Source: Lachnospiraceae bacterium (GTDB lineage Bacteria; Bacillota; Clostridia; Lachnospirales; Lachnospiraceae). Taken from it: a DNA stretch of 43,099 bases. The number at the start of each line of letters is the position of its first letter. The first letter of the stretch is position 1. The stretch is from the NCBI GenBank assembly GCA_017469935.1, contig JAFUFL010000059.1, forward strand, positions 1 to 43,099, read 5' to 3'. The translations under genes were made by a program, and so were the position numbers. Under the pieces are notes generated by a model that was given only the letters and a program-made list of their open reading frames with translations, made no database searches and had not been told where the DNA came from. Below, piece after piece: positions 1 to 43,099 of the stretch.

Positions 1-854
1 ATCAGCCCCAAATGCTCCATCGCATGCAGGATCCCGTCGTCCGCCAGCGCTTTCGTGATATAGTCCGCCTTGTCCTTGGCTTCGTCCGAGCCGTCCCCGA
101 GGCACACTCCTGTCCCCGCGTACTCCAGCATCTGCAGGTCGTTCGGTCCGTCCCCGAAAGCTACCGTGTCCTCTCTGGTCAGACCGTAGTACTCCTCCAC
201 GGCCTTCATCCCTTCGCGCTTGGTGACGCCCAGCACCGTGACTTCCCCCTCATAAGGGCTCGGCTTTTTGATACTGGCCGCCGTGACCTTGATGCCAAGG
301 GGCTCGAATTTCTCCTGCATCTCCTCGACCGTCAGGGGCGAATTGTGATAGATGAGCGTCTCAATGGCCCCGAACTTCTCGGGCTCAGTGGCGATCGAGT
401 CATCCACCTCCATGGTCCCGAGCACCCGTTCAAAGGCCTCCTTGTACTTTCCATCCTCAATCTCAATGCCGAAGATCTGGTTCATGATCCTGGCCTCCGA
501 CCGCAGGCACCGGTCCGTCATATAGACGCCGTGCTCGTTCTGGATCAGATAAGACACCCCATTCTCTTCCAAAAAAGTGATCAGCGCCTTCATCCTCTCC
601 GGCCCGAACGTCCTGTGGCAGATCTGCTCGTCTCCCACATAGACATTGGCGCCGGCGCACATGACCAGCCCGTCAAAGGGATAATCGGAAAGCAGCCAGG
701 GATAAATCTGCGTCCGGCACCTTCCCGTGCAAAGAAACAGCTTGTGGCCGTTCTCTTTGGCTTTTCTGAGTGCTTTCTGTGTAGAAGCAGGCATCTTGCC
801 GTCGAACCCCACAAGCGTTCCGTCGATGTCAAAAAACAGTATTTTTTCCTTCAA
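1..854 (-). CDS. Cof-type HAD-superfamily phosphatase (3' end off window)
   Basis: The minus strand reads continuously from the left window edge, so the stop codon lies outside. The start is a TTG at 854: an in-frame TAA lies two codons upstream, and AGAGG sits 7 nt before the TTG. The N-terminus KEKILFFDIDGTLVGFDG is the HAD motif I DxDGT, with the nucleophile Asp and the acid/base Asp. A threonine-rich motif II follows (LFLCTGRCRTQ), then an alpha/beta cap, and motif IV GDGPNDLQML near the C-terminus. This is the order of the Cof/YidA branch (class IIB cap), cytosolic Mg-dependent phosphatases acting on sugar phosphates or nucleotides. The substrate cannot be read from sequence. About 285 codons are visible, close to the usual 265-290, so only a few residues are missing. 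It lies 138 bp downstream of the beta-galactosidase gene and may be co-transcribed with it. Confidence 0.9.
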   Translation of the reverse strand, partial: MKEKILFFDIDGTLVGFDGKMPASTQKALRKAKENGHKLFLCTGRCRTQIYPWLLSDYPFDGLVMCAGANVYVGDEQICHRTFGPERMKALITFLEENGVSYLIQNEHGVYMTDRCLRSEARIMNQIFGIEIEDGKYKEAFERVLGTMEVDDSIATEPEKFGAIETLIYHNSPLTVEEMQEKFEPLGIKVTAASIKKPSPYEGEVTVLGVTKREGMKAVEEYYGLTREDTVAFGDGPNDLQMLEYAGTGVCLGDGSDEAKDKADYITKALADDGILHAMEHLGL

Positions 855-966
855 ATGTTAACCTCTGATTCTATTGTGAGCCGCCGGGCCCGCCTGGAGC
901 TCCGGCAGGCCACAGGCGCCATGCGGCGCCAAACTGCACCGGCCTGCGGCCGCCGCTTTCGCTCCC

Positions 967-985
967 CGCCGCCGGCCCGGCGGCG
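967..985. other. GC-rich hairpin between lacZ and the phosphatase gene
   Basis: Arms CGCCGCC and GGCGGCG pair around GGCCC, just after the beta-galactosidase stop codon. No T run follows on the minus strand, so this is at best an mRNA-stabilising hairpin or weak terminator. Confidence 0.35.
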
Positions 986-992
986 CCTCACA

Positions 993-3971
993 TTACTTAA
1001 CGCTGATCAAAAACTTCAGCGTATAATCCTTCTTCGCACTGTACTGGTACTCCGGCATGACGCCCGGGCCGCAGGCACCCGTGCCGATGCCCTGCTGGAA
1101 AGCCTGAATCGTCACATAAGTTCCCGTTCTCTTCTCGTCCTTACGGTGCTTCATCCTGCACAGCGCCCAATCCGAATAGGGCTTGATCCCCAGCTCGAAA
1201 GGCTTGTCCACCGCCTTGAAAGTCACCGTCACTTTGCCGTCGCTCACGCTCGCCTCCGTGCAGTCGCAGCGGTTTCCGCTCTCCTGCGGCCGGATGTTGG
1301 GCTCCGTCATATCGGCCACCTTGCACTCCACCGTGCGGATCGGGAACTGGTCCTTCATGTCGCAGTAGCTTTCCCCCGTCCTGCCCGTATACTTCACGAT
1401 GTCAAAAATCTGATCGAGCCGGAATGTTTTGCCAAATCTCGGGATGATCGTGCCGCCGGACACGCAGTGAATCGTGCTCGTGACCAGAATTCCGTCCTCC
1501 GTGCCTTCGTAGCTGTCCGTCACATTGAACTTGCCGGTCTTGTTCTCCACCTCGGTCTCGACCCTGTATCCGTTCAGGATCGGTCCCGCCGCGATGACCC
1601 GCTCCTTCTGGGCCATGAAGGGCTCCATCGTGTTGGAAAACTTCAGGTCCGTGTCATTGTCCGTCGCCGCCCGGTACAAAATAGTGTACTCCGAATTGCT
1701 CCTTAGAATCTGTCCGTCGGGAAGCGTCCACGCCATTCTTCCGCCGCTGAACTTGCATCCCTCGGGCAGCAGATGATCTCCCTCCGCGCCGGGCACGAAC
1801 TGCCGGATCACGATCTGCTCCTCCGAGACCACGGCGCCGGTCTTCTTGTCCACCGTCGTCACGATCACGGACAGATTTCCGTCTACAGCCGCCGGCTCGG
1901 GGACCGCGATCACGGTCTTCTTAAGGGGCCCTGCGTCCGGCGTCACCACGTTCACGGTTCCGTCATTCCAGGTAAAAGTCAGCTCATAGCGCTCGCCGGC
2001 AGAAAACGCCGTCGTATTAAACACCTCAAAAGTACTGCCCGAAATATGCCTGACCCGAATCGGCCTGTAAATAAACTTGATAATCTTCGCACCTGCGGAA
2101 GGCGTTCTGTCGGGGTAGAAAAGACCATCCACACAGAAATTCCCGTCGTGACTCCACTCGCCGTGGTCGCCGCCGTAGGTGTAGCTGCCGTCCTCGTGCA
2201 AAACCGCGTGGTCCACCATCTCCCACACACAGCCGCCGATCAGGTTGTCATACTTGTAGATCTCCTCCCAGTAGCTCTCCGTGTTGCCGGGCCCGACGCC
2301 CATGGCGTGCGCATACTCGCACAAGAAATAGGGCCTGTCATTGAGCTCTTTCTGCTTGCGGCAGTGCTCGCCCACATCGTGCACCATCTGCACGGAAGGA
2401 TACATCTCGCTCCCCACATCATAGGCGATCCTCTTGCAGTGAATCGCGCTCTCATAGTGGACCGGCAGATCCGAGCGGAGCTTCAGATAATCATACATCG
2501 CGTCCGTATTATAGTAACCGCCCGCCTCATTGCCCAGACTCCACATCACGATGGACGTGTTGCTGTGAATCTTGTCGCGGTGATACAACCTCGAAATCCT
2601 GTCAATATAGTGGGCCTCCCACTTTTTATCATGGCTGATCGTATTGTAAGTCGGCGGCAGCTGGTGCGCGAACGTCCCGTGCGTCTCCAGATCGTTCTCA
2701 TCCACAATATAAATTCCGTACTCGTCCGCCAGCTCCAGCAGCAGCGGATCCGGAGGATAGTGCGAAGTCCGGATCATATCAATGTTGAACTCCTTGCAGA
2801 GCTTCACATCCCTCTCGATCTCATCCGGCGTCAAAGTATAGCCATTCGTACAGCTCGTATCATGATGATTTACGCCGTGGAACTTGATCTTCTTCCCGTT
2901 TACCGTGAACAGGTCGCCCTCGATCTTGACCGTCTTAAAGCCGATCCTCTCCTTCACACAGCAGCTCTCCGTCTGATAGTAAACATCATACAGAGCGGGA
3001 TCTTCCGCATTCCACTCGACGACCTCCAGACCTTCGAATACGGCTTTGGCCGTTCCTTCGGCCGTTTCTTCTTCTGTTCCCTCTTCTACGCAGATGGTCT
3101 GCGACATGCTGATCTTGTGCCCTTTGGATACAACTTTCTCGATGGTAAAAGTTACATCCGTGGGGGTCAATGTTTTGGCCGTGAGTGTGAGCACATAGGT
3201 GTTCCCTGTCTTGACCGTCTGCGCGTCGATCTCGCAGATATCGGTCGGCTCGGAAATCCGCAGCAGCACATCCCGGAAAATTCCATTGTTGCGGAACATA
3301 TCCTGGTCTTCCAGATAAGTGCCGTTGCACCAGCGGTGCACCACGACCAGCATCTCATTTTTGCCCGCATTCAGAAGCCCTGTCAGGTCGAACTCGGCGG
3401 TGTTGTGCGCGCCCTCGGAGTACCCCACAAACTTGCCGTTCACATACAGATCCATGCAGCTCGCCACGCCCAGGAAAGAGATTACATAATTCTTCTCGGG
3501 ATCCTTGATTTCGATATCCTTGCGATAAATGCCGACAAAATTGTACTCCTCCCCCGGATCCTTATAGCGCAGGGAAATCTTCTGGTCCACTCCCATCCAG
3601 GAAAAGACCTTGCCCACCTTATCCAGCCTCGGAATCTTGGGCGGATCAAAAGGAAACTGATACCGAATATTGGTATAGAAAGGCTTGTCATAGCCGCGGA
3701 ACTGCCAGCAGGACGGCACATCAATCTTGTCAAACACCGTCTTCTCCGTATCAAGAACCGCCGGCACCTCCGCCGGCCTGGGATAGAACTTGAAATCCCA
3801 CTCTCCGTTCAGGCACACCACCTTGGGCGAAGCGTAGCGCTTCTCCTTGGGCAAAACAGCGTCCGCCTTCGACTTGCTCGGATACGGAATAAAATAGCTC
3901 CGCGGTGCCATCTTATTGACTTCAAAAATTTCAAAAGTGTGATAGTTATTCTGGTTGATCTGGTATTTCAT
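993..3971 (-). CDS. lacZ: Beta-galactosidase, glycoside hydrolase family 2
   Basis: A 992-residue protein hydrolysing terminal beta-galactosides such as lactose, expected in the cytosol because no signal peptide is present. The N-terminal jelly-roll (about 50-235) holds LNGEWDFKFYPRP and VPSCWQFRGYDKPFYTN. Two Ig-like domains flank a TIM barrel (about 350-650). Acid/base Glu482 is in the WSLGNEAGG motif and nucleophile Glu552 in FLCEYAHAMG, with HGVNHHD and RTSHYPPDP also conserved. The C-terminal beta-sandwich with PYSDWALC is present, so the enzyme looks intact at the usual family length of about 1000. The ATG start follows AGAAAGGGCAGGCTA. A promoter lies about 75 bp upstream. No sugar transporter or LacI regulator is adjacent, so control is not evident. 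Within GH2 the neighbouring Bga subgroups cannot be excluded. Confidence 0.95.
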   Translation of the reverse strand: MKYQINQNNYHTFEIFEVNKMAPRSYFIPYPSKSKADAVLPKEKRYASPKVVCLNGEWDFKFYPRPAEVPAVLDTEKTVFDKIDVPSCWQFRGYDKPFYTNIRYQFPFDPPKIPRLDKVGKVFSWMGVDQKISLRYKDPGEEYNFVGIYRKDIEIKDPEKNYVISFLGVASCMDLYVNGKFVGYSEGAHNTAEFDLTGLLNAGKNEMLVVVHRWCNGTYLEDQDMFRNNGIFRDVLLRISEPTDICEIDAQTVKTGNTYVLTLTAKTLTPTDVTFTIEKVVSKGHKISMSQTICVEEGTEEETAEGTAKAVFEGLEVVEWNAEDPALYDVYYQTESCCVKERIGFKTVKIEGDLFTVNGKKIKFHGVNHHDTSCTNGYTLTPDEIERDVKLCKEFNIDMIRTSHYPPDPLLLELADEYGIYIVDENDLETHGTFAHQLPPTYNTISHDKKWEAHYIDRISRLYHRDKIHSNTSIVMWSLGNEAGGYYNTDAMYDYLKLRSDLPVHYESAIHCKRIAYDVGSEMYPSVQMVHDVGEHCRKQKELNDRPYFLCEYAHAMGVGPGNTESYWEEIYKYDNLIGGCVWEMVDHAVLHEDGSYTYGGDHGEWSHDGNFCVDGLFYPDRTPSAGAKIIKFIYRPIRVRHISGSTFEVFNTTAFSAGERYELTFTWNDGTVNVVTPDAGPLKKTVIAVPEPAAVDGNLSVIVTTVDKKTGAVVSEEQIVIRQFVPGAEGDHLLPEGCKFSGGRMAWTLPDGQILRSNSEYTILYRAATDNDTDLKFSNTMEPFMAQKERVIAAGPILNGYRVETEVENKTGKFNVTDSYEGTEDGILVTSTIHCVSGGTIIPRFGKTFRLDQIFDIVKYTGRTGESYCDMKDQFPIRTVECKVADMTEPNIRPQESGNRCDCTEASVSDGKVTVTFKAVDKPFELGIKPYSDWALCRMKHRKDEKRTGTYVTIQAFQQGIGTGACGPGVMPEYQYSAKKDYTLKFLISVK

Positions 3972-4045
3972 TAGCCTGCCCTTTCTGTAGGAGATTGACT
4001 TTTCTGATTTCCAATTCTTCGATTCATTTTAAGTCGTCGACATCT

Positions 4046-4074
4046 AATATATAGTTTAACGCAACTTTATGCAA
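4046..4074 (-). promoter_or_regulatory. Sigma-A-type promoter for lacZ
   Basis: On the minus strand TTGCAT (4074-4069) and TATATT (4051-4046) are separated by exactly 17 nt, about 75 nt ahead of the lacZ start. Confidence 0.55.
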
Positions 4075-4166
4075 TGTAGGTGGTTTTTTTCTGGCTTCTG
4101 CACTGCCTTTCCGGCGTGCCCGTGCATTGCAAGCCCCTGAATAATGTCATAGTACTTTTCCTGAAG

Positions 4167-4283
4167 CCTTCTTCAGTGGATATTTCACTGAAGAAGGGCA
4201 CAGAAACAGCCCTATATATCCCTATAGAAGTCATAGTCCCCCTTCCAGCCCCCTTCTTCGGTGGAATATCCACCGAAGAAGGG
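4167..4283. repeat. Palindromic repeat family B, two hairpin units
   Basis: Two hairpins lie 84 bp apart. The first (4167-4197) pairs CCTTCTTCAGTG with CACTGAAGAAGG. The second (4251-4283) pairs CCCTTCTTCGGTGG with its perfect complement around AATAT (14-bp stem). The spacer contains CCTATATATCCCTATAG followed by GTCATAGT. The same hairpins and spacer recur in the same orientation at 19721-19886, so this is a dispersed intergenic element rather than a simple terminator. Open frames across it share peptide fragments between both loci, but these follow from the repeat and are not genes. Confidence 0.8.
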
Positions 4284-4337
4284 AACAAGAAAAGGGTATT
4301 CAGAAATCAGCTGATAGCCACGACTAATTCCTCGACC

Positions 4338-4374
4338 AAAAAAACGGCCCGAAGGATCAACTCCCTCCGGACCG
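4338..4374 (-). terminator. Rho-independent terminator on the minus strand
   Basis: Read on the minus strand, CGGTCCGGAGG pairs with CCTTCGGGCCG around a short loop and is followed by seven T. It lies about 110 bp beyond the GlsB-like gene stop and probably ends that transcript. Confidence 0.7.
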
Positions 4375-4380
4375 CTCTAT

Positions 4381-4480
4381 CATCCGCGCCGCTCAAGGCT
4401 CAAGGCTTCCGCCCTACACAAGAGCCGCCTCATCCGCGCCGCTCACCGCTCAAGGCTTCCGCCCCTACACACTGCCGCGC
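4381..4480. repeat. Tandem duplication of about 50 bp
   Basis: CATCCGCGCCGCTCA begins at both 4381 and 4431. The copies continue with CAAGGCTTCCGCC and CTACACA with few differences. It lies between the glsB-like stop and its terminator and has no coding potential. Confidence 0.7.
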
Positions 4481-4482
4481 CT

Positions 4483-4719
4483 TTACTTTTTTATCAACCT
4501 CATCGCAAAAATGCAGATGCAAGCACCAACCACCGCGACAATAATATTTCCTAACATGCCGGAACCGTGGATTCCTACTGCGCTAAGGACAATATTTCCC
4601 ACAAATCCGCCGGCAACGCCAAGAAGGATATTGCCGAGTATTGAGAAGTTGCTGCCCATGATCTGCCCTGCAAGCCAGCCTGCAATTCCGCCCACAATAA
4701 TTCCAACGATAAATCCCAT
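4483..4719 (-). CDS. GlsB/YeaQ/YmgE-family stress-response membrane protein
   Basis: A 78-residue very hydrophobic protein. It begins MGFIVGIIVGGIAGWLAGQ and has three predicted membrane helices (about 2-20, 27-48, 54-75) separated by glycine turns, ending in RLIKK. The GGIAGWLAGQ start and the GNILLGVAGGFVGN middle are the signature of the small transglycosylase-associated (GlsB/YeaQ/YmgE) family. Family members are induced by general stress in several bacteria, but their molecular role is not settled. The ATG follows AGGAGAATACT. It is transcribed alone from a promoter at 4819-4847, divergent from the glycerophosphodiesterase gene, and probably ends at the 4338-4374 terminator. Confidence 0.9.
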   Translation of the reverse strand: MGFIVGIIVGGIAGWLAGQIMGSNFSILGNILLGVAGGFVGNIVLSAVGIHGSGMLGNIIVAVVGACICIFAMRLIKK

Positions 4720-4818
4720 AGTATTCTCCTATTCCGGAGCGTCCTGAGTCACGCCCCTTATCAACCAAAATATCGAGAAACCAGCACTTCAACTGCTAAT
4801 TCCTCCAATCTCTACACA

Positions 4819-4847
4819 ATTATACGCAAATCTCAAAATATTTCCAC
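4819..4847 (-). promoter_or_regulatory. Promoter for the GlsB-like gene
   Basis: Minus strand GTGGAA (4847-4842), a 17-nt spacer and a consensus TATAAT (4824-4819), about 100 nt ahead of the start. The -10 is perfect and the -35 is weak. Confidence 0.55.
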
Positions 4848-4860
4848 ACTATATTTTGCC

Positions 4861-4889
4861 TTGTACGCCCGCCGGATTGCGTCCATAAT
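4861..4889 (+). promoter_or_regulatory. Promoter for the glycerophosphodiesterase gene
   Basis: TTGTAC (4861-4866), 17 nt, CATAAT (4884-4889), giving a leader of about 45 nt before the ATG at 4941. It stands back to back with the glsB-like promoter. Confidence 0.5.
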
Positions 4890-4940
4890 AGTATCGAATC
4901 GCCCCGATTCCACATCAAACGACACGAAAGGCAAACAATT

Positions 4941-5690
4941 ATGAATACAACAAACCATCCCCTGATCTGGGCCCACCGCGGCGCCAGCGGCCACGCCCCC
5001 GAAAACACCCTTCCCGCTTTTCAGCTGGCCGCCGACATGGGCGCCGACGGCGTCGAACTCGACGTCCAGAAAACCAAAGACGGCGTGCTCGTTGTCTGCC
5101 ACGACGAGACCATCGACCGCACCAGTAACGGCGCCGGCTGGATCAAAGACTTCACCTTCGACGAGCTTCGCCGCCTCGACTTCAGCGCCGGAAACGCCGC
5201 CTACGAGGGCGTCCAAATCCCCACCATGGAGGAAGTCTTCGACCTGCTCGCCCCCACCGGCCTCACCATCAACATCGAGCTCAAGACTGGCATCATCTTC
5301 TACGACGGCATCGAGGAGCAGGTCCTGGACCTGACCCGCCGGAAGGGCTGGGAGGACCGCGTCATCTACTCCTCCTTCAACCACTACTCGGTCTGCAAGG
5401 TCAAAAAATTGAACCCCGCCGCCAAAGTCGGCCTCCTCTACGAGGACGGTCCCGTCGACGTGCCCGGCTACGGAAAGCGCCTGGGCGCCGACGCCCTGCA
5501 TCCGGCATTTTACAACCTCCAGTATCCGAACTTCATGGAGGACTCCCGCCGAAACGACCTCGACGTCAACGTCTGGACCGTCAACACCACGGAGCAGCTC
5601 CTGCAGTGCCGGGCATACGGCGTGAACGCCATCATCACCAACTACCCGGCCAAGGCCCGCGCCGTATACGAAAGCCCCGCCAATCACTAA
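4941..5690 (+). CDS. Glycerophosphodiester phosphodiesterase (GDPD family)
   Basis: A 249-residue cytosolic enzyme that hydrolyses glycerophosphodiesters to sn-glycerol 3-phosphate and an alcohol, recycling phospholipid headgroups. The N-terminal IWAHRGASGHAPENTLPAF carries the catalytic His-Arg and the metal-binding Glu-Asn-Thr. It is followed by GADGVELDVQKTKDGVLVV with the second Glu/Asp metal site and CHDETIDRTSNGAG with the second catalytic His. The C-terminal VNVWTVNTTEQL is the usual family tail. No signal peptide is seen, so it resembles UgpQ rather than the secreted GlpQ type. It is monocistronic with its own promoter and ends at a bidirectional terminator shared with the convergent MFS gene. 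Base composition is much richer in C at third positions than in the 30-42 kb region. Confidence 0.93.
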   Translation: MNTTNHPLIWAHRGASGHAPENTLPAFQLAADMGADGVELDVQKTKDGVLVVCHDETIDRTSNGAGWIKDFTFDELRRLDFSAGNAAYEGVQIPTMEEVFDLLAPTGLTINIELKTGIIFYDGIEEQVLDLTRRKGWEDRVIYSSFNHYSVCKVKKLNPAAKVGLLYEDGPVDVPGYGKRLGADALHPAFYNLQYPNFMEDSRRNDLDVNVWTVNTTEQLLQCRAYGVNAIITNYPAKARAVYESPANH

Positions 5691-5706
5691 ACTTAATTCA
5701 GAAATA

Positions 5707-5763
5707 AAAGCCGGCCGCGCATGTTGACTAGCCTATCACCAGTCATACATGCGCGCCGGCTTT
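5707..5763. terminator. Bidirectional terminator between convergent genes
   Basis: AAAGCCGG and CCGGCTTT close a stem of roughly 21 bp that includes the GCGCATGT/ACATGCGC pairing, with one small offset. A-rich and T-rich ends serve both directions, between the phosphodiesterase (+) and MFS (-) genes. Confidence 0.75.
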
Positions 5764-5810
5764 ACTCATGCACATGCCCGCCGACTTCGCAGCGCGCCAG
5801 CCACCTTCCA

Positions 5811-7079
5811 TCACTTCCCAAGCGGCTGCTTATCCGAAATCCTCAAGAAAACAAATCCAAGCAGGAAGAACACCGCCAGCGACGCGACCGCGATATTGAT
5901 CGTCCCGCCCGCCAGCTTGACAACCGCGATGACGGCCGACCCGATAAAGGACGCCCCCTTTGAGAAAATATCATAAATTCCAAAGTATTCCCCCGAATTT
6001 TCCGCAGGAATGATCTTGGAGAAATAACTTCTGGAGAGCGACTGAATCGACCCCTGGAAGCACCCCACGCCAAAAGCCAGAATGCCAAAGTCCACAAGCG
6101 TGTGCAGCGTCAGCGCGTAGAGACACACGCAAAAATAGCCGATAATACAGACAAGGATGAGCGTTACCGTGTCAAATTTCTTGGAGAGCTGCGCGAAGAC
6201 CAGCGATCCGCCGAAAGCCACGACCTGCGTCGCCAGCAGGAACACCACCTGCCCCACCGTGGGCAGCCCCAGGTCCGTGCCGATATTGATGCAGTTGTCG
6301 ATGATCGTCCCGACGCCGTCGATGTAGAGGAAGAAGGCGATCAGGAAATAGAGCACTTTTTTGTCGCGGGTCGCGATCTTCTTGAGCGTTGCGAATATTT
6401 TGGCAAAGACCGCCGTGACCTCTCCCTTCTCCGCGTCCACGTAGTTGATCTGCTTGTACTCTTTGAGCAGCGGCAGCGTGACCAGCAGCCACCACAGGCC
6501 CGTCACCGAGAACCCGATGATCCGCGCGACCATGGGCGAGAAGATCATCAAATCCTCGCTCAACCCTCCGCCCAAAATATAGGCCACCATAGCGATAATA
6601 AAAGGAATGCACGATCCGATGTAGCCCCAGGCATAGCCGTACGAGGACACCTGGTCCATCCTGTCTTCCGACGTGATGTCATTGAGCATGGAGTCGTAGA
6701 AAGTCAGCGAGATCGAATAAAAAATCTTTGTCAGCACAAAGAGCACGATGAACAGAACCCAACTTGTCGCAAAACCGTTCAGAATGCACCCGATGACGCC
6801 GAGCGCCACCGCCGTCTGGAAGAAAATCTTCTTGCGATCCTTGTGATCCGCCAGCGCTCCGCAGGCCGGCCCGAGCACCGCCACAATGACCGTCACGACC
6901 GAGATCGCGATGGAATAATAGGCCGTCGCCTGATCACCCGTGATCTGTCCGGGTGCCTCCCCAATCGCCAGCGCCTTAAAAAAGATCGGAATCAGCGAAC
7001 ATGCCAGCATCGTGAAAGCAGAATTGCCCACGTCGTAGAGTACCCACGCGCGCTCTTTTTTGGTTAGATTTTTGAACAT
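5811..7079 (-). CDS. MFS transporter, UMF1/Atg22-like family
   Basis: A 422-residue integral membrane protein with about 12 hydrophobic segments. The start is the ATG at 7079 (MFKNLTKKERAWVLYDVGNSAF), preceded by AGGGGGAGACGATC. The longer open frame to 7154 adds a low-complexity stretch without an RBS. WVLYDVGNSAF at the first helix and the PACGALADHKDRKK loop between helices 2 and 3 (MFS signature A position) are typical of the UMF1/Vacuole-effluxer-like branch. Bacterial members are usually annotated as MFS exporters with unknown substrate. A soluble loop of about 30 residues in the middle (KEYKQINYVDAEKGEV) joins the two six-helix halves. It stands alone, convergent with the phosphodiesterase gene. 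The upstream palindromic repeat reaches to within 6 bp of its -10 box. Confidence 0.88.
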   Translation of the reverse strand: MFKNLTKKERAWVLYDVGNSAFTMLACSLIPIFFKALAIGEAPGQITGDQATAYYSIAISVVTVIVAVLGPACGALADHKDRKKIFFQTAVALGVIGCILNGFATSWVLFIVLFVLTKIFYSISLTFYDSMLNDITSEDRMDQVSSYGYAWGYIGSCIPFIIAMVAYILGGGLSEDLMIFSPMVARIIGFSVTGLWWLLVTLPLLKEYKQINYVDAEKGEVTAVFAKIFATLKKIATRDKKVLYFLIAFFLYIDGVGTIIDNCINIGTDLGLPTVGQVVFLLATQVVAFGGSLVFAQLSKKFDTVTLILVCIIGYFCVCLYALTLHTLVDFGILAFGVGCFQGSIQSLSRSYFSKIIPAENSGEYFGIYDIFSKGASFIGSAVIAVVKLAGGTINIAVASLAVFFLLGFVFLRISDKQPLGK

Positions 7080-7162
7080 GATCGTCTCCCCCTGAAAATC
7101 ACCGTCAGTTTCCCTGCCACTCCCGCTGCCACACCCGCCCCCGGGCGGCAACAACTGTAGTT

Positions 7163-7171
7163 ATTATAGCA
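7163..7171 (-). promoter_or_regulatory. Extended -10 promoter of the MFS gene
   Basis: TGCTATAAT on the minus strand is a perfect extended -10 about 85 nt ahead of the start. No good -35 is present because the expected region falls inside the 63-bp palindrome at 7177-7239. Confidence 0.5.
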
Positions 7172-7176
7172 AATTA

Positions 7177-7239
7177 GTGTGTCACGGGGACGTATCAACT
7201 GACACAAAATGTGTCAGTAGATACGTCCCCGTGACACAC
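7177..7239. repeat. Palindromic repeat family A, paired unit
   Basis: A 63-bp near-perfect palindrome with 30-bp arms, a single mismatch and an AAA loop. The left arm begins GTGTGTCACGGGGACG and the right arm ends CGTCCCCGTGACACAC. The same paired unit occurs at 29504-29566, with single or multiple units at 21279, 22109 and 22809. The remaining space in the 7080-7439 gap (about 200 bp after the repeat) holds AT-rich promoter-like DNA for the dehydrogenase gene. Confidence 0.9.
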
Positions 7240-7439
7240 CACCACCGAAGTCTCCTTTCTGACAGTCTTTTGACCCTGCCGCAATACAGGGGCAATTCAT
7301 CGAAACTTTTCCGAAGCCTTGTTAGTGTGTTCTCAATGTGATACCGTAGTAGTATTATTATAGCAAAATACTATCCAATTCACATCTGCCGCCTCACCCG
7401 GCGGCCCATATTCATGCAGAAAGCAGAAAGGAAGACCCC

Positions 7440-8390
7440 ATGAGCAAGATCGTCATTATGGAACCCCTCGGCATCTCCGCCGAAGAACTCGCCATGCGAA
7501 AGAAACCTTTTGAGGATAAAGGACACACCTTTGCGGATTTTCCCCGCTCCACTTCCGTTTCCACGCTGATTGAACAGGCCAAAGACGCAGACGCCATGAT
7601 CATCGCCAACATGCCCATGCCCGCCGAAGTCATCCGCAGCTGCCCCAACCTCAAATTCATCGACGTCGCCTTCACGGGCGTCGACCACGTCGGCCTCGAC
7701 GCCGCCAAAGAAAAAGGCATCGCCGTCAGCAACGCCTCCGGCTACTCCAACGAAGCGGTCTCCGAGCTCGTCCTCGGCATGGTCCTGGGCATCCTCCGCC
7801 GCATCCGCTCCGTCGAGGACCGCTGCCGCACCGGCCAGACCAAAGACGGCCTCGTCGGCTCCGAACTCAAGGGCAAGACAGTCGGCATCATCGGCTTTGG
7901 CAAAATAGGAACCCGCTCCGCAGAACTCTTCCACGCGTTCGGCTGCAATATTTTGGCAAACAGCCGCACCAAAAAAGAGAACGCCCCGGCTTATGTCAAC
8001 CAGGTCTCCCAGGAGACCCTCCTCAAGGAATCCGACATCGTCGTCCTCCACTGCCCGCTCAACGACTCCACCCGCGGCATGATCAACGCCGACAAACTCT
8101 CCATGATGAAGAAGTCCGCCATCCTCATCAACGTCGCCCGCGGTCCCGTCGTCGTCGCCCAGGACCTGGCCGACGCCCTGAACAACGGCACCATCGCTGC
8201 CGCCGGCATCGACGTCTTCGACAAGGAGCCGCCGCTGCCCGCCGACGAGCCCCTCATCAACTGCAGCAACTGCCTGGTCACGCCGCACGTCGCCTTCGCC
8301 ACCAAGGAGTCCATGACCCTTCGCGCCGAGATCGTCTTCGACAACCTGCAGGCGTGGATGGACGGCCGCCAGAAGAACGTAATCCTGTAA
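7440..8390 (+). CDS. NAD-dependent D-2-hydroxyacid dehydrogenase
   Basis: A 316-residue soluble oxidoreductase interconverting 2-oxoacids and D-2-hydroxyacids with NAD(H). The Rossmann motif is GKTVGIIGFGKIGTRSAELF (about 145-164). The dehydrogenase signature continues with DIVVLHCPLNDSTRGMIN and LINVARGPVVVAQDLADAL, whose Arg binds the carboxylate. The catalytic Glu is in GIDVFDKEPPLP and the catalytic His in VTPHVAFATKES. This set matches the phosphoglycerate/hydroxypyruvate/glycerate dehydrogenase superfamily. No ACT or serine-binding domain follows, so it is not a full-length SerA. Substrate is undetermined. RBS AAAGGAAGACCCC precedes the ATG. It is monocistronic and followed by a strong hairpin. 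Confidence 0.92.
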   Translation: MSKIVIMEPLGISAEELAMRKKPFEDKGHTFADFPRSTSVSTLIEQAKDADAMIIANMPMPAEVIRSCPNLKFIDVAFTGVDHVGLDAAKEKGIAVSNASGYSNEAVSELVLGMVLGILRRIRSVEDRCRTGQTKDGLVGSELKGKTVGIIGFGKIGTRSAELFHAFGCNILANSRTKKENAPAYVNQVSQETLLKESDIVVLHCPLNDSTRGMINADKLSMMKKSAILINVARGPVVVAQDLADALNNGTIAAAGIDVFDKEPPLPADEPLINCSNCLVTPHVAFATKESMTLRAEIVFDNLQAWMDGRQKNVIL

Positions 8391-8399
8391 GATTAAAAA

Positions 8400-8451
8400 T
8401 ACCCTAAAATATAGTAGTAATTCATTCGAATCATTACTATATTTTAGGGTA
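8400..8451 (+). terminator. Strong hairpin after the dehydrogenase gene
   Basis: TACCCTAAAATATAGT pairs perfectly over 16 bp with ACTATATTTTAGGGTA. The inner sequence can extend the stem. The T run beyond is broken, but A runs on the left and T runs on the right fit a bidirectional terminator between convergent genes. Confidence 0.7.
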
Positions 8452-8508
8452 TATCTTTCTATTATCCTGCCTGTATCCTGCCTGAAAAATCTCGTGTTTT
8501 CCCCGGTC

Positions 8509-8808
8509 TCAGTCGTCCTCCTGCCCCAATCCAAAATACAAAAGCTCATTATATTTTGCATTGGCCTCCTCGGCCTCCTTCTTCTTGATCCACCGCTCCC
8601 GGTCGCTCATAATCGCCAGCATCTCATCGGCGATCTCCTCCGCCGACCGCGGCTTCGCATTGTGCAGATAAGCCGTCATGCGCCGCATCGTCTTCTCCGA
8701 CCCCAGATTTTTGGCAATAACCTGCCCGAACTCCTCCGGATAGCCCATCCTGACGATGGTCCCGATCAACTCGCGATATGCTTCTTTCCATGACTCCGGT
8801 GCACTCAT
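8509..8808 (-). CDS. Conserved-looking hypothetical protein, 99 residues
   Basis: Not recognised. The start ATG at 8808 (MSAPESWKEAYRELIG) is preceded by GGGAGATTGCTG. A TTG two codons earlier is too close to the GGGAG. The protein is soluble, charged and predicted mostly helical: an N-terminal block with VRMGYPEEFGQVIAKNLGSEKTM, then PRSAEEIADEMLAIMSDRERW and a Lys/Glu-rich helix ending NELLYFGLGQEDD. That pattern suggests a small helical adaptor or DNA- or nucleotide-associated factor, but no catalytic motif is visible. A promoter with a 17-nt spacer lies upstream, so it is probably transcribed separately from the signalling locus. It converges with the dehydrogenase gene across the 8400-8451 hairpin. 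Confidence 0.75.
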   Translation of the reverse strand: MSAPESWKEAYRELIGTIVRMGYPEEFGQVIAKNLGSEKTMRRMTAYLHNAKPRSAEEIADEMLAIMSDRERWIKKKEAEEANAKYNELLYFGLGQEDD

Positions 8809-8847
8809 CAGCAATCTCCCACTTAATCGTTGTAAATTACGAAATTC

Positions 8848-8876
8848 CGTATACTTTTCCGATTTTCGACGCCCAA
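8848..8876 (-). promoter_or_regulatory. Promoter for the 99-residue gene
   Basis: Minus strand TTGGGC (8876-8871), 17 nt, TATACG (8853-8848), about 40 nt ahead of the start codon. Confidence 0.45.
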
Positions 8877-9009
8877 AAACAACAAAGGGTTTTCAAACAG
8901 ACATATGAGGTCCCCAAAAAGCGGGCAAAATATCGTTTTCTCCATCTTCTGTCGAAACTCTTTTAAGCTCCTCTTCATCAAACCCCTTCATATTCATAAA
9001 TGGCCTTTT

Positions 9010-9717
9010 TCATCGAACCATTTCATATTCATACGTATCCAGATTTACTTTGACGAGCCCTTCGCCTTCCGCATTATCAAACCAGATCTTGGCAAAGCCG
9101 TCTTCAATCTCAAGCTTTGCAGGCCAATACCAGTCCTCAAATTCTCCGATTCTTTTGAGGGTCTCACCCTCCGTATTGCAAATGAAGAAGGCCGGTCCGT
9201 AATAACCGCACAGCACAATTCGCCCATCCTCCGTAAAAGCACTTTGAATCGACGCCCCCGTGAAATCAGGATTCTGCCACAGCTCCTCTCCATTCTTTAC
9301 ATCCAGCGCGACCACCGTGCCGCTCCAGTTGTAATAATAGACACCGTTCGACAGCCCGATCTCCTGCACCTGCGTAAGCTCCGTCGCGCCGTACTGGCTT
9401 TCCACTTCCTTCTGCCAGACGATTTCGCCATCAGAATTCTTGCAGACAATCTGGGCCACTTCTTTCTGCTCTCCATTCGGATCCCCTTTATAGCCGCTCT
9501 CCATCGTGACGGTATAATTCGCCACATCCGCAGCTTCCTCTTCCGAATGATCCTCGCTTTCCGCCTCGTCGCCCGCTGCCGGACTCGCAGCACTCTCCTC
9601 CACCGGCTTCGCCGCACTCTCTCCCGAAGACGCATTTCCGCCGCCGGAGCCGCACCCCGCCATCGACACAGCCATAATCGCAATCGTTCCGAATAATGCA
9701 ATTTTGTTTCTGATCAT
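9010..9717 (-). CDS. Lipoprotein with PQQ/WD-like repeat region
   Basis: A 235-residue exported lipoprotein. The N-terminus MIRNKIALFGTIAIMAVSMAGC is a signal peptide with lipobox VSMAGC and acylated Cys22. It is followed by a Gly/Ser and then Glu/Ala-rich linker (about 23-65), usual for proteins tethered outside a Gram-positive membrane. The globular part has beta-propeller-like strands: DGEIVWQKEVESQYGATEL, GVYYYNWSGTVVALDVKNGEELWQ, DGRIVLCGYYGPAFFICNTEGETLKRIGE. The pattern of strand, Asp/Gly turn, then VVALDVKNGEELW resembles PQQ-like repeats, though only two to three blades fit the length. No enzymatic residues are evident. RBS CAGGAGGAATGCG precedes the ATG. It lies downstream of the TPR gene across a 126-bp gap with a duplication and may belong to the same locus. 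Confidence 0.85.
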   Translation of the reverse strand: MIRNKIALFGTIAIMAVSMAGCGSGGGNASSGESAAKPVEESAASPAAGDEAESEDHSEEEAADVANYTVTMESGYKGDPNGEQKEVAQIVCKNSDGEIVWQKEVESQYGATELTQVQEIGLSNGVYYYNWSGTVVALDVKNGEELWQNPDFTGASIQSAFTEDGRIVLCGYYGPAFFICNTEGETLKRIGEFEDWYWPAKLEIEDGFAKIWFDNAEGEGLVKVNLDTYEYEMVR

Positions 9718-9755
9718 CGCATTCCTCCTGAGTAAAAAATTCTCTGTAATCCCGA

Positions 9756-9840
9756 AGTTCCTAACGCGCCGCGCCCGACGCGCCCCATCGGCTCCCCAAA
9801 AAAGTTCCTAAACTCGCCGCGCCCGTCGCGCGCCCCATCA
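9756..9840. repeat. Direct duplication, 47-bp period
   Basis: AGTTCCTAACGCGCCGCGCC at 9756 and AGTTCCTAAACTCGCCGCGC at 9803 both run on to CGCCCCATC. They fill the gap between the TPR and lipoprotein genes and look like a tandem slippage product. Confidence 0.7.
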
Positions 9841-9843
9841 ACT

Positions 9844-12800
9844 TCAACTCCCCTTAAAGCTGCGAATTTTTGCCTTCAATGCCGCCCCGCCGGGCGCCTT
9901 CTCATCGACCAGACTGTCCGCCCAATTAATTATATTGGCTGCGTCCGCCGCCTTACCTGCACGCCGCAAAAACTCAGCCAGTTTTATTATAGCCTCAATC
10001 GTATCGGTGCTGTAAAGACACTTATTCTCTTTGTCTCTCTGTAAACAGGCGTTTACGAGCCACCTCTGCATTTTGATCGCCTCTTCACGCTTACCGGACG
10101 CATCCAGCACCATAGCGATCATGTGGAGAGTTGCAATCGTTTCGGAATCATAGGCTCCGAATACTCTCTTCATGATTTCATAGGTCTCTTTGAGCTCTGC
10201 CAGGGACTCGTCATACTGCCTGTTCATTGCCATAGTCGCTGCCAGTTTATATTTTGACTGCAGTGTATCCGGATCTTCCTCTCCCAGAAAATCCTTTTTT
10301 TCTTCATAGATCGCTCTGGCTACTCTCAATGCCTCTCTGTAAAGATTCGACCCAAGAAACATCTTGAATGCATTTTCCTTGTTCTCCAGCACTCTCCTGC
10401 GCATTCTGAAGACTTCTTTCAATGCTTCCTTCGTTTCCGGTGCATCCTCCCCCAGCACTTTCCTCATCTTCGCATATACTATATCCCTCTCAATCTCCAG
10501 TGCCTTATCCTGGTGACCGATTTCAGAGAGCGCGATCGTAAAATCATGCAGCGTCATCAGTGTTTCCGGATCTTCCTCTCCCAGAATCTCATGCTGCAGC
10601 TCATACACGGTTTTCAATATTTTGTGCGCTTCTTCGTAATGCCCGAGCATCAGATGATCGTGCCCGATACCATATTGCGCGAGGAGCGTGTCGGGATCAT
10701 TCTTCCCCAACGTTTTCCTTCTTTCCGCATACAGTTTCGTCTGCACTTTCAGCTCTTCATTAAAGCGGCCCAGTTTCCCCAGAATCGAAGCGAGGTTCTC
10801 CTGCGCCGTCAGCGTCTGCGGCGCACCGGATCCGAAAATTCTCCTCCTCACCACAAAAACTTCTCTTTGATGCCCGAGCGCCTCCTCATACCGCTCCAGG
10901 GCAAACAGCATGCCCGCAAGCCGGTTCTGCGTCATGAGCGTGTCCGGGTCTTCCTCTCCCAGCGCCGCCTTCCTGAGCGCAAGCAATTCCTTCTGGATCC
11001 GCAGCGCCTCCTCGTGCAGCCCCAACTTATCAAGCGTAAAAGCCAGATTACTCTGCGCCCGCAGCGTGTCCGTATTCCGGTCTCCCAGCACCTTCTTTCT
11101 CTTCTCATAGACTACCCGCTGGATTTTCAGCGCGTCCTCATAGAGCCCGAGCATACTCAGCATGGCGGCATAGTTGTTCTGCGCCATCAGCGTCTTGGGA
11201 TCTTCTTCCCCCAGGGCGTGCCGCTCATACGCGCACACCTGCTGATAATAGTCCAGGATCCGGCCCTTCTCCCGCGTGACCTGCATCCTCTGTTCTTCCC
11301 GGGAGATCAAGCTCCACAGCACGTCTTCCGCATCTTCTCCCAAGGCCTTGATCCCCTCAAGGAGCCTGCGGTCGGCCAGTTCCGTCACATGTGCGGCGGC
11401 CGCCTCCATTCCGACTTCCGTCTCCGCCGCTTCATCCCGCAGCATCGACATGGTCAGCTCCGCGGTCCATCGGACCGCATCTTCCGCTTCGGGAATCTCC
11501 CGGAGAATCGCCTCGGCAAATTCGGGTTTCGCGAGCGTATAGCCGTCTCCCGCTTTGCCCTGCTCCGTTCTCAGGATCGGAGACAAATCCAAAAGCATGC
11601 CGGCAAGCCGCTGCGTCACCCTGCCTTCCCCTATGATCGCCCCCAGTGTTTCCATCGTGAGCGGCTCAAAGGCCCCCAAAGTACACACCACCGCGACCAG
11701 CTCCCGCAACCGGACCGCCGCCTTCTCCCCGTAGCTCTCTCCAAGGAACCGCAGGTACTCTGTCACCGCCCGCTCACGGTCCGGCAGTTTCTCCGGCTGG
11801 ATCCCAGCCTCTTGCCAAAAAATTGCCGCTCCCGCACCTTCTCCGCTCGCCTGCAGCAGATCTGACAGCCAGGTTTCCGGCTTAGCCTTTTTGGCGCCGG
11901 CCCGCCTGCCGTCTCCCGGAGATCCGCCCTGCATTCCCGACGCATCCGCCGCCTTACGAAGCCGTTCAAAATACAGCTCCCTGCAAGCCGCCCTTCTCCC
12001 CTCCGCGCAGGACAGATAGTGCGTGCGCGTCTTCGTCCTCTGATTTTCGAAGAGAAAGATCCCGTTTCCTCTCTCCCCGAGCTTTCGAACGATGACAAAA
12101 GGATACAGGCACAGGTCAGCCCCTAGATCCTCGGTCCTCAGATACACTTTGCCGGACAGCGCCGGACTGCAGACTCCGCCCGCGCCCGCCAGGACGGTCT
12201 TCGTCCCGCCTTCTCCCTCTTTGAGATACAGGACCTGCGCCCTGAGCTGCGGATCGACCGCCGTATAGACTTCCTTCAACAGCGCCAAATGCTCTCTGAT
12301 GGCCTCCGCGATCGCCGCGGGCGCCGAAATTCCCGCGGGCGCCGAAATCCCCGCGGGCGCCGAAATCCCCGCGGGCGCCGATTTCAAGGCCAGCGACAGT
12401 TTCATCGCGCCGTATTCGCTTCGCTCCAGCCTGTGTGCCCTGATATCCTCCCGCGCATAGAGCCTGATCAGCTGCTCCAGCGGTATGGAATCCGGCAGCT
12501 GCCCCCCGGCCTTCCTCAGGTTCTTCACCAGCCCGGACGCCAGCTTCGGCCACCTCTGAGCGGTCGCGATCGGCGCCGTCAGTTCGCCGACCATCAATGC
12601 CCCCACGGGCCCTTCAAACTTCCGGGAAACCCACGCGAACGCGAGCAGCGTCTCAAACTTCAGGAGCGTCTCATAGTTATCTTTCAGGCACAACAAAACC
12701 GCATACGGTTTTTTCTCTCTGCACAAATTGCGCAGCCTTCCATACTCGTATGCGATCACAGCCGGATATGCATTTTCCGCATCCGGAATCCACAATGCAG

Positions 12801-12990
12801 GGTCGAGAGCAATCTCTTCCAGCCAATGCACCGGCGCCGAACTATCTTTTGGCTTCTCGCCGGTCTCCGCGGACACCATTTTCGAGCCGCAGAGCGGGCA
12901 GTCAAAAAGAGCGACGCCCTCCAGAAGCTTTATCTTGCTCTCATAAAAATCGCACTGAGGATTCGTACACCTAATGCCGATATATTTCAT
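9844..12990 (-). CDS. Zinc-ribbon / TPR (kinesin-light-chain-like) protein
   Basis: A 1048-residue cytosolic protein without signal peptide or membrane helix. Residues 1-34 hold a CX4C...CX2C zinc ribbon (Cys8, Cys13, Cys31, Cys34). Residues about 50-330 form an unrecognised region with VIAYEYGRLRNLC and LCLYPFVIVRKLGERGNG. An APAGIS repeat of 18 bp per unit interrupts this region. Residues about 400-560 look like a helical or winged-helix block. From about 590 to the end run roughly ten 42-residue TPRs of the kinesin-light-chain type, each with a form of LGEEDPDTL followed by ALRIQKELL-like helices. TPRs mediate protein binding, so a scaffold or target of the upstream kinase is a reasonable inference. 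The layout (sensor region, helical block, TPRs) recalls STAND proteins, but no P-loop was found. The ATG follows AGAGGAAAACGGAA. Confidence 0.88.
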   Translation of the reverse strand: MKYIGIRCTNPQCDFYESKIKLLEGVALFDCPLCGSKMVSAETGEKPKDSSAPVHWLEEIALDPALWIPDAENAYPAVIAYEYGRLRNLCREKKPYAVLLCLKDNYETLLKFETLLAFAWVSRKFEGPVGALMVGELTAPIATAQRWPKLASGLVKNLRKAGGQLPDSIPLEQLIRLYAREDIRAHRLERSEYGAMKLSLALKSAPAGISAPAGISAPAGISAPAAIAEAIREHLALLKEVYTAVDPQLRAQVLYLKEGEGGTKTVLAGAGGVCSPALSGKVYLRTEDLGADLCLYPFVIVRKLGERGNGIFLFENQRTKTRTHYLSCAEGRRAACRELYFERLRKAADASGMQGGSPGDGRRAGAKKAKPETWLSDLLQASGEGAGAAIFWQEAGIQPEKLPDRERAVTEYLRFLGESYGEKAAVRLRELVAVVCTLGAFEPLTMETLGAIIGEGRVTQRLAGMLLDLSPILRTEQGKAGDGYTLAKPEFAEAILREIPEAEDAVRWTAELTMSMLRDEAAETEVGMEAAAAHVTELADRRLLEGIKALGEDAEDVLWSLISREEQRMQVTREKGRILDYYQQVCAYERHALGEEDPKTLMAQNNYAAMLSMLGLYEDALKIQRVVYEKRKKVLGDRNTDTLRAQSNLAFTLDKLGLHEEALRIQKELLALRKAALGEEDPDTLMTQNRLAGMLFALERYEEALGHQREVFVVRRRIFGSGAPQTLTAQENLASILGKLGRFNEELKVQTKLYAERRKTLGKNDPDTLLAQYGIGHDHLMLGHYEEAHKILKTVYELQHEILGEEDPETLMTLHDFTIALSEIGHQDKALEIERDIVYAKMRKVLGEDAPETKEALKEVFRMRRRVLENKENAFKMFLGSNLYREALRVARAIYEEKKDFLGEEDPDTLQSKYKLAATMAMNRQYDESLAELKETYEIMKRVFGAYDSETIATLHMIAMVLDASGKREEAIKMQRWLVNACLQRDKENKCLYSTDTIEAIIKLAEFLRRAGKAADAANIINWADSLVDEKAPGGAALKAKIRSFKGS
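12317..12384. repeat. 18-bp in-frame tandem repeat inside the TPR gene
   Basis: GCGGGCGCCGAAATCCCC is repeated three times plus a partial copy. It encodes APAGIS units on the minus strand. It is a likely slippage-prone, length-variable linker that keeps frame because the unit is a multiple of three. Confidence 0.9.
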
Positions 12991-13008
12991 TTCCGTTTTC
13001 CTCTGAAC

Positions 13009-13030
13009 AGCGGCAGCCGAAGCTGCCGCT
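13009..13030 (-). promoter_or_regulatory. Hairpin directly ahead of the TPR gene RBS
   Basis: AGCGGCAGC and GCTGCCGCT form a perfect 9-bp stem with a TTCG loop on the minus strand, a very stable tetraloop. It lies a few nt upstream of AGAGGAAAACGG. No T run follows, so mRNA processing, stability or translation control fits better than termination. Confidence 0.5.
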
Positions 13031-13126
13031 CACATTTTCCATCACTTTCGTTTTTTCCGCTCTTCTTGCGGGACCGTCGGGCAAACCGCCCTGCCGCCGA
13101 CGCAGAAACGGGAGCTCGTCCCGCCG

Positions 13127-15466
13127 TCACTCTATTACACAATCCGGTATATTCTCTCGGATCCGGCTGATCTGATCACTGCTGATCTTATTCCCGTCGA
13201 GAGAAAGCTCCTTCAGATTGTAAAGGTTCATAACAGCACTGGCATCGCTGATCTCATTTCCGCCCATGTACAGATATTCCAGCTCCGTCAGATCCGACAA
13301 AACACTTATGTCCTCCACGAAGTTGTTATAAAACCACAATTCTCTGAGTTTCGTCAGTCCTGACAGAACACTGATACTGTTGACCTCATTATCACTGAAC
13401 CGTAAGGCAGTGAGCTCCGTCAGATTCATCAGAGGCGCCAGGTTACTTACACGGTTGTCGCTGAACCGCAGAATGGTTAAATTTGTAAGGTTTACCAGCG
13501 GAGATAAGTCCGTCACCTCGTTGCCGCCAAACCGCAGATCCTTCAGGCGCGTCAATCTGCGCACCGCGCTGAGATCGTAAATATAGTTGTCGGTCAAATC
13601 CAGGCCTTCCAGCGCCTCTAACCCCTCTATGGGGCTGATGTCGCGCACATTGTTGTCTCGAACAGAGATATACTGCAGATTGGTTAAGCCCGAAACAGTG
13701 CTGATATCTTCTACACTGTTTCCGTCAAGCTTCAGCACTCTCAGATTCTTAAAGGCAGCCAAATCGGAAATGTCATGGATCTTATCCGAATCCGCCAGGT
13801 CCTTATCCGTCGTCAGATCCAGCGAGGTGATCAGCTCTGCATCTGTCGTCAAAAAATCTTTCGCGTAGTTTCCGGTAATCGATCTCACCTTGGCTTCGAG
13901 CACGGGATCTCTCCACTCAATGGGTGTTCCCTGTTCGGCGCCGACATTCTCTGCTTCCGCGGCAGCTGCGTCTTCTGTCGGAGCCGCAGCAACCGGAGTC
14001 TCCTCCGCCGGGGTCTCCTCCGAGGCAGCTGTTCCCTCCGCCGGTTCTGTTCCCTCCGCCGAATCCGCCGCTTCTATTGAATCGACGCTCTCCGAACTCT
14101 CCACGACTACCTCCTGGGAGTCTCTATTATTCCTGATGCTGCTGATTCTGATCAGTATACCGCCTCCCAGCAGAACAACGGCGGCAAACATCACCGCTAT
14201 AATGATCGGTTTGTTTGATTTCTTCCTCTCTCCGAAAGTGCTGACCATCACCGAAGAGGGTCCCTGTGCGCTGTTTTTGGGAATCGGACCGCGCTGTGGT
14301 CCGCCCATGTAAACTGTATCTCCCTGTGATCCGCGCACGTAAATCTGACCGTTTCGCTCACCGAATGATACGCTGTAAGGTTCCGCCCCCGGCTCATGAA
14401 CCGGACTCTGTGCCGGGCCGCTTCCCGCGCGCTGCGGCGCGGCATTCTGTCCGCCAGCGGCATTCCGCCCGCCGGCGCCATACGGCGCCCCCTGCGGCGC
14501 AGCATTTCCCGCGCCCTGCGGCCCGCCGGCACCATTCCCCTCCTTATTTTTCCCCTCTGCCACATTCCTCAGCGCTTTCTTCATCTCTGTCGCAGTGGCA
14601 AAGCGCTTGCTCGCATCCGGATTACACGCCTTGAGAACCACCTCCGCCATTTCCGGGGAAGCGTTGCAAGGCGCCGGAAGAGGTTCGCCGTCCAGTCTCC
14701 GGTGGTTCGCCGCCTCGACGTCGCGTGGGGAGAGAAGCTTCTTTTCGGTATTCACAAGAGGCAGCCGTCTCTTATTCAGCAGCCAATAGAGAACGATTCC
14801 GAGAGAATAGATGTCTACGGTCGCATCATAGCGGTTCCCTTTGACCACTTCCGGCGCCATATAATTATACGTACCCTTTTGCGAAAGTCCGCTGGTCATG
14901 TTCTCCAGCTTTCTCGCAATTCCGAAGTCGCCGAGTTTATAATCGCCGAATTCGTTGATAAAAATATTGCCCGGCTTGATATCCCGGTGGATCACGTTGC
15001 GCTGTGCGCATCGCTCCAATGCGGAACACATGTCGCATCCAAGCTCGATGACATCACTCTCGGACAAAGTCTTATCGCTGATGTAAGTGTTGAGCGGTGT
15101 GAGCAGCTCCATGCGAATAAAGATATTCCACCCCACCCGGTCGGTTTTCTCGACGACTTTGTAGTCCTCTACGCTTACAATATTTTGGCTCCCTTTAAAT
15201 GATTCCATGATCTGGATCTCATTTGTGAACTCCTCTACTATTTCTTTCAGATACGCTTCGGTGTCGTAGGGGGAAAGACCGGCAGCAAAAAGCGATTCCA
15301 TCTCCGCTTCTTCCTGCGGAATGGAAATCACTTTGATTGCCGAGCGGCTCTCCACATTGTGATCTGTGCGGATCGCCTCATATACAACCCCAAAGGAGCC
15401 GTTGTTAATACGTCTTACGACATGCCACTCCGGCCAGACGCTGCTGAGATCAATATTACTGCTCAT
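13127..15466 (-). CDS. LRR receptor-like serine/threonine protein kinase
   Basis: A 779-residue Hanks-type kinase with an extracellular LRR sensor. Kinase domain about 14-305: Gly loop NNGSFGVVY (21-29), ATP Lys45, HRDIKPGN with catalytic Asp162, DFG 180-182, APE 204-206. A Gly/Ala/Gln-rich cytosolic linker (306-415) follows. One membrane helix is at about 419-441 (PIIIAVMFAAVVLLGGGILI) after KKSNK, giving N-in/C-out topology. Next come a Glu/Ala/Pro-rich stalk (450-512) and nine 22-residue internalin-type LRRs (about 568-770), e.g. LTNLTILRFSDNRVSNLAPL. Bacterial PknB kinases usually carry PASTA repeats, so LRRs here suggest protein or peptide sensing, as in plant receptor kinases but with inverted order. 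The ATG start overlaps the upstream gene by 11 nt, implying translational coupling. The PP2C gene two genes upstream is the likely opposing phosphatase. Confidence 0.94.
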   Translation of the reverse strand: MSSNIDLSSVWPEWHVVRRINNGSFGVVYEAIRTDHNVESRSAIKVISIPQEEAEMESLFAAGLSPYDTEAYLKEIVEEFTNEIQIMESFKGSQNIVSVEDYKVVEKTDRVGWNIFIRMELLTPLNTYISDKTLSESDVIELGCDMCSALERCAQRNVIHRDIKPGNIFINEFGDYKLGDFGIARKLENMTSGLSQKGTYNYMAPEVVKGNRYDATVDIYSLGIVLYWLLNKRRLPLVNTEKKLLSPRDVEAANHRRLDGEPLPAPCNASPEMAEVVLKACNPDASKRFATATEMKKALRNVAEGKNKEGNGAGGPQGAGNAAPQGAPYGAGGRNAAGGQNAAPQRAGSGPAQSPVHEPGAEPYSVSFGERNGQIYVRGSQGDTVYMGGPQRGPIPKNSAQGPSSVMVSTFGERKKSNKPIIIAVMFAAVVLLGGGILIRISSIRNNRDSQEVVVESSESVDSIEAADSAEGTEPAEGTAASEETPAEETPVAAAPTEDAAAAEAENVGAEQGTPIEWRDPVLEAKVRSITGNYAKDFLTTDAELITSLDLTTDKDLADSDKIHDISDLAAFKNLRVLKLDGNSVEDISTVSGLTNLQYISVRDNNVRDISPIEGLEALEGLDLTDNYIYDLSAVRRLTRLKDLRFGGNEVTDLSPLVNLTNLTILRFSDNRVSNLAPLMNLTELTALRFSDNEVNSISVLSGLTKLRELWFYNNFVEDISVLSDLTELEYLYMGGNEISDASAVMNLYNLKELSLDGNKISSDQISRIRENIPDCVIE

Positions 15467-16652
15467 AGGACATCTCCCATACGTCCGCGTACGTTCCCAG
15501 CGGATCCTCTGACAGGATGCACATCAGTACGAAGCATTCATAGGGATTGCTGATATAGAGTTCTCCCAGAAAGCATCTCTTAAGGATTTCGTTTGTCGAT
15601 TCTACAAAAGAATTATATCTTTCCTTCACACTCGGATAATCATCGAGAGTCTGCGAGTAGATGAAAAAGTTCAGCGTGATCAGGTCAAATCGAGTCACCT
15701 CGGTATTGCCTGCCAGGATCTCTCCGGTGTGCTGTCTGCTGAACCGTTTCCCAGCAAACTGGGCGTTCAGTTTGGAAGCTTTGACGGGGGTCAGATTTCC
15801 GTGCCGGTCAAGCGGGATCGCGGAGGAAATCACATGTTCCAGATCGCTCTCCGTGATATCGTCGATCGTATAGTGCCTTTTCGGCCCTTTTCCCTGCTTA
15901 TCTTCCTCATACGTGTTGTAAATATCCGCGACGATCTCCCGCGCCCGCGTATAAAGCTCGTCAAAACACTTTTTTGCCGTCACACTGTGCTGCGGAGTGT
16001 TGTCGTCCGTTTTCAGCTTGGACACAAACGCCATCAGAGCCTCTTCGCTGTTGATGGCCCTCATCGTGTTCCTGGCACCGACGGTGAAATCCGAATATAA
16101 GAGCTTGGCATCGAGCTCGTTCGGAGACGACTCGTTAAAGGTCCGCCACAGCCTCTCAAACGTCGGATAGCCGAATTCGTTCTTGTAGCAGTACCAGCAG
16201 ATCACTTCAAACGGGTTCTTCGCGTTGATTCCCTGCTCCCGAAGCCCCTTCGTCAGGAATTCATTGACGTCTTCGACGCTCATTCCCAGGCCAAAACCCA
16301 GCAAAAACACCACTTTTCGTCTGACGGTCTGCTGGGTGAGCCACCTCTTTGACAAAACAGTGAGGCTCGCCGATGTCGGGTCAAAAGATTGCGGCGTGTT
16401 ATTATCCGAAAAAGCCCCTTTGATAATCTGCTGATATTCCTTCAGCGGAACTTCCTCAAAGGGCTCCTCCAGACAGGCCTGGCGGTAAATATAGCGCTTG
16501 AGGTATTCGCCGAAAGAAATGTACTTTAAATTTTTCTGCAGAGCTGCATAAATCAGGTCGGCATCCCTGTCGAGAAAATATTTGCTGCTCACTGCGTTGT
16601 GCAGGACATCCCATGCTCTAATCGTAAAGTCTGTGCCCCTGTTCTCGTCCAT
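15456..16652 (-). CDS. Unrecognised 398-residue protein in the kinase operon
   Basis: Not recognised. The start ATG at 16652 (MDENRGTDFTIRAWDVLHNA) follows AGAGGAGAAATCAAAGC. A longer frame to 16742 lacks an RBS. The product is soluble with no signal peptide or membrane helix, and predicted mainly helical. Noticeable blocks are FLDRDADLIYAALQKNLKYI, EYLKRYIYRQACLEEPFEEV, RRKVVFLLGFGLGMSVEDVN, FEVICWYCYKNEFGYPTFER and YECFVLMCILSEDPLGTYAD. The Cys-containing CWYCYKNEF and an aromatic-rich C-terminus are unusual. VNEFLTKGLREQGINAKNPF resembles a helix-turn-helix, but this is weak. The gene sits between the PP2C and kinase genes and overlaps the kinase start by 11 nt. It is therefore probably an obligate partner, for example a substrate, adaptor or regulatory subunit of the kinase/phosphatase pair. 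Confidence 0.85.
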   Translation of the reverse strand: MDENRGTDFTIRAWDVLHNAVSSKYFLDRDADLIYAALQKNLKYISFGEYLKRYIYRQACLEEPFEEVPLKEYQQIIKGAFSDNNTPQSFDPTSASLTVLSKRWLTQQTVRRKVVFLLGFGLGMSVEDVNEFLTKGLREQGINAKNPFEVICWYCYKNEFGYPTFERLWRTFNESSPNELDAKLLYSDFTVGARNTMRAINSEEALMAFVSKLKTDDNTPQHSVTAKKCFDELYTRAREIVADIYNTYEEDKQGKGPKRHYTIDDITESDLEHVISSAIPLDRHGNLTPVKASKLNAQFAGKRFSRQHTGEILAGNTEVTRFDLITLNFFIYSQTLDDYPSVKERYNSFVESTNEILKRCFLGELYISNPYECFVLMCILSEDPLGTYADVWEMSYEQ

Positions 16653-16777
16653 GCTTTGATTTCTCCTCTGTTTGATTTTCTGATTTTCTTCTCTCGGCGT
16701 CAACCAGAACATCCCTTGTAACCCCCGGGAAAAAGACAACAAAGCACAGCAAAAGAAGCCCGGATTTGAACCGGTCC

Positions 16778-17581
16778 CTAGTCGAGCAGGAAATGAAAAA
16801 CCTTATCGAACAGCCCTCGTTCTCCTCTTTCCACCCGGCATAGAATAATTGTTATATTGTCGTTTCCTCCGTTATCAAGTGCCTTCTGCAGCAGCTTTTC
16901 CGTGGCCTTGCTCACATCTTTTTGCCGGCCTGCCACCGTTTCCGCCAAAATCCCGGTGATCTCTTCCGTGGAGACCATATCCGTTAAACCGTCCGAGCAT
17001 AGCAGATAGCTGTCTCCATCATAATAATTCCCCCTGGCAAAATGAGGTTCGATCATCATTTCTGCCGGCGGAATCCCCAGATTCTGCGAAAGCGGCGGCT
17101 TTTTCCCGGGAAAAGCTACCGAATAGTCATCGACCGATATCTGTTCCAGTTTCTTTCCGTCAAAATGGAATGCCTTGCTGTCCCCGATATTGCAGAGATT
17201 TATCTCATTCTCTGCAAAAACAATGATCACCGCAGTCGTTCCCATCGATCCGATGCCGTGATCATCCGCAAATCCGCATATTGCTTCGTTTGCCGTACTG
17301 CAGTACTCCCGGAGGTCTTCGATCGGGCTCTCCCCGATCTTTAACGTCGCAGCGCATCTGGCTGCGATCAGGGATGCAATCTCTCCATGCTCTTCCCCGC
17401 CCATTCCGTCAAAAACACTGAACACGCGCGGCTGAGCATGATCTGTACATCCGTTCATCGAAAATCCCTTCGGATCTCCGTCATCACCCAGATACTTTCC
17501 GTCACATAGAAAGTTGTCCTGGTTTTCGTTTCTTCGCTTCCCGATATGACTGCAGCATGAATAATGGATTTCGTATTTCAA
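16778..17581 (-). CDS. PP2C-family serine/threonine phosphatase
   Basis: A metal-dependent Ser/Thr phosphatase of 267 residues when read from the TTG at 17581, which has AAGGGG 6 nt upstream. A GTG at 17596 would lie at the predicted transcription start and has no RBS. PP2C motifs in order: SHIGKRRNENQDNF (motif I, Arg and Asp), RVFSVFDGMGGEEHGEIAS (metal-binding DGMGG), GSMGTTAVIIVF, CNIGDSKAFHF, YLLCSDGLTDMV (Asp-Gly) and GGNDNITIILCRVE (last metal Asp). All metal-binding positions are present, so it should be active. The protein is cytosolic and normally reverses kinase autophosphorylation, as PstP/PrpC does for PknB. It has its own extended -10 promoter and leads the unknown, kinase and TPR genes. 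A 125-bp gap separates it from the next gene. Confidence 0.94.
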   Translation of the reverse strand: MKYEIHYSCCSHIGKRRNENQDNFLCDGKYLGDDGDPKGFSMNGCTDHAQPRVFSVFDGMGGEEHGEIASLIAARCAATLKIGESPIEDLREYCSTANEAICGFADDHGIGSMGTTAVIIVFAENEINLCNIGDSKAFHFDGKKLEQISVDDYSVAFPGKKPPLSQNLGIPPAEMMIEPHFARGNYYDGDSYLLCSDGLTDMVSTEEITGILAETVAGRQKDVSKATEKLLQKALDNGGNDNITIILCRVERGERGLFDKVFHFLLD

Positions 17582-17603
17582 ATGATTCCCCTTCACTTTC
17601 TTT

Positions 17604-17632
17604 ATTATAGCATTGTCTGTGTCTATATTTCA
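17604..17632 (-). promoter_or_regulatory. Extended -10 promoter of the PP2C/kinase operon
   Basis: Minus strand TGAAAT (17632-17627), 17 nt, then TATAAT (17609-17604) preceded by TGC, a perfect extended -10. Transcription would begin near 17597. This favours the TTG at 17581 as the phosphatase start. Confidence 0.65.
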
Positions 17633-17649
17633 CGGTTCATAAGGATTAT

Positions 17650-18023
17650 TCACTGCTCATAAGGCTTAAATAAATGCGGATGATCCGCAAACGCAGCAAT
17701 ATCCTCATCCGAAAACGATTCGACGTCAAAATCAGGCAGCAGCCCTCCCCCAAAAAGCTCTACTATAAGATCCTGAGGATAATACGCTTTCTGCTCAATC
17801 GTATCTTCTCCGATTAAATAACTGATCAATAATTTGCCTTTCCCTTGTCCCGCCACATCAACCGTCACATCGTAAACTTCCAGCGTACGGCCGGTGCCGG
17901 GTTTGCATAAAATAACTGCCTCGGATAAGTCGCATTATTGTCCGGGTTATCAGTCCTCGCTCCACAGCGAGCACAAAATTTCGCATTCATTCTTATTTCT
18001 TTTCCACACTCTGTACAATACAT
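17650..18023 (-). pseudogene. Zinc-ribbon protein gene split by a frameshift
   Basis: An ATG at 18023 with the strong RBS GGGAGGAATTTAAA opens MYCTECGKEIRMNAKFCARC, a two-CXXC zinc ribbon (CTECG, CARCG) common at the N-terminus of Firmicutes regulatory proteins. This frame ends at TGA 17865 after low-quality sequence (52 codons). The adjacent frame opens near 17930 and reads CDLSEAVILCKPGTGRTLEV, then an acidic globular stretch ending PDFDVESFSDEDIAAFADHP and a stop at 17650. The strong start in one frame and protein-like sequence in the other suggest one gene of about 120 codons broken near GACAATAATGCGAC (around 17930). A sequencing error or real decay cannot be told apart here. It lies upstream of the PP2C gene, and the operon's TPR protein also begins with a zinc ribbon, so a common locus is possible. 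Confidence 0.6.
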
Positions 18024-18245
18024 TTTAAATTCCTCCCTCGCTAATGCGGTGTCATTTACCGGTTATGCGATTATTCTAATACATGGGGGATTGGCTCCTG
18101 TAATTTCAACGTTCGCCCGGAAATGCAGCGCAGCCGGGGCGGGGAAGCCGCCCGGAGGTCGGGTTGGCTCCGGCGGTCGATTTGACCAAAATATAGACCA
18201 CCCCGAAAATATAGACCACCCCGGAGGTCGATTTTCCCCACACAT

Positions 18246-18281
18246 AAAAAAAAGAGGCCCGGACCAATTAATCCGAGCCTC
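18246..18281 (-). terminator. Rho-independent terminator of the nucleotidase-like gene
   Basis: On the minus strand GAGGCTCGGA and TCCGGGCCTC form a 10-bp stem (one G-U) with loop TTAATTGG, followed by eight T. The rest of the 18024-18245 stretch is GC-rich with two TATAGACCACCCCG copies (about 18193 and 18214) and no visible gene. Confidence 0.85.
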
Positions 18282-18307
18282 GCCGACCTTCTATCAGCGC
18301 GAAAACC

Positions 18308-18361
18308 GCAGCCACACTTTGCGCCGCAGCCAAACTTTACGCCGCAACCACACTTTATGCA
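18308..18361. repeat. 18-bp tandem repeat, three copies
   Basis: GCAGCCACACTTTGCGCC, GCAGCCAAACTTTACGCC and GCAACCACACTTTATGCA follow head to tail. The third copy contains the stop codon of the nucleotidase-like gene, so the array probably grew from the gene's own 3' end. Confidence 0.85.
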
Positions 18362-18966
18362 GTTGTACTCTCCCTGAACACCCTGTCAATCTCTTCCCAA
18401 TCCCGGCACCTGACAAAATTCTCATTCGGAAGCTCCGCTTTTACATTCCACGGGCGGCTGTAAATCGCCACCTTACAGTTATCAAAATGCAAAACGTGCT
18501 CAAAAGCCGCCGGCGAATCCTCAATCGCGAAGTCAAAAGTCATTCCATAGAGCTGTTCCAGCGTCATGCTGAATGTGAAGTCCGAGGCATTCTTTTCACG
18601 CCCGTATTTATCCACGCAAAACAGCGGCACTCGCTCCAGATGATGTTCATCCAGCCATCTCCTGGACGGCTCATAAGAATCGAACGGCCTTCCGGTCACA
18701 ATGGAAACCTCATGCCCTTCATCCACCCACTTGTTGATCGTTTCGGAAGCGCCCGGCGTTTCTTCATAGGCAAGCAGCGTCTGCGGAAGATGCCCCGCCT
18801 TCATCAGTTCCTCGTACTGGCCATCATCCAGGTCAAAAGATTTTTTCAAATTGAAAAACTGCACCTCCCGATAGGGCAGGTCAATATCAAACAATTCTTT
18901 TGCAATACAGCAGAACTGTTTTGCGGTTTCACAAATCACGTCGTCAAAGTCTATGTATACTCTCAT
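18355..18966 (-). CDS. HAD-superfamily 5'(3')-nucleotidase-like protein
   Basis: A 203-residue soluble protein. The N-terminal MRVYIDFDDVICETAKQF is a HAD motif I variant DFDDV, typical of the NT5C-type deoxyribonucleotidase and related 5' nucleotidase families, where DxDxV replaces DxDGT. Motif II is VSIVTGRPFDSYEPSRRWL (Thr followed by Gly-Arg-Pro), a basic residue lies in KYGREKNA, and FDFAIEDSPAAFEHVL is motif IV. A helical cap follows motif I. Likely reaction: dephosphorylation of a nucleotide or small phosphate ester, substrate unknown. The stop codon lies inside a three-copy 18-bp repeat, and a clean terminator follows 75 bp downstream. The EF-hand gene lies upstream beyond a 32-bp tandem repeat. 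Confidence 0.85.
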   Translation of the reverse strand: MRVYIDFDDVICETAKQFCCIAKELFDIDLPYREVQFFNLKKSFDLDDGQYEELMKAGHLPQTLLAYEETPGASETINKWVDEGHEVSIVTGRPFDSYEPSRRWLDEHHLERVPLFCVDKYGREKNASDFTFSMTLEQLYGMTFDFAIEDSPAAFEHVLHFDNCKVAIYSRPWNVKAELPNENFVRCRDWEEIDRVFRESTTA

Positions 18967-19019
18967 GCTTATAACCTCATTGTCCCTCGGAGCTCAGCCA
19001 ACTCCAATCTCACTATTTT

Positions 19020-19109
19020 GCCGCGCCGGTTTTTTCAATCATAACGCACACGCCGCGCCGGTTTTTTCAATCATAAGACACACGCCGCGCCGGTTTTCTA
19101 AATCATACC
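19020..19109. repeat. 32-bp tandem repeat, 2.8 copies
   Basis: GCCGCGCCGGTTTTTTCAAT begins at 19020 and 19052, with a diverged third copy at 19084. The period is exactly 32 bp. The last unit reaches the stop codon of the EF-hand ORF at 19103. No gene lies in it. Confidence 0.9.
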
Positions 19110-19252
19110 ACACATCCCCTGCGCCGTATCCACCTTCTTTCCCGGCAACCCCCAAGCCTCACTTCGTCCAGGAACTCCATCTTGACCGACCACTCCAGGG
19201 CATCCAATTTCCCGTCATGATTAAAATCAAAGAAATCATCCGATTTCGACAT
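19103..19252 (-). CDS. 49-residue EF-hand micro-protein
   Basis: A short minus-strand gene. The ATG at 19252 has an ideal RBS (AAGGAGTGATT). The N-terminus MSKSDDFFDFNHDGKLDALE contains a complete EF-hand loop, D-F-N-H-D-G-K-L-D-A-L-E. Its ligands stand at positions 1, 3, 5, 9 and 12, with Gly at 6 and Leu at 8, followed by a helix-like WSVKMEFLDEV. The C-terminal part is Arg-rich and unlike an EF-hand partner, perhaps because the 3' end was replaced by the adjacent 32-bp repeat array, where the stop codon falls. Calcium binding is predicted from the loop. One unpaired EF-hand without a signal peptide is typical of very small Firmicutes proteins of unknown role. Confidence 0.65.
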   Translation of the reverse strand: MSKSDDFFDFNHDGKLDALEWSVKMEFLDEVRLGGCRERRWIRRRGCVV

Positions 19253-19342
19253 AATCACTCCTTGACATATTTGCGTTTGTTGATTTACGGTTGCTGTAAC
19301 AGGAGCATTTCGCCATAACTTTGCTCCGGAAAGAGGCCAAAA

Positions 19343-19570
19343 ATGAGTTACTTAATCAAAGATACCACCGAAGAAGAACGCCGCAAAATCGTCGAGGAAT
19401 CGCTCGGGAATCTGAGCGGCGCCTGTGACGGCTGTGCCTCGAGAGTTGCCGACATGTACGACGCCTATATCCGCGGCGAGAAAGAACTGCGCGAGATCAA
19501 CATGGCTTTCAGTACGCGCTACGTAAAGGGCGGCATGGAAAGAGAGCGGAGCTCCTGCAGTCAGCAGTAG
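19343..19570 (+). CDS. Small conserved hypothetical protein with CXXC motif
   Basis: A 75-residue protein beginning MSYLIKDTTEEERRKIVEES and containing ACDGCASRVADMYDAYIRGE and KELREINMAFSTRYVKG. The ATG follows AGAGGCCAAAA. This pattern (ISLGN...CDGC...MYDxYIxGxKELREIN) is a family of very small Clostridia proteins that databases sometimes label PurH by mistake; it has no similarity to the real bifunctional purine enzyme. The CDGC pair could bind a metal or form a disulfide. The rest is predicted helical and acidic/basic mixed. The C-terminus (ERERSSCSQQ) is loosely structured. It stands alone between the EF-hand gene and a repeat cluster. A TTGACA at 19262 may be its -35, but no good -10 follows. 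Confidence 0.8.
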   Translation: MSYLIKDTTEEERRKIVEESLGNLSGACDGCASRVADMYDAYIRGEKELREINMAFSTRYVKGGMERERSSCSQQ

Positions 19571-19720
19571 CTTCTGCACGACCGGCCGCTGGCACCATCG
19601 AATACTGTCGGCCGCTGGCACCGCCAGATATCGTCTGCCGTTGGCGTCGCCGAATACTTCCGCCCGACCGAGCATCACTGCCACTGTCGCCGCCGAAAAA
19701 GGCATAGTGCTCTTTTAAAA

Positions 19721-19886
19721 CCCTTCTTCGGTGGAATATCCACCGAAGAAGGCTTCATGAACAAGCCTATATATCTCTATAAGAGTCATAGTACCCTTTT
19801 CCAAGCCCTTCTCCGGTGGATATTCCACTGAAGAAGGCTTCAGAAACAGCACTATGCCTTTTTTCGTCGAAACATCCACCGAAAGG
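19721..19886. repeat. Palindromic repeat family B, two to three units
   Basis: Hairpin CCCTTCTTCGGTGG / CCACCGAAGAAGG at 19721-19752 and an imperfect copy at 19806-19837 (85 bp on) are joined by CCTATATATCTCTATAAGAG and GTCATAGT. A decayed third unit (CATCCACCGAAAGG) ends near 19886. Orientation is the same as at 4167-4283. Confidence 0.8.
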
Positions 19887-20199
19887 TCCGGAAACAGCCC
19901 ATACCTGCCCCGCCGGAGCATCCACCGCAGGGATCAGAAACAGCCTAATCCCTCCCGCAATTAATAATTGTTTATCTAAATCGTTTAATGTGTACATTTA
20001 TGCATCTTTTTATGCATCTTATTAATTTGAGTCCTGCCAAATCACATTTTTTTTGAATGAAGGGTTTTCAACAAACACATATAGCTCTGAAAAACCTGCA
20101 TATTACATCAAAATATGCACTTGCTTAAATGAAGGATTCGAAAAAAGTTTCGCAGCAATCACCACCCCCGCGCCAAAAAATCGCCACCCCCGACTTCTA
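19887..20199. other. Gene-free AT-rich stretch
   Basis: No ORF with an RBS was found on either strand. The stretch is AT-rich in 19960-20160 and contains GAAGGGTTTTCAACAAACAC (20058), weakly similar to a site at 8885. It probably holds decayed DNA between the family B repeats and the truncated hydrolase. Confidence 0.4.
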
Positions 20200-20622
20200 T
20201 CATTCCCCCATCAAAAACCGCACCACCTCATCCTGAAATTCCTTATAGCAGTTCTTTTCATACATCAAAATATGCGAACCGCCCGGAATCACCTTCAACT
20301 CCGATCCCTCCGGCAACAACTCCGGCGAAGCATTCACAGCCTCCCAATCCATGTACGGATCCTTGTCGCCGCAAATGACCAGCGTCGGCACCGTGATCTT
20401 CTCAAGATCGATCAAAACAGTGTCCTTACTGACAAGCGCATCCTTCCTCCACCCATTAGGGCTTGAATCCCCGTCATAGTGCCAACAGCTCGAACAAAAC
20501 ATCTCAATGACCACAGGGTCCGTCACTTCCGGGTCAAAACTTCCATCCTCCCTGGTCTGGAAATCCTCCGCTGCGCCGGCCGAGGCAGTTTCAGTTCCTA
20601 TTATTCTAGTTCCATCTCCACC
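20200..20622 (-). pseudogene. Alpha/beta-hydrolase, 5'-truncated remnant
   Basis: The frame carries only the C-terminal half of an alpha/beta hydrolase: ITVPTLVICGDKDPYMDWEA (strand 6 to 7, with the acid Asp) and GSELKVIPGGSHILMYEKN with the catalytic-type His, ending FQDEVVRFLMGE. The nucleophile elbow (GxSxG), oxyanion strand and about 130-170 N-terminal residues are missing. Upstream the frame closes at a TGA at 20623-20625, and no ATG start with an RBS is present. A GTG at 20526 could start 108 residues, but that product lacks the nucleophile. The gene is therefore probably truncated. A -1 or +1 frame read upstream contains another short open stretch (KGVLGYVKMETERGEMKAEH) ending near 20610, of unknown origin. 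Confidence 0.6.
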
Positions 20623-20755
20623 TCAGCATACCCTGTTTTCATCCCGGTATGCTCCGCCTTCATCTCGCCGCGCTCCGTCTCCATCTTAACATACCCCAAC
20701 ACTCCCTTAGGCAACGGTTGTACATTTGTTTGCTCAGAACAAACATTCGGGCCGA

Positions 20756-21250
20756 TTACTCTGCATAATGAATCCGGCTCTCATCAAACCTGTCCTGCTG
20801 CTTCCTCTCTTCGGCGGGATATCCGTACGGGAAAATAGCAAACGCCCTCAGCGAATCCGGCATATCAAGGATCTTCTCGACCGCCTGCATCCTCTCTTCC
20901 AAAGGAGCGATCCCAAGCCACACTCCCCCAAGTCCCTGCGCATCCGTCTCCAGCCACAGATTTTCCATGGCAATCGAAAGATCGATCTGCGCATACTGAG
21001 GCATCGCGCATTTCTTTCGGTATGCTGCAACAATTGCAATGGGGGCATATTTTGTCATTCCTGCATAAGGACTGACCTCCGAAAGCGCAGCCAGCTTCTC
21101 TTTGTTCGTCACCACGTAGAATTCCCACGGCTGCTGATTGCCCGCAGAAGGAGCCTGCATCGCCGCCCGCAGCAGAGCCTCTGTCTTTTCCTTTTCTACC
21201 GGCCTGTCCTGGTACTTCCTGATACTGACTCTCGTGAAAATATTATTCAT
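20756..21250 (-). CDS. Nitroreductase-family FMN oxidoreductase
   Basis: A 164-residue flavoprotein. The start is the ATG at 21250 (MNNIFTRVSIRKYQDRPVEK) with RBS AAAGGAGAGCAGGCG; the longer frame reads through the RBS itself. RVSIRKYQDRPV is the FMN phosphate-binding N-terminus and AMQAPSAGNQQPWEFYVV the isoalloxazine-binding segment. LETDAQGLGGVWLGIAPLEE closes the fold and the C-terminal PYGYPAEERKQQDRF is typical. The family uses NAD(P)H to reduce nitro groups, quinones or flavins, and works as a dimer. Length is normal for the short clostridial branch. It lies 59 bp downstream of the phospholipase-like gene, with a family A repeat between them, and may be co-transcribed. The frame of the truncated hydrolase lies downstream. 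Confidence 0.9.
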   Translation of the reverse strand: MNNIFTRVSIRKYQDRPVEKEKTEALLRAAMQAPSAGNQQPWEFYVVTNKEKLAALSEVSPYAGMTKYAPIAIVAAYRKKCAMPQYAQIDLSIAMENLWLETDAQGLGGVWLGIAPLEERMQAVEKILDMPDSLRAFAIFPYGYPAEERKQQDRFDESRIHYAE

Positions 21251-21278
21251 CGCCTGCTCTCCTTTCATGAAACCTGGG

Positions 21279-21309
21279 GTGTGTCACGGGGACGTATCAG
21301 CTGACACAC
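21279..21309. repeat. Palindromic repeat family A, single unit
   Basis: One arm of the family (GTGTGTCACGGGGACGTATC followed by AGCTGACACAC) ends immediately before the TCA that is the stop codon of the 248-residue gene on the minus strand. Confidence 0.85.
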
Positions 21310-22053
21310 TCACTTCCACACTTCATCCGGACTCCATTCGCTCGTAATTGTGTCATCCTTCAGTCTCCTGAAATAGTCGGTACATTTCCTGATATTCTTC
21401 CAATTCATATATACCGGTTCTGCACTACTGTCTGAGAACCTGACTGAAAATCCGCTCACTATTTTGTCTATAAGCGGCGCCGAAAGAATCTGTCCGGCTC
21501 TGCCCAAGGCCCCATATTGTTCTTCAATACACCGGTTGAGCAGGTTGTAATCTTCGTAATAAACTTTGGCGGTCCTGCTGTTTTTCCATTTCTCTGCATC
21601 CCAGGTATCTACCGCCCCGCCTTCTCTTGCATAGTCATTCCTCTGCCGTTCGTAATCAATGCAATACGATTCATAGTAAAAGGCCTTATCTCCCATCAGG
21701 TGGCATAACACACCCTGCCAGACTGCCTTCTGCAGATCAACGTACCCCGCGTCCATGAAGTCTTTCAGATTGGGACTCGTTGTATCCTGCTGAGAAGGAT
21801 TTTGTCTGCTCGGGTTAAAATGATGATTCTTCTGAAATGCCAGGTATTCGTCATAAGTCAATATATCGTCCCCCGAGCACCCCTCAAAAAAACTTCCAAA
21901 CTCCTCCGCATCCCTGATTAAGCCGTTCTTTGCCATATCGGGAAGAAGAAGCCCGAGCGTATATGCTTTTTTGAATGAGGTATTATAGGCTGCATGGTCA
22001 GCATCCGTTTTTTCCGGATTTCCCATCGCCAGATGCAATAATACTCCTGCCAT
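21310..22053 (-). CDS. Possible zinc-dependent phospholipase C-like protein
   Basis: A 247-residue protein read from the ATG at 22053 (MAGVLLHLAMGNPEKTDADH), preceded by GAGGAGAATACAA. An earlier start at 22080 lies upstream of that RBS. The N-terminal LLHLAMG, then AYTLGLLLPDMAKNG, resembles the start of the Zn-dependent PLC superfamily, where His near the N-terminus and the Pro-Asp after a hydrophobic stretch bind metal. LCHLMGDKAFYYESYCIDYE in the centre fits the following His/Asp ligands. This assignment rests on motif likeness only. No signal peptide or lipobox is visible, and the C-terminal ARF-like part (MNWKNIRKCTDYFRRLKDDT) is unassigned. The stop codon abuts a family A repeat. Confidence 0.6.
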   Translation of the reverse strand: MAGVLLHLAMGNPEKTDADHAAYNTSFKKAYTLGLLLPDMAKNGLIRDAEEFGSFFEGCSGDDILTYDEYLAFQKNHHFNPSRQNPSQQDTTSPNLKDFMDAGYVDLQKAVWQGVLCHLMGDKAFYYESYCIDYERQRNDYAREGGAVDTWDAEKWKNSRTAKVYYEDYNLLNRCIEEQYGALGRAGQILSAPLIDKIVSGFSVRFSDSSAEPVYMNWKNIRKCTDYFRRLKDDTITSEWSPDEVWK

Positions 22054-22108
22054 TTGTATTCTCCTCTGCCTCCTCGCCAAGTGCCGATCCGACCGTTTTG
22101 TGTCGTGG

Positions 22109-22211
22109 GTGTGTCACGGGGTTTTGTGTCACGGGGACGTATCAGCTGACACACCCATGACACAAAACCTGCGACCCAAAATGTGTCAGCTGATACGTCC
22201 CCGTGACACAC
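22109..22211. repeat. Palindromic repeat family A, composite cluster
   Basis: A partial unit (GTGTGTCACGGGG at 22109), a full unit with GGGGACGTATCAGCTGACAC (to about 22154) and an inverted unit ending GATACGTCCCCGTGACACAC at 22211 are separated by related CACAAAAC sequence. The cluster lies between the TetR and phospholipase-like genes. Confidence 0.85.
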
Positions 22212-22235
22212 GCCCCATGTCTCATTTTAGCATGA

Positions 22236-22787
22236 CTACCTGACTATTCCATATGCCCTCTTCAGCAGCATAGGCATGAATTTGTACTGCAGACGCGCAA
22301 ATTCTTCAGGGCTGTATCCCGAACGCCCTTCCAGCCACTCCAGCGTGTGCCCGACGCACGCAAAGGAGTGGCTTTTTATCTCATAAACCGTGTCGGCGTC
22401 AATGGCGCTTTCCCCGAATTTCCGGCGCACCGCATCCGTCCCCAGTTTGACAAAATATTCATAAATGTAACCGCTGATCGCATTCTGGGATCTGTCAGAG
22501 AATACTTTCCGGTAAAAAACCTTATCATCGTGCATGCGCCGGAGGATTGACGCCGCATGCTCTATTGTGTACTGCCCGCTCGTGTCAGTCAGCGCCGACT
22601 CATAGTCCCTTGCAAAGATCCACGTCGCAAGGTCATATTTATCCTTGAAATGATAGTAGAAAGTCTGCCTGTCGGCGCCGCAGCGGCGGCAGAGCTCATT
22701 GATGCGCACCTTTTCCATCGGCATTTCTCTGAGCATATCTTTAAGTGTATCGGCAAACAATTTTTTGGTGCGATCCCGCAGACTCAT
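22236..22787 (-). CDS. TetR/AcrR-family transcriptional regulator
   Basis: A 183-residue DNA-binding regulator. The ATG at 22787 (MSLRDRTKKLFADTLKDML) follows GGAGGAGCACT; the longer frame to 22817 runs across the RBS. The N-terminal helix-turn-helix is MPMEKVRINELCRRCGADRQ with TFYYHFKDKYDLATWIF, the classic TetR recognition helix motif. The C-terminal half (about 75-183) is helical and carries the effector pocket. It resembles the TetR_C_8 group, of which the dihydroxyacetone kinase regulator DhaS is a known member. It is transcribed divergently from the acyl-CoA dehydrogenase/etf operon 295 bp away. An 8-bp inverted repeat lies between them, so regulation of that operon or its own gene is likely. 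Confidence 0.9.
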   Translation of the reverse strand: MSLRDRTKKLFADTLKDMLREMPMEKVRINELCRRCGADRQTFYYHFKDKYDLATWIFARDYESALTDTSGQYTIEHAASILRRMHDDKVFYRKVFSDRSQNAISGYIYEYFVKLGTDAVRRKFGESAIDADTVYEIKSHSFACVGHTLEWLEGRSGYSPEEFARLQYKFMPMLLKRAYGIVR

Positions 22788-22808
22788 AGTGCTCCTCCGT
22801 TTTCCGTG

Positions 22809-22950
22809 GTGTGTCACGGGGACGTATCCGCTGACACATTCTCATGACACAAAAATGTGTCAGTTGATACGTCCCCCTGACACAAAAATGTGTCAGCTGA
22901 TACGTTCCCCTGACACAAAATGTGTCAGCTGATACGTCCCCCTGACACAT
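22809..22950. repeat. Palindromic repeat family A, array of four units
   Basis: One unit (22809-22838) points one way and three units (about 22855, 22889 and 22920) point the other as a direct tandem of about 34 bp, each reading TGTGTCAGYTGATACGTYCC followed by CCTGACACA. Unlike other copies, the three tandem units read CCCCCTGACACA rather than CCCCGTGACACA, a shared variant. The array sits upstream of the acd operon and directly behind the regulator gene. Confidence 0.88.
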
Positions 22951-22968
22951 TATATGACAAAATCAATA

Positions 22969-23006
22969 TATGTACAACATTCATACAGAACACCACTCTG
23001 TACATA
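22969..23006. promoter_or_regulatory. Inverted repeat, possible operator for the acd operon
   Basis: TATGTACA (22969-22976) and TGTACATA (22999-23006) are perfect complements around a 22-bp spacer, between the divergent regulator and acyl-CoA dehydrogenase genes. It is a candidate site for the adjacent TetR-type regulator. Confidence 0.45.
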
Positions 23007-23081
23007 GCAATCCCGCCACACTTCAAATAAAGTTAAATTATAAACAATCAATCATGTCGTATTGAGTAGGAGGCATTTCCC

Positions 23082-24209
23082 ATGTGGTACATGAACGAAG
23101 ACCGTGAAATGCTGCAGAAGTCATTTCACGAGTACGCAGTAAAGCGGGTTCGTCCGCTGGCGCAGAAAATGGAAGACGAGGACGCCAGCTCCAGAGAAGC
23201 ACTTCTGGAGATGGGAAGACTTGGTATGTTTACGATGCCCGTTCCACCGGAGAACGGAGGAACCGGCCCTGATTACATCAGCTGGTCCCTGCTCCTTGAA
23301 GAGATGGGCAGGGAGAGCGCGACTTTTGGATTTCTGACACTGCTGAGACAGGTATTTAACGGCCCTCTTCAGGTCTCCTGCTCCAGGGAACAGATCGAGA
23401 AGTTTGTGATCCCCGCCGTAAACGGCGAGATCCTGATCGGCCTTGCCGGAAACGAGCCGGCAGGCGGCAACAACCTCTTTGAATACCAGACCAGAGCCGT
23501 AAAAGACGGCGACGAATGGGTCATCAACGGCGGCAAAGTCCTGGTCACACAGGCCGATGAAGTCGATGTATTCATGGTGATCGCTTTGACAAAAGATCAA
23601 ATCGACTTCCGGACGATGGAAGGGATGGATGTCTTCTTTGTCCCCACGTCGGATCCCGGATTCTCAGTCGGTCACATCGAGCACAAAGTCGGCTTGAACG
23701 GAAGCCGTACGGGCAGTGTATATTTTGACAACTGCAGAGTGCCGGAAAGCTACAGAATGCCCTATCCTATGGCGCTCCTCATGGGCTTTGGCCCCGAACT
23801 GAGCGGATACGCGTCGCTGACACTCGGCGCATGCGAAAAGATGATCGAGCAGACAGCCGCTTACCTCAAGAACCGCATCCAGATGGGCCGTTCCCTCTGG
23901 GATGCCCACCAGGCGGCGCGCCACGACCTCGCAAAGCTCAAGATGGAGGTCCTGAATTTCCGAAATGCCGTTTACGGACATATGGCAAACAGAAATGCGG
24001 GCATTCATGATTCCATCGAAGCCGGCGCCCTCAAGGCGGCCAGCGGCCCTCTGATGGAAAAAGTCGCGGGCGAGTGCATGATGCTCATGGGCGGCACCGG
24101 CGTAATCCATGAGACCGGCATTGAGATGTACTACCGCGACGCAAAGGCACTCGAGATCGCCTGCTTCAGCGACAAGACCTTTGTGGACACTGTCGCGGCC
24201 ACACTTTGA
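23082..24209 (+). CDS. Acyl-CoA dehydrogenase family flavoprotein
   Basis: A 375-residue FAD enzyme of the acyl-CoA dehydrogenase family. It carries MWYMNEDREMLQKSFHEYAV (N-terminal helix domain), LAGNEPAGGNNLFEYQTRAV and VINGGKVLVTQADEVDVF (middle beta domain), and AASGPLMEKVAGECMMLMGG (C-terminal helices with the FAD-binding GG). Typical members transfer electrons to Etf and act on short acyl-CoA. The usual base position Glu-Gly-Thr after RDAKxxxIY is missing: here it reads RDAKALEIACFSDKT, so the canonical SCAD Glu is replaced. A Glu at 239 (GPELSGYASLTLG) occupies the isovaleryl-CoA dehydrogenase-type base position. It has RBS AGGAGGCATTTCCC and is followed after 15 nt by etfB, then etfA. 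The substrate is unknown. Related CaiA/crotonobetainyl-type enzymes are also possible. Confidence 0.9.
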   Translation: MWYMNEDREMLQKSFHEYAVKRVRPLAQKMEDEDASSREALLEMGRLGMFTMPVPPENGGTGPDYISWSLLLEEMGRESATFGFLTLLRQVFNGPLQVSCSREQIEKFVIPAVNGEILIGLAGNEPAGGNNLFEYQTRAVKDGDEWVINGGKVLVTQADEVDVFMVIALTKDQIDFRTMEGMDVFFVPTSDPGFSVGHIEHKVGLNGSRTGSVYFDNCRVPESYRMPYPMALLMGFGPELSGYASLTLGACEKMIEQTAAYLKNRIQMGRSLWDAHQAARHDLAKLKMEVLNFRNAVYGHMANRNAGIHDSIEAGALKAASGPLMEKVAGECMMLMGGTGVIHETGIEMYYRDAKALEIACFSDKTFVDTVAATL

Positions 24210-24224
24210 GAAGGGAGGGCGCAG

Positions 24225-25034
24225 ATGATGAAAATTGCAGTATGTGTGAAATCTGTTCCGGATCCGGAATATTATGAGAAGATAACGCTCGACCCCGCTA
24301 CAAAGCGCCTTGTGAGAGACGGAATCCCCGCCGTGATCGGCGAGGCGGACCGGCATGCTCTGGAGGCGGCCCTCGCGCTCAGAGATGAGAACGGCGGAGA
24401 GATCACCGTGGTCTCCATGGGCCCTCCCGCTGCGCGCAGGCAGCTCCTCGAGGCACTGGCAATGGGCGCGGACCGCGCATTCCTGATAAGCGACAGAAAG
24501 GTCGGCGGCGCCGACACGCTGGCGACTTCCTATACGCTCAGCTGTCTTTTGGCCAAGACCGGCACGTATGATGTGATCCTTGCGGGAAATGAGAGCGCCG
24601 ACGGTTCCACGGCGCACGTACCTTCCCAGCTGGGCGTCTGGATGGGCATCGCCCATGCGGCGGGCGTCGTGAGCGTCTCCTCGGACGACAAAGGGCTCAT
24701 CGTCACGAAAGAGGCGGAAGGAGGGCTGGCAAAATATCGACTCCGCACACCTTGCGTCGTAGCCGTCACTCCCAAAGCCAATGAGGTGCGGTTTATGGAT
24801 GTCCGCAATATTTTGGCGGCAAAAGAGAAAGAGCTTCAGGTCTGGTCCGCTGCCGACGTCGGAAATATGGATGAATCCTTCATGGGACTTGCCGGTTCTC
24901 CTTCCCAGAACGGAGAAGTTTTCGCCATCGAGAGCAGCAAGAACTGCCGGATGCTTACCGGTACAGAAAGTGAGATCGCCGATCAGATCGTTTCGATCAT
25001 CAGTGGAAATTCTAAAGGAGGGGAGGAAGCATGA
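24225..25034 (+). CDS. etfB: Electron transfer flavoprotein beta subunit
   Basis: A 269-residue soluble subunit that binds AMP or FAD and pairs with EtfA to accept electrons from the acyl-CoA dehydrogenase. MKIAVCVKSVPDPEYYEKIT is the family N-terminus, then GDRHALEAALALRDE-like helix sequence and ITVVSMGPPAARRQLLEALA. GADRAFLISDRKVGGADTLATS is the nucleotide-binding region, followed by ILAGNESADGSTAHVPSQLG. VAVTPKANEVRFMDVRNILA matches the conserved C-terminal part. Two ATG codons are adjacent, and AAGGGAGGGCGCAG precedes them. The stop overlaps the etfA start by 4 nt (ATGA), showing translational coupling. Whether the Etf is a bifurcating or ordinary type cannot be read here. Bifurcating complexes usually carry a ferredoxin partner, and none lies adjacent. 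Confidence 0.93.
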   Translation: MMKIAVCVKSVPDPEYYEKITLDPATKRLVRDGIPAVIGEADRHALEAALALRDENGGEITVVSMGPPAARRQLLEALAMGADRAFLISDRKVGGADTLATSYTLSCLLAKTGTYDVILAGNESADGSTAHVPSQLGVWMGIAHAAGVVSVSSDDKGLIVTKEAEGGLAKYRLRTPCVVAVTPKANEVRFMDVRNILAAKEKELQVWSAADVGNMDESFMGLAGSPSQNGEVFAIESSKNCRMLTGTESEIADQIVSIISGNSKGGEEA

Positions 25035-26026
25035 TGGAGAGCAAAAAAGAGATTTGGGTATTTGCCGAATGCAGCCGGGGCGCAGCTCTTCCTGTCGTTT
25101 CCGAACTGATCGCCAAGGCTCAGGAAATCAGCGGCGGAATCGAAGGAAGCAGCGTAGCCGCAGTAATTCTGGGTGGCGACAGCGCAGCTGTCTCCCAGCT
25201 TTCCGGCCTGGAGATCGCCAAAATCTACTGCATGCAGCATGAAGCCCTCAAAGATTACCGCTGCGACGTCTATGCAGCCGCCCTGCAGAAAATGGTCGAA
25301 GAATACAGACCGGAGTACTTCTTCTTTGGCGCGACTGCCATGGGCGCAGAGCTTGCACCTACAACGGCGGCCCTTCTGAAGACAGGCCTTGCCGCACACT
25401 GCATCGACCTGCGCTGGAACGGGGAGCGTCTGAACTGCATGGTTCCCGCTTTTGGCGGCAAAGTCGTAAGCGAGATCTACATTCCGAACGCCAGACCTAT
25501 TATGGCATCTGTCCGTCCCGGTATCCTGGGCGGCACCCCTGCCGGCAGAAGTGACAGTGCAGCTCCCGAGCTGGTCACTGCAGATGCTTCCTTCCTGGGC
25601 GAGTTCGATTCCGCCGAAGAATTCCTGGAGTTCATTCCTTCCCAGAAGAAGGACGACGCAGTCGAGGACGCCAAGATTGTGGTCTCCGCAGGACGCGGCG
25701 TTTCCACCGACAAGTCCTGGGAAAATGTAAAGAACCTTGCGGCTAAGCTCGGCGGCAGCGTTGCCTGGTCCAGAAGCTTTATAGATACCGGCCGCGTAGA
25801 CGATGAGAGCAGCATGATCGGAACCAGCGGCAAAGCACTTTCCGCCGACCTGCTCATCAACGTAGGCGTCTCCGGCGCCACCCAGTACACCTGCGGCACC
25901 GAAAAGTGCAAGACAATCATCAGCATCAACCGCGATCCCAGGGCCAAGATCTTCGAACATTCGGACTACGGCGTAGTCGGAGATGCGGAGAAGATCCTCG
26001 ACGCTGTCCTCAGAAAAATGGCCTGA
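25031..26026 (+). CDS. etfA: Electron transfer flavoprotein alpha subunit
   Basis: A 331-residue flavoprotein. The N-terminal EIWVFAECSRGAALPVVSEL is the FixB/EtfA domain I, followed by YFFFGATAMGAELAPTTAAL and IMASVRPGILGGTPAGRSDS. The C-terminal FAD-binding domain (about 205-325) contains VVSAGRGVSTDKSWENVKNL, WSRSFIDTGRVDDESSMIGT and LINVGVSGATQYTCGTEKCK. It also has IISINRDPRAKIFEHSDYGV, the residues that embrace the isoalloxazine ring. Compared with the common IGQTGK and SGAIQH wording, this copy reads IGTSGK and SGATQY. It is the last gene of acd-etfB-etfA. About 10 bp beyond the stop begins a degenerate repeat that overlaps the 3' end of the convergent arginase-family remnant. Confidence 0.93.
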   Translation: MMESKKEIWVFAECSRGAALPVVSELIAKAQEISGGIEGSSVAAVILGGDSAAVSQLSGLEIAKIYCMQHEALKDYRCDVYAAALQKMVEEYRPEYFFFGATAMGAELAPTTAALLKTGLAAHCIDLRWNGERLNCMVPAFGGKVVSEIYIPNARPIMASVRPGILGGTPAGRSDSAAPELVTADASFLGEFDSAEEFLEFIPSQKKDDAVEDAKIVVSAGRGVSTDKSWENVKNLAAKLGGSVAWSRSFIDTGRVDDESSMIGTSGKALSADLLINVGVSGATQYTCGTEKCKTIISINRDPRAKIFEHSDYGVVGDAEKILDAVLRKMA

Positions 26027-26033
26027 CGGCTTT

Positions 26034-26083
26034 GTCACCGGTTCGTGTCACGGGTTTCGTGTCTCGAACCGGTTTTGTGTCCC
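26034..26083. repeat. Degenerate palindrome related to family A
   Basis: ACCGGTTCG (26039) and CGAACCGGT flank GTGTCACGGGTTTCGTGTC as a perfect 9-bp inverted repeat, and GTGTCACGGG matches the family A core. It overlaps the last 10 residues of the arginase-family remnant. Confidence 0.5.
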
Positions 26084-26668
26084 TTCGACTATTCTGTGTA
26101 TCAGACCACTGTCAGCACGGATATCCTGAACCGAATATGCAGCCATTCCGGCATCTTTAATTAATGCACTTTCTGCTTCATCAAAATCCCTGCCGCCTAT
26201 GTGTATGATCTGAGATATCCCCAAAGAGCACCGATTTTCCAGAAGCCCGAAGCACTGGCCATCCAGAACAGAACGTAAAGGCATTCCATAAAAGAGCGAA
26301 GAAGCAGATTCACCCGGCGTATTCAGATCGCCGTGTGCATCCAGCCATATTACAGTAAGATCGCCCTGATATTTTTCACTGAGGTATACGATGACCGGAA
26401 CATCCGCATCGCAGCCCCCACCCAGAGCAAATACTTTGTCAGGTGCATCTTTCCGCAGGCGCTCATAAGCTAACTGCATCTGTGTGTGAAGGATATCGAA
26501 TCCGCGGATGCCGTTTTTCTTTACTTCCATTTCTTTTTTATCTGTAGAAACCGGCAAAGTCACATAATCCATGCCGGCAAGATACATTTCTGCTATTTCT
26601 TTTGCCCCGTCAAAAGTGACCAGATCCGCCCCGCCCTGTCACTGTCCATTCACAAGTATTTCTTTCAT
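26048..26668 (-). pseudogene. Arginase/ureohydrolase-family gene, in-frame TGA and truncated
   Basis: The true start is the ATG at 26668 (MKEILVNGQ) with RBS GAGGGTAAAA. Codon 10 is TGA (26641-26639), and the same frame then continues QGGADLVTFDGAKEIAEMYL. It goes on through the arginase fold: FALGGGCDADVPVIVYLSEK, LTVIWLDAHGDLNTPGES (metal-binding DAHGD), SSLFYGMPLRSVL and HIGGRDFDEAESALI. The GGGCDAD position replaces the usual GGDH, a variant known in part of the family, so it need not be damage. The protein stops after about 197 codons in VEGTQNRFETRNP; the last 100 or so residues, including the second DxD metal site, are absent. The end is built from a family A-like repeat. Both lesions suggest a dead gene. 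Confidence 0.75.
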
Positions 26669-26921
26669 TTTTACCCTCTAAATCCGCCGCTTCTTCATTC
26701 TGCGCCAAAAAAGCGCCCGCCGCCATTTAAGGCAACAAGCGCGAATTCCAGTTCACACTACTCTGAAAATCTATTTATTGAGTTTCTCTTTACTATCTCC
26801 TCCGCTGGAGAGCTTCTACTGCTTTTCCAGTCAAGCTCAGCCGCTTCTATTATCGCAGCTTGTTATCAGCATCTTCCAGTCCATGAAAAATATTGGTTAC
26901 ATAAGCGGTCTCCCCTTCCAA
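26669..26921. other. Gene-free stretch between two decayed genes
   Basis: No convincing ORF or RBS on either strand. It lies between the arginase-family remnant and the truncated toxin and may hold decayed toxin or other sequence; nothing recognisable was seen. Confidence 0.35.
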
Positions 26922-27020
26922 CTAATAAAGCAAAAAATAATTATGGTGGAGGAAGTTGATCCTTCGCCGCAAATCCGATAATGCCTCATCCGTGATCACA
27001 ACTTTATAAACCAAACTCAT
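26922..27020 (-). pseudogene. Truncated RelE/ParE-type toxin
   Basis: The ATG at 27020 overlaps the antitoxin stop by 17 nt, the usual toxin-antitoxin arrangement. It opens MSLVYKVVITDEALSDLRRR, the beta1/alpha1 start of RelE/ParE toxins. The frame stops after 32 codons (INFLHHNYFLLY), where a full toxin has about 90-105. The C-terminal beta-sheet with its catalytic residues is missing, so the toxin should be inactive. Confidence 0.65.
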
Positions 27021-27315
27021 TCCGTAACTTGGCTCCCGCTTCTGCTGCATCCGTATAATGCCTGTCTTTGATCTGCTGCAATGCTTTGTCAATCCTTGAC
27101 AACAGCTGCGCTTCTGTCTGTGGATAGTAATAATCTCTTTCAGGGGAGGGGGCATCTGCTGTTATCTCAAATGGTATCCTTCTTTCTCTTCCGACCTTTT
27201 TAGCGTATATTACAAATGCTGCGCTCATTGAGAGTCCCATTTCAGCGCATGCTTCCTCCATGCATTTTTTAACATCAGAATCCATTTTAAAGTTTACATT
27301 CACTATCTGCCCCAT
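27004..27315 (-). CDS. RelB/DinJ-family antitoxin
   Basis: A 103-residue antitoxin with a ribbon-helix-helix N-terminus: MGQIVNVNFKMDSDVKKCME and EACAEMGLSMSAAFVIYAKK. This is the DinJ/RelB pattern (NxRxDxxxKxxAexvfxxlGls). The C-terminal tail (EAQLLSRIDKALQQIKDRHY) is the toxin-wrapping helix, ending GAKLRNEFGL. RHH antitoxins bind DNA as dimers and repress their own operon. RBS AAAGGAGTCTTG lies ahead of the ATG. The partner toxin immediately downstream is cut to 32 residues, so this is probably an orphan antitoxin; it may still bind related toxins or operators. Confidence 0.9.
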   Translation of the reverse strand: MGQIVNVNFKMDSDVKKCMEEACAEMGLSMSAAFVIYAKKVGRERRIPFEITADAPSPERDYYYPQTEAQLLSRIDKALQQIKDRHYTDAAEAGAKLRNEFGL

Positions 27316-27505
27316 TTTACAAGACTCCTTTTTACCGGCACATTAATATCACATTCTTATCCTCATAATACACAATAATAACGTATATTGCAATTATAAT
27401 TCTTTACTATTTCTTTACTAATGGATGTTACCCTTTCTTTCCTTTTCAGGTTACGCCTATCTATGTAAGTCACCACTCGAGTATCACAGGATCATTCCTC
27501 CCTAA

Positions 27506-27796
27506 TCATCTCTTCTCCCCATTCACCAGCACCACGTTCATTGGCTCAACCACAATCTTCTGCCACACCCCTTCAACCACATAGGGCTCGCCCGCAAGGT
27601 ACTCATCTAAGGCGGCGCGATCCGGAAATTCCATGATCAACGCAGATCCCTTCATTTTACCGTCCTCGTCCAGCAAGCCGCCGGCCGCAATAATCTGCTT
27701 GCCCAAAGCTTTCATTCCTTCGAGATGCCGAGGGCGGACTTCCATTCTCCTCTCCAGCATATTGGGACCATCGTAAGCTTTTACCAGAAACTGCAT
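27506..27796 (-). CDS. YCII-related family protein
   Basis: A 96-residue small protein beginning MQFLVKAYDGPNMLERRMEV at the ATG 27796, with RBS AAGGAGGAGAATA. The longer frame to 27898 is a basic non-coding extension overlapping the next gene. The family signature is MQFLVxAYDxxxxLxRRMxVRPxHL and later GSALIMEFPDRAALDEYLAG, with EPYVVEGVWQKIVVEPMNVV, a ferredoxin-like fold. YciI-type proteins bind small molecules. The Haemophilus YciI has a His-Asp pair; here RPRHLEGM supplies a His. Function is unknown. It is transcribed in line with a two-helix membrane protein upstream, with an overlap of the extended frame only. Confidence 0.85.
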   Translation of the reverse strand: MQFLVKAYDGPNMLERRMEVRPRHLEGMKALGKQIIAAGGLLDEDGKMKGSALIMEFPDRAALDEYLAGEPYVVEGVWQKIVVEPMNVVLVNGEKR

Positions 27797-27873
27797 TATT
27801 CTCCTCCTTGTTCTCAATCTATTTGTTCTTCGAAAATTCAACCGCGTACAGCGGACATTCGCACTCCCCTTCG

Positions 27874-28143
27874 CTACTCGTCCTTGAACCGCCGCCACTT
27901 CACTATCCTCAATAAGAAATCCAACACAATCGAAATCACACCGCCCGCAAACAGCCGCGTTGCAATCTGGCTGAAAAGACTGTACATCCTGAACGTTCGC
28001 GCGTAAAAGTCACCCGGTCCGTCCATGACCAAACCGCCCTCCCGGTAATACCACTGGCTGATCCCGAAAGCGACTGCTGCGCCAAAAAAGAGAATGCCGC
28101 CGATAATCAACAAAATTCTTTTCTTATTGCGCATCCTTTTCAC
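27874..28143 (-). CDS. Small two-helix membrane protein
   Basis: An 89-residue protein. GTG at 28143 is preceded by GGGGAGGAAGCAG; an alternative ATG three codons later has poor spacing. KRILLIIGGILFFGAAVAFG is a first membrane helix (about 8-27), and a second lies at FAGGVISIVLDFLLRIV (about 65-82). Between them is a soluble segment of about 35 residues with WYYREGGLVMDGPGDFYART. It ends in basic KWRRFKDE. No family motif was recognised. It is co-directional with the acyltransferase gene upstream, only 21 bp away, and may share its transcript. Confidence 0.75.
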   Translation of the reverse strand: MKRMRNKKRILLIIGGILFFGAAVAFGISQWYYREGGLVMDGPGDFYARTFRMYSLFSQIATRLFAGGVISIVLDFLLRIVKWRRFKDE

Positions 28144-28164
28144 CTGCTTCCTCCCCCCAGTCCA

Positions 28165-29445
28165 CTACTCCACCGGCTGACAATGTTTTGCCAAATGCTT
28201 CGGAAACGGCCCCGTCATCTGATATTCCAGTCCAAGCTCGTCCAGCACCTGCCGGAAGGCATCAATATACTTATTGCCCTTAACCATCTGCATAAAACTA
28301 ATGAAGATTTTCCCTTCCATCGCGGAAATCTCCAAGACCAGGTGTCCATCCACTACGGCCACATATGATTCTATGTAGTCCGCGACTTCGCCCCAATGCA
28401 TCTCGCCTGTATAATTCACCAAAAAAGTTCCGTGTTCAGCATCTTTCCCGGTGGACGGATTATGTTTCTCCATATACTCCCGCTTGTTTTTGAGACCTGA
28501 GATATTGTCGATCTCATCATACAGCTTAAACAGTTTCCGCATCTGCGGATGGCTGAAGGTCGGATCCGTCTGAAGTATGAACTGGCCCCTCGTCATAGTC
28601 CCCAGTTTCTCCATATCCCACCCCAGCTGCGACCTTTCATAGTCCACCCAGACATGTGACAGCATGTCATAATGAGAGTTCGGAATTCCCAGGCCGGCAA
28701 AAGTGTTATGGGCAGACTCACCGCGGATGATCTTATCCTTCGCCGGGAGGACCTTATCCAAAGCTTTGGCCATCACGATCATGAAGAATGAGATCACACT
28801 GTTATCATTTCCCCTTGCGAGGTTCATGACATCATTCTGTCGAAATTCAAACACATGATAGGTATTGCTTCTCAGAAAAGGATTATACAGCCCGTTCATA
28901 TAATCCATTACCATGACCGTTGGTTTTGCGGGCCTGCGCGTATAAATCTGCCGATCCGTCGTCAGCATGTCCAAGGTCGGTTCCGTATCTTCCCCCTCAA
29001 GCATGGGCTCTCCCGGTTTCCTGATCTCCGGCGCATCGGGCGAGACGTGATACCGCTCCTTTACATACTGATATACATTGGTCATGACCCACGGAAACGC
29101 ACCTCTGCCGCCGCACAGACTATGACTGATGTTAAAATACAGATCTTTTCCGCCATATTCCACAAACAGCAGATGCTTGTTTACCTCCTCTGAACATACA
29201 GAGCGCGGGTTTTCGGCAATCGGAAGAACCGCGACGGGTTTGTCATTGGGAAGAAGCTTATATCCTCCGTCCTTTCCCTGGGCGACCCTTACAGAAAAGT
29301 AAGGGTACCTCGTGATCGCGGTATTTACGGAATGCCTCAGGATCTCGCTGTCCACCGGTTCCTTCATTGTGACCTTAACACGAATCACATAGGAGAAACG
29401 ATCCTCCCGCTGATATAGCCTGTATGTATCTAAAGAGTACTTCAT
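28165..29445 (-). CDS. Condensation/alcohol acetyltransferase-like protein
   Basis: A 426-residue soluble protein with the fold of CoA-dependent acyltransferases and NRPS condensation domains. The N-terminus VTMKEPVDSEILRHSVNTAI resembles the start of such domains. The active-site motif HHxxxDG appears as ISHSLCGGRGAFPWVMTNVY: the second His is kept and the Asp-Gly is replaced by Gly-Gly-Arg-Gly. RGESAHNTFAGLGIPNSHYD is an internal block and GTFLVNYTGEMHWGEVADYI the DFG-motif-like C-terminal latch. An acyl acceptor cannot be named. Because the Asp is missing, catalysis may be altered. It is followed by the two-helix protein gene. The start ATG at 29445 follows GAAGGAGAGCATAT. Confidence 0.75.
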   Translation of the reverse strand: MKYSLDTYRLYQREDRFSYVIRVKVTMKEPVDSEILRHSVNTAITRYPYFSVRVAQGKDGGYKLLPNDKPVAVLPIAENPRSVCSEEVNKHLLFVEYGGKDLYFNISHSLCGGRGAFPWVMTNVYQYVKERYHVSPDAPEIRKPGEPMLEGEDTEPTLDMLTTDRQIYTRRPAKPTVMVMDYMNGLYNPFLRSNTYHVFEFRQNDVMNLARGNDNSVISFFMIVMAKALDKVLPAKDKIIRGESAHNTFAGLGIPNSHYDMLSHVWVDYERSQLGWDMEKLGTMTRGQFILQTDPTFSHPQMRKLFKLYDEIDNISGLKNKREYMEKHNPSTGKDAEHGTFLVNYTGEMHWGEVADYIESYVAVVDGHLVLEISAMEGKIFISFMQMVKGNKYIDAFRQVLDELGLEYQMTGPFPKHLAKHCQPVE

Positions 29446-29503
29446 ATATGCTCTCCTTCGTCACGAAATCAGTCAAAAAATCGTTCACTATCAGATTTTG
29501 GGT

Positions 29504-29566
29504 GTGTGTCACGGGGACGTATCAACTGACACAAAATGTGTCAGTTGATACGTCCCCGTGACACAC
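29504..29566. repeat. Palindromic repeat family A, perfect paired unit
   Basis: A perfect 63-bp palindrome with 30-bp arms and an AAA loop. The right end lies 6 bp before the stop codon of the minus-strand membrane protein gene. It is virtually identical to 7177-7239. Confidence 0.92.
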
Positions 29567-29604
29567 CCTGACTCAATACAGCAGCCTTGACGGGACAAAA
29601 TACA
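29566..29604. repeat. 39-bp direct repeat, left copy
   Basis: CCCTGACTCAATACAGCAGC and the following CTTGACGGGACAAAATACA match 32035-32073 with two differences. It spans the 3' end of the membrane protein gene. Confidence 0.75.
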
Positions 29605-30106
29605 GATACGGCGCAGTGATCACCGCAAGCCACAACGCCGACTTTTTGGCCTGATCCGAAGCAAGCCCCGCATGGGTCAAAATCTTCCTGTCAAGGAGGA
29701 AGATCACAAGCCCTGCCACAGCAACCGATAGTGCAACCATCAGAAATGCCGCAATGCTGCTGAACGGATCACCGGCTATGCCTTGCTCAATTTTATCCAA
29801 CAAAGAGGCTGTCTGCATGCCGTCTCCTGCCAAAGTAGCAATCACAAATACAGAAAACAGAACAATCGCCCCGCACAGATCCCCGAAAAAGCCGGCAATA
29901 CAGATCTTCCAGGTATGCTTTCTGCAGAAAGTCCCTTTTTCCGGCATCTCGCCGAGGCTCCATTGCAGGACCAGACGATCGATCAGATAATTGGCCGGAA
30001 TCAGGATCAGCCACAGCCATGTAGGACAGAAAACCAGAATCCATATAGGCAAAAGAATGTTGTATAATTTAACTTCCTTCTTACCATAGTTGTTCACAAT
30101 AATCAC
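29573..30106 (-). CDS. Multi-spanning membrane protein of unknown function
   Basis: A 177-residue protein with four predicted membrane helices: LYNILLPIWILVFCPTWLWL (about 14-33), CIAGFFGDLCGAIVLFSVFV (about 69-90), SIAAFLMVALSVAVAGLVIF (about 117-137) and WLAVITAPYLYFVPSRLLY at the end. Short Lys/Arg loops alternate. The family is not recognised with certainty. A GTG at 30106 with AAGGTGA just before it overlaps the stop of a preceding 52-residue ORF; a GTG three codons later with better RBS spacing is an alternative start. The 3' end is duplicated as a 39-bp direct repeat at 32035, beyond an ATPase/TOPRIM gene pair. The gene follows these genes in the same direction, so it may be their last operon member or part of an inserted segment. 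Confidence 0.75.
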   Translation of the reverse strand: MIIVNNYGKKEVKLYNILLPIWILVFCPTWLWLILIPANYLIDRLVLQWSLGEMPEKGTFCRKHTWKICIAGFFGDLCGAIVLFSVFVIATLAGDGMQTASLLDKIEQGIAGDPFSSIAAFLMVALSVAVAGLVIFLLDRKILTHAGLASDQAKKSALWLAVITAPYLYFVPSRLLY

Positions 30107-30261
30107 TCACCTTGGTCTAATCTATCCTCTAATTCATCGATCCTTTCGGAGAGAATATATCTCTCCAACTGTTGCACCTGAAAAAGGTATATGTTTCTTT
30201 TTTTAGGCCCCACGTTTGTTTCGAAATGTTTCGAAACAAAATAGCCGATTATAATACACAT
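30103..30261 (-). CDS. 52-residue coiled-coil micro-ORF
   Basis: Starts at the ATG 30261, 8 bp beyond the TOPRIM gene stop, with AAGGGG 13 nt upstream. It reads MCIIIGYFVSKHFETNVGPK and ends with the amphipathic QQLERYILSERIDELEDRLD. The final half has a heptad-like coiled coil. The stop TGA overlaps the next gene's GTG. A perfect 26-bp palindrome (TTTGTTTCGAAA and its complement, 30215-30240) lies within the coding sequence. No homology is recognised. It could be real, or a fortuitous frame between two genes. Confidence 0.4.
   Translation of the reverse strand: MCIIIGYFVSKHFETNVGPKKRNIYLFQVQQLERYILSERIDELEDRLDQGE
30215..30240. promoter_or_regulatory. 26-bp perfect palindrome
   Basis: TTTGTTTCGAAA, TG, TTTCGAAACAAA: 12-bp arms. 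It sits between the TOPRIM gene and the membrane protein gene, inside the 52-residue ORF. It may be an operator or a transcript hairpin. Confidence 0.4.
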
Positions 30262-30268
30262 AGGAGTA

Positions 30269-30784
30269 CTAATACCCCTTCTTTTTTATCTTCTCTCCGC
30301 AATTCTTTATTACACTAAATACGTTATCCGGATCTGTAACCCAAATCCTGTCAAAATCAAATTGATGTTTCTTTAATTTATCATACAAATTCTTCTCAAT
30401 AATAAAGTCATGCTTATACTCTTTATTGCTCTTCGACCCCAGCAAATCCTTTATTTCTTTAACATCCGTTGATCTCTTTATTTCATCCTCCAGATTGTAC
30501 ACCTGCATTACACACCATGTTTCTTTTACATGCGGATGTCTTTTCAGTATTTCCAAATTTCTAAAAAGAGTTTCAATGATGCCGGTGTCAGTGTCAAAAA
30601 CGAGAATAACCACAGTATTTTCGGGAAGCATCCTCAAACGGGTATTAGAAAACTCTTCTTGAATAGCATTAAAGACATCAATCTTTCCTGCAATAATCGG
30701 TAACTGTTGTTTTTTAAACTCATCGATAAGCTTCTTCTCGCAATTTCCCTCAACATAATAGTGATATCTCACGTTTTTTCTCAT
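30269..30784 (-). CDS. TOPRIM-domain protein paired with an ABC-type ATPase
   Basis: A 171-residue protein, probably a nuclease or nicking subunit. RYHYYVEGNCEKKLIDEFKK has the TOPRIM glutamate (Glu12), and TVVILVFDTDTGIIETLFRN the DxD metal pair (Asp64, Asp66). Strand-helix alternation follows the Rossmann-like TOPRIM order. After about residue 85 the rest (CVMQVYNLEDEIKRSTDVKE...NLYDKLKKHQFDFDRIWVTD) is a helical C-terminal module. Short stand-alone TOPRIMs beside an AAA/ABC ATPase are known from RloA/RloB-like, AbiL-like and PARIS defence systems, where the ATPase and TOPRIM act together. It begins 12 bp after the ATPase stop with an overlap-free junction, typical of one operon. Which of these families it belongs to is unresolved. 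Confidence 0.82.
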   Translation of the reverse strand: MRKNVRYHYYVEGNCEKKLIDEFKKQQLPIIAGKIDVFNAIQEEFSNTRLRMLPENTVVILVFDTDTGIIETLFRNLEILKRHPHVKETWCVMQVYNLEDEIKRSTDVKEIKDLLGSKSNKEYKHDFIIEKNLYDKLKKHQFDFDRIWVTDPDNVFSVIKNCGEKIKKKGY

Positions 30785-30796
30785 ATAGTGTCCCCA

Positions 30797-31927
30797 TCAA
30801 ATGTCTTTAATCCCTATAATCTGATCCACATTCGGCGCAGATGAAAACAGGTCATTCTCAACCGCATTCTTTAAGGAATCAGTATTCTTTTTCAAATAGG
30901 CGGAAGCATATACGCATGAAATTCTATTCTCATCCAGTTCATCCCGCCTCATAAATGCGAAGGAATGCTTGGGCAAGTCCATATCAAGTATGTCTGAATT
31001 ATGCGTTGTATAAAACAGCTGTCGATCCGGTCCCAAAAGATCGATAAATACGGATAAGAATGCCCTCTCCGCCTCCGAATGGATATGCGCAAATTTCTCA
31101 TCACAGTAATAAAAGCTCACATCGTTTAATTTCATAGATGTAATCATATTTGCAACGCCAATTCCATCTACTGTACCACTTGACAAAATCTGTGAATCAA
31201 TAACTGTGCCGTTCCTTATAATAGCTGAACAATTAGGGTACTGTACTATATATGTTCTGTTTGTCCTTACCGCTTCGTCAACCTTAGTAACGCCGATAAT
31301 TCTGGGATCCAACGACTTTAATGTCATCTCCAAAGTCTTGCGATATTCTTCCGAATTAAACGGGATCAGTGTCCGCAGCTTTCCTTCCGGAGCATACGGA
31401 TAGTGAAAAGACCAAGTCATCTTAGGGATTTTTTCCAGAGCCTTAATATAGCTTTCAACAATTGTCGCCTGTTTTTCAGCCAGACGTTCCACACAACGTT
31501 CGTAACTGTCATTGGGCAATATAGTCTCATTCCATACTTCCACAGATACATCATCACTGCTGTATTCATCTGTCTCATCGCGCAGCGCTTTAAAAGACCC
31601 TTTTATTCTGTAAAGCTGGAAACTGGAGAAAGCTAAATCTATTATAAATTCCGCCTTTTTTCTCTTATCATCAATCAGTTTTACAATACCACTGTATTCT
31701 TTCCCGTCTATGAAATTAAAAATGGACATGAGAATACGTCCGAGCGCTGTTTTCCCGGTTGCATTAGCCCCCATTAAAATAACGACTTTTTTATATCTGA
31801 ACCGTTCTCTCCCCGACAAATGCTCCCCTTCAATTGTGGAACGTACTATCTTTTTGGGATATGACATGCATAAATCAAACTCATTAAAAACCAGGAAATT
31901 ATCCAAATGCAGATTCATTATTACCAT
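30797..31927 (-). CDS. ABC-type/AAA ATPase (OLD-, RloA- or AriA-like)
   Basis: A 376-residue SMC/ABC-type ATPase from the ATG at 31927 (MVIMNLHLDNFLVFNEFDLC) with GGAG 9 nt upstream. An in-frame extension to 32008 runs through a hairpin and is unlikely. Walker A is LMGANATGKTALGRI. A signature-like LSSGTVDGIGVANMI is followed by Walker B VSFYYCDEKFAHIHSEAERA, and the switch His is in LFYTTHNSDILDMDLP. An insertion of about 150 residues between Walker A and signature carries coiled and beta segments. Such lone ATPases serve as sensors or motors in OLD/RloA, AbiL and PARIS systems. The TOPRIM gene follows directly. Its upstream 14-bp stem with a T run could attenuate transcription. Base use is AT-rich relative to the 1-26 kb part, in line with horizontal transfer. 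Confidence 0.88.
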   Translation of the reverse strand: MVIMNLHLDNFLVFNEFDLCMSYPKKIVRSTIEGEHLSGRERFRYKKVVILMGANATGKTALGRILMSIFNFIDGKEYSGIVKLIDDKRKKAEFIIDLAFSSFQLYRIKGSFKALRDETDEYSSDDVSVEVWNETILPNDSYERCVERLAEKQATIVESYIKALEKIPKMTWSFHYPYAPEGKLRTLIPFNSEEYRKTLEMTLKSLDPRIIGVTKVDEAVRTNRTYIVQYPNCSAIIRNGTVIDSQILSSGTVDGIGVANMITSMKLNDVSFYYCDEKFAHIHSEAERAFLSVFIDLLGPDRQLFYTTHNSDILDMDLPKHSFAFMRRDELDENRISCVYASAYLKKNTDSLKNAVENDLFSSAPNVDQIIGIKDI

Positions 31928-31945
31928 AAGTATTATCTCCATAAA

Positions 31946-31982
31946 AATAACATTACTTCCAATTATAAGAAGTAATGTTATT
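31946..31982 (-). promoter_or_regulatory. Hairpin ahead of the ATPase/TOPRIM operon
   Basis: AATAACATTACTTC and its complement GAAGTAATGTTATT form a 14-bp stem with a 9-nt loop, followed by TTTTT on the minus strand and the GGAG of the ATPase gene. It may be a terminator of the upstream gene or an attenuator or operator of this operon. Confidence 0.55.
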
Positions 31983-31985
31983 ATA

Positions 31986-32201
31986 TCATTTCTTGTATCG
32001 GAGTGCAATTTCCTGAGTCTCGGAAACTGTCTCTCCCTGACTCAATACATCAGCCTTGACGTGACAAAATACAAATCCTCTATACACCTGTTCTTTCATG
32101 ATAATCTTAGTTAATGCCCGCAAAGCGAGACGCTGCGCCGCGTTCAGGTTCTCTTTACTGTATTCTCCGGCCTTGAACATGATATATTTTTTAAAGCTCA
32201 A
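31986..32201 (-). CDS. 71-residue hypothetical ORF
   Basis: TTG at 32201 overlaps the stop of the upstream 367-residue gene by 4 nt. The product MSFKKYIMFKAGEYSKENLN goes on with AAQRLALRALTKIIMKEQVY, a helical basic segment. The second half (RGFVFCHVKADVLSQG) is encoded by the 39-bp direct repeat, whose other copy encodes part of a membrane protein in a different frame. So the C-terminal half may be an intruding sequence. A start at the ATG seven codons later is equally possible, though no good RBS precedes it. Coding status is uncertain. Confidence 0.4.
   Translation of the reverse strand: MSFKKYIMFKAGEYSKENLNAAQRLALRALTKIIMKEQVYRGFVFCHVKADVLSQGETVSETQEIALRYKK
32035..32073. repeat. 39-bp direct repeat, right copy
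   Basis: CCCTGACTCAATACATCAGC followed by CTTGACGTGACAAAATACA; two differences from 29566-29604 and the same orientation. Together they bound about 2.5 kb holding the ATPase, TOPRIM, 52-residue ORF and membrane protein genes. Confidence 0.75.
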
Positions 32202-33301
32202 TTTTCAATCCTTGGGTAGAACCTGCAATAAGGATTTTTCTTATGTATACGTTCAAACACAGGACATAATTCTCTATTCCAATACTTTTCATAAGACTGA
32301 AATGCATTTGTACCGGGTAAATGACATAACAGATACACTTTGCCATCTGTCGTTTCTGCAATAAGATGATGTTCTGATTTTCTCCTTGCGTACGGATCTA
32401 CTGCTATACTTTCTGCCATTTCTATCGATATTGGTCCATTAATGCCGTCAATAAAGGAGTCGGGAACAGCAGCTGCTATAATTGCTGATAATTTCCCGTA
32501 TTCCAGAAATACTTCAGTCGCACTTCCAAAGATGTACTTGTCTCCCAATGAAATTCCCCCATCCAAGAAGCTCTCGGCATTATTATAATCATGAGCGGCC
32601 AGTTCCAAAGTAGGGGAATCTATACTATCAGTAAAAGAATTACTTTTTCTGAATTCCTCTCGTATTTTTTCGAAGTCCTCCCACGCTATTGAACCGAAAA
32701 CATACATAGTGAAAATCAGAACTAAAACTGCCAAAATATCACCGGGTTTGATGCTGCCGCTTTCAAATACTTCTTTAAGCCATGGAATAGATAATCCGAA
32801 AAAAACGACTGTCGCCAGGAAATCAACACAAAGTCTCAGTATTTTTCCTTCCACTCCGCTGGGAATAACTGTCTTTGTTCTTTTATAAAAAACATGTGTG
32901 GAATCTGATCTCCCGAATGCCGCCTTTCTGTTCCGCATATCTGATACCCAGCGGAATGCTGCGTATGGAAATACAAAAAAAGTAAGGACCGCCATCGTTA
33001 ACATTATTGCAGTGTTATCTCCAAGAAAATCCACCAGAGAACCTGTTGCTTCTATACCAATAAAGAAACAGGCAGCAGCGGCAATGTAAGGAGCAAATGG
33101 AATAGTGGGAATCACTAATGACGTGAATAGTAATGCTTGAGGGCCCACCAGCATCAAAATAAAGACCGGCGTTATATTTCTATCTTTTGAAAGGGTTTTA
33201 AAAGCCCACAGATCAGTAACTATGATACAGATGATCAATAATGCTCTTGATAATGTTCTAAATGATTTCAATGCGTTAATTCTCCTTAACAGGCGTACCA
33301 T
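32198..33301 (-). CDS. Membrane protein with C-terminal soluble domain
   Basis: A 367-residue protein. Membrane helices at about 18-34 (ALLIICIIVTDLWAFKT), 42-66, 67-84, 95-115, 160-180 and 185-205 occupy the first 210 residues. The rest is cytosolic or extracytosolic: ELAAHDYNNAESFLDGGISL, SIEMAESIAVDPYARRKSEH and TDGKVYLLCHLPGTNAFQSY, a PSTAIR-like mixture without catalytic motif. No family recognised. It starts 2 bp after the LRR fragment's stop, so it probably shares an operon with the LRR and lipoprotein genes. The 71-residue ORF follows with a 4-nt overlap. The end YCRFYPRIEN is unremarkable. Confidence 0.7.
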   Translation of the reverse strand: MVRLLRRINALKSFRTLSRALLIICIIVTDLWAFKTLSKDRNITPVFILMLVGPQALLFTSLVIPTIPFAPYIAAAACFFIGIEATGSLVDFLGDNTAIMLTMAVLTFFVFPYAAFRWVSDMRNRKAAFGRSDSTHVFYKRTKTVIPSGVEGKILRLCVDFLATVVFFGLSIPWLKEVFESGSIKPGDILAVLVLIFTMYVFGSIAWEDFEKIREEFRKSNSFTDSIDSPTLELAAHDYNNAESFLDGGISLGDKYIFGSATEVFLEYGKLSAIIAAAVPDSFIDGINGPISIEMAESIAVDPYARRKSEHHLIAETTDGKVYLLCHLPGTNAFQSYEKYWNRELCPVFERIHKKNPYCRFYPRIEN

Positions 33302-33303
33302 AC

Positions 33304-33999
33304 TTAGTTTTCAATCTTTACCCAACTGACGCCATCATCTTCCAAAGCCTTCTGAGCTGTTGTTCCCTCATGGCAGTGTACTTTATACGGGCAAGGCGTA
33401 CCATCGTAGCCGTCCTCACCGAGATTTCCAACATCCTCAACCGAATCCGGCAAATATACGTCTGTCAGATTAGAGCAGTTATCAAATGCGCCATATTCAA
33501 TCGTCTGTACGCCGTCCGGTACTACCATTTCTCCTTCCCGCTGCCCTGGCGCACAGACCAGTGTCTTCTTGTCTTTGCTCATCAGGATACCGTCAACCAC
33601 GCTATGATAAAGATGGTCCTCATCAACCCGGAATTCTTTGATCAGAATCCCGTCCATGGCATCCGCTTTATATCGCAGTTTGTTGGGTATTCTCAGAGAA
33701 TCCTGATAAACGGTTACTCCCTCATATTCATTTGCGGAAAGCGCATGGGATCCCAAATATGTAATGCTCTCCGGCAATACAATTTCTCCAAACCCTTCAC
33801 CGACTCCGAATGCAAAACTATCGATTTTCTCAACAGAGGAAGGCAGCTCTACTCCTTGTAATGGTGCAACTCCAAAAGCATTATTACCGATTTTTACGAG
33901 TCCTTCATTAAATTCAACTTTTGTGAGAGACCAGCAGTCGGAAAATGCACCGTCTCCAATCGAAGTGAGCGATTCCGGGAGTATAACCTTACTTATTTT
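33304..33999 (-). pseudogene. BspA-type leucine-rich repeat fragment, -1 frame of upstream lipoprotein
   Basis: From 33999 the minus strand reads ISKVILPESLTSIGDGAFSD, then SLTKVEFNEGLVKIGNNAFG and VELPSSVEKIDSFAFGVGEG, perfect BspA-type LRRs (about 23 residues each). It continues to VVPDGVQTIEYGAFDNCSNL and a stop at 33304. There is no ATG, GTG or TTG until a TTG at 33777 in the middle of a repeat, and a stop codon closes the frame two codons upstream of 33999. The lipoprotein gene just before ends KRPIFKK with AAA AAA TAA; a one-base backward slip on the six A would continue into this LRR frame. So it is either a frameshifted or truncated surface protein, or a slippage fusion. LRRs of this type usually bind host or cell-surface ligands. 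Confidence 0.65.
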
Positions 34000-35153
34000 T
34001 TAAATATCGGTCTTTTCACTTTAATCGACGATAAAATCTTATTGGCTGTCAATCGACTATTTTCATCTTCAGCTAAAGTTGTATAGGAGTACCAATATAC
34101 ATAGTAATCTGTCACAAACACAGCACCACTGTGAAAGTATTCTTTTCCATCTTTTTCATCATTATATTTATGATTAAAATATACAGCGGGATTACCATCT
34201 ACGTAGCCTTTCTCATATTCCACATTTGCTCTAAACCGAGTGTCTATAAGGTCCCAAAAGCATTCACGATATAAATCCGCCTCGTCTGTGGAATTCTCTG
34301 TTACGTTGTCCCTGTTACTTCTTGATATTTTGCATTGGACGGAATCGCCTATCAAAATAGAATTATTTATAATTCTAGAATTATAAGGGACCCTCAATGA
34401 CAATGACTTAAGTGTCGCTTTTCTTGTTTTATCCGATTCATCCCATCTGCTGTTAAAAGCTTCAAACAAATTTAACTCTTCAGTTGGCAAGCGGCGTATT
34501 TCTATCCTACTTACTTCACTGCGGTAGAGATCTACAGAAAGATCATATTTCTTATTCTTCTTAAAGCGATAATTCGTCCCGTATCCATCGCCGTATGAAT
34601 CAGAAAAATCAGGAGAGCCAAACGCTTTTTTTACATCATCTTCTGAATCTCCGAGGAACACGCCTCCTATTGATACTGAATCTCCCTTTCCTTTTTCAGA
34701 CCCCGTTGCAGGCTTTTCTATTGTTAATCCGCATACAGTTCCGTTCTTTAACCCTGATTCTTTATCCCCCTTCTCTTTTTCAATTTCTGCATAGATTCTA
34801 ATGTCTTTTCTTTCATCTATTAGCTCAGTCTTTAAAGCTTCTCTTACTTTGGGGTTGTTCTTGCCCACAGTTTCGACAGTATACTCACTTGTAAGGCCGC
34901 TTTTTTGCAGGAGATTCTCCAACGTCAACTCCCCTAGATTCACCTGTGCCCCATTTATAATTACCAGAATTTCCTCATCTTTAGAAGCATTCTCATTTAG
35001 CTGTTCGGTCTGTACAGCAGAATTGGAAAGGGCTGCGTTCTCTTTTTGTATCTCTTCTGAAGATGACGTCTTTTTACAAGATATTAGTAAGGGAATTGTC
35101 AATAGTGCGATCGTGACAAATAGAGTTAACTGTTCAAAGGCATTACTCTTCAT
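33993..35153 (-). CDS. Lipoprotein of unknown function, 386 residues
   Basis: The start is the ATG at 35153 (MKSNAFEQLTLFVTIALLTI), with GAAGGAG 11 nt upstream; the preceding gene ends inside by 11 nt. The signal peptide ends in PLLISCKKTSSS, a lipobox LISC with acylated Cys. A charged linker follows. Then there is VINGAQVNLGELTLENLLQK (about 65-85), an acidic region, and IGGVFLGDSEDDVKKAFGSP resembling a repeated-domain edge. The C-terminal half holds ADLYRECFWDLIDTRFRANV and YVYWYSYTTLAEDENSRLTA, a mixed alpha/beta domain. No known family was identified. The final codons IFKK lie on a six-A run directly before TAA, beyond which the LRR frame begins in the -1 frame. It is likely expressed with the upstream 247-residue gene. 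Confidence 0.8.
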   Translation of the reverse strand: MKSNAFEQLTLFVTIALLTIPLLISCKKTSSSEEIQKENAALSNSAVQTEQLNENASKDEEILVIINGAQVNLGELTLENLLQKSGLTSEYTVETVGKNNPKVREALKTELIDERKDIRIYAEIEKEKGDKESGLKNGTVCGLTIEKPATGSEKGKGDSVSIGGVFLGDSEDDVKKAFGSPDFSDSYGDGYGTNYRFKKNKKYDLSVDLYRSEVSRIEIRRLPTEELNLFEAFNSRWDESDKTRKATLKSLSLRVPYNSRIINNSILIGDSVQCKISRSNRDNVTENSTDEADLYRECFWDLIDTRFRANVEYEKGYVDGNPAVYFNHKYNDEKDGKEYFHSGAVFVTDYYVYWYSYTTLAEDENSRLTANKILSSIKVKRPIFKK

Positions 35154-35886
35154 AACAAATAATTCTCCTTCGATAGGCATCTAATAGAATAATTGAATAT
35201 ATATCAGCAGCACCATTTCCGGCTGGCGTTTCAGTATCTATGCCCTGCAATTTTTCATGTGCGTCTATCACTTTATCTATATAGTCCGCTATCGGTCCGT
35301 TGTTTCCTGTCCATACAGCATAATTATCGAATGTATAACGAGTCAGAAGGTTATCAGCAGGTGTTATGTAAAGAGTATAAGAGACTATACTCTCTGCATT
35401 TTTGTTTTCTATTATTCTCTGACATGTAACGGAATATGGCACTTCAAAGCTACTGATATCAATCTTATCAGGCGATTCTTCTGTATTGAAAAGCTGTCGT
35501 ACCCGATTCACATCAGTTAGGTCAAAAACTTGAGCCATACCCTTGAACTCAACCTGGCCTTCAATAGAATCGTCATAATAGTCGCAATATGCATTCTCAA
35601 TAGGATTGATATTCTTCAGAAGAGATAGGATAATCTCTTCTTTCCGAGCTTTTGTCAGTAAACATACTTCTCCTATGGAACTTCCGACTTTGCGAGCCAA
35701 TGATTCCATGAAATAGAGACCACTGTACCCCTCCGGCAAATCATCGTACATATTAGCTGAGTGCCGCTTGTAGTCTGCCAAATACGTTTCAGTCTCTTCC
35801 TCTGCCTCACGAACATGTTTATAATAATTACGTCCGTTTGCTATAGATATAAGGAGTACGTTAGAATAGATTTCTTTAATGTCCAT
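35143..35886 (-). CDS. Unrecognised soluble protein, 247 residues
   Basis: Begins MDIKEIYSNVLLISIANGRN and is acidic with several Tyr-rich blocks: AEEETETYLADYKRHSANMY, GLYFMESLARKVGSSIGEVC, SFEVPYSVTCQRIIENKNAE and FDNYAVWTGNNGPIADYIDK. No signal peptide, membrane helix or catalytic motif was recognised. The second half looks like an alpha/beta domain. It ends overlapping the lipoprotein start by 11 nt, so the two are translationally coupled and should be a functional pair. RBS before the ATG is weak (GAAGACATAAGAC). Confidence 0.7.
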   Translation of the reverse strand: MDIKEIYSNVLLISIANGRNYYKHVREAEEETETYLADYKRHSANMYDDLPEGYSGLYFMESLARKVGSSIGEVCLLTKARKEEIILSLLKNINPIENAYCDYYDDSIEGQVEFKGMAQVFDLTDVNRVRQLFNTEESPDKIDISSFEVPYSVTCQRIIENKNAESIVSYTLYITPADNLLTRYTFDNYAVWTGNNGPIADYIDKVIDAHEKLQGIDTETPAGNGAADIYSIILLDAYRRRIICYEE

Positions 35887-36057
35887 GTCTTATGTCTTCT
35901 CCACCTGTTTACTATTCTTTTTAATCAGCACCTCATAGCTCCGCGATGCCGATTAGTATCGGAAGTTTATACTTCTTCAATACTTCAAACACATTTTATC
36001 TTATGTTTTCCGTTTACTCACTCCGTAAAGCGTACATCACAAGGCTCACATATCTTT

Positions 36058-36240
36058 TTAAAACAACTCCTCAACCGCATCCATCACCGCAAAATCGTGA
36101 TCCATCTCATAGCTGTAATAATTCTTATAATAGCGATAAGCCATTTCATCGATCACCGCCTCGTCCAAAGCCGCAATATCCACATTTTGTTTTCTCAGAT
36201 AGTTTAAAACTTCCATTTTCGAGTCTTCCATGTGGTCCAT
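36058..36240 (-). CDS. Small hypothetical protein, 60 residues
   Basis: The ATG at 36240 (MDHMEDSKMEVLNYLRKQNV) follows AAGGACGGAATAACA; an ATG six codons earlier lies too close to the NUDIX stop. It is acidic with a C-terminal YYKNYYSYEMDHDFAVMDAV. No family was recognised. It follows the NUDIX gene closely and may belong to the same operon as the helicase. About 170 bp after its stop contain no gene. Confidence 0.6.
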   Translation of the reverse strand: MDHMEDSKMEVLNYLRKQNVDIAALDEAVIDEMAYRYYKNYYSYEMDHDFAVMDAVEELF

Positions 36241-36261
36241 TGTTATTCCGTCCTTCATTTA

Positions 36262-36651
36262 TTATGACATGGATTTTTCTATAGCCTCCACTACTTTCAC
36301 ATCCGCCGGCAGCCAATTCACCTGCCGCAAATCATCAAGCGGAAGCCATCTTGCCGCCTCGTGTTCAAGAAGTGTAAGCTTGCCGCTTTTCACACTGCAC
36401 CAATAACAGGCCATGGAAAGATGGAATTCCGGATAATCATACTCCACCGTGGTAAGATACTTCTCCACCACAATATCAGATGCCAATTCTTCTTTTATTT
36501 CTCTGACTAATGCCTCTTCCGGAGTTTCTCCTGACTCCACTTTTCCACCCGGGAACTCCCACCAATCTTTATAATCTCCGTATCCTCTCTGCGTTGCAAA
36601 TACACAATCTTCTTTGCGGATTATTGCCGCGACTACCTTTATGGTTTTCAT
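36262..36651 (-). CDS. NUDIX hydrolase, MutT/CTP-pyrophosphohydrolase type
   Basis: A 129-residue enzyme from the ATG at 36651 (MKTIKVVAAIIRKEDCVFAT). The NUDIX box reads GGKVESGETPEEALVREIKE followed by EL, with all metal-binding Glu, Arg and the closing EELA. RGYGDYKDWWEFPGGKVE just before it is the MutT-type substrate loop. Family members hydrolyse (d)NTPs, often oxidised or modified, to NMP and pyrophosphate. It lies 19 bp behind the PLD-helicase gene stop in the same direction. In this family of DUF3427 helicases a NUDIX neighbour recurs, and together they are thought to be defence genes (inference). A modified nucleotide could be its substrate. Confidence 0.92.
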   Translation of the reverse strand: MKTIKVVAAIIRKEDCVFATQRGYGDYKDWWEFPGGKVESGETPEEALVREIKEELASDIVVEKYLTTVEYDYPEFHLSMACYWCSVKSGKLTLLEHEAARWLPLDDLRQVNWLPADVKVVEAIEKSMS

Positions 36652-36670
36652 TTCTGTTATCACTCTACTT

Positions 36671-39460
36671 TCAATCCGGGAGTTTGAAGTCAAAATAAAG
36701 ATCCTCCGGCGCAGTTCGGTTCATCGGAATCCTGAATAAATGCGCTCCATTTGCCTTTTTCGAATTTTCAATGTACTCCATTTTCCCAGCGCCTATATAT
36801 GTAAACGGAAGCTGTATCCCGTCCTCATTATCAACCTTTCGTACAAACAAGTGCGCACCCTTACTATTCTTGAGCGAATTGAGCTCTTTATCGCCTATAT
36901 GCGCAACAGTCTCCCACCGGAAAGTATCGGGATCAAGATAGCCGTCTTCATACTTCAAGTCTTCTTTTACACTTGCGCCTTTCACAACCGTTACATATAT
37001 ATATACGATCTCATCATAAATCGCTGTTCCCTTCATAATGTCTCTTGGGTTATTCAGCAGCAACTGCTGCACTTGCTCCTTGCGGTATTTTGCCCAAGGA
37101 AGGAAACGCTCTGTCCCATCAGATTTACTGAAATCAATATCAAATTTGCCAAGACCGTATTCAAGCAGATCTCGCATGTATTCGTCCATTTCCACGCCGA
37201 GTGCAACATTGTTGAGCGACAATTCTTCTCCATCTGATGCGAAGAAATCTGTAGCCAACATGTAGTGAAGCGCATGGTCAACCGACGCCTGATCATACGT
37301 TGCTGCATTGATCTGCACATGCCGCTTAATCTCAGAAAGTTTCTCTTTTCCTGCTCCGAAGATAAGTTTTTGAATAATCAGATATTCATAAGGCCGCACA
37401 ATCGGAAGCATCTCCGACACGTACTTTACGAAGGCCTCTTGACGATCATCGAAGGCAGGCAAATCCGCCTCTCCGATCGCTTGTAGGAAGCCATAATATG
37501 AGGCGTTCTTTCTTCCGCCGATCTTTGATTGCATGAACTTAATCAAATCAGGTGCATAATCGTTATTCAGATAATCCACATGACGCGGATAGCTGGCAGC
37601 GCTTATATACTTTTTGAAGTTCTCATAATCCTGCGCCAAATACTTCTTGACGTTAAAGTTGACATCATCAATATATGACAATATTTCTTTTTTGCTCAGG
37701 TCATCAAGATGGATCTCCACCCCGTAATCTGCCAGGCCAATACTTTTAAAATTGTCTTTAACAAGCGCAGCTACAAGCTTTTTCTCCACAACGAAGTTCT
37801 CGGAAAGGCTCCCGAGTGCAAATGCGATCTGCACACTTCTCTTATAATCATTACCGATGAAATCCAGTACCGTTACGTACTGCTTGCCCTCATATTTTCT
37901 AAGGCCACGACCAAGCTGCTGAATGAAAATAGTCTGAGAGTCTGTTGGTCTCAGGAATAGGGCCATGTTTACGCCAGGAATGTCTACACCTTCGTTTAAG
38001 ATATCCACCGTAAATAAGATCTCCAGATCTGCCGAATCATCCTGCAAATCCTTATAGGCGCGGACACGTTCTCCCACCGAATTCCGGCCAGTAAGATACC
38101 GGGTGACATAATAGTCTTCCATTGCCTGAGACATTCTGATCGCATGAGAAATGTCACGACAAAAGGCCAATGCCTTCAGCTTCTGCCCCGGCAAGCGATG
38201 CTTCTCAATCATCTGATATATAAATTCACAGTGCTTTTCATCAGAAAACTGCTCTACGAATTTATGCCCTTTTGTCTCCTTAATTCCGTACTCGATCAGA
38301 TCATCACGAATTCCATAATATTTAAACGGTACAACCAAACCGTTTATAATCGCGTCACGAAGCCTTAGCTCATAAGGAATATTTTGGTCAAAGAGGCTGA
38401 AGACATCTTCTCCATCCATTCGTTCCGGCGTAGCTGTTATACCCAGTAAGAACTGCGGTTCAAAGTAATGAATGATCTTCTGATACGTCTCCGCCGTCGC
38501 ATGGTGACACTCGTCGAGAATGATATAGTCGAAGGTGTGCTTATCAAATAGTTCCAGCGAATTTGCCATTGTCACATTTGTGGAAAACACAAAATCCGCA
38601 TCAAATTCCTTGTAGTCCTTATTGTATATTCCATATGTCCGCTCACTGCCGAATACCTTCTGAAAAGTCTCAAAGGACTTCATCAGAATCGAACCTTCAT
38701 GAACAATATAAAGAAGTCGCTTCGGATTAAAATTGAGCGCATCAAAAGCAGCCAGGAACGTTTTACCTGATCCTGCTGCCGCAACAGTGAGCGCCTTCGT
38801 CGCTCCCATCGCACGAATGCGGTTAAGTTCCTTCAGTGCCCGGCGCTGCATGTAATTAGGCTTGTACTGTGAATTTGCGATATCATAATCCATATCCCAT
38901 CTCTCGATGGAATAGTACAACCTTGTCTTATACTCCTCGATCAAATCCCTATTCAGCGGAAGCGTACGCTCCCAGAGTGCATCGAATTCCTTCTTTGCAT
39001 CCTTGAATGTATCAGCCTCCTTCCCTTCAATGATCGACACATCCCACTCAATATTCTTTAAAAGTGCGTATACAGTGATATTGGAGGATCCGACCAAGAG
39101 TTCATTGTGGTCATTAAACTCAAAGAGATAGCCTTTGGAATGGAAACCGACTACATTTCCATGAAAATCATGAAAACACTCCCGGTCCAGCCTGCATGTA
39201 AATGTATCCGGATAACGGGATTGCATGTCATAAAACCATGTCAATGAATCTATATCCGTGAAGTTCTGATATGTTGATGTGATCAGCTGGCCCTTGGCCC
39301 CTCTTGATAATGCGGCTTCAATATTCGGCGCAATCAAACGAAGCCCCGGCTTCTTTATAAAGCTGACCGAGAAATAGAAGGCCTTGCAGGTATCTATGTT
39401 CTTTTTTAGTTTGTCAATGAATTTGAGGTCAGTGTAATTTGTGTAAAAGGCGTTGGTCAT
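36671..39460 (-). CDS. PLD-nuclease / DEAD helicase fusion (DUF3427 family)
   Basis: A 929-residue multidomain protein. Residues 1-170 hold a phospholipase D-like nuclease domain with HSKGYLFEF (His107, Lys109) and GSSNIT. Helicase domain: Walker A AAAGSGKT (about 227-234), DECHH (Asp316-His319), TATP, then a second RecA domain with QQLGRGLRKYEG as motif VI. After about 590 comes a helical, then DUF3427-like, region with SKIGGRKNASYYGFLQAIGE and a C-terminal GGAGKMEY-like beta domain (THFRWETVAHIGDKELN... region). Single HxK halves usually dimerise. This is the PLD-SF2-DUF3427 architecture of bacterial defence islands, cutting or unwinding foreign DNA. A promoter with an overlapping palindrome precedes it. 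NUDIX follows and the SRA-Tudor gene is 139 bp upstream. Confidence 0.9.
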   Translation of the reverse strand: MTNAFYTNYTDLKFIDKLKKNIDTCKAFYFSVSFIKKPGLRLIAPNIEAALSRGAKGQLITSTYQNFTDIDSLTWFYDMQSRYPDTFTCRLDRECFHDFHGNVVGFHSKGYLFEFNDHNELLVGSSNITVYALLKNIEWDVSIIEGKEADTFKDAKKEFDALWERTLPLNRDLIEEYKTRLYYSIERWDMDYDIANSQYKPNYMQRRALKELNRIRAMGATKALTVAAAGSGKTFLAAFDALNFNPKRLLYIVHEGSILMKSFETFQKVFGSERTYGIYNKDYKEFDADFVFSTNVTMANSLELFDKHTFDYIILDECHHATAETYQKIIHYFEPQFLLGITATPERMDGEDVFSLFDQNIPYELRLRDAIINGLVVPFKYYGIRDDLIEYGIKETKGHKFVEQFSDEKHCEFIYQMIEKHRLPGQKLKALAFCRDISHAIRMSQAMEDYYVTRYLTGRNSVGERVRAYKDLQDDSADLEILFTVDILNEGVDIPGVNMALFLRPTDSQTIFIQQLGRGLRKYEGKQYVTVLDFIGNDYKRSVQIAFALGSLSENFVVEKKLVAALVKDNFKSIGLADYGVEIHLDDLSKKEILSYIDDVNFNVKKYLAQDYENFKKYISAASYPRHVDYLNNDYAPDLIKFMQSKIGGRKNASYYGFLQAIGEADLPAFDDRQEAFVKYVSEMLPIVRPYEYLIIQKLIFGAGKEKLSEIKRHVQINAATYDQASVDHALHYMLATDFFASDGEELSLNNVALGVEMDEYMRDLLEYGLGKFDIDFSKSDGTERFLPWAKYRKEQVQQLLLNNPRDIMKGTAIYDEIVYIYVTVVKGASVKEDLKYEDGYLDPDTFRWETVAHIGDKELNSLKNSKGAHLFVRKVDNEDGIQLPFTYIGAGKMEYIENSKKANGAHLFRIPMNRTAPEDLYFDFKLPD

Positions 39461-39524
39461 TTGCTTACTCCGTCGAAATTGTAATCAGTCCAATCCACAT
39501 ATTATGAATTAGACTGAATTATCT

Positions 39525-39565
39525 GTATTATTCTTAATAATACTGTTCATATGAAATGTAACCAA
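39525..39565 (-). promoter_or_regulatory. Helicase promoter with palindromic operator
   Basis: Minus strand TTGGTT (39565-39560), 17 nt, TATTAT (39542-39537). A perfect 19-bp palindrome GTATTATTAAGAATAATAC (39525-39543) covers the -10. Such placement is typical of a repressor site. Confidence 0.6.
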
Positions 39566-39579
39566 TCATAAAACATAAA

Positions 39580-39602
39580 TTCATGGGGGACGTATTTCTT
39601 CA
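39580..39602. repeat. Family A-like core touching a stop codon
   Basis: GGGGGACGTATTTCTTCAC matches the GGGGACGTAT part of family A, then diverges. It ends at the stop codon of the SRA-Tudor gene on the minus strand. Possibly a decayed repeat or chance. Confidence 0.3.
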
Positions 39603-40292
39603 CAAGAACTCGATGAGCCCTTTATCCATACATATCTTATAGTTGAGCTGCTTTCGCCCTGCTTTTTCAAAGTTCACAATGATAAAGCCATCTTTGATGT
39701 CGATCACAGTTCCCTCACCGAAAGTCTTATGTTTGACTCTTCTATTATCTGATTTACCGGTGCTCTTTTTACTCTTTTTTATATGAGTTTTATTATACTC
39801 AGCATCGACATTCTTACCCCTTGCTTTATAATCGTCCATATCTTTGAACACAAACATGGCGGGCTTTTTTACGTCATTCATTGGGATCGGTCTGATTGGA
39901 AACATCCACACAAGCCGGTTCTTACCGTCTTCCCCAGGCTGCGTTTCTGTATACGGTTTTCCAACCATTTCTATGCGACCACAATATGTGTATTTTCCCT
40001 CTTCCATAACTTCAAATAAGTGGACGTCAACATCGTTGCTTCCCCATTTTGCCAATGTATCATTCTGTGCCCAGTGGATATCCTGGTTTCCATTCTTCCC
40101 CATCCCGGTGTAATGGAGCACTCCGCCGATCCACTTGTCATGATAAAGCCCCTTTGTATAGTCTGATATAAGTACAAGAGTACCAGTGGTATGAGATCTC
40201 CGCATGCCTCCCATATTGCCACATTTGAAGATACTAACGAGTACGGCATTACTGATTTCTTTACCGATTTCCAATCCCGGATTAAATATCAT
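39600..40292 (-). CDS. SRA-like (ScoMcrA-type) reader with Tudor-like domain
   Basis: A 230-residue protein read from ATG 40292 (MIFNPGLEIGKEISNAVLVS), preceded by AGGAGAAAGAGGGACATACA; a TTG at 40322 is less likely. Residues 10-145 resemble the SRA domain of ScoMcrA-like modification-dependent restriction proteins: RRSHTTGTLVLISDYTKGLY, HYTGMGKNGNQDIHWAQNDT, and VDVHLFEVMEEGKYTYCGRI. This fold binds modified cytosine or phosphorothioate DNA. A charged linker (KKSKKSTGKSDNRR) leads to a C-terminal Tudor-like domain like that of UvrD/PcrA, HKTFGEGTVIDIKDGFIIVN. It has no HNH nuclease, unlike ScoMcrA. It precedes the PLD-helicase gene by 139 bp in the same direction, so it may supply DNA-modification sensing to that nuclease. 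Confidence 0.75.
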   Translation of the reverse strand: MIFNPGLEIGKEISNAVLVSIFKCGNMGGMRRSHTTGTLVLISDYTKGLYHDKWIGGVLHYTGMGKNGNQDIHWAQNDTLAKWGSNDVDVHLFEVMEEGKYTYCGRIEMVGKPYTETQPGEDGKNRLVWMFPIRPIPMNDVKKPAMFVFKDMDDYKARGKNVDAEYNKTHIKKSKKSTGKSDNRRVKHKTFGEGTVIDIKDGFIIVNFEKAGRKQLNYKICMDKGLIEFL

Positions 40293-40432
40293 ATCTGTAT
40301 GTCCCTCTTTCTCCTGTCTCAATATGCGTTCAGCCTGCGTCCATGTGTACCCTTTTCAACCGCTTCTTTATGAAAGCAGTATCGTGCTGTCTTCCCTTAT
40401 GGTTATAAAACTCTCATGGCTTATTAATGCTC

Positions 40433-40783
40433 TCATTTACTCTGCTGACCGCGAAGCTTTTCCTGCATCTTACTCAGAAGCTGCCTCTCCTGTTCCGAAT
40501 AGTACTCTTCGAACCCTTCGATGCTGAAATATTCCGGATCCTCAAGCAGTGCCTTCAGCACGCCGTTAAAGGTATGTTCATGATCGGAGTATTCTCTGCC
40601 TATGGTCTGTTTGTCATTGAATGGAAAATACAAACTGGTTCCGGCAAAATCGCCGCAAATATACAGCAGATCCCCTTCTTCTGTTCCAAAGCCGGGAAGA
40701 TCCAGTTTCCAATGCCCTGATTCATGATCATAATAAGGGCGTCCGCATTTCTTGTTTTCGTTATTTACTGTCTCATCAATCAT
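40433..40783 (-). CDS. Hypothetical protein, 116 residues
   Basis: Not recognised. It starts MIDETVNNENKKCGRPYYDH and overlaps the stop of the preceding 86-residue gene by 8 bp. GHWKLDLPGFGTEEGDLLYI, SLYFPFNDKQTIGREYSDHE and a long helix with EDPEYFSIEGFEEYYSEQER form a beta-rich N-terminal half and a helical C-terminal half. No signal peptide or membrane segment. RBS is weak, which fits translational coupling to the upstream gene. About 140 bp without genes separates it from the SRA-Tudor gene. Confidence 0.65.
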   Translation of the reverse strand: MIDETVNNENKKCGRPYYDHESGHWKLDLPGFGTEEGDLLYICGDFAGTSLYFPFNDKQTIGREYSDHEHTFNGVLKALLEDPEYFSIEGFEEYYSEQERQLLSKMQEKLRGQQSK

Positions 40784-41036
40784 ATTGTTCTTGTTGAGTC
40801 CTCCACTGCTGCAGATCCATCAGATAAGCCTGTGATTTCTTCCAATCCGCAAGCGAAGGTTTTCTAAACCGTTTTCCCATTTTGCAAAGGCCGCACCCGC
40901 AGCCGATATGGCCTTTGCTGTACTGGCCGTCATGCTTAAAGTAATAGCCGTTGTACACTGCATCGACAATTCTTTTCTTTCTTCGAATTGCGCGATTGCG
41001 CTGGTATCTTCGATACGCTCTTCCTCTTTGTTCCAT
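40776..41036 (-). CDS. Small basic Cys-rich protein, 86 residues
   Basis: The ATG at 41036 (MEQRGRAYRRYQRNRAIRRK) follows AGAGGTGGACAAT; a GTG three codons before is also possible. The N-terminus is very basic (RRYQRNRAIRRKKRI), and the centre has HIGCGCGLCKMGKRFRKPSL, a CxC and C combination that could bind zinc. Ending QQWRTQQEQYD. This RRYQRxRAIRRK plus GCGCGxC pattern is a common, uncharacterised small protein of Firmicutes. A nucleic-acid-binding role is plausible. It overlaps the 116-residue gene by 8 bp, so they form a pair. Confidence 0.75.
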   Translation of the reverse strand: MEQRGRAYRRYQRNRAIRRKKRIVDAVYNGYYFKHDGQYSKGHIGCGCGLCKMGKRFRKPSLADWKKSQAYLMDLQQWRTQQEQYD

Positions 41037-41180
41037 ATTGTCCACCTCTGAATTAGATTTACTGACGCTGCAGTAACCTTCAGAGGTTGTAAATCACTGC
41101 AGCATCAGCAGGTGGACGGTATAGGTTGTACAACATGAAATCATAATTGATTATTCCCCTCTCTGTACTCCAGAATCTAA

Positions 41181-41213
41181 AAAGGCTTACTGCGTCAGCC
41201 GCAGTAAGCCTTT
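41181..41213. terminator. Perfect 13-bp hairpin, likely bidirectional terminator
   Basis: AAAGGCTTACTGC and GCAGTAAGCCTTT pair perfectly around GTCAGCC. The gap 41046-41364 holds this, a smaller TTACTGACGCTGCAGTAA hairpin near 41059 and no supported gene; a 75-residue minus-strand frame runs straight through the hairpin. Confidence 0.6.
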
Positions 41214-41364
41214 CTATAGTTTCATAGTTTAATCTGAGGTGACCATAACTATTATACCGCCTCAGACCTGGCATCGCACTATTTTGACCTCGATTTATTG
41301 CGGTCATCCGTGTGTTGGTCCAAAAACAAGCCAGTCTAGCCGGCTGCCTCTTTATCAGTGGCGC

Positions 41365-41523
41365 TTACATTTTCTTTTTCTTCTTTCTGTGCTCATTAAG
41401 AAGCCTTGTAAACTCATCAGCAGTCTTCTTCTGTTCCTTTGTCAGCTTACGGTCCGGAATTTCCAGTTCTGTAAACCTTCTTCCGCCATCTCTGTCGAAT
41501 GGGCTTTTTACCGGTTTTGCCAT
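41365..41523 (-). CDS. Small basic protein, 52 residues
   Basis: Minus strand ATG at 41523 with RBS AAGGAGGTATGTTAACC, giving MAKPVKSPFDRDGGRRFTEL and continuing EIPDRKLTKEQKKTADEFTR, LLNEHRKKKKKM. Lys-rich and helical with a basic tail, without a signal peptide. No family recognised. The strong RBS and clean codon use make it a real gene. It belongs to a run of small genes (86, 52, 85 and 78 residues) in the same orientation. Confidence 0.75.
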   Translation of the reverse strand: MAKPVKSPFDRDGGRRFTELEIPDRKLTKEQKKTADEFTRLLNEHRKKKKKM

Positions 41524-41584
41524 GGTTAACATACCTCCTTAATTATAAGTGTCAGCATGTGTTTCACCTTTCCATTCTCTGTCT

Positions 41585-41842
41585 CTAATAGTGCCCCGTC
41601 TCTTCCTCATAGTACTCGTAAGCGTCATCATAATCCTCGAAGTCTTCTTCCCAGTCGTCGGCAAAGTCTTCAGCGTTCGAATAATCTTTTGTGCCGTAAT
41701 AGTCGTCCTGGGCCGTGGACTTTTTTGACTTGCCGCCGGTATTACTCTTGTTGCCGTACCCGGAAGTGCTGCCGCCGTTATAGTCATCTCTGATATCCTT
41801 AAATGCGTCATGGTGACTCTGGCAGTAGAAATCCGTACTCAT
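41585..41842 (-). CDS. Acidic small protein with in-frame stop upstream
   Basis: An 85-residue frame from the ATG at 41842 (MSTDFYCQSHHDAFKDIRDD), with a Gly/Ser/Lys middle and a very acidic Tyr-rich end (DDWEEDFEDYDDAYEYYEEE). No clear RBS precedes this ATG. Upstream in the same frame lies SEYCSHHKCSIHYCPNKR, dense in Cys and His and likely zinc binding. A TAA (about 41903) follows an ATG-led MACITEER before it. So the intact gene probably began further upstream and has a nonsense codon, or begins here without the first zinc site. Function unknown. Confidence 0.5.
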   Translation of the reverse strand: MSTDFYCQSHHDAFKDIRDDYNGGSTSGYGNKSNTGGKSKKSTAQDDYYGTKDYSNAEDFADDWEEDFEDYDDAYEYYEEETGHY

Positions 41843-41932
41843 ACGCTTATTTGGGCAGTAATGGATGCTGCACTTGTGATGCGAGCAGTATTCCGATTGT
41901 TATCTTTCTTCAGTAATACATGCCATGAAAAA

Positions 41933-41958
41933 GGGCTTACCGCGTCACCCGCAGTAAC
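41933..41958. other. Diverged copy of the GCAGTAAGCC hairpin
   Basis: GGGCTTACCGCGTCACCCGC then AGTAAC resembles the 41181-41213 hairpin (GGCTTACTGCGTCAGCCGCAGTAAGCC), mainly differing in the right arm, so its stem is weak. A related intergenic element. Confidence 0.4.
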
Positions 41959-41963
41959 TTCAG

Positions 41964-42200
41964 TTATTTCAGATTGCAAAATGAAAGTTTTCCCCGAAGT
42001 CTTGCAAAGGCTTCCGCCAGCCTGTCCGAGTAATCCTTTCTCTCTTCTGCCGACAGCTTGCCCGCCTTTTCTGCAGCCAGCAGGCTTTCCTGCATTGCAT
42101 CTTCTTTCTCGTAAAATGCGATGAAGATGTCGTCATTAAACTTGTCGAGTGCATTCATTTCTGTGATAAGTGCATTTACTTCACGTAAGATTTCCTTCAT
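41964..42200 (-). CDS. Small helical protein, 78 residues
   Basis: Begins MKEILREVNALITEMNALDK at an ATG preceded by GAGGGATTATT, and continues FNDDIFIAFYEKEDAMQESL and AAEKAGKLSAEERKDYSDRL. It is acidic, helical and coiled-coil-like, with no membrane segment or motif. No known family. It is the first of the small-gene run upstream of the SRA and helicase genes. It is followed by a palindromic hairpin element (41933-41958). Confidence 0.7.
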   Translation of the reverse strand: MKEILREVNALITEMNALDKFNDDIFIAFYEKEDAMQESLLAAEKAGKLSAEERKDYSDRLAEAFARLRGKLSFCNLK

Positions 42201-42281
42201 AATAATCCCTCATTTCCGAGCGCTCTGTTGCAAAGGTGCGATGATTAATTCGCGAATGCGATTTCTCATCTGCCGCCAGGT

Positions 42282-42308
42282 CTATTTGTGGCGCTCCGTC
42301 ACAAATAG
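42282..42308 (-). terminator. Hairpin after the HAD hydrolase gene
   Basis: CTATTTGTG pairs with CACAAATAG around GCGCTCCGT, 38 bp downstream of the HAD gene stop. No long T run, so termination is tentative. Confidence 0.4.
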
Positions 42309-42346
42309 CCATGTCTTTTCTCCACTAACTAACAGACTCTGAGTTA

Positions 42347-43078
42347 TCAGCTGTCTTTCAGCAGTTCCTCAAGTGACTGGATCTCCCGGCAGCTCTCCGG
42401 CAGGATAAAGCCGCGCGGAGGTGATTGCCAGCTGTGGATATAGCGGCTTTTCATGCCGACGGCGTCAGCTCCGCGGATATCCGCATCCGGGTCGTTACCG
42501 ACCATCAATACCTCGGAACCGGATATTCCCGCCCGCGCCAGTGCCGCATGGAAAAAAGCAGGGAAAGGCTTTTTAGATCCGAAATCAGAGGAAAGAAAGA
42601 TCCCGTCGAAAAAACCATCCAATAGTCCAAGCCGCCGGAGTTCCGGTATAGTGAAACAGCTTTGAGCATTGGAAAGCATGTACAAATGTACCCCTTGCCG
42701 GCGCAGTTCCTCCAGTGTCTCTTTCACCCCCTTCATCAGGCATGGTTCACGGTCAAAAGACAGTAACCGGAACAACACCGCGGTATCCTCAACCCGTGTT
42801 GCAGATACAGTTATGCCCTTCTCCTGAAACAGGCGCCGGAACACATTGCGCAGCTCAATCTCCACGCCCTGTGTGCCCAATGCCGGACAGGCCTCAGCGA
42901 GTATTTCTGTCTCCTCTGCGCAGAGCGCAAGATAGCGTGCATGGATCTCAGCGGCAGTATAAGGCGCACCGCAAAGTGAGTAAAACTCCGCTGCGCCTTG
43001 CCACAGAGAGGGCTTCTGTTCATCTGTCCGGATATCAACCAGCGTCCCATAAAGGTCAAAAAAATAATTCTTATACAT
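42347..43078 (-). CDS. HAD-superfamily hydrolase, subfamily IA
   Basis: A 243-residue enzyme: MYKNYFFDLYGTLVDIRTDE with motif I DLYGT (Asp nucleophile, Asp replaced by Tyr position is usual for YjjG-like members). A helical cap (about 20-95) follows. Motif II is HLYMLSNAQSCFTIPELRRL, the motif III Lys is in SSDFGSKKPFPAFFHAALAR, and motif IV is EVLMVGNDPDADIRGADAVG. The protein is cytosolic, probably a phosphatase or dehalogenase of a small metabolite. RBS AGGAGATTCTGAT precedes the ATG. It stands apart from the defence-like genes; GC content returns to the level of the 1-26 kb part. Confidence 0.9.
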   Translation of the reverse strand: MYKNYFFDLYGTLVDIRTDEQKPSLWQGAAEFYSLCGAPYTAAEIHARYLALCAEETEILAEACPALGTQGVEIELRNVFRRLFQEKGITVSATRVEDTAVLFRLLSFDREPCLMKGVKETLEELRRQGVHLYMLSNAQSCFTIPELRRLGLLDGFFDGIFLSSDFGSKKPFPAFFHAALARAGISGSEVLMVGNDPDADIRGADAVGMKSRYIHSWQSPPRGFILPESCREIQSLEELLKDS

Positions 43079-43099
43079 ATCAGAATCTCCTGAACTGGC

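Follow-up and report, generated by a model that had tools for sequence, protein, structure and literature searches.

The module described here lies in a window of 43,099 nucleotides, the whole stretch of DNA that was analyzed, from a gut-type bacterium of the Lachnospiraceae. It consists of three consecutive genes, all on the minus strand, which encode a PP2C phosphatase, a protein of 398 residues (hereafter the partner) and a kinase with a transmembrane segment and nine LRRs. The features of the locus are as follows:

17604..17633, minus strand: promoter-like sequence GTGAAA-18-TATAAT immediately ahead of the PP2C gene, its -10 preceded by TG
16778..17581, minus strand: PP2C-type Ser/Thr phosphatase gene (Pfam PP2C, metal-site motifs)
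15456..16652, minus strand: partner gene, 398 aa, two tandem degenerate units, putatively XRE/HTH-derived (profile comparisons, kinase linkage)
15456..15466, minus strand: 11 nt shared by the end of the partner gene and the beginning of the kinase gene
13127..15466, minus strand: transmembrane Ser/Thr kinase gene, 779 aa, nine predicted extracellular 22-residue LRRs (Pfam, TM, motifs)
9844..12990, minus strand: TPR protein gene, 1048 aa, 136 nt downstream of the kinase gene (TPR_12, E 2.6e-52)

The coordinates confirm the arrangement given in the earlier note on this DNA, in which a phosphatase, a 398-residue protein and an LRR kinase follow each other, the last two with an 11-nt overlap (15456-15466) that likely serves translational coupling. 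It is unlikely that the arrangement arose by chance, because partner homologues at 81% and 72% identity, from two genomes of the genus, likewise come after a PP2C gene (L015 and L016); the kinase is cut or missing there, since both contigs end close to the partner gene. The promoter-like site, with 10/12 matches, is weak because the scan gave 6 sites against 5.7 expected, and Rfam returned no match at the gathering threshold.

The phosphatase gene has its stop at 16778 and starts either at a TTG at 17581 (267 aa), as in the earlier note, or at a GTG at 17596 (272 aa). The metal-site motifs of PP2C are all found (RNENQD, DGMGG, GDS, SDGL and GGNDN), and the protein matches Pfam PP2C with an E of 1.3e-9 (38.6 bits, cut-off 20.3) and scores 132.8 bits against the Stp1/IreP equivalog NF033484, under the cut-off of 230. 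Judged by its motifs and profile scores, it is a complete PP2C-type phosphatase, but not the Stp1 equivalog.

The kinase matches Pkinase (E 3.9e-42) and LRR_4 (E 5.7e-33) in Pfam and is probably active, because all its catalytic motifs (G-loop, AIK, HRDIKPGN, DFG and APE) are intact. Nine 22-residue LRR cores lie at residues 575, 597 and so on up to 751. The only hydrophobic segment starts at about residue 421, and the predicted topology therefore places the N-terminal kinase domain inside and the LRRs outside, which supports the outward orientation proposed before. The array of nine 22-residue repeats is a trait of class 1 internalins; the protein scores 171.5 bits against internalin_H, under the class 1 cut-off of 1050, and class 1 internalins are exported or anchored, whereas this protein has an N-terminal kinase and a single transmembrane segment. 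Plant LRR receptor kinases have their LRRs outside, a Ser/Thr kinase inside and one transmembrane segment. In the window protein this order is reversed and the LRRs are internalin-like, and we do not claim a common origin.

The ectodomain gave no PASTA match, LRRs taking that place, and the kinase scores 133.6 bits against the PASTA (PknB/Stk1) kinase model NF033483 (cut-off 450). However, the idea that LRRs have replaced PASTA repeats has to be abandoned: another kinase in the same genome, with a PP2C gene alongside (L174), is a canonical one of the PASTA type (596.3 bits, against a cut-off of 450), so the LRR kinase is an addition and not a replacement. Like the PASTA kinase/PP2C pairs PrkC-PrpC, PknB-PstP and Stk1-Stp1, the window module combines a cytoplasmic Hanks kinase, one transmembrane segment and an extracellular sensor with a PP2C alongside, but it differs from them in lacking PASTA, in having the extra partner gene and in coexisting with a true PASTA kinase elsewhere in the genome. 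The module could be seen as an ordinary operon of the PASTA kinase type with a swapped ectodomain and the partner as a passenger gene, in that PASTA kinases, which are transmembrane proteins, are typically encoded beside a PP2C gene (PMC6213207). We consider this very improbable, given the separate PASTA kinase and a partner-kinase linkage that, as set out below, persists across changes of sensor, of gene order and in whether a PP2C is present.

The partner gene runs from an ATG at 16652, with GAGGAG ahead of it, to a stop at 15456. At E<=0.1 the protein is matched by neither Pfam nor NCBIfam nor PADLOC, and its family is unnamed, in agreement with the earlier note. Assignment to a known family was rejected: comparison with solved structures reached an E of 0.41 at best, and Foldseek gave no match at E<=0.001. 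In a set of 62 members (60 of the 76 relatives introduced below, the window and L002), Pfam and PHROG gave scattered weak matches, no family being hit in more than 4 and 5 members, respectively, and the lowest E values being 6.4e-5 and 5.1e-4 in one member each; NCBIfam on six relatives gave nothing useful.

The structure model of the partner is all-alpha (pLDDT 88.3, pTM 0.85), and the protein comprises two tandem units, at about residues 40-190 and 255-398. Compared as profiles in both directions, the units match each other with probabilities of 76% and 93% and E values of 2.4e-5 and 4e-7, against an E of 0.38-0.43 for reversed controls. Furthermore, the unit 1 profile, built from 85 sequences, matches one built from 24 genes of the window's genome that hit HTH_3, with an E of 1.3e-4 (reversed-profile control, E 0.43). 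A direct Pfam HTH match was found neither in the window partner nor, among the matches listed (best 25 of 36 families), in the 62 members. Two of ten relatives scanned do exceed Pfam cut-offs, L226 for HTH_3 (27.0 bits, cut-off 23) and L219 for HTH_26 (24.9 bits, cut-off 22). These comparisons point to a relation of the units, weak for unit 2, with XRE/Cro-C1 helix-turn-helix domains (HTH_3, HTH_26, HTH_31) through single-unit intermediates, from which the partner differs in being tandem and degenerate, in having further helices and in its kinase linkage. Where the profile match places the recognition helix, unit 2 has a basic stretch (K302 in 55/62 members, R303 in 60/62, R306 in 62/62 and Q307 in 59/62). 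On the other hand, the C-terminal unit alone gave no convincing match, which disfavors a simple HTH there. In unit 1, T86 is shared by 57/62 members and precedes an invariant P87, which makes it a candidate phosphorylation site.

The neighborhood was compared in 77 loci, the window and 76 relatives of the partner, mostly from Clostridia and many on contigs that end early; the 76 are close relatives by construction, because they were drawn from two peptide patterns. Measured to mechanically called open frames, 49/77 loci have a kinase on the partner's strand within 3.2 kb, 43/77 have a PP2C within 6.5 kb, and 39 have both. A census measured to domain edges found a kinase in 42/77; when ORFs were chosen greedily, the same-strand totals were 47 kinases, 40 PP2C and 36 both, of 72. 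When at least 6 kb of upstream sequence is present (56 loci), 44 have a kinase, a PP2C or both. Partner and kinase distances correlate with an r of 0.88 (36 loci), and the r of 0.68 in the 19 non-Blautia loci was reached in 0/2000 permutations. The earlier note had held that its proposal would fail if the protein belonged to a known unrelated family or if its neighbors were not conserved; only half of this came true, in that the protein appears to descend from a known superfamily (XRE), but the neighbors are conserved. Taken together, the data suggest that the partner represents an apparently undescribed HTH-derived family, usually found beside such kinases. In listings of open-licence papers about Hanks or LRR kinases of Clostridia or Lachnospiraceae, XRE proteins beside Hanks kinases, and rpoC-linked kinases, no description of the module or family appeared.

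The TPR protein, by contrast, is not supported as a module component: none of the other 76 loci has a homologue at E<=1e-4, although in the two closest relatives the sequence stops short of the place where it would lie. A kinase-STAND-TPR profile did not match it, and its FxSxx_TPR score is 224.4 bits (cut-off 300). Its gene is possibly a non-conserved member of the module.

The kinase linkage extends to mostly single-unit relatives. A Hanks-type kinase lies within about 1.5 kb in 23 of 32 loci (L211-L249 minus L211-L215, L220 and L247, which are window, two-unit or C-terminal matches; L216 is two-unit) versus 0 of 27 HTH_3-matching control loci. The controls, a few of them LacI-type by eye, were all taken from the window's genome, whereas the test loci come from many genomes. 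In a wider fetch, a kinase was present in 19 of 20 loci (19 single-unit, one two-unit), and 9 were divergent from the kinase, an arrangement that resembles local HTH regulators, which are often divergent. A single-unit relative was found in four records, three from Listeria and one a Paraclostridium plasmid; both Listeria records examined (two of the three) have a kinase, and the plasmid has no annotated kinase nearby. In Listeria innocua and L. monocytogenes, a 151-aa hypothetical protein is a single-unit homologue (profile E about 7e-13) whose gene, like the partner gene, adjoins an annotated Ser/Thr kinase gene, probably that of Lmo0618. This locus differs from the window in having one unit, a divergent orientation, no PP2C among the annotated genes shown nearby, and a kinase of 380 aa in which no LRR was seen. 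From the profile evidence, the partner appears to be a tandem HTH-derived member of a far wider kinase-linked family, which was not part of the earlier note. A phage origin was rejected, none of 48 pattern stretches in viral contigs being a relative, as was a plasmid origin, the two-unit protein having no plasmid match.

Hanks-type kinases of bacteria are generally regarded as pleiotropic, lacking a fixed downstream partner. Here, we propose a modular receptor-kinase system in which the LRR ectodomain would bind an extracellular ligand, perhaps a protein or surface polymer, ligand binding would alter how the cytoplasmic Hanks-type kinase phosphorylates itself, and the PP2C phosphatase would reset the phosphorylation state. 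The partner, presumably cytoplasmic and a tandem duplicate of an XRE/Cro-C1-derived unit, would most likely be the dedicated direct output, acting as a regulator that binds nucleic acid and is controlled by (de)phosphorylation. The cassette would thus play through Ser/Thr phosphorylation the part that a two-component system plays through His-Asp. We give this proposal close to an even chance of being correct.

Alternatively, the XRE-derived units may have become protein-interaction modules, and the partner may be a phosphorylation-dependent adaptor or kinase regulator, for instance one coupling the kinase to an FHA-FHA-ABC exporter. Such an exporter, of the Rv1747 architecture (Pfam FHA twice, ABC_tran and ABC2_membrane in the two scanned), lies within 3 kb in 15/77 loci, and the overlap with the kinase gene, the neutral to acidic charge of the partner and its degenerate HTH fit this role. 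The pknF-Rv1747 operon of Mycobacterium tuberculosis consists of two genes, a kinase and this exporter, and lacks the partner (PMC3908365); the window module, conversely, has no exporter beside it. However, 62/77 loci have no exporter within that distance, a Cro/C1-type HTH is still recognisable in some single-unit relatives, and the 9/20 divergent genes do not suit an adaptor. An adaptor role is a real possibility, but on balance doubtful.

A role in conflict or defence, with kinase and partner detecting invasion and triggering a response like STAND-type sensors, appears improbable. Kinases beside distant two-unit homologues do often carry a fused NB-ARC/STAND region (of 7 scanned, 6 match Pfam NB-ARC at E<=0.001 and 5 exceed its cut-off; profile matches also in L161, L164 and L180), and the two-unit protein is patchy within the genus (9/37 genomes, against 0/24 others of the order). 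In PADLOC, the window kinase scores against mad6 and PD-T4-6 (MADS6 and PD-T4-6 anti-phage systems; the other three proteins scanned had no match), but any Hanks kinase is expected to do so. Moreover, the module directly follows rpoB-rpoC in 13/18 Blautia-type loci, viral contigs and plasmids yielded no two-unit protein, and extracellular sensors are poorly suited to an internal invader.

More broadly, and tentatively, Firmicutes may possess a widespread further mode of transmembrane signalling, in which receptor Ser/Thr kinases with freely exchanged ectodomains would each act on their own HTH-derived response protein, built of one unit (about 145 aa) or two (about 400 aa). A PP2C would serve as the eraser, and an FHA-ABC exporter would join in some cases. 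Such a mode would parallel two-component systems but use Ser/Thr phosphorylation, and the window would hold an LRR-sensor version of it. The kinase-adjacent family, from Blautia to Listeria, is a candidate dedicated output or regulator, which makes the question of the kinase's target directly testable.

The LRRs do not define the system, contrary to what was first supposed. Ectodomains in the partner loci include LRR, carbohydrate-binding NPCBM, TPR, BspA-like LRR, C-type lectin, PASTA/Big_3 and unnamed types (42 of 60 listed were compared, some from kinases in a locus but not nearest to the partner; 8 further kinases were dropped for having no TM, a short C-terminus or truncation), and LRR kinases also occur in genus genomes (such as G008 and G018) in which a single-sequence query gave no partner. 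This suggests that the sensor is exchanged freely and is not the constant part, and the exchanged ectodomains may serve as a catalogue of what gut Clostridia sense extracellularly. In 25-locus trees, the fewest sensor changes were 14 for the partner and 11 for the kinase, which indicates exchange only roughly, because the minimum possible is 9 with ten labels, three of them 'no Pfam match'.

The PP2C gene, the gene of the 398-aa protein (the partner, with two tandem degenerate units, probably XRE/HTH-derived) and the kinase-LRR gene lie consecutively in the window:

16778-17581 or 16778-17596, minus strand: PP2C, metal-site motifs present
15456-16652, minus strand: 398-aa partner, good ribosome-binding site
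13127-15466, minus strand: kinase-LRR protein, catalytic motifs and nine 22-residue LRR cores

These data bear out the three-gene arrangement described in the earlier note, including the 11-nt overlap between the partner gene and the kinase start. The kinase-LRR protein has a single hydrophobic segment, from about residue 421. The kinase was recognised by Pfam, NCBIfam and PADLOC, and the LRR and PP2C by Pfam and NCBIfam; the partner had no match at E<=0.1 in any of the three, and a scan of 62 members of its family gave weak, scattered matches only. Transmembrane Hanks kinases, PP2C, internalin-type LRRs and FHA-ABC proteins are singly known; here they are combined with a kinase-linked, probably HTH-derived partner family, for which our literature search found neither a name nor a paper.

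Conservation of the neighbours, which the earlier note had proposed as a check, was indeed observed. Profiles built for this analysis were applied to 77 loci, the window and 76 relatives of the partner. The partner had a same-strand kinase within 3.2 kb at 49 loci; at 43 a PP2C lay no more than 6.5 kb away, and 39 had both. An FHA-FHA-ABC exporter lies within 3 kb in 15 loci, its domains confirmed by Pfam in two; at L076 (7636-9981) and the 14 others this FHA-FHA-ABC-ABC2 exporter, which has the architecture of Rv1747 of Mycobacterium tuberculosis, adjoins kinase and partner. Where at least 6 kb of upstream sequence was available (56 loci), 44 had a same-strand kinase or PP2C. Six of the remaining 12 had an opposite-strand kinase within 3.2 kb, L040 and L077 had the exporter with more distant kinases, and L028, L029, L035 and L090 had none of these. 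Kinase matches fell from 0.134 per kb within 2 kb of the partner to 0.030 at 6-8 kb. Over 36 loci, distances correlated between partner and kinase with r 0.88, to which shared descent alone contributes, and between partner and PP2C (r 0.84) and kinase and PP2C (r 0.78), again with a contribution of shared descent. Over the 19 non-Blautia loci, the partner-kinase value was r 0.68, reached in 0 of 2000 permutations, and shared descent contributes here too.

Blautia-type loci have the order kinase-PP2C-partner, and 13 of 18 (L055, L057, L059, L061, L063, L066, L067, L069, L071, L078, L083, L087 and L088) directly follow rpoB-rpoC. Downstream, rpsL is present in 8 of 18, some with intervening ORFs, and rpsL-rpsG-fusA follows the cassette in several; the rpoB, rpoC and rpsL cluster names were assigned by eye. 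The kinase ectodomain of this type appears conserved, and that of L067, which was scanned, had no Pfam match.

What varies within the module is the sensor. Scanning 42 of the 60 listed kinase ectodomains gave LRR_8 in 12, NPCBM in 9, TPR_14 in 8, LRR_5 in 3 and PASTA in 2, with DUF285 (L040), Big_3 (L043), DUF6273 (L050) and a C-type lectin (L079) in single scans; the L079 kinase (7390-9813) carries its extracellular Lectin_C (E 3e-12) beside a partner copy. On a 25-locus partner tree, LRR kinases appear at two positions: one is the window, the other L025/L033, which neighbours an NPCBM kinase. Furthermore, the window's genus has many LRR kinases, some of them in genomes in which a single-sequence query found no partner (e.g., G008 and G018). 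Because of these three observations, we regard the LRR version as one among many, with a partner that appears separable from the LRR; a reading of the LRR as the defining part is thus not supported.

Nor have LRRs replaced PASTA repeats, as had been suggested. The window's genome (3.55 Mb, 111 contigs, 98.55% complete) retains a canonical PASTA kinase (596.3 bits against a cut-off of 450; 13 places matched that profile), adjoined by a PP2C gene (L174), which makes the LRR kinase a further receptor. The same genome holds two further partner copies: the start of one (L002/L170) falls within the end of a kinase gene that showed no LRR, and the other (L003, contig C25), truncated and with an internal stop, lies upstream of a gene judged by eye to be pheS-like. 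A wider profile gave a fourth, weak place on C41 (E 1.6e-7). At 3871-9483 of L169 (contig C11), another kinase of this genome, with an LRR-like region, precedes two ORFs, one for an FHA-ABC ATPase and one for an ABC2 membrane protein.

The partner is patchily distributed, with a single-sequence query finding it in 9 of 37 genomes of the genus and 0 of 24 other genomes of the order. Within the order, a seven-sequence profile matched 26 of 392 genomes, and within the class a 62-sequence profile matched 4 of 391. The 76 loci, obtained by searching species genomes with the seven-sequence alignment, are mostly labelled Clostridia (Lachnospiraceae, Oscillospiraceae, Blautia); taking labels as given, L056 is Muribaculaceae and L022 Candidatus Colivicinus. 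The wider profile A5 found matches, mostly single-unit proteins of ~145 aa, in 62 of 391 genomes at class level and 24 of 398 at phylum level; a few genomes, among them the window's, count towards both figures. Among ten A5 relatives scanned, two exceeded Pfam cut-offs for Cro/C1-type HTHs (L226, HTH_3; L219, HTH_26), four had such matches below cut-off and four had none.

The link to kinases extends to these relatives. A kinase was found within ~1.5-kb flanks at 23 of 32 loci of A5 relatives, mostly single-unit, versus 0 of 27 HTH_3-matching loci, all from the window's genome. Among 20 loci fetched again (L269 two-unit, all others single-unit), a kinase lay within 4.5 kb in all except L253, oriented divergently from the relative in nine, codirectionally in nine and convergently in one. 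L269 (G746, contig C78), from another family of the class, has two PP2C-like genes, a 364-aa two-unit protein, a kinase and an FHA gene in ~9 kb. In a plasmid collection, four records matched a single-unit query. Three came from Listeria, and the two examined, of Listeria innocua and L. monocytogenes, encode a 151-aa protein with one unit, transcribed divergently from a gene annotated as a Ser/Thr kinase (380 aa in L. monocytogenes); the fourth, a Paraclostridium plasmid, had no annotated kinase within 5 kb either side. The L. monocytogenes kinase is probably Lmo0618, which the part of PMC4379056 consulted gives as a 380-aa protein and that of PMC3091722 as a putative kinase whose gene was deleted in EGD.

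Judging from the protein families, a ligand would bind outside, the kinase would autophosphorylate inside and PP2C would reset it. We favour the view that the partner is a phosphorylation-switched, putative nucleic-acid-binding regulator, because of its probable HTH ancestry, the often divergent orientation of single-unit relatives to the kinase and a stretch of basic residues in unit 2. The strongest competing view makes it an adaptor, which would suit its degenerate HTH, a charge that is neutral or acidic and the presence of the exporter at 15 of 77 loci, reminiscent of the PknF-Rv1747 pair, whose interaction requires both FHA domains according to the sections consulted of PMC3908365. A conflict role is possible but less likely. 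Distant two-unit homologues had a kinase nearby at 21 of 24 loci (14 by our own profile, seven by Pfam Pkinase above cut-off), the exceptions being L155 and L159, on short contigs, and L165, where no partner ORF was found; six of the seven Pfam-found kinases had NB-ARC at E<=0.001 (five above cut-off) and four had TPR. Such kinase-NB-ARC relatives hint at this role; the portions consulted of two surveys of such systems (PMC7159879, PMC8195603) contain no such partner. The kinases of L151, L154, L160, L162, L166 and L167 combine an N-terminal kinase with an NB-ARC/STAND region in an NLR-like architecture.

Elsewhere in the window, 9844-12990 encodes a 1048-aa protein with TPR_12-type repeats that resembles FxSxx_TPR proteins and has a Cys-rich N-terminal segment, zinc-ribbon-like as judged by eye. 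Finally, GC content drops from ~0.46-0.60 before 29 kb to 0.37-0.48 beyond (29000-43000), which suggests that part of this stretch may differ in origin.
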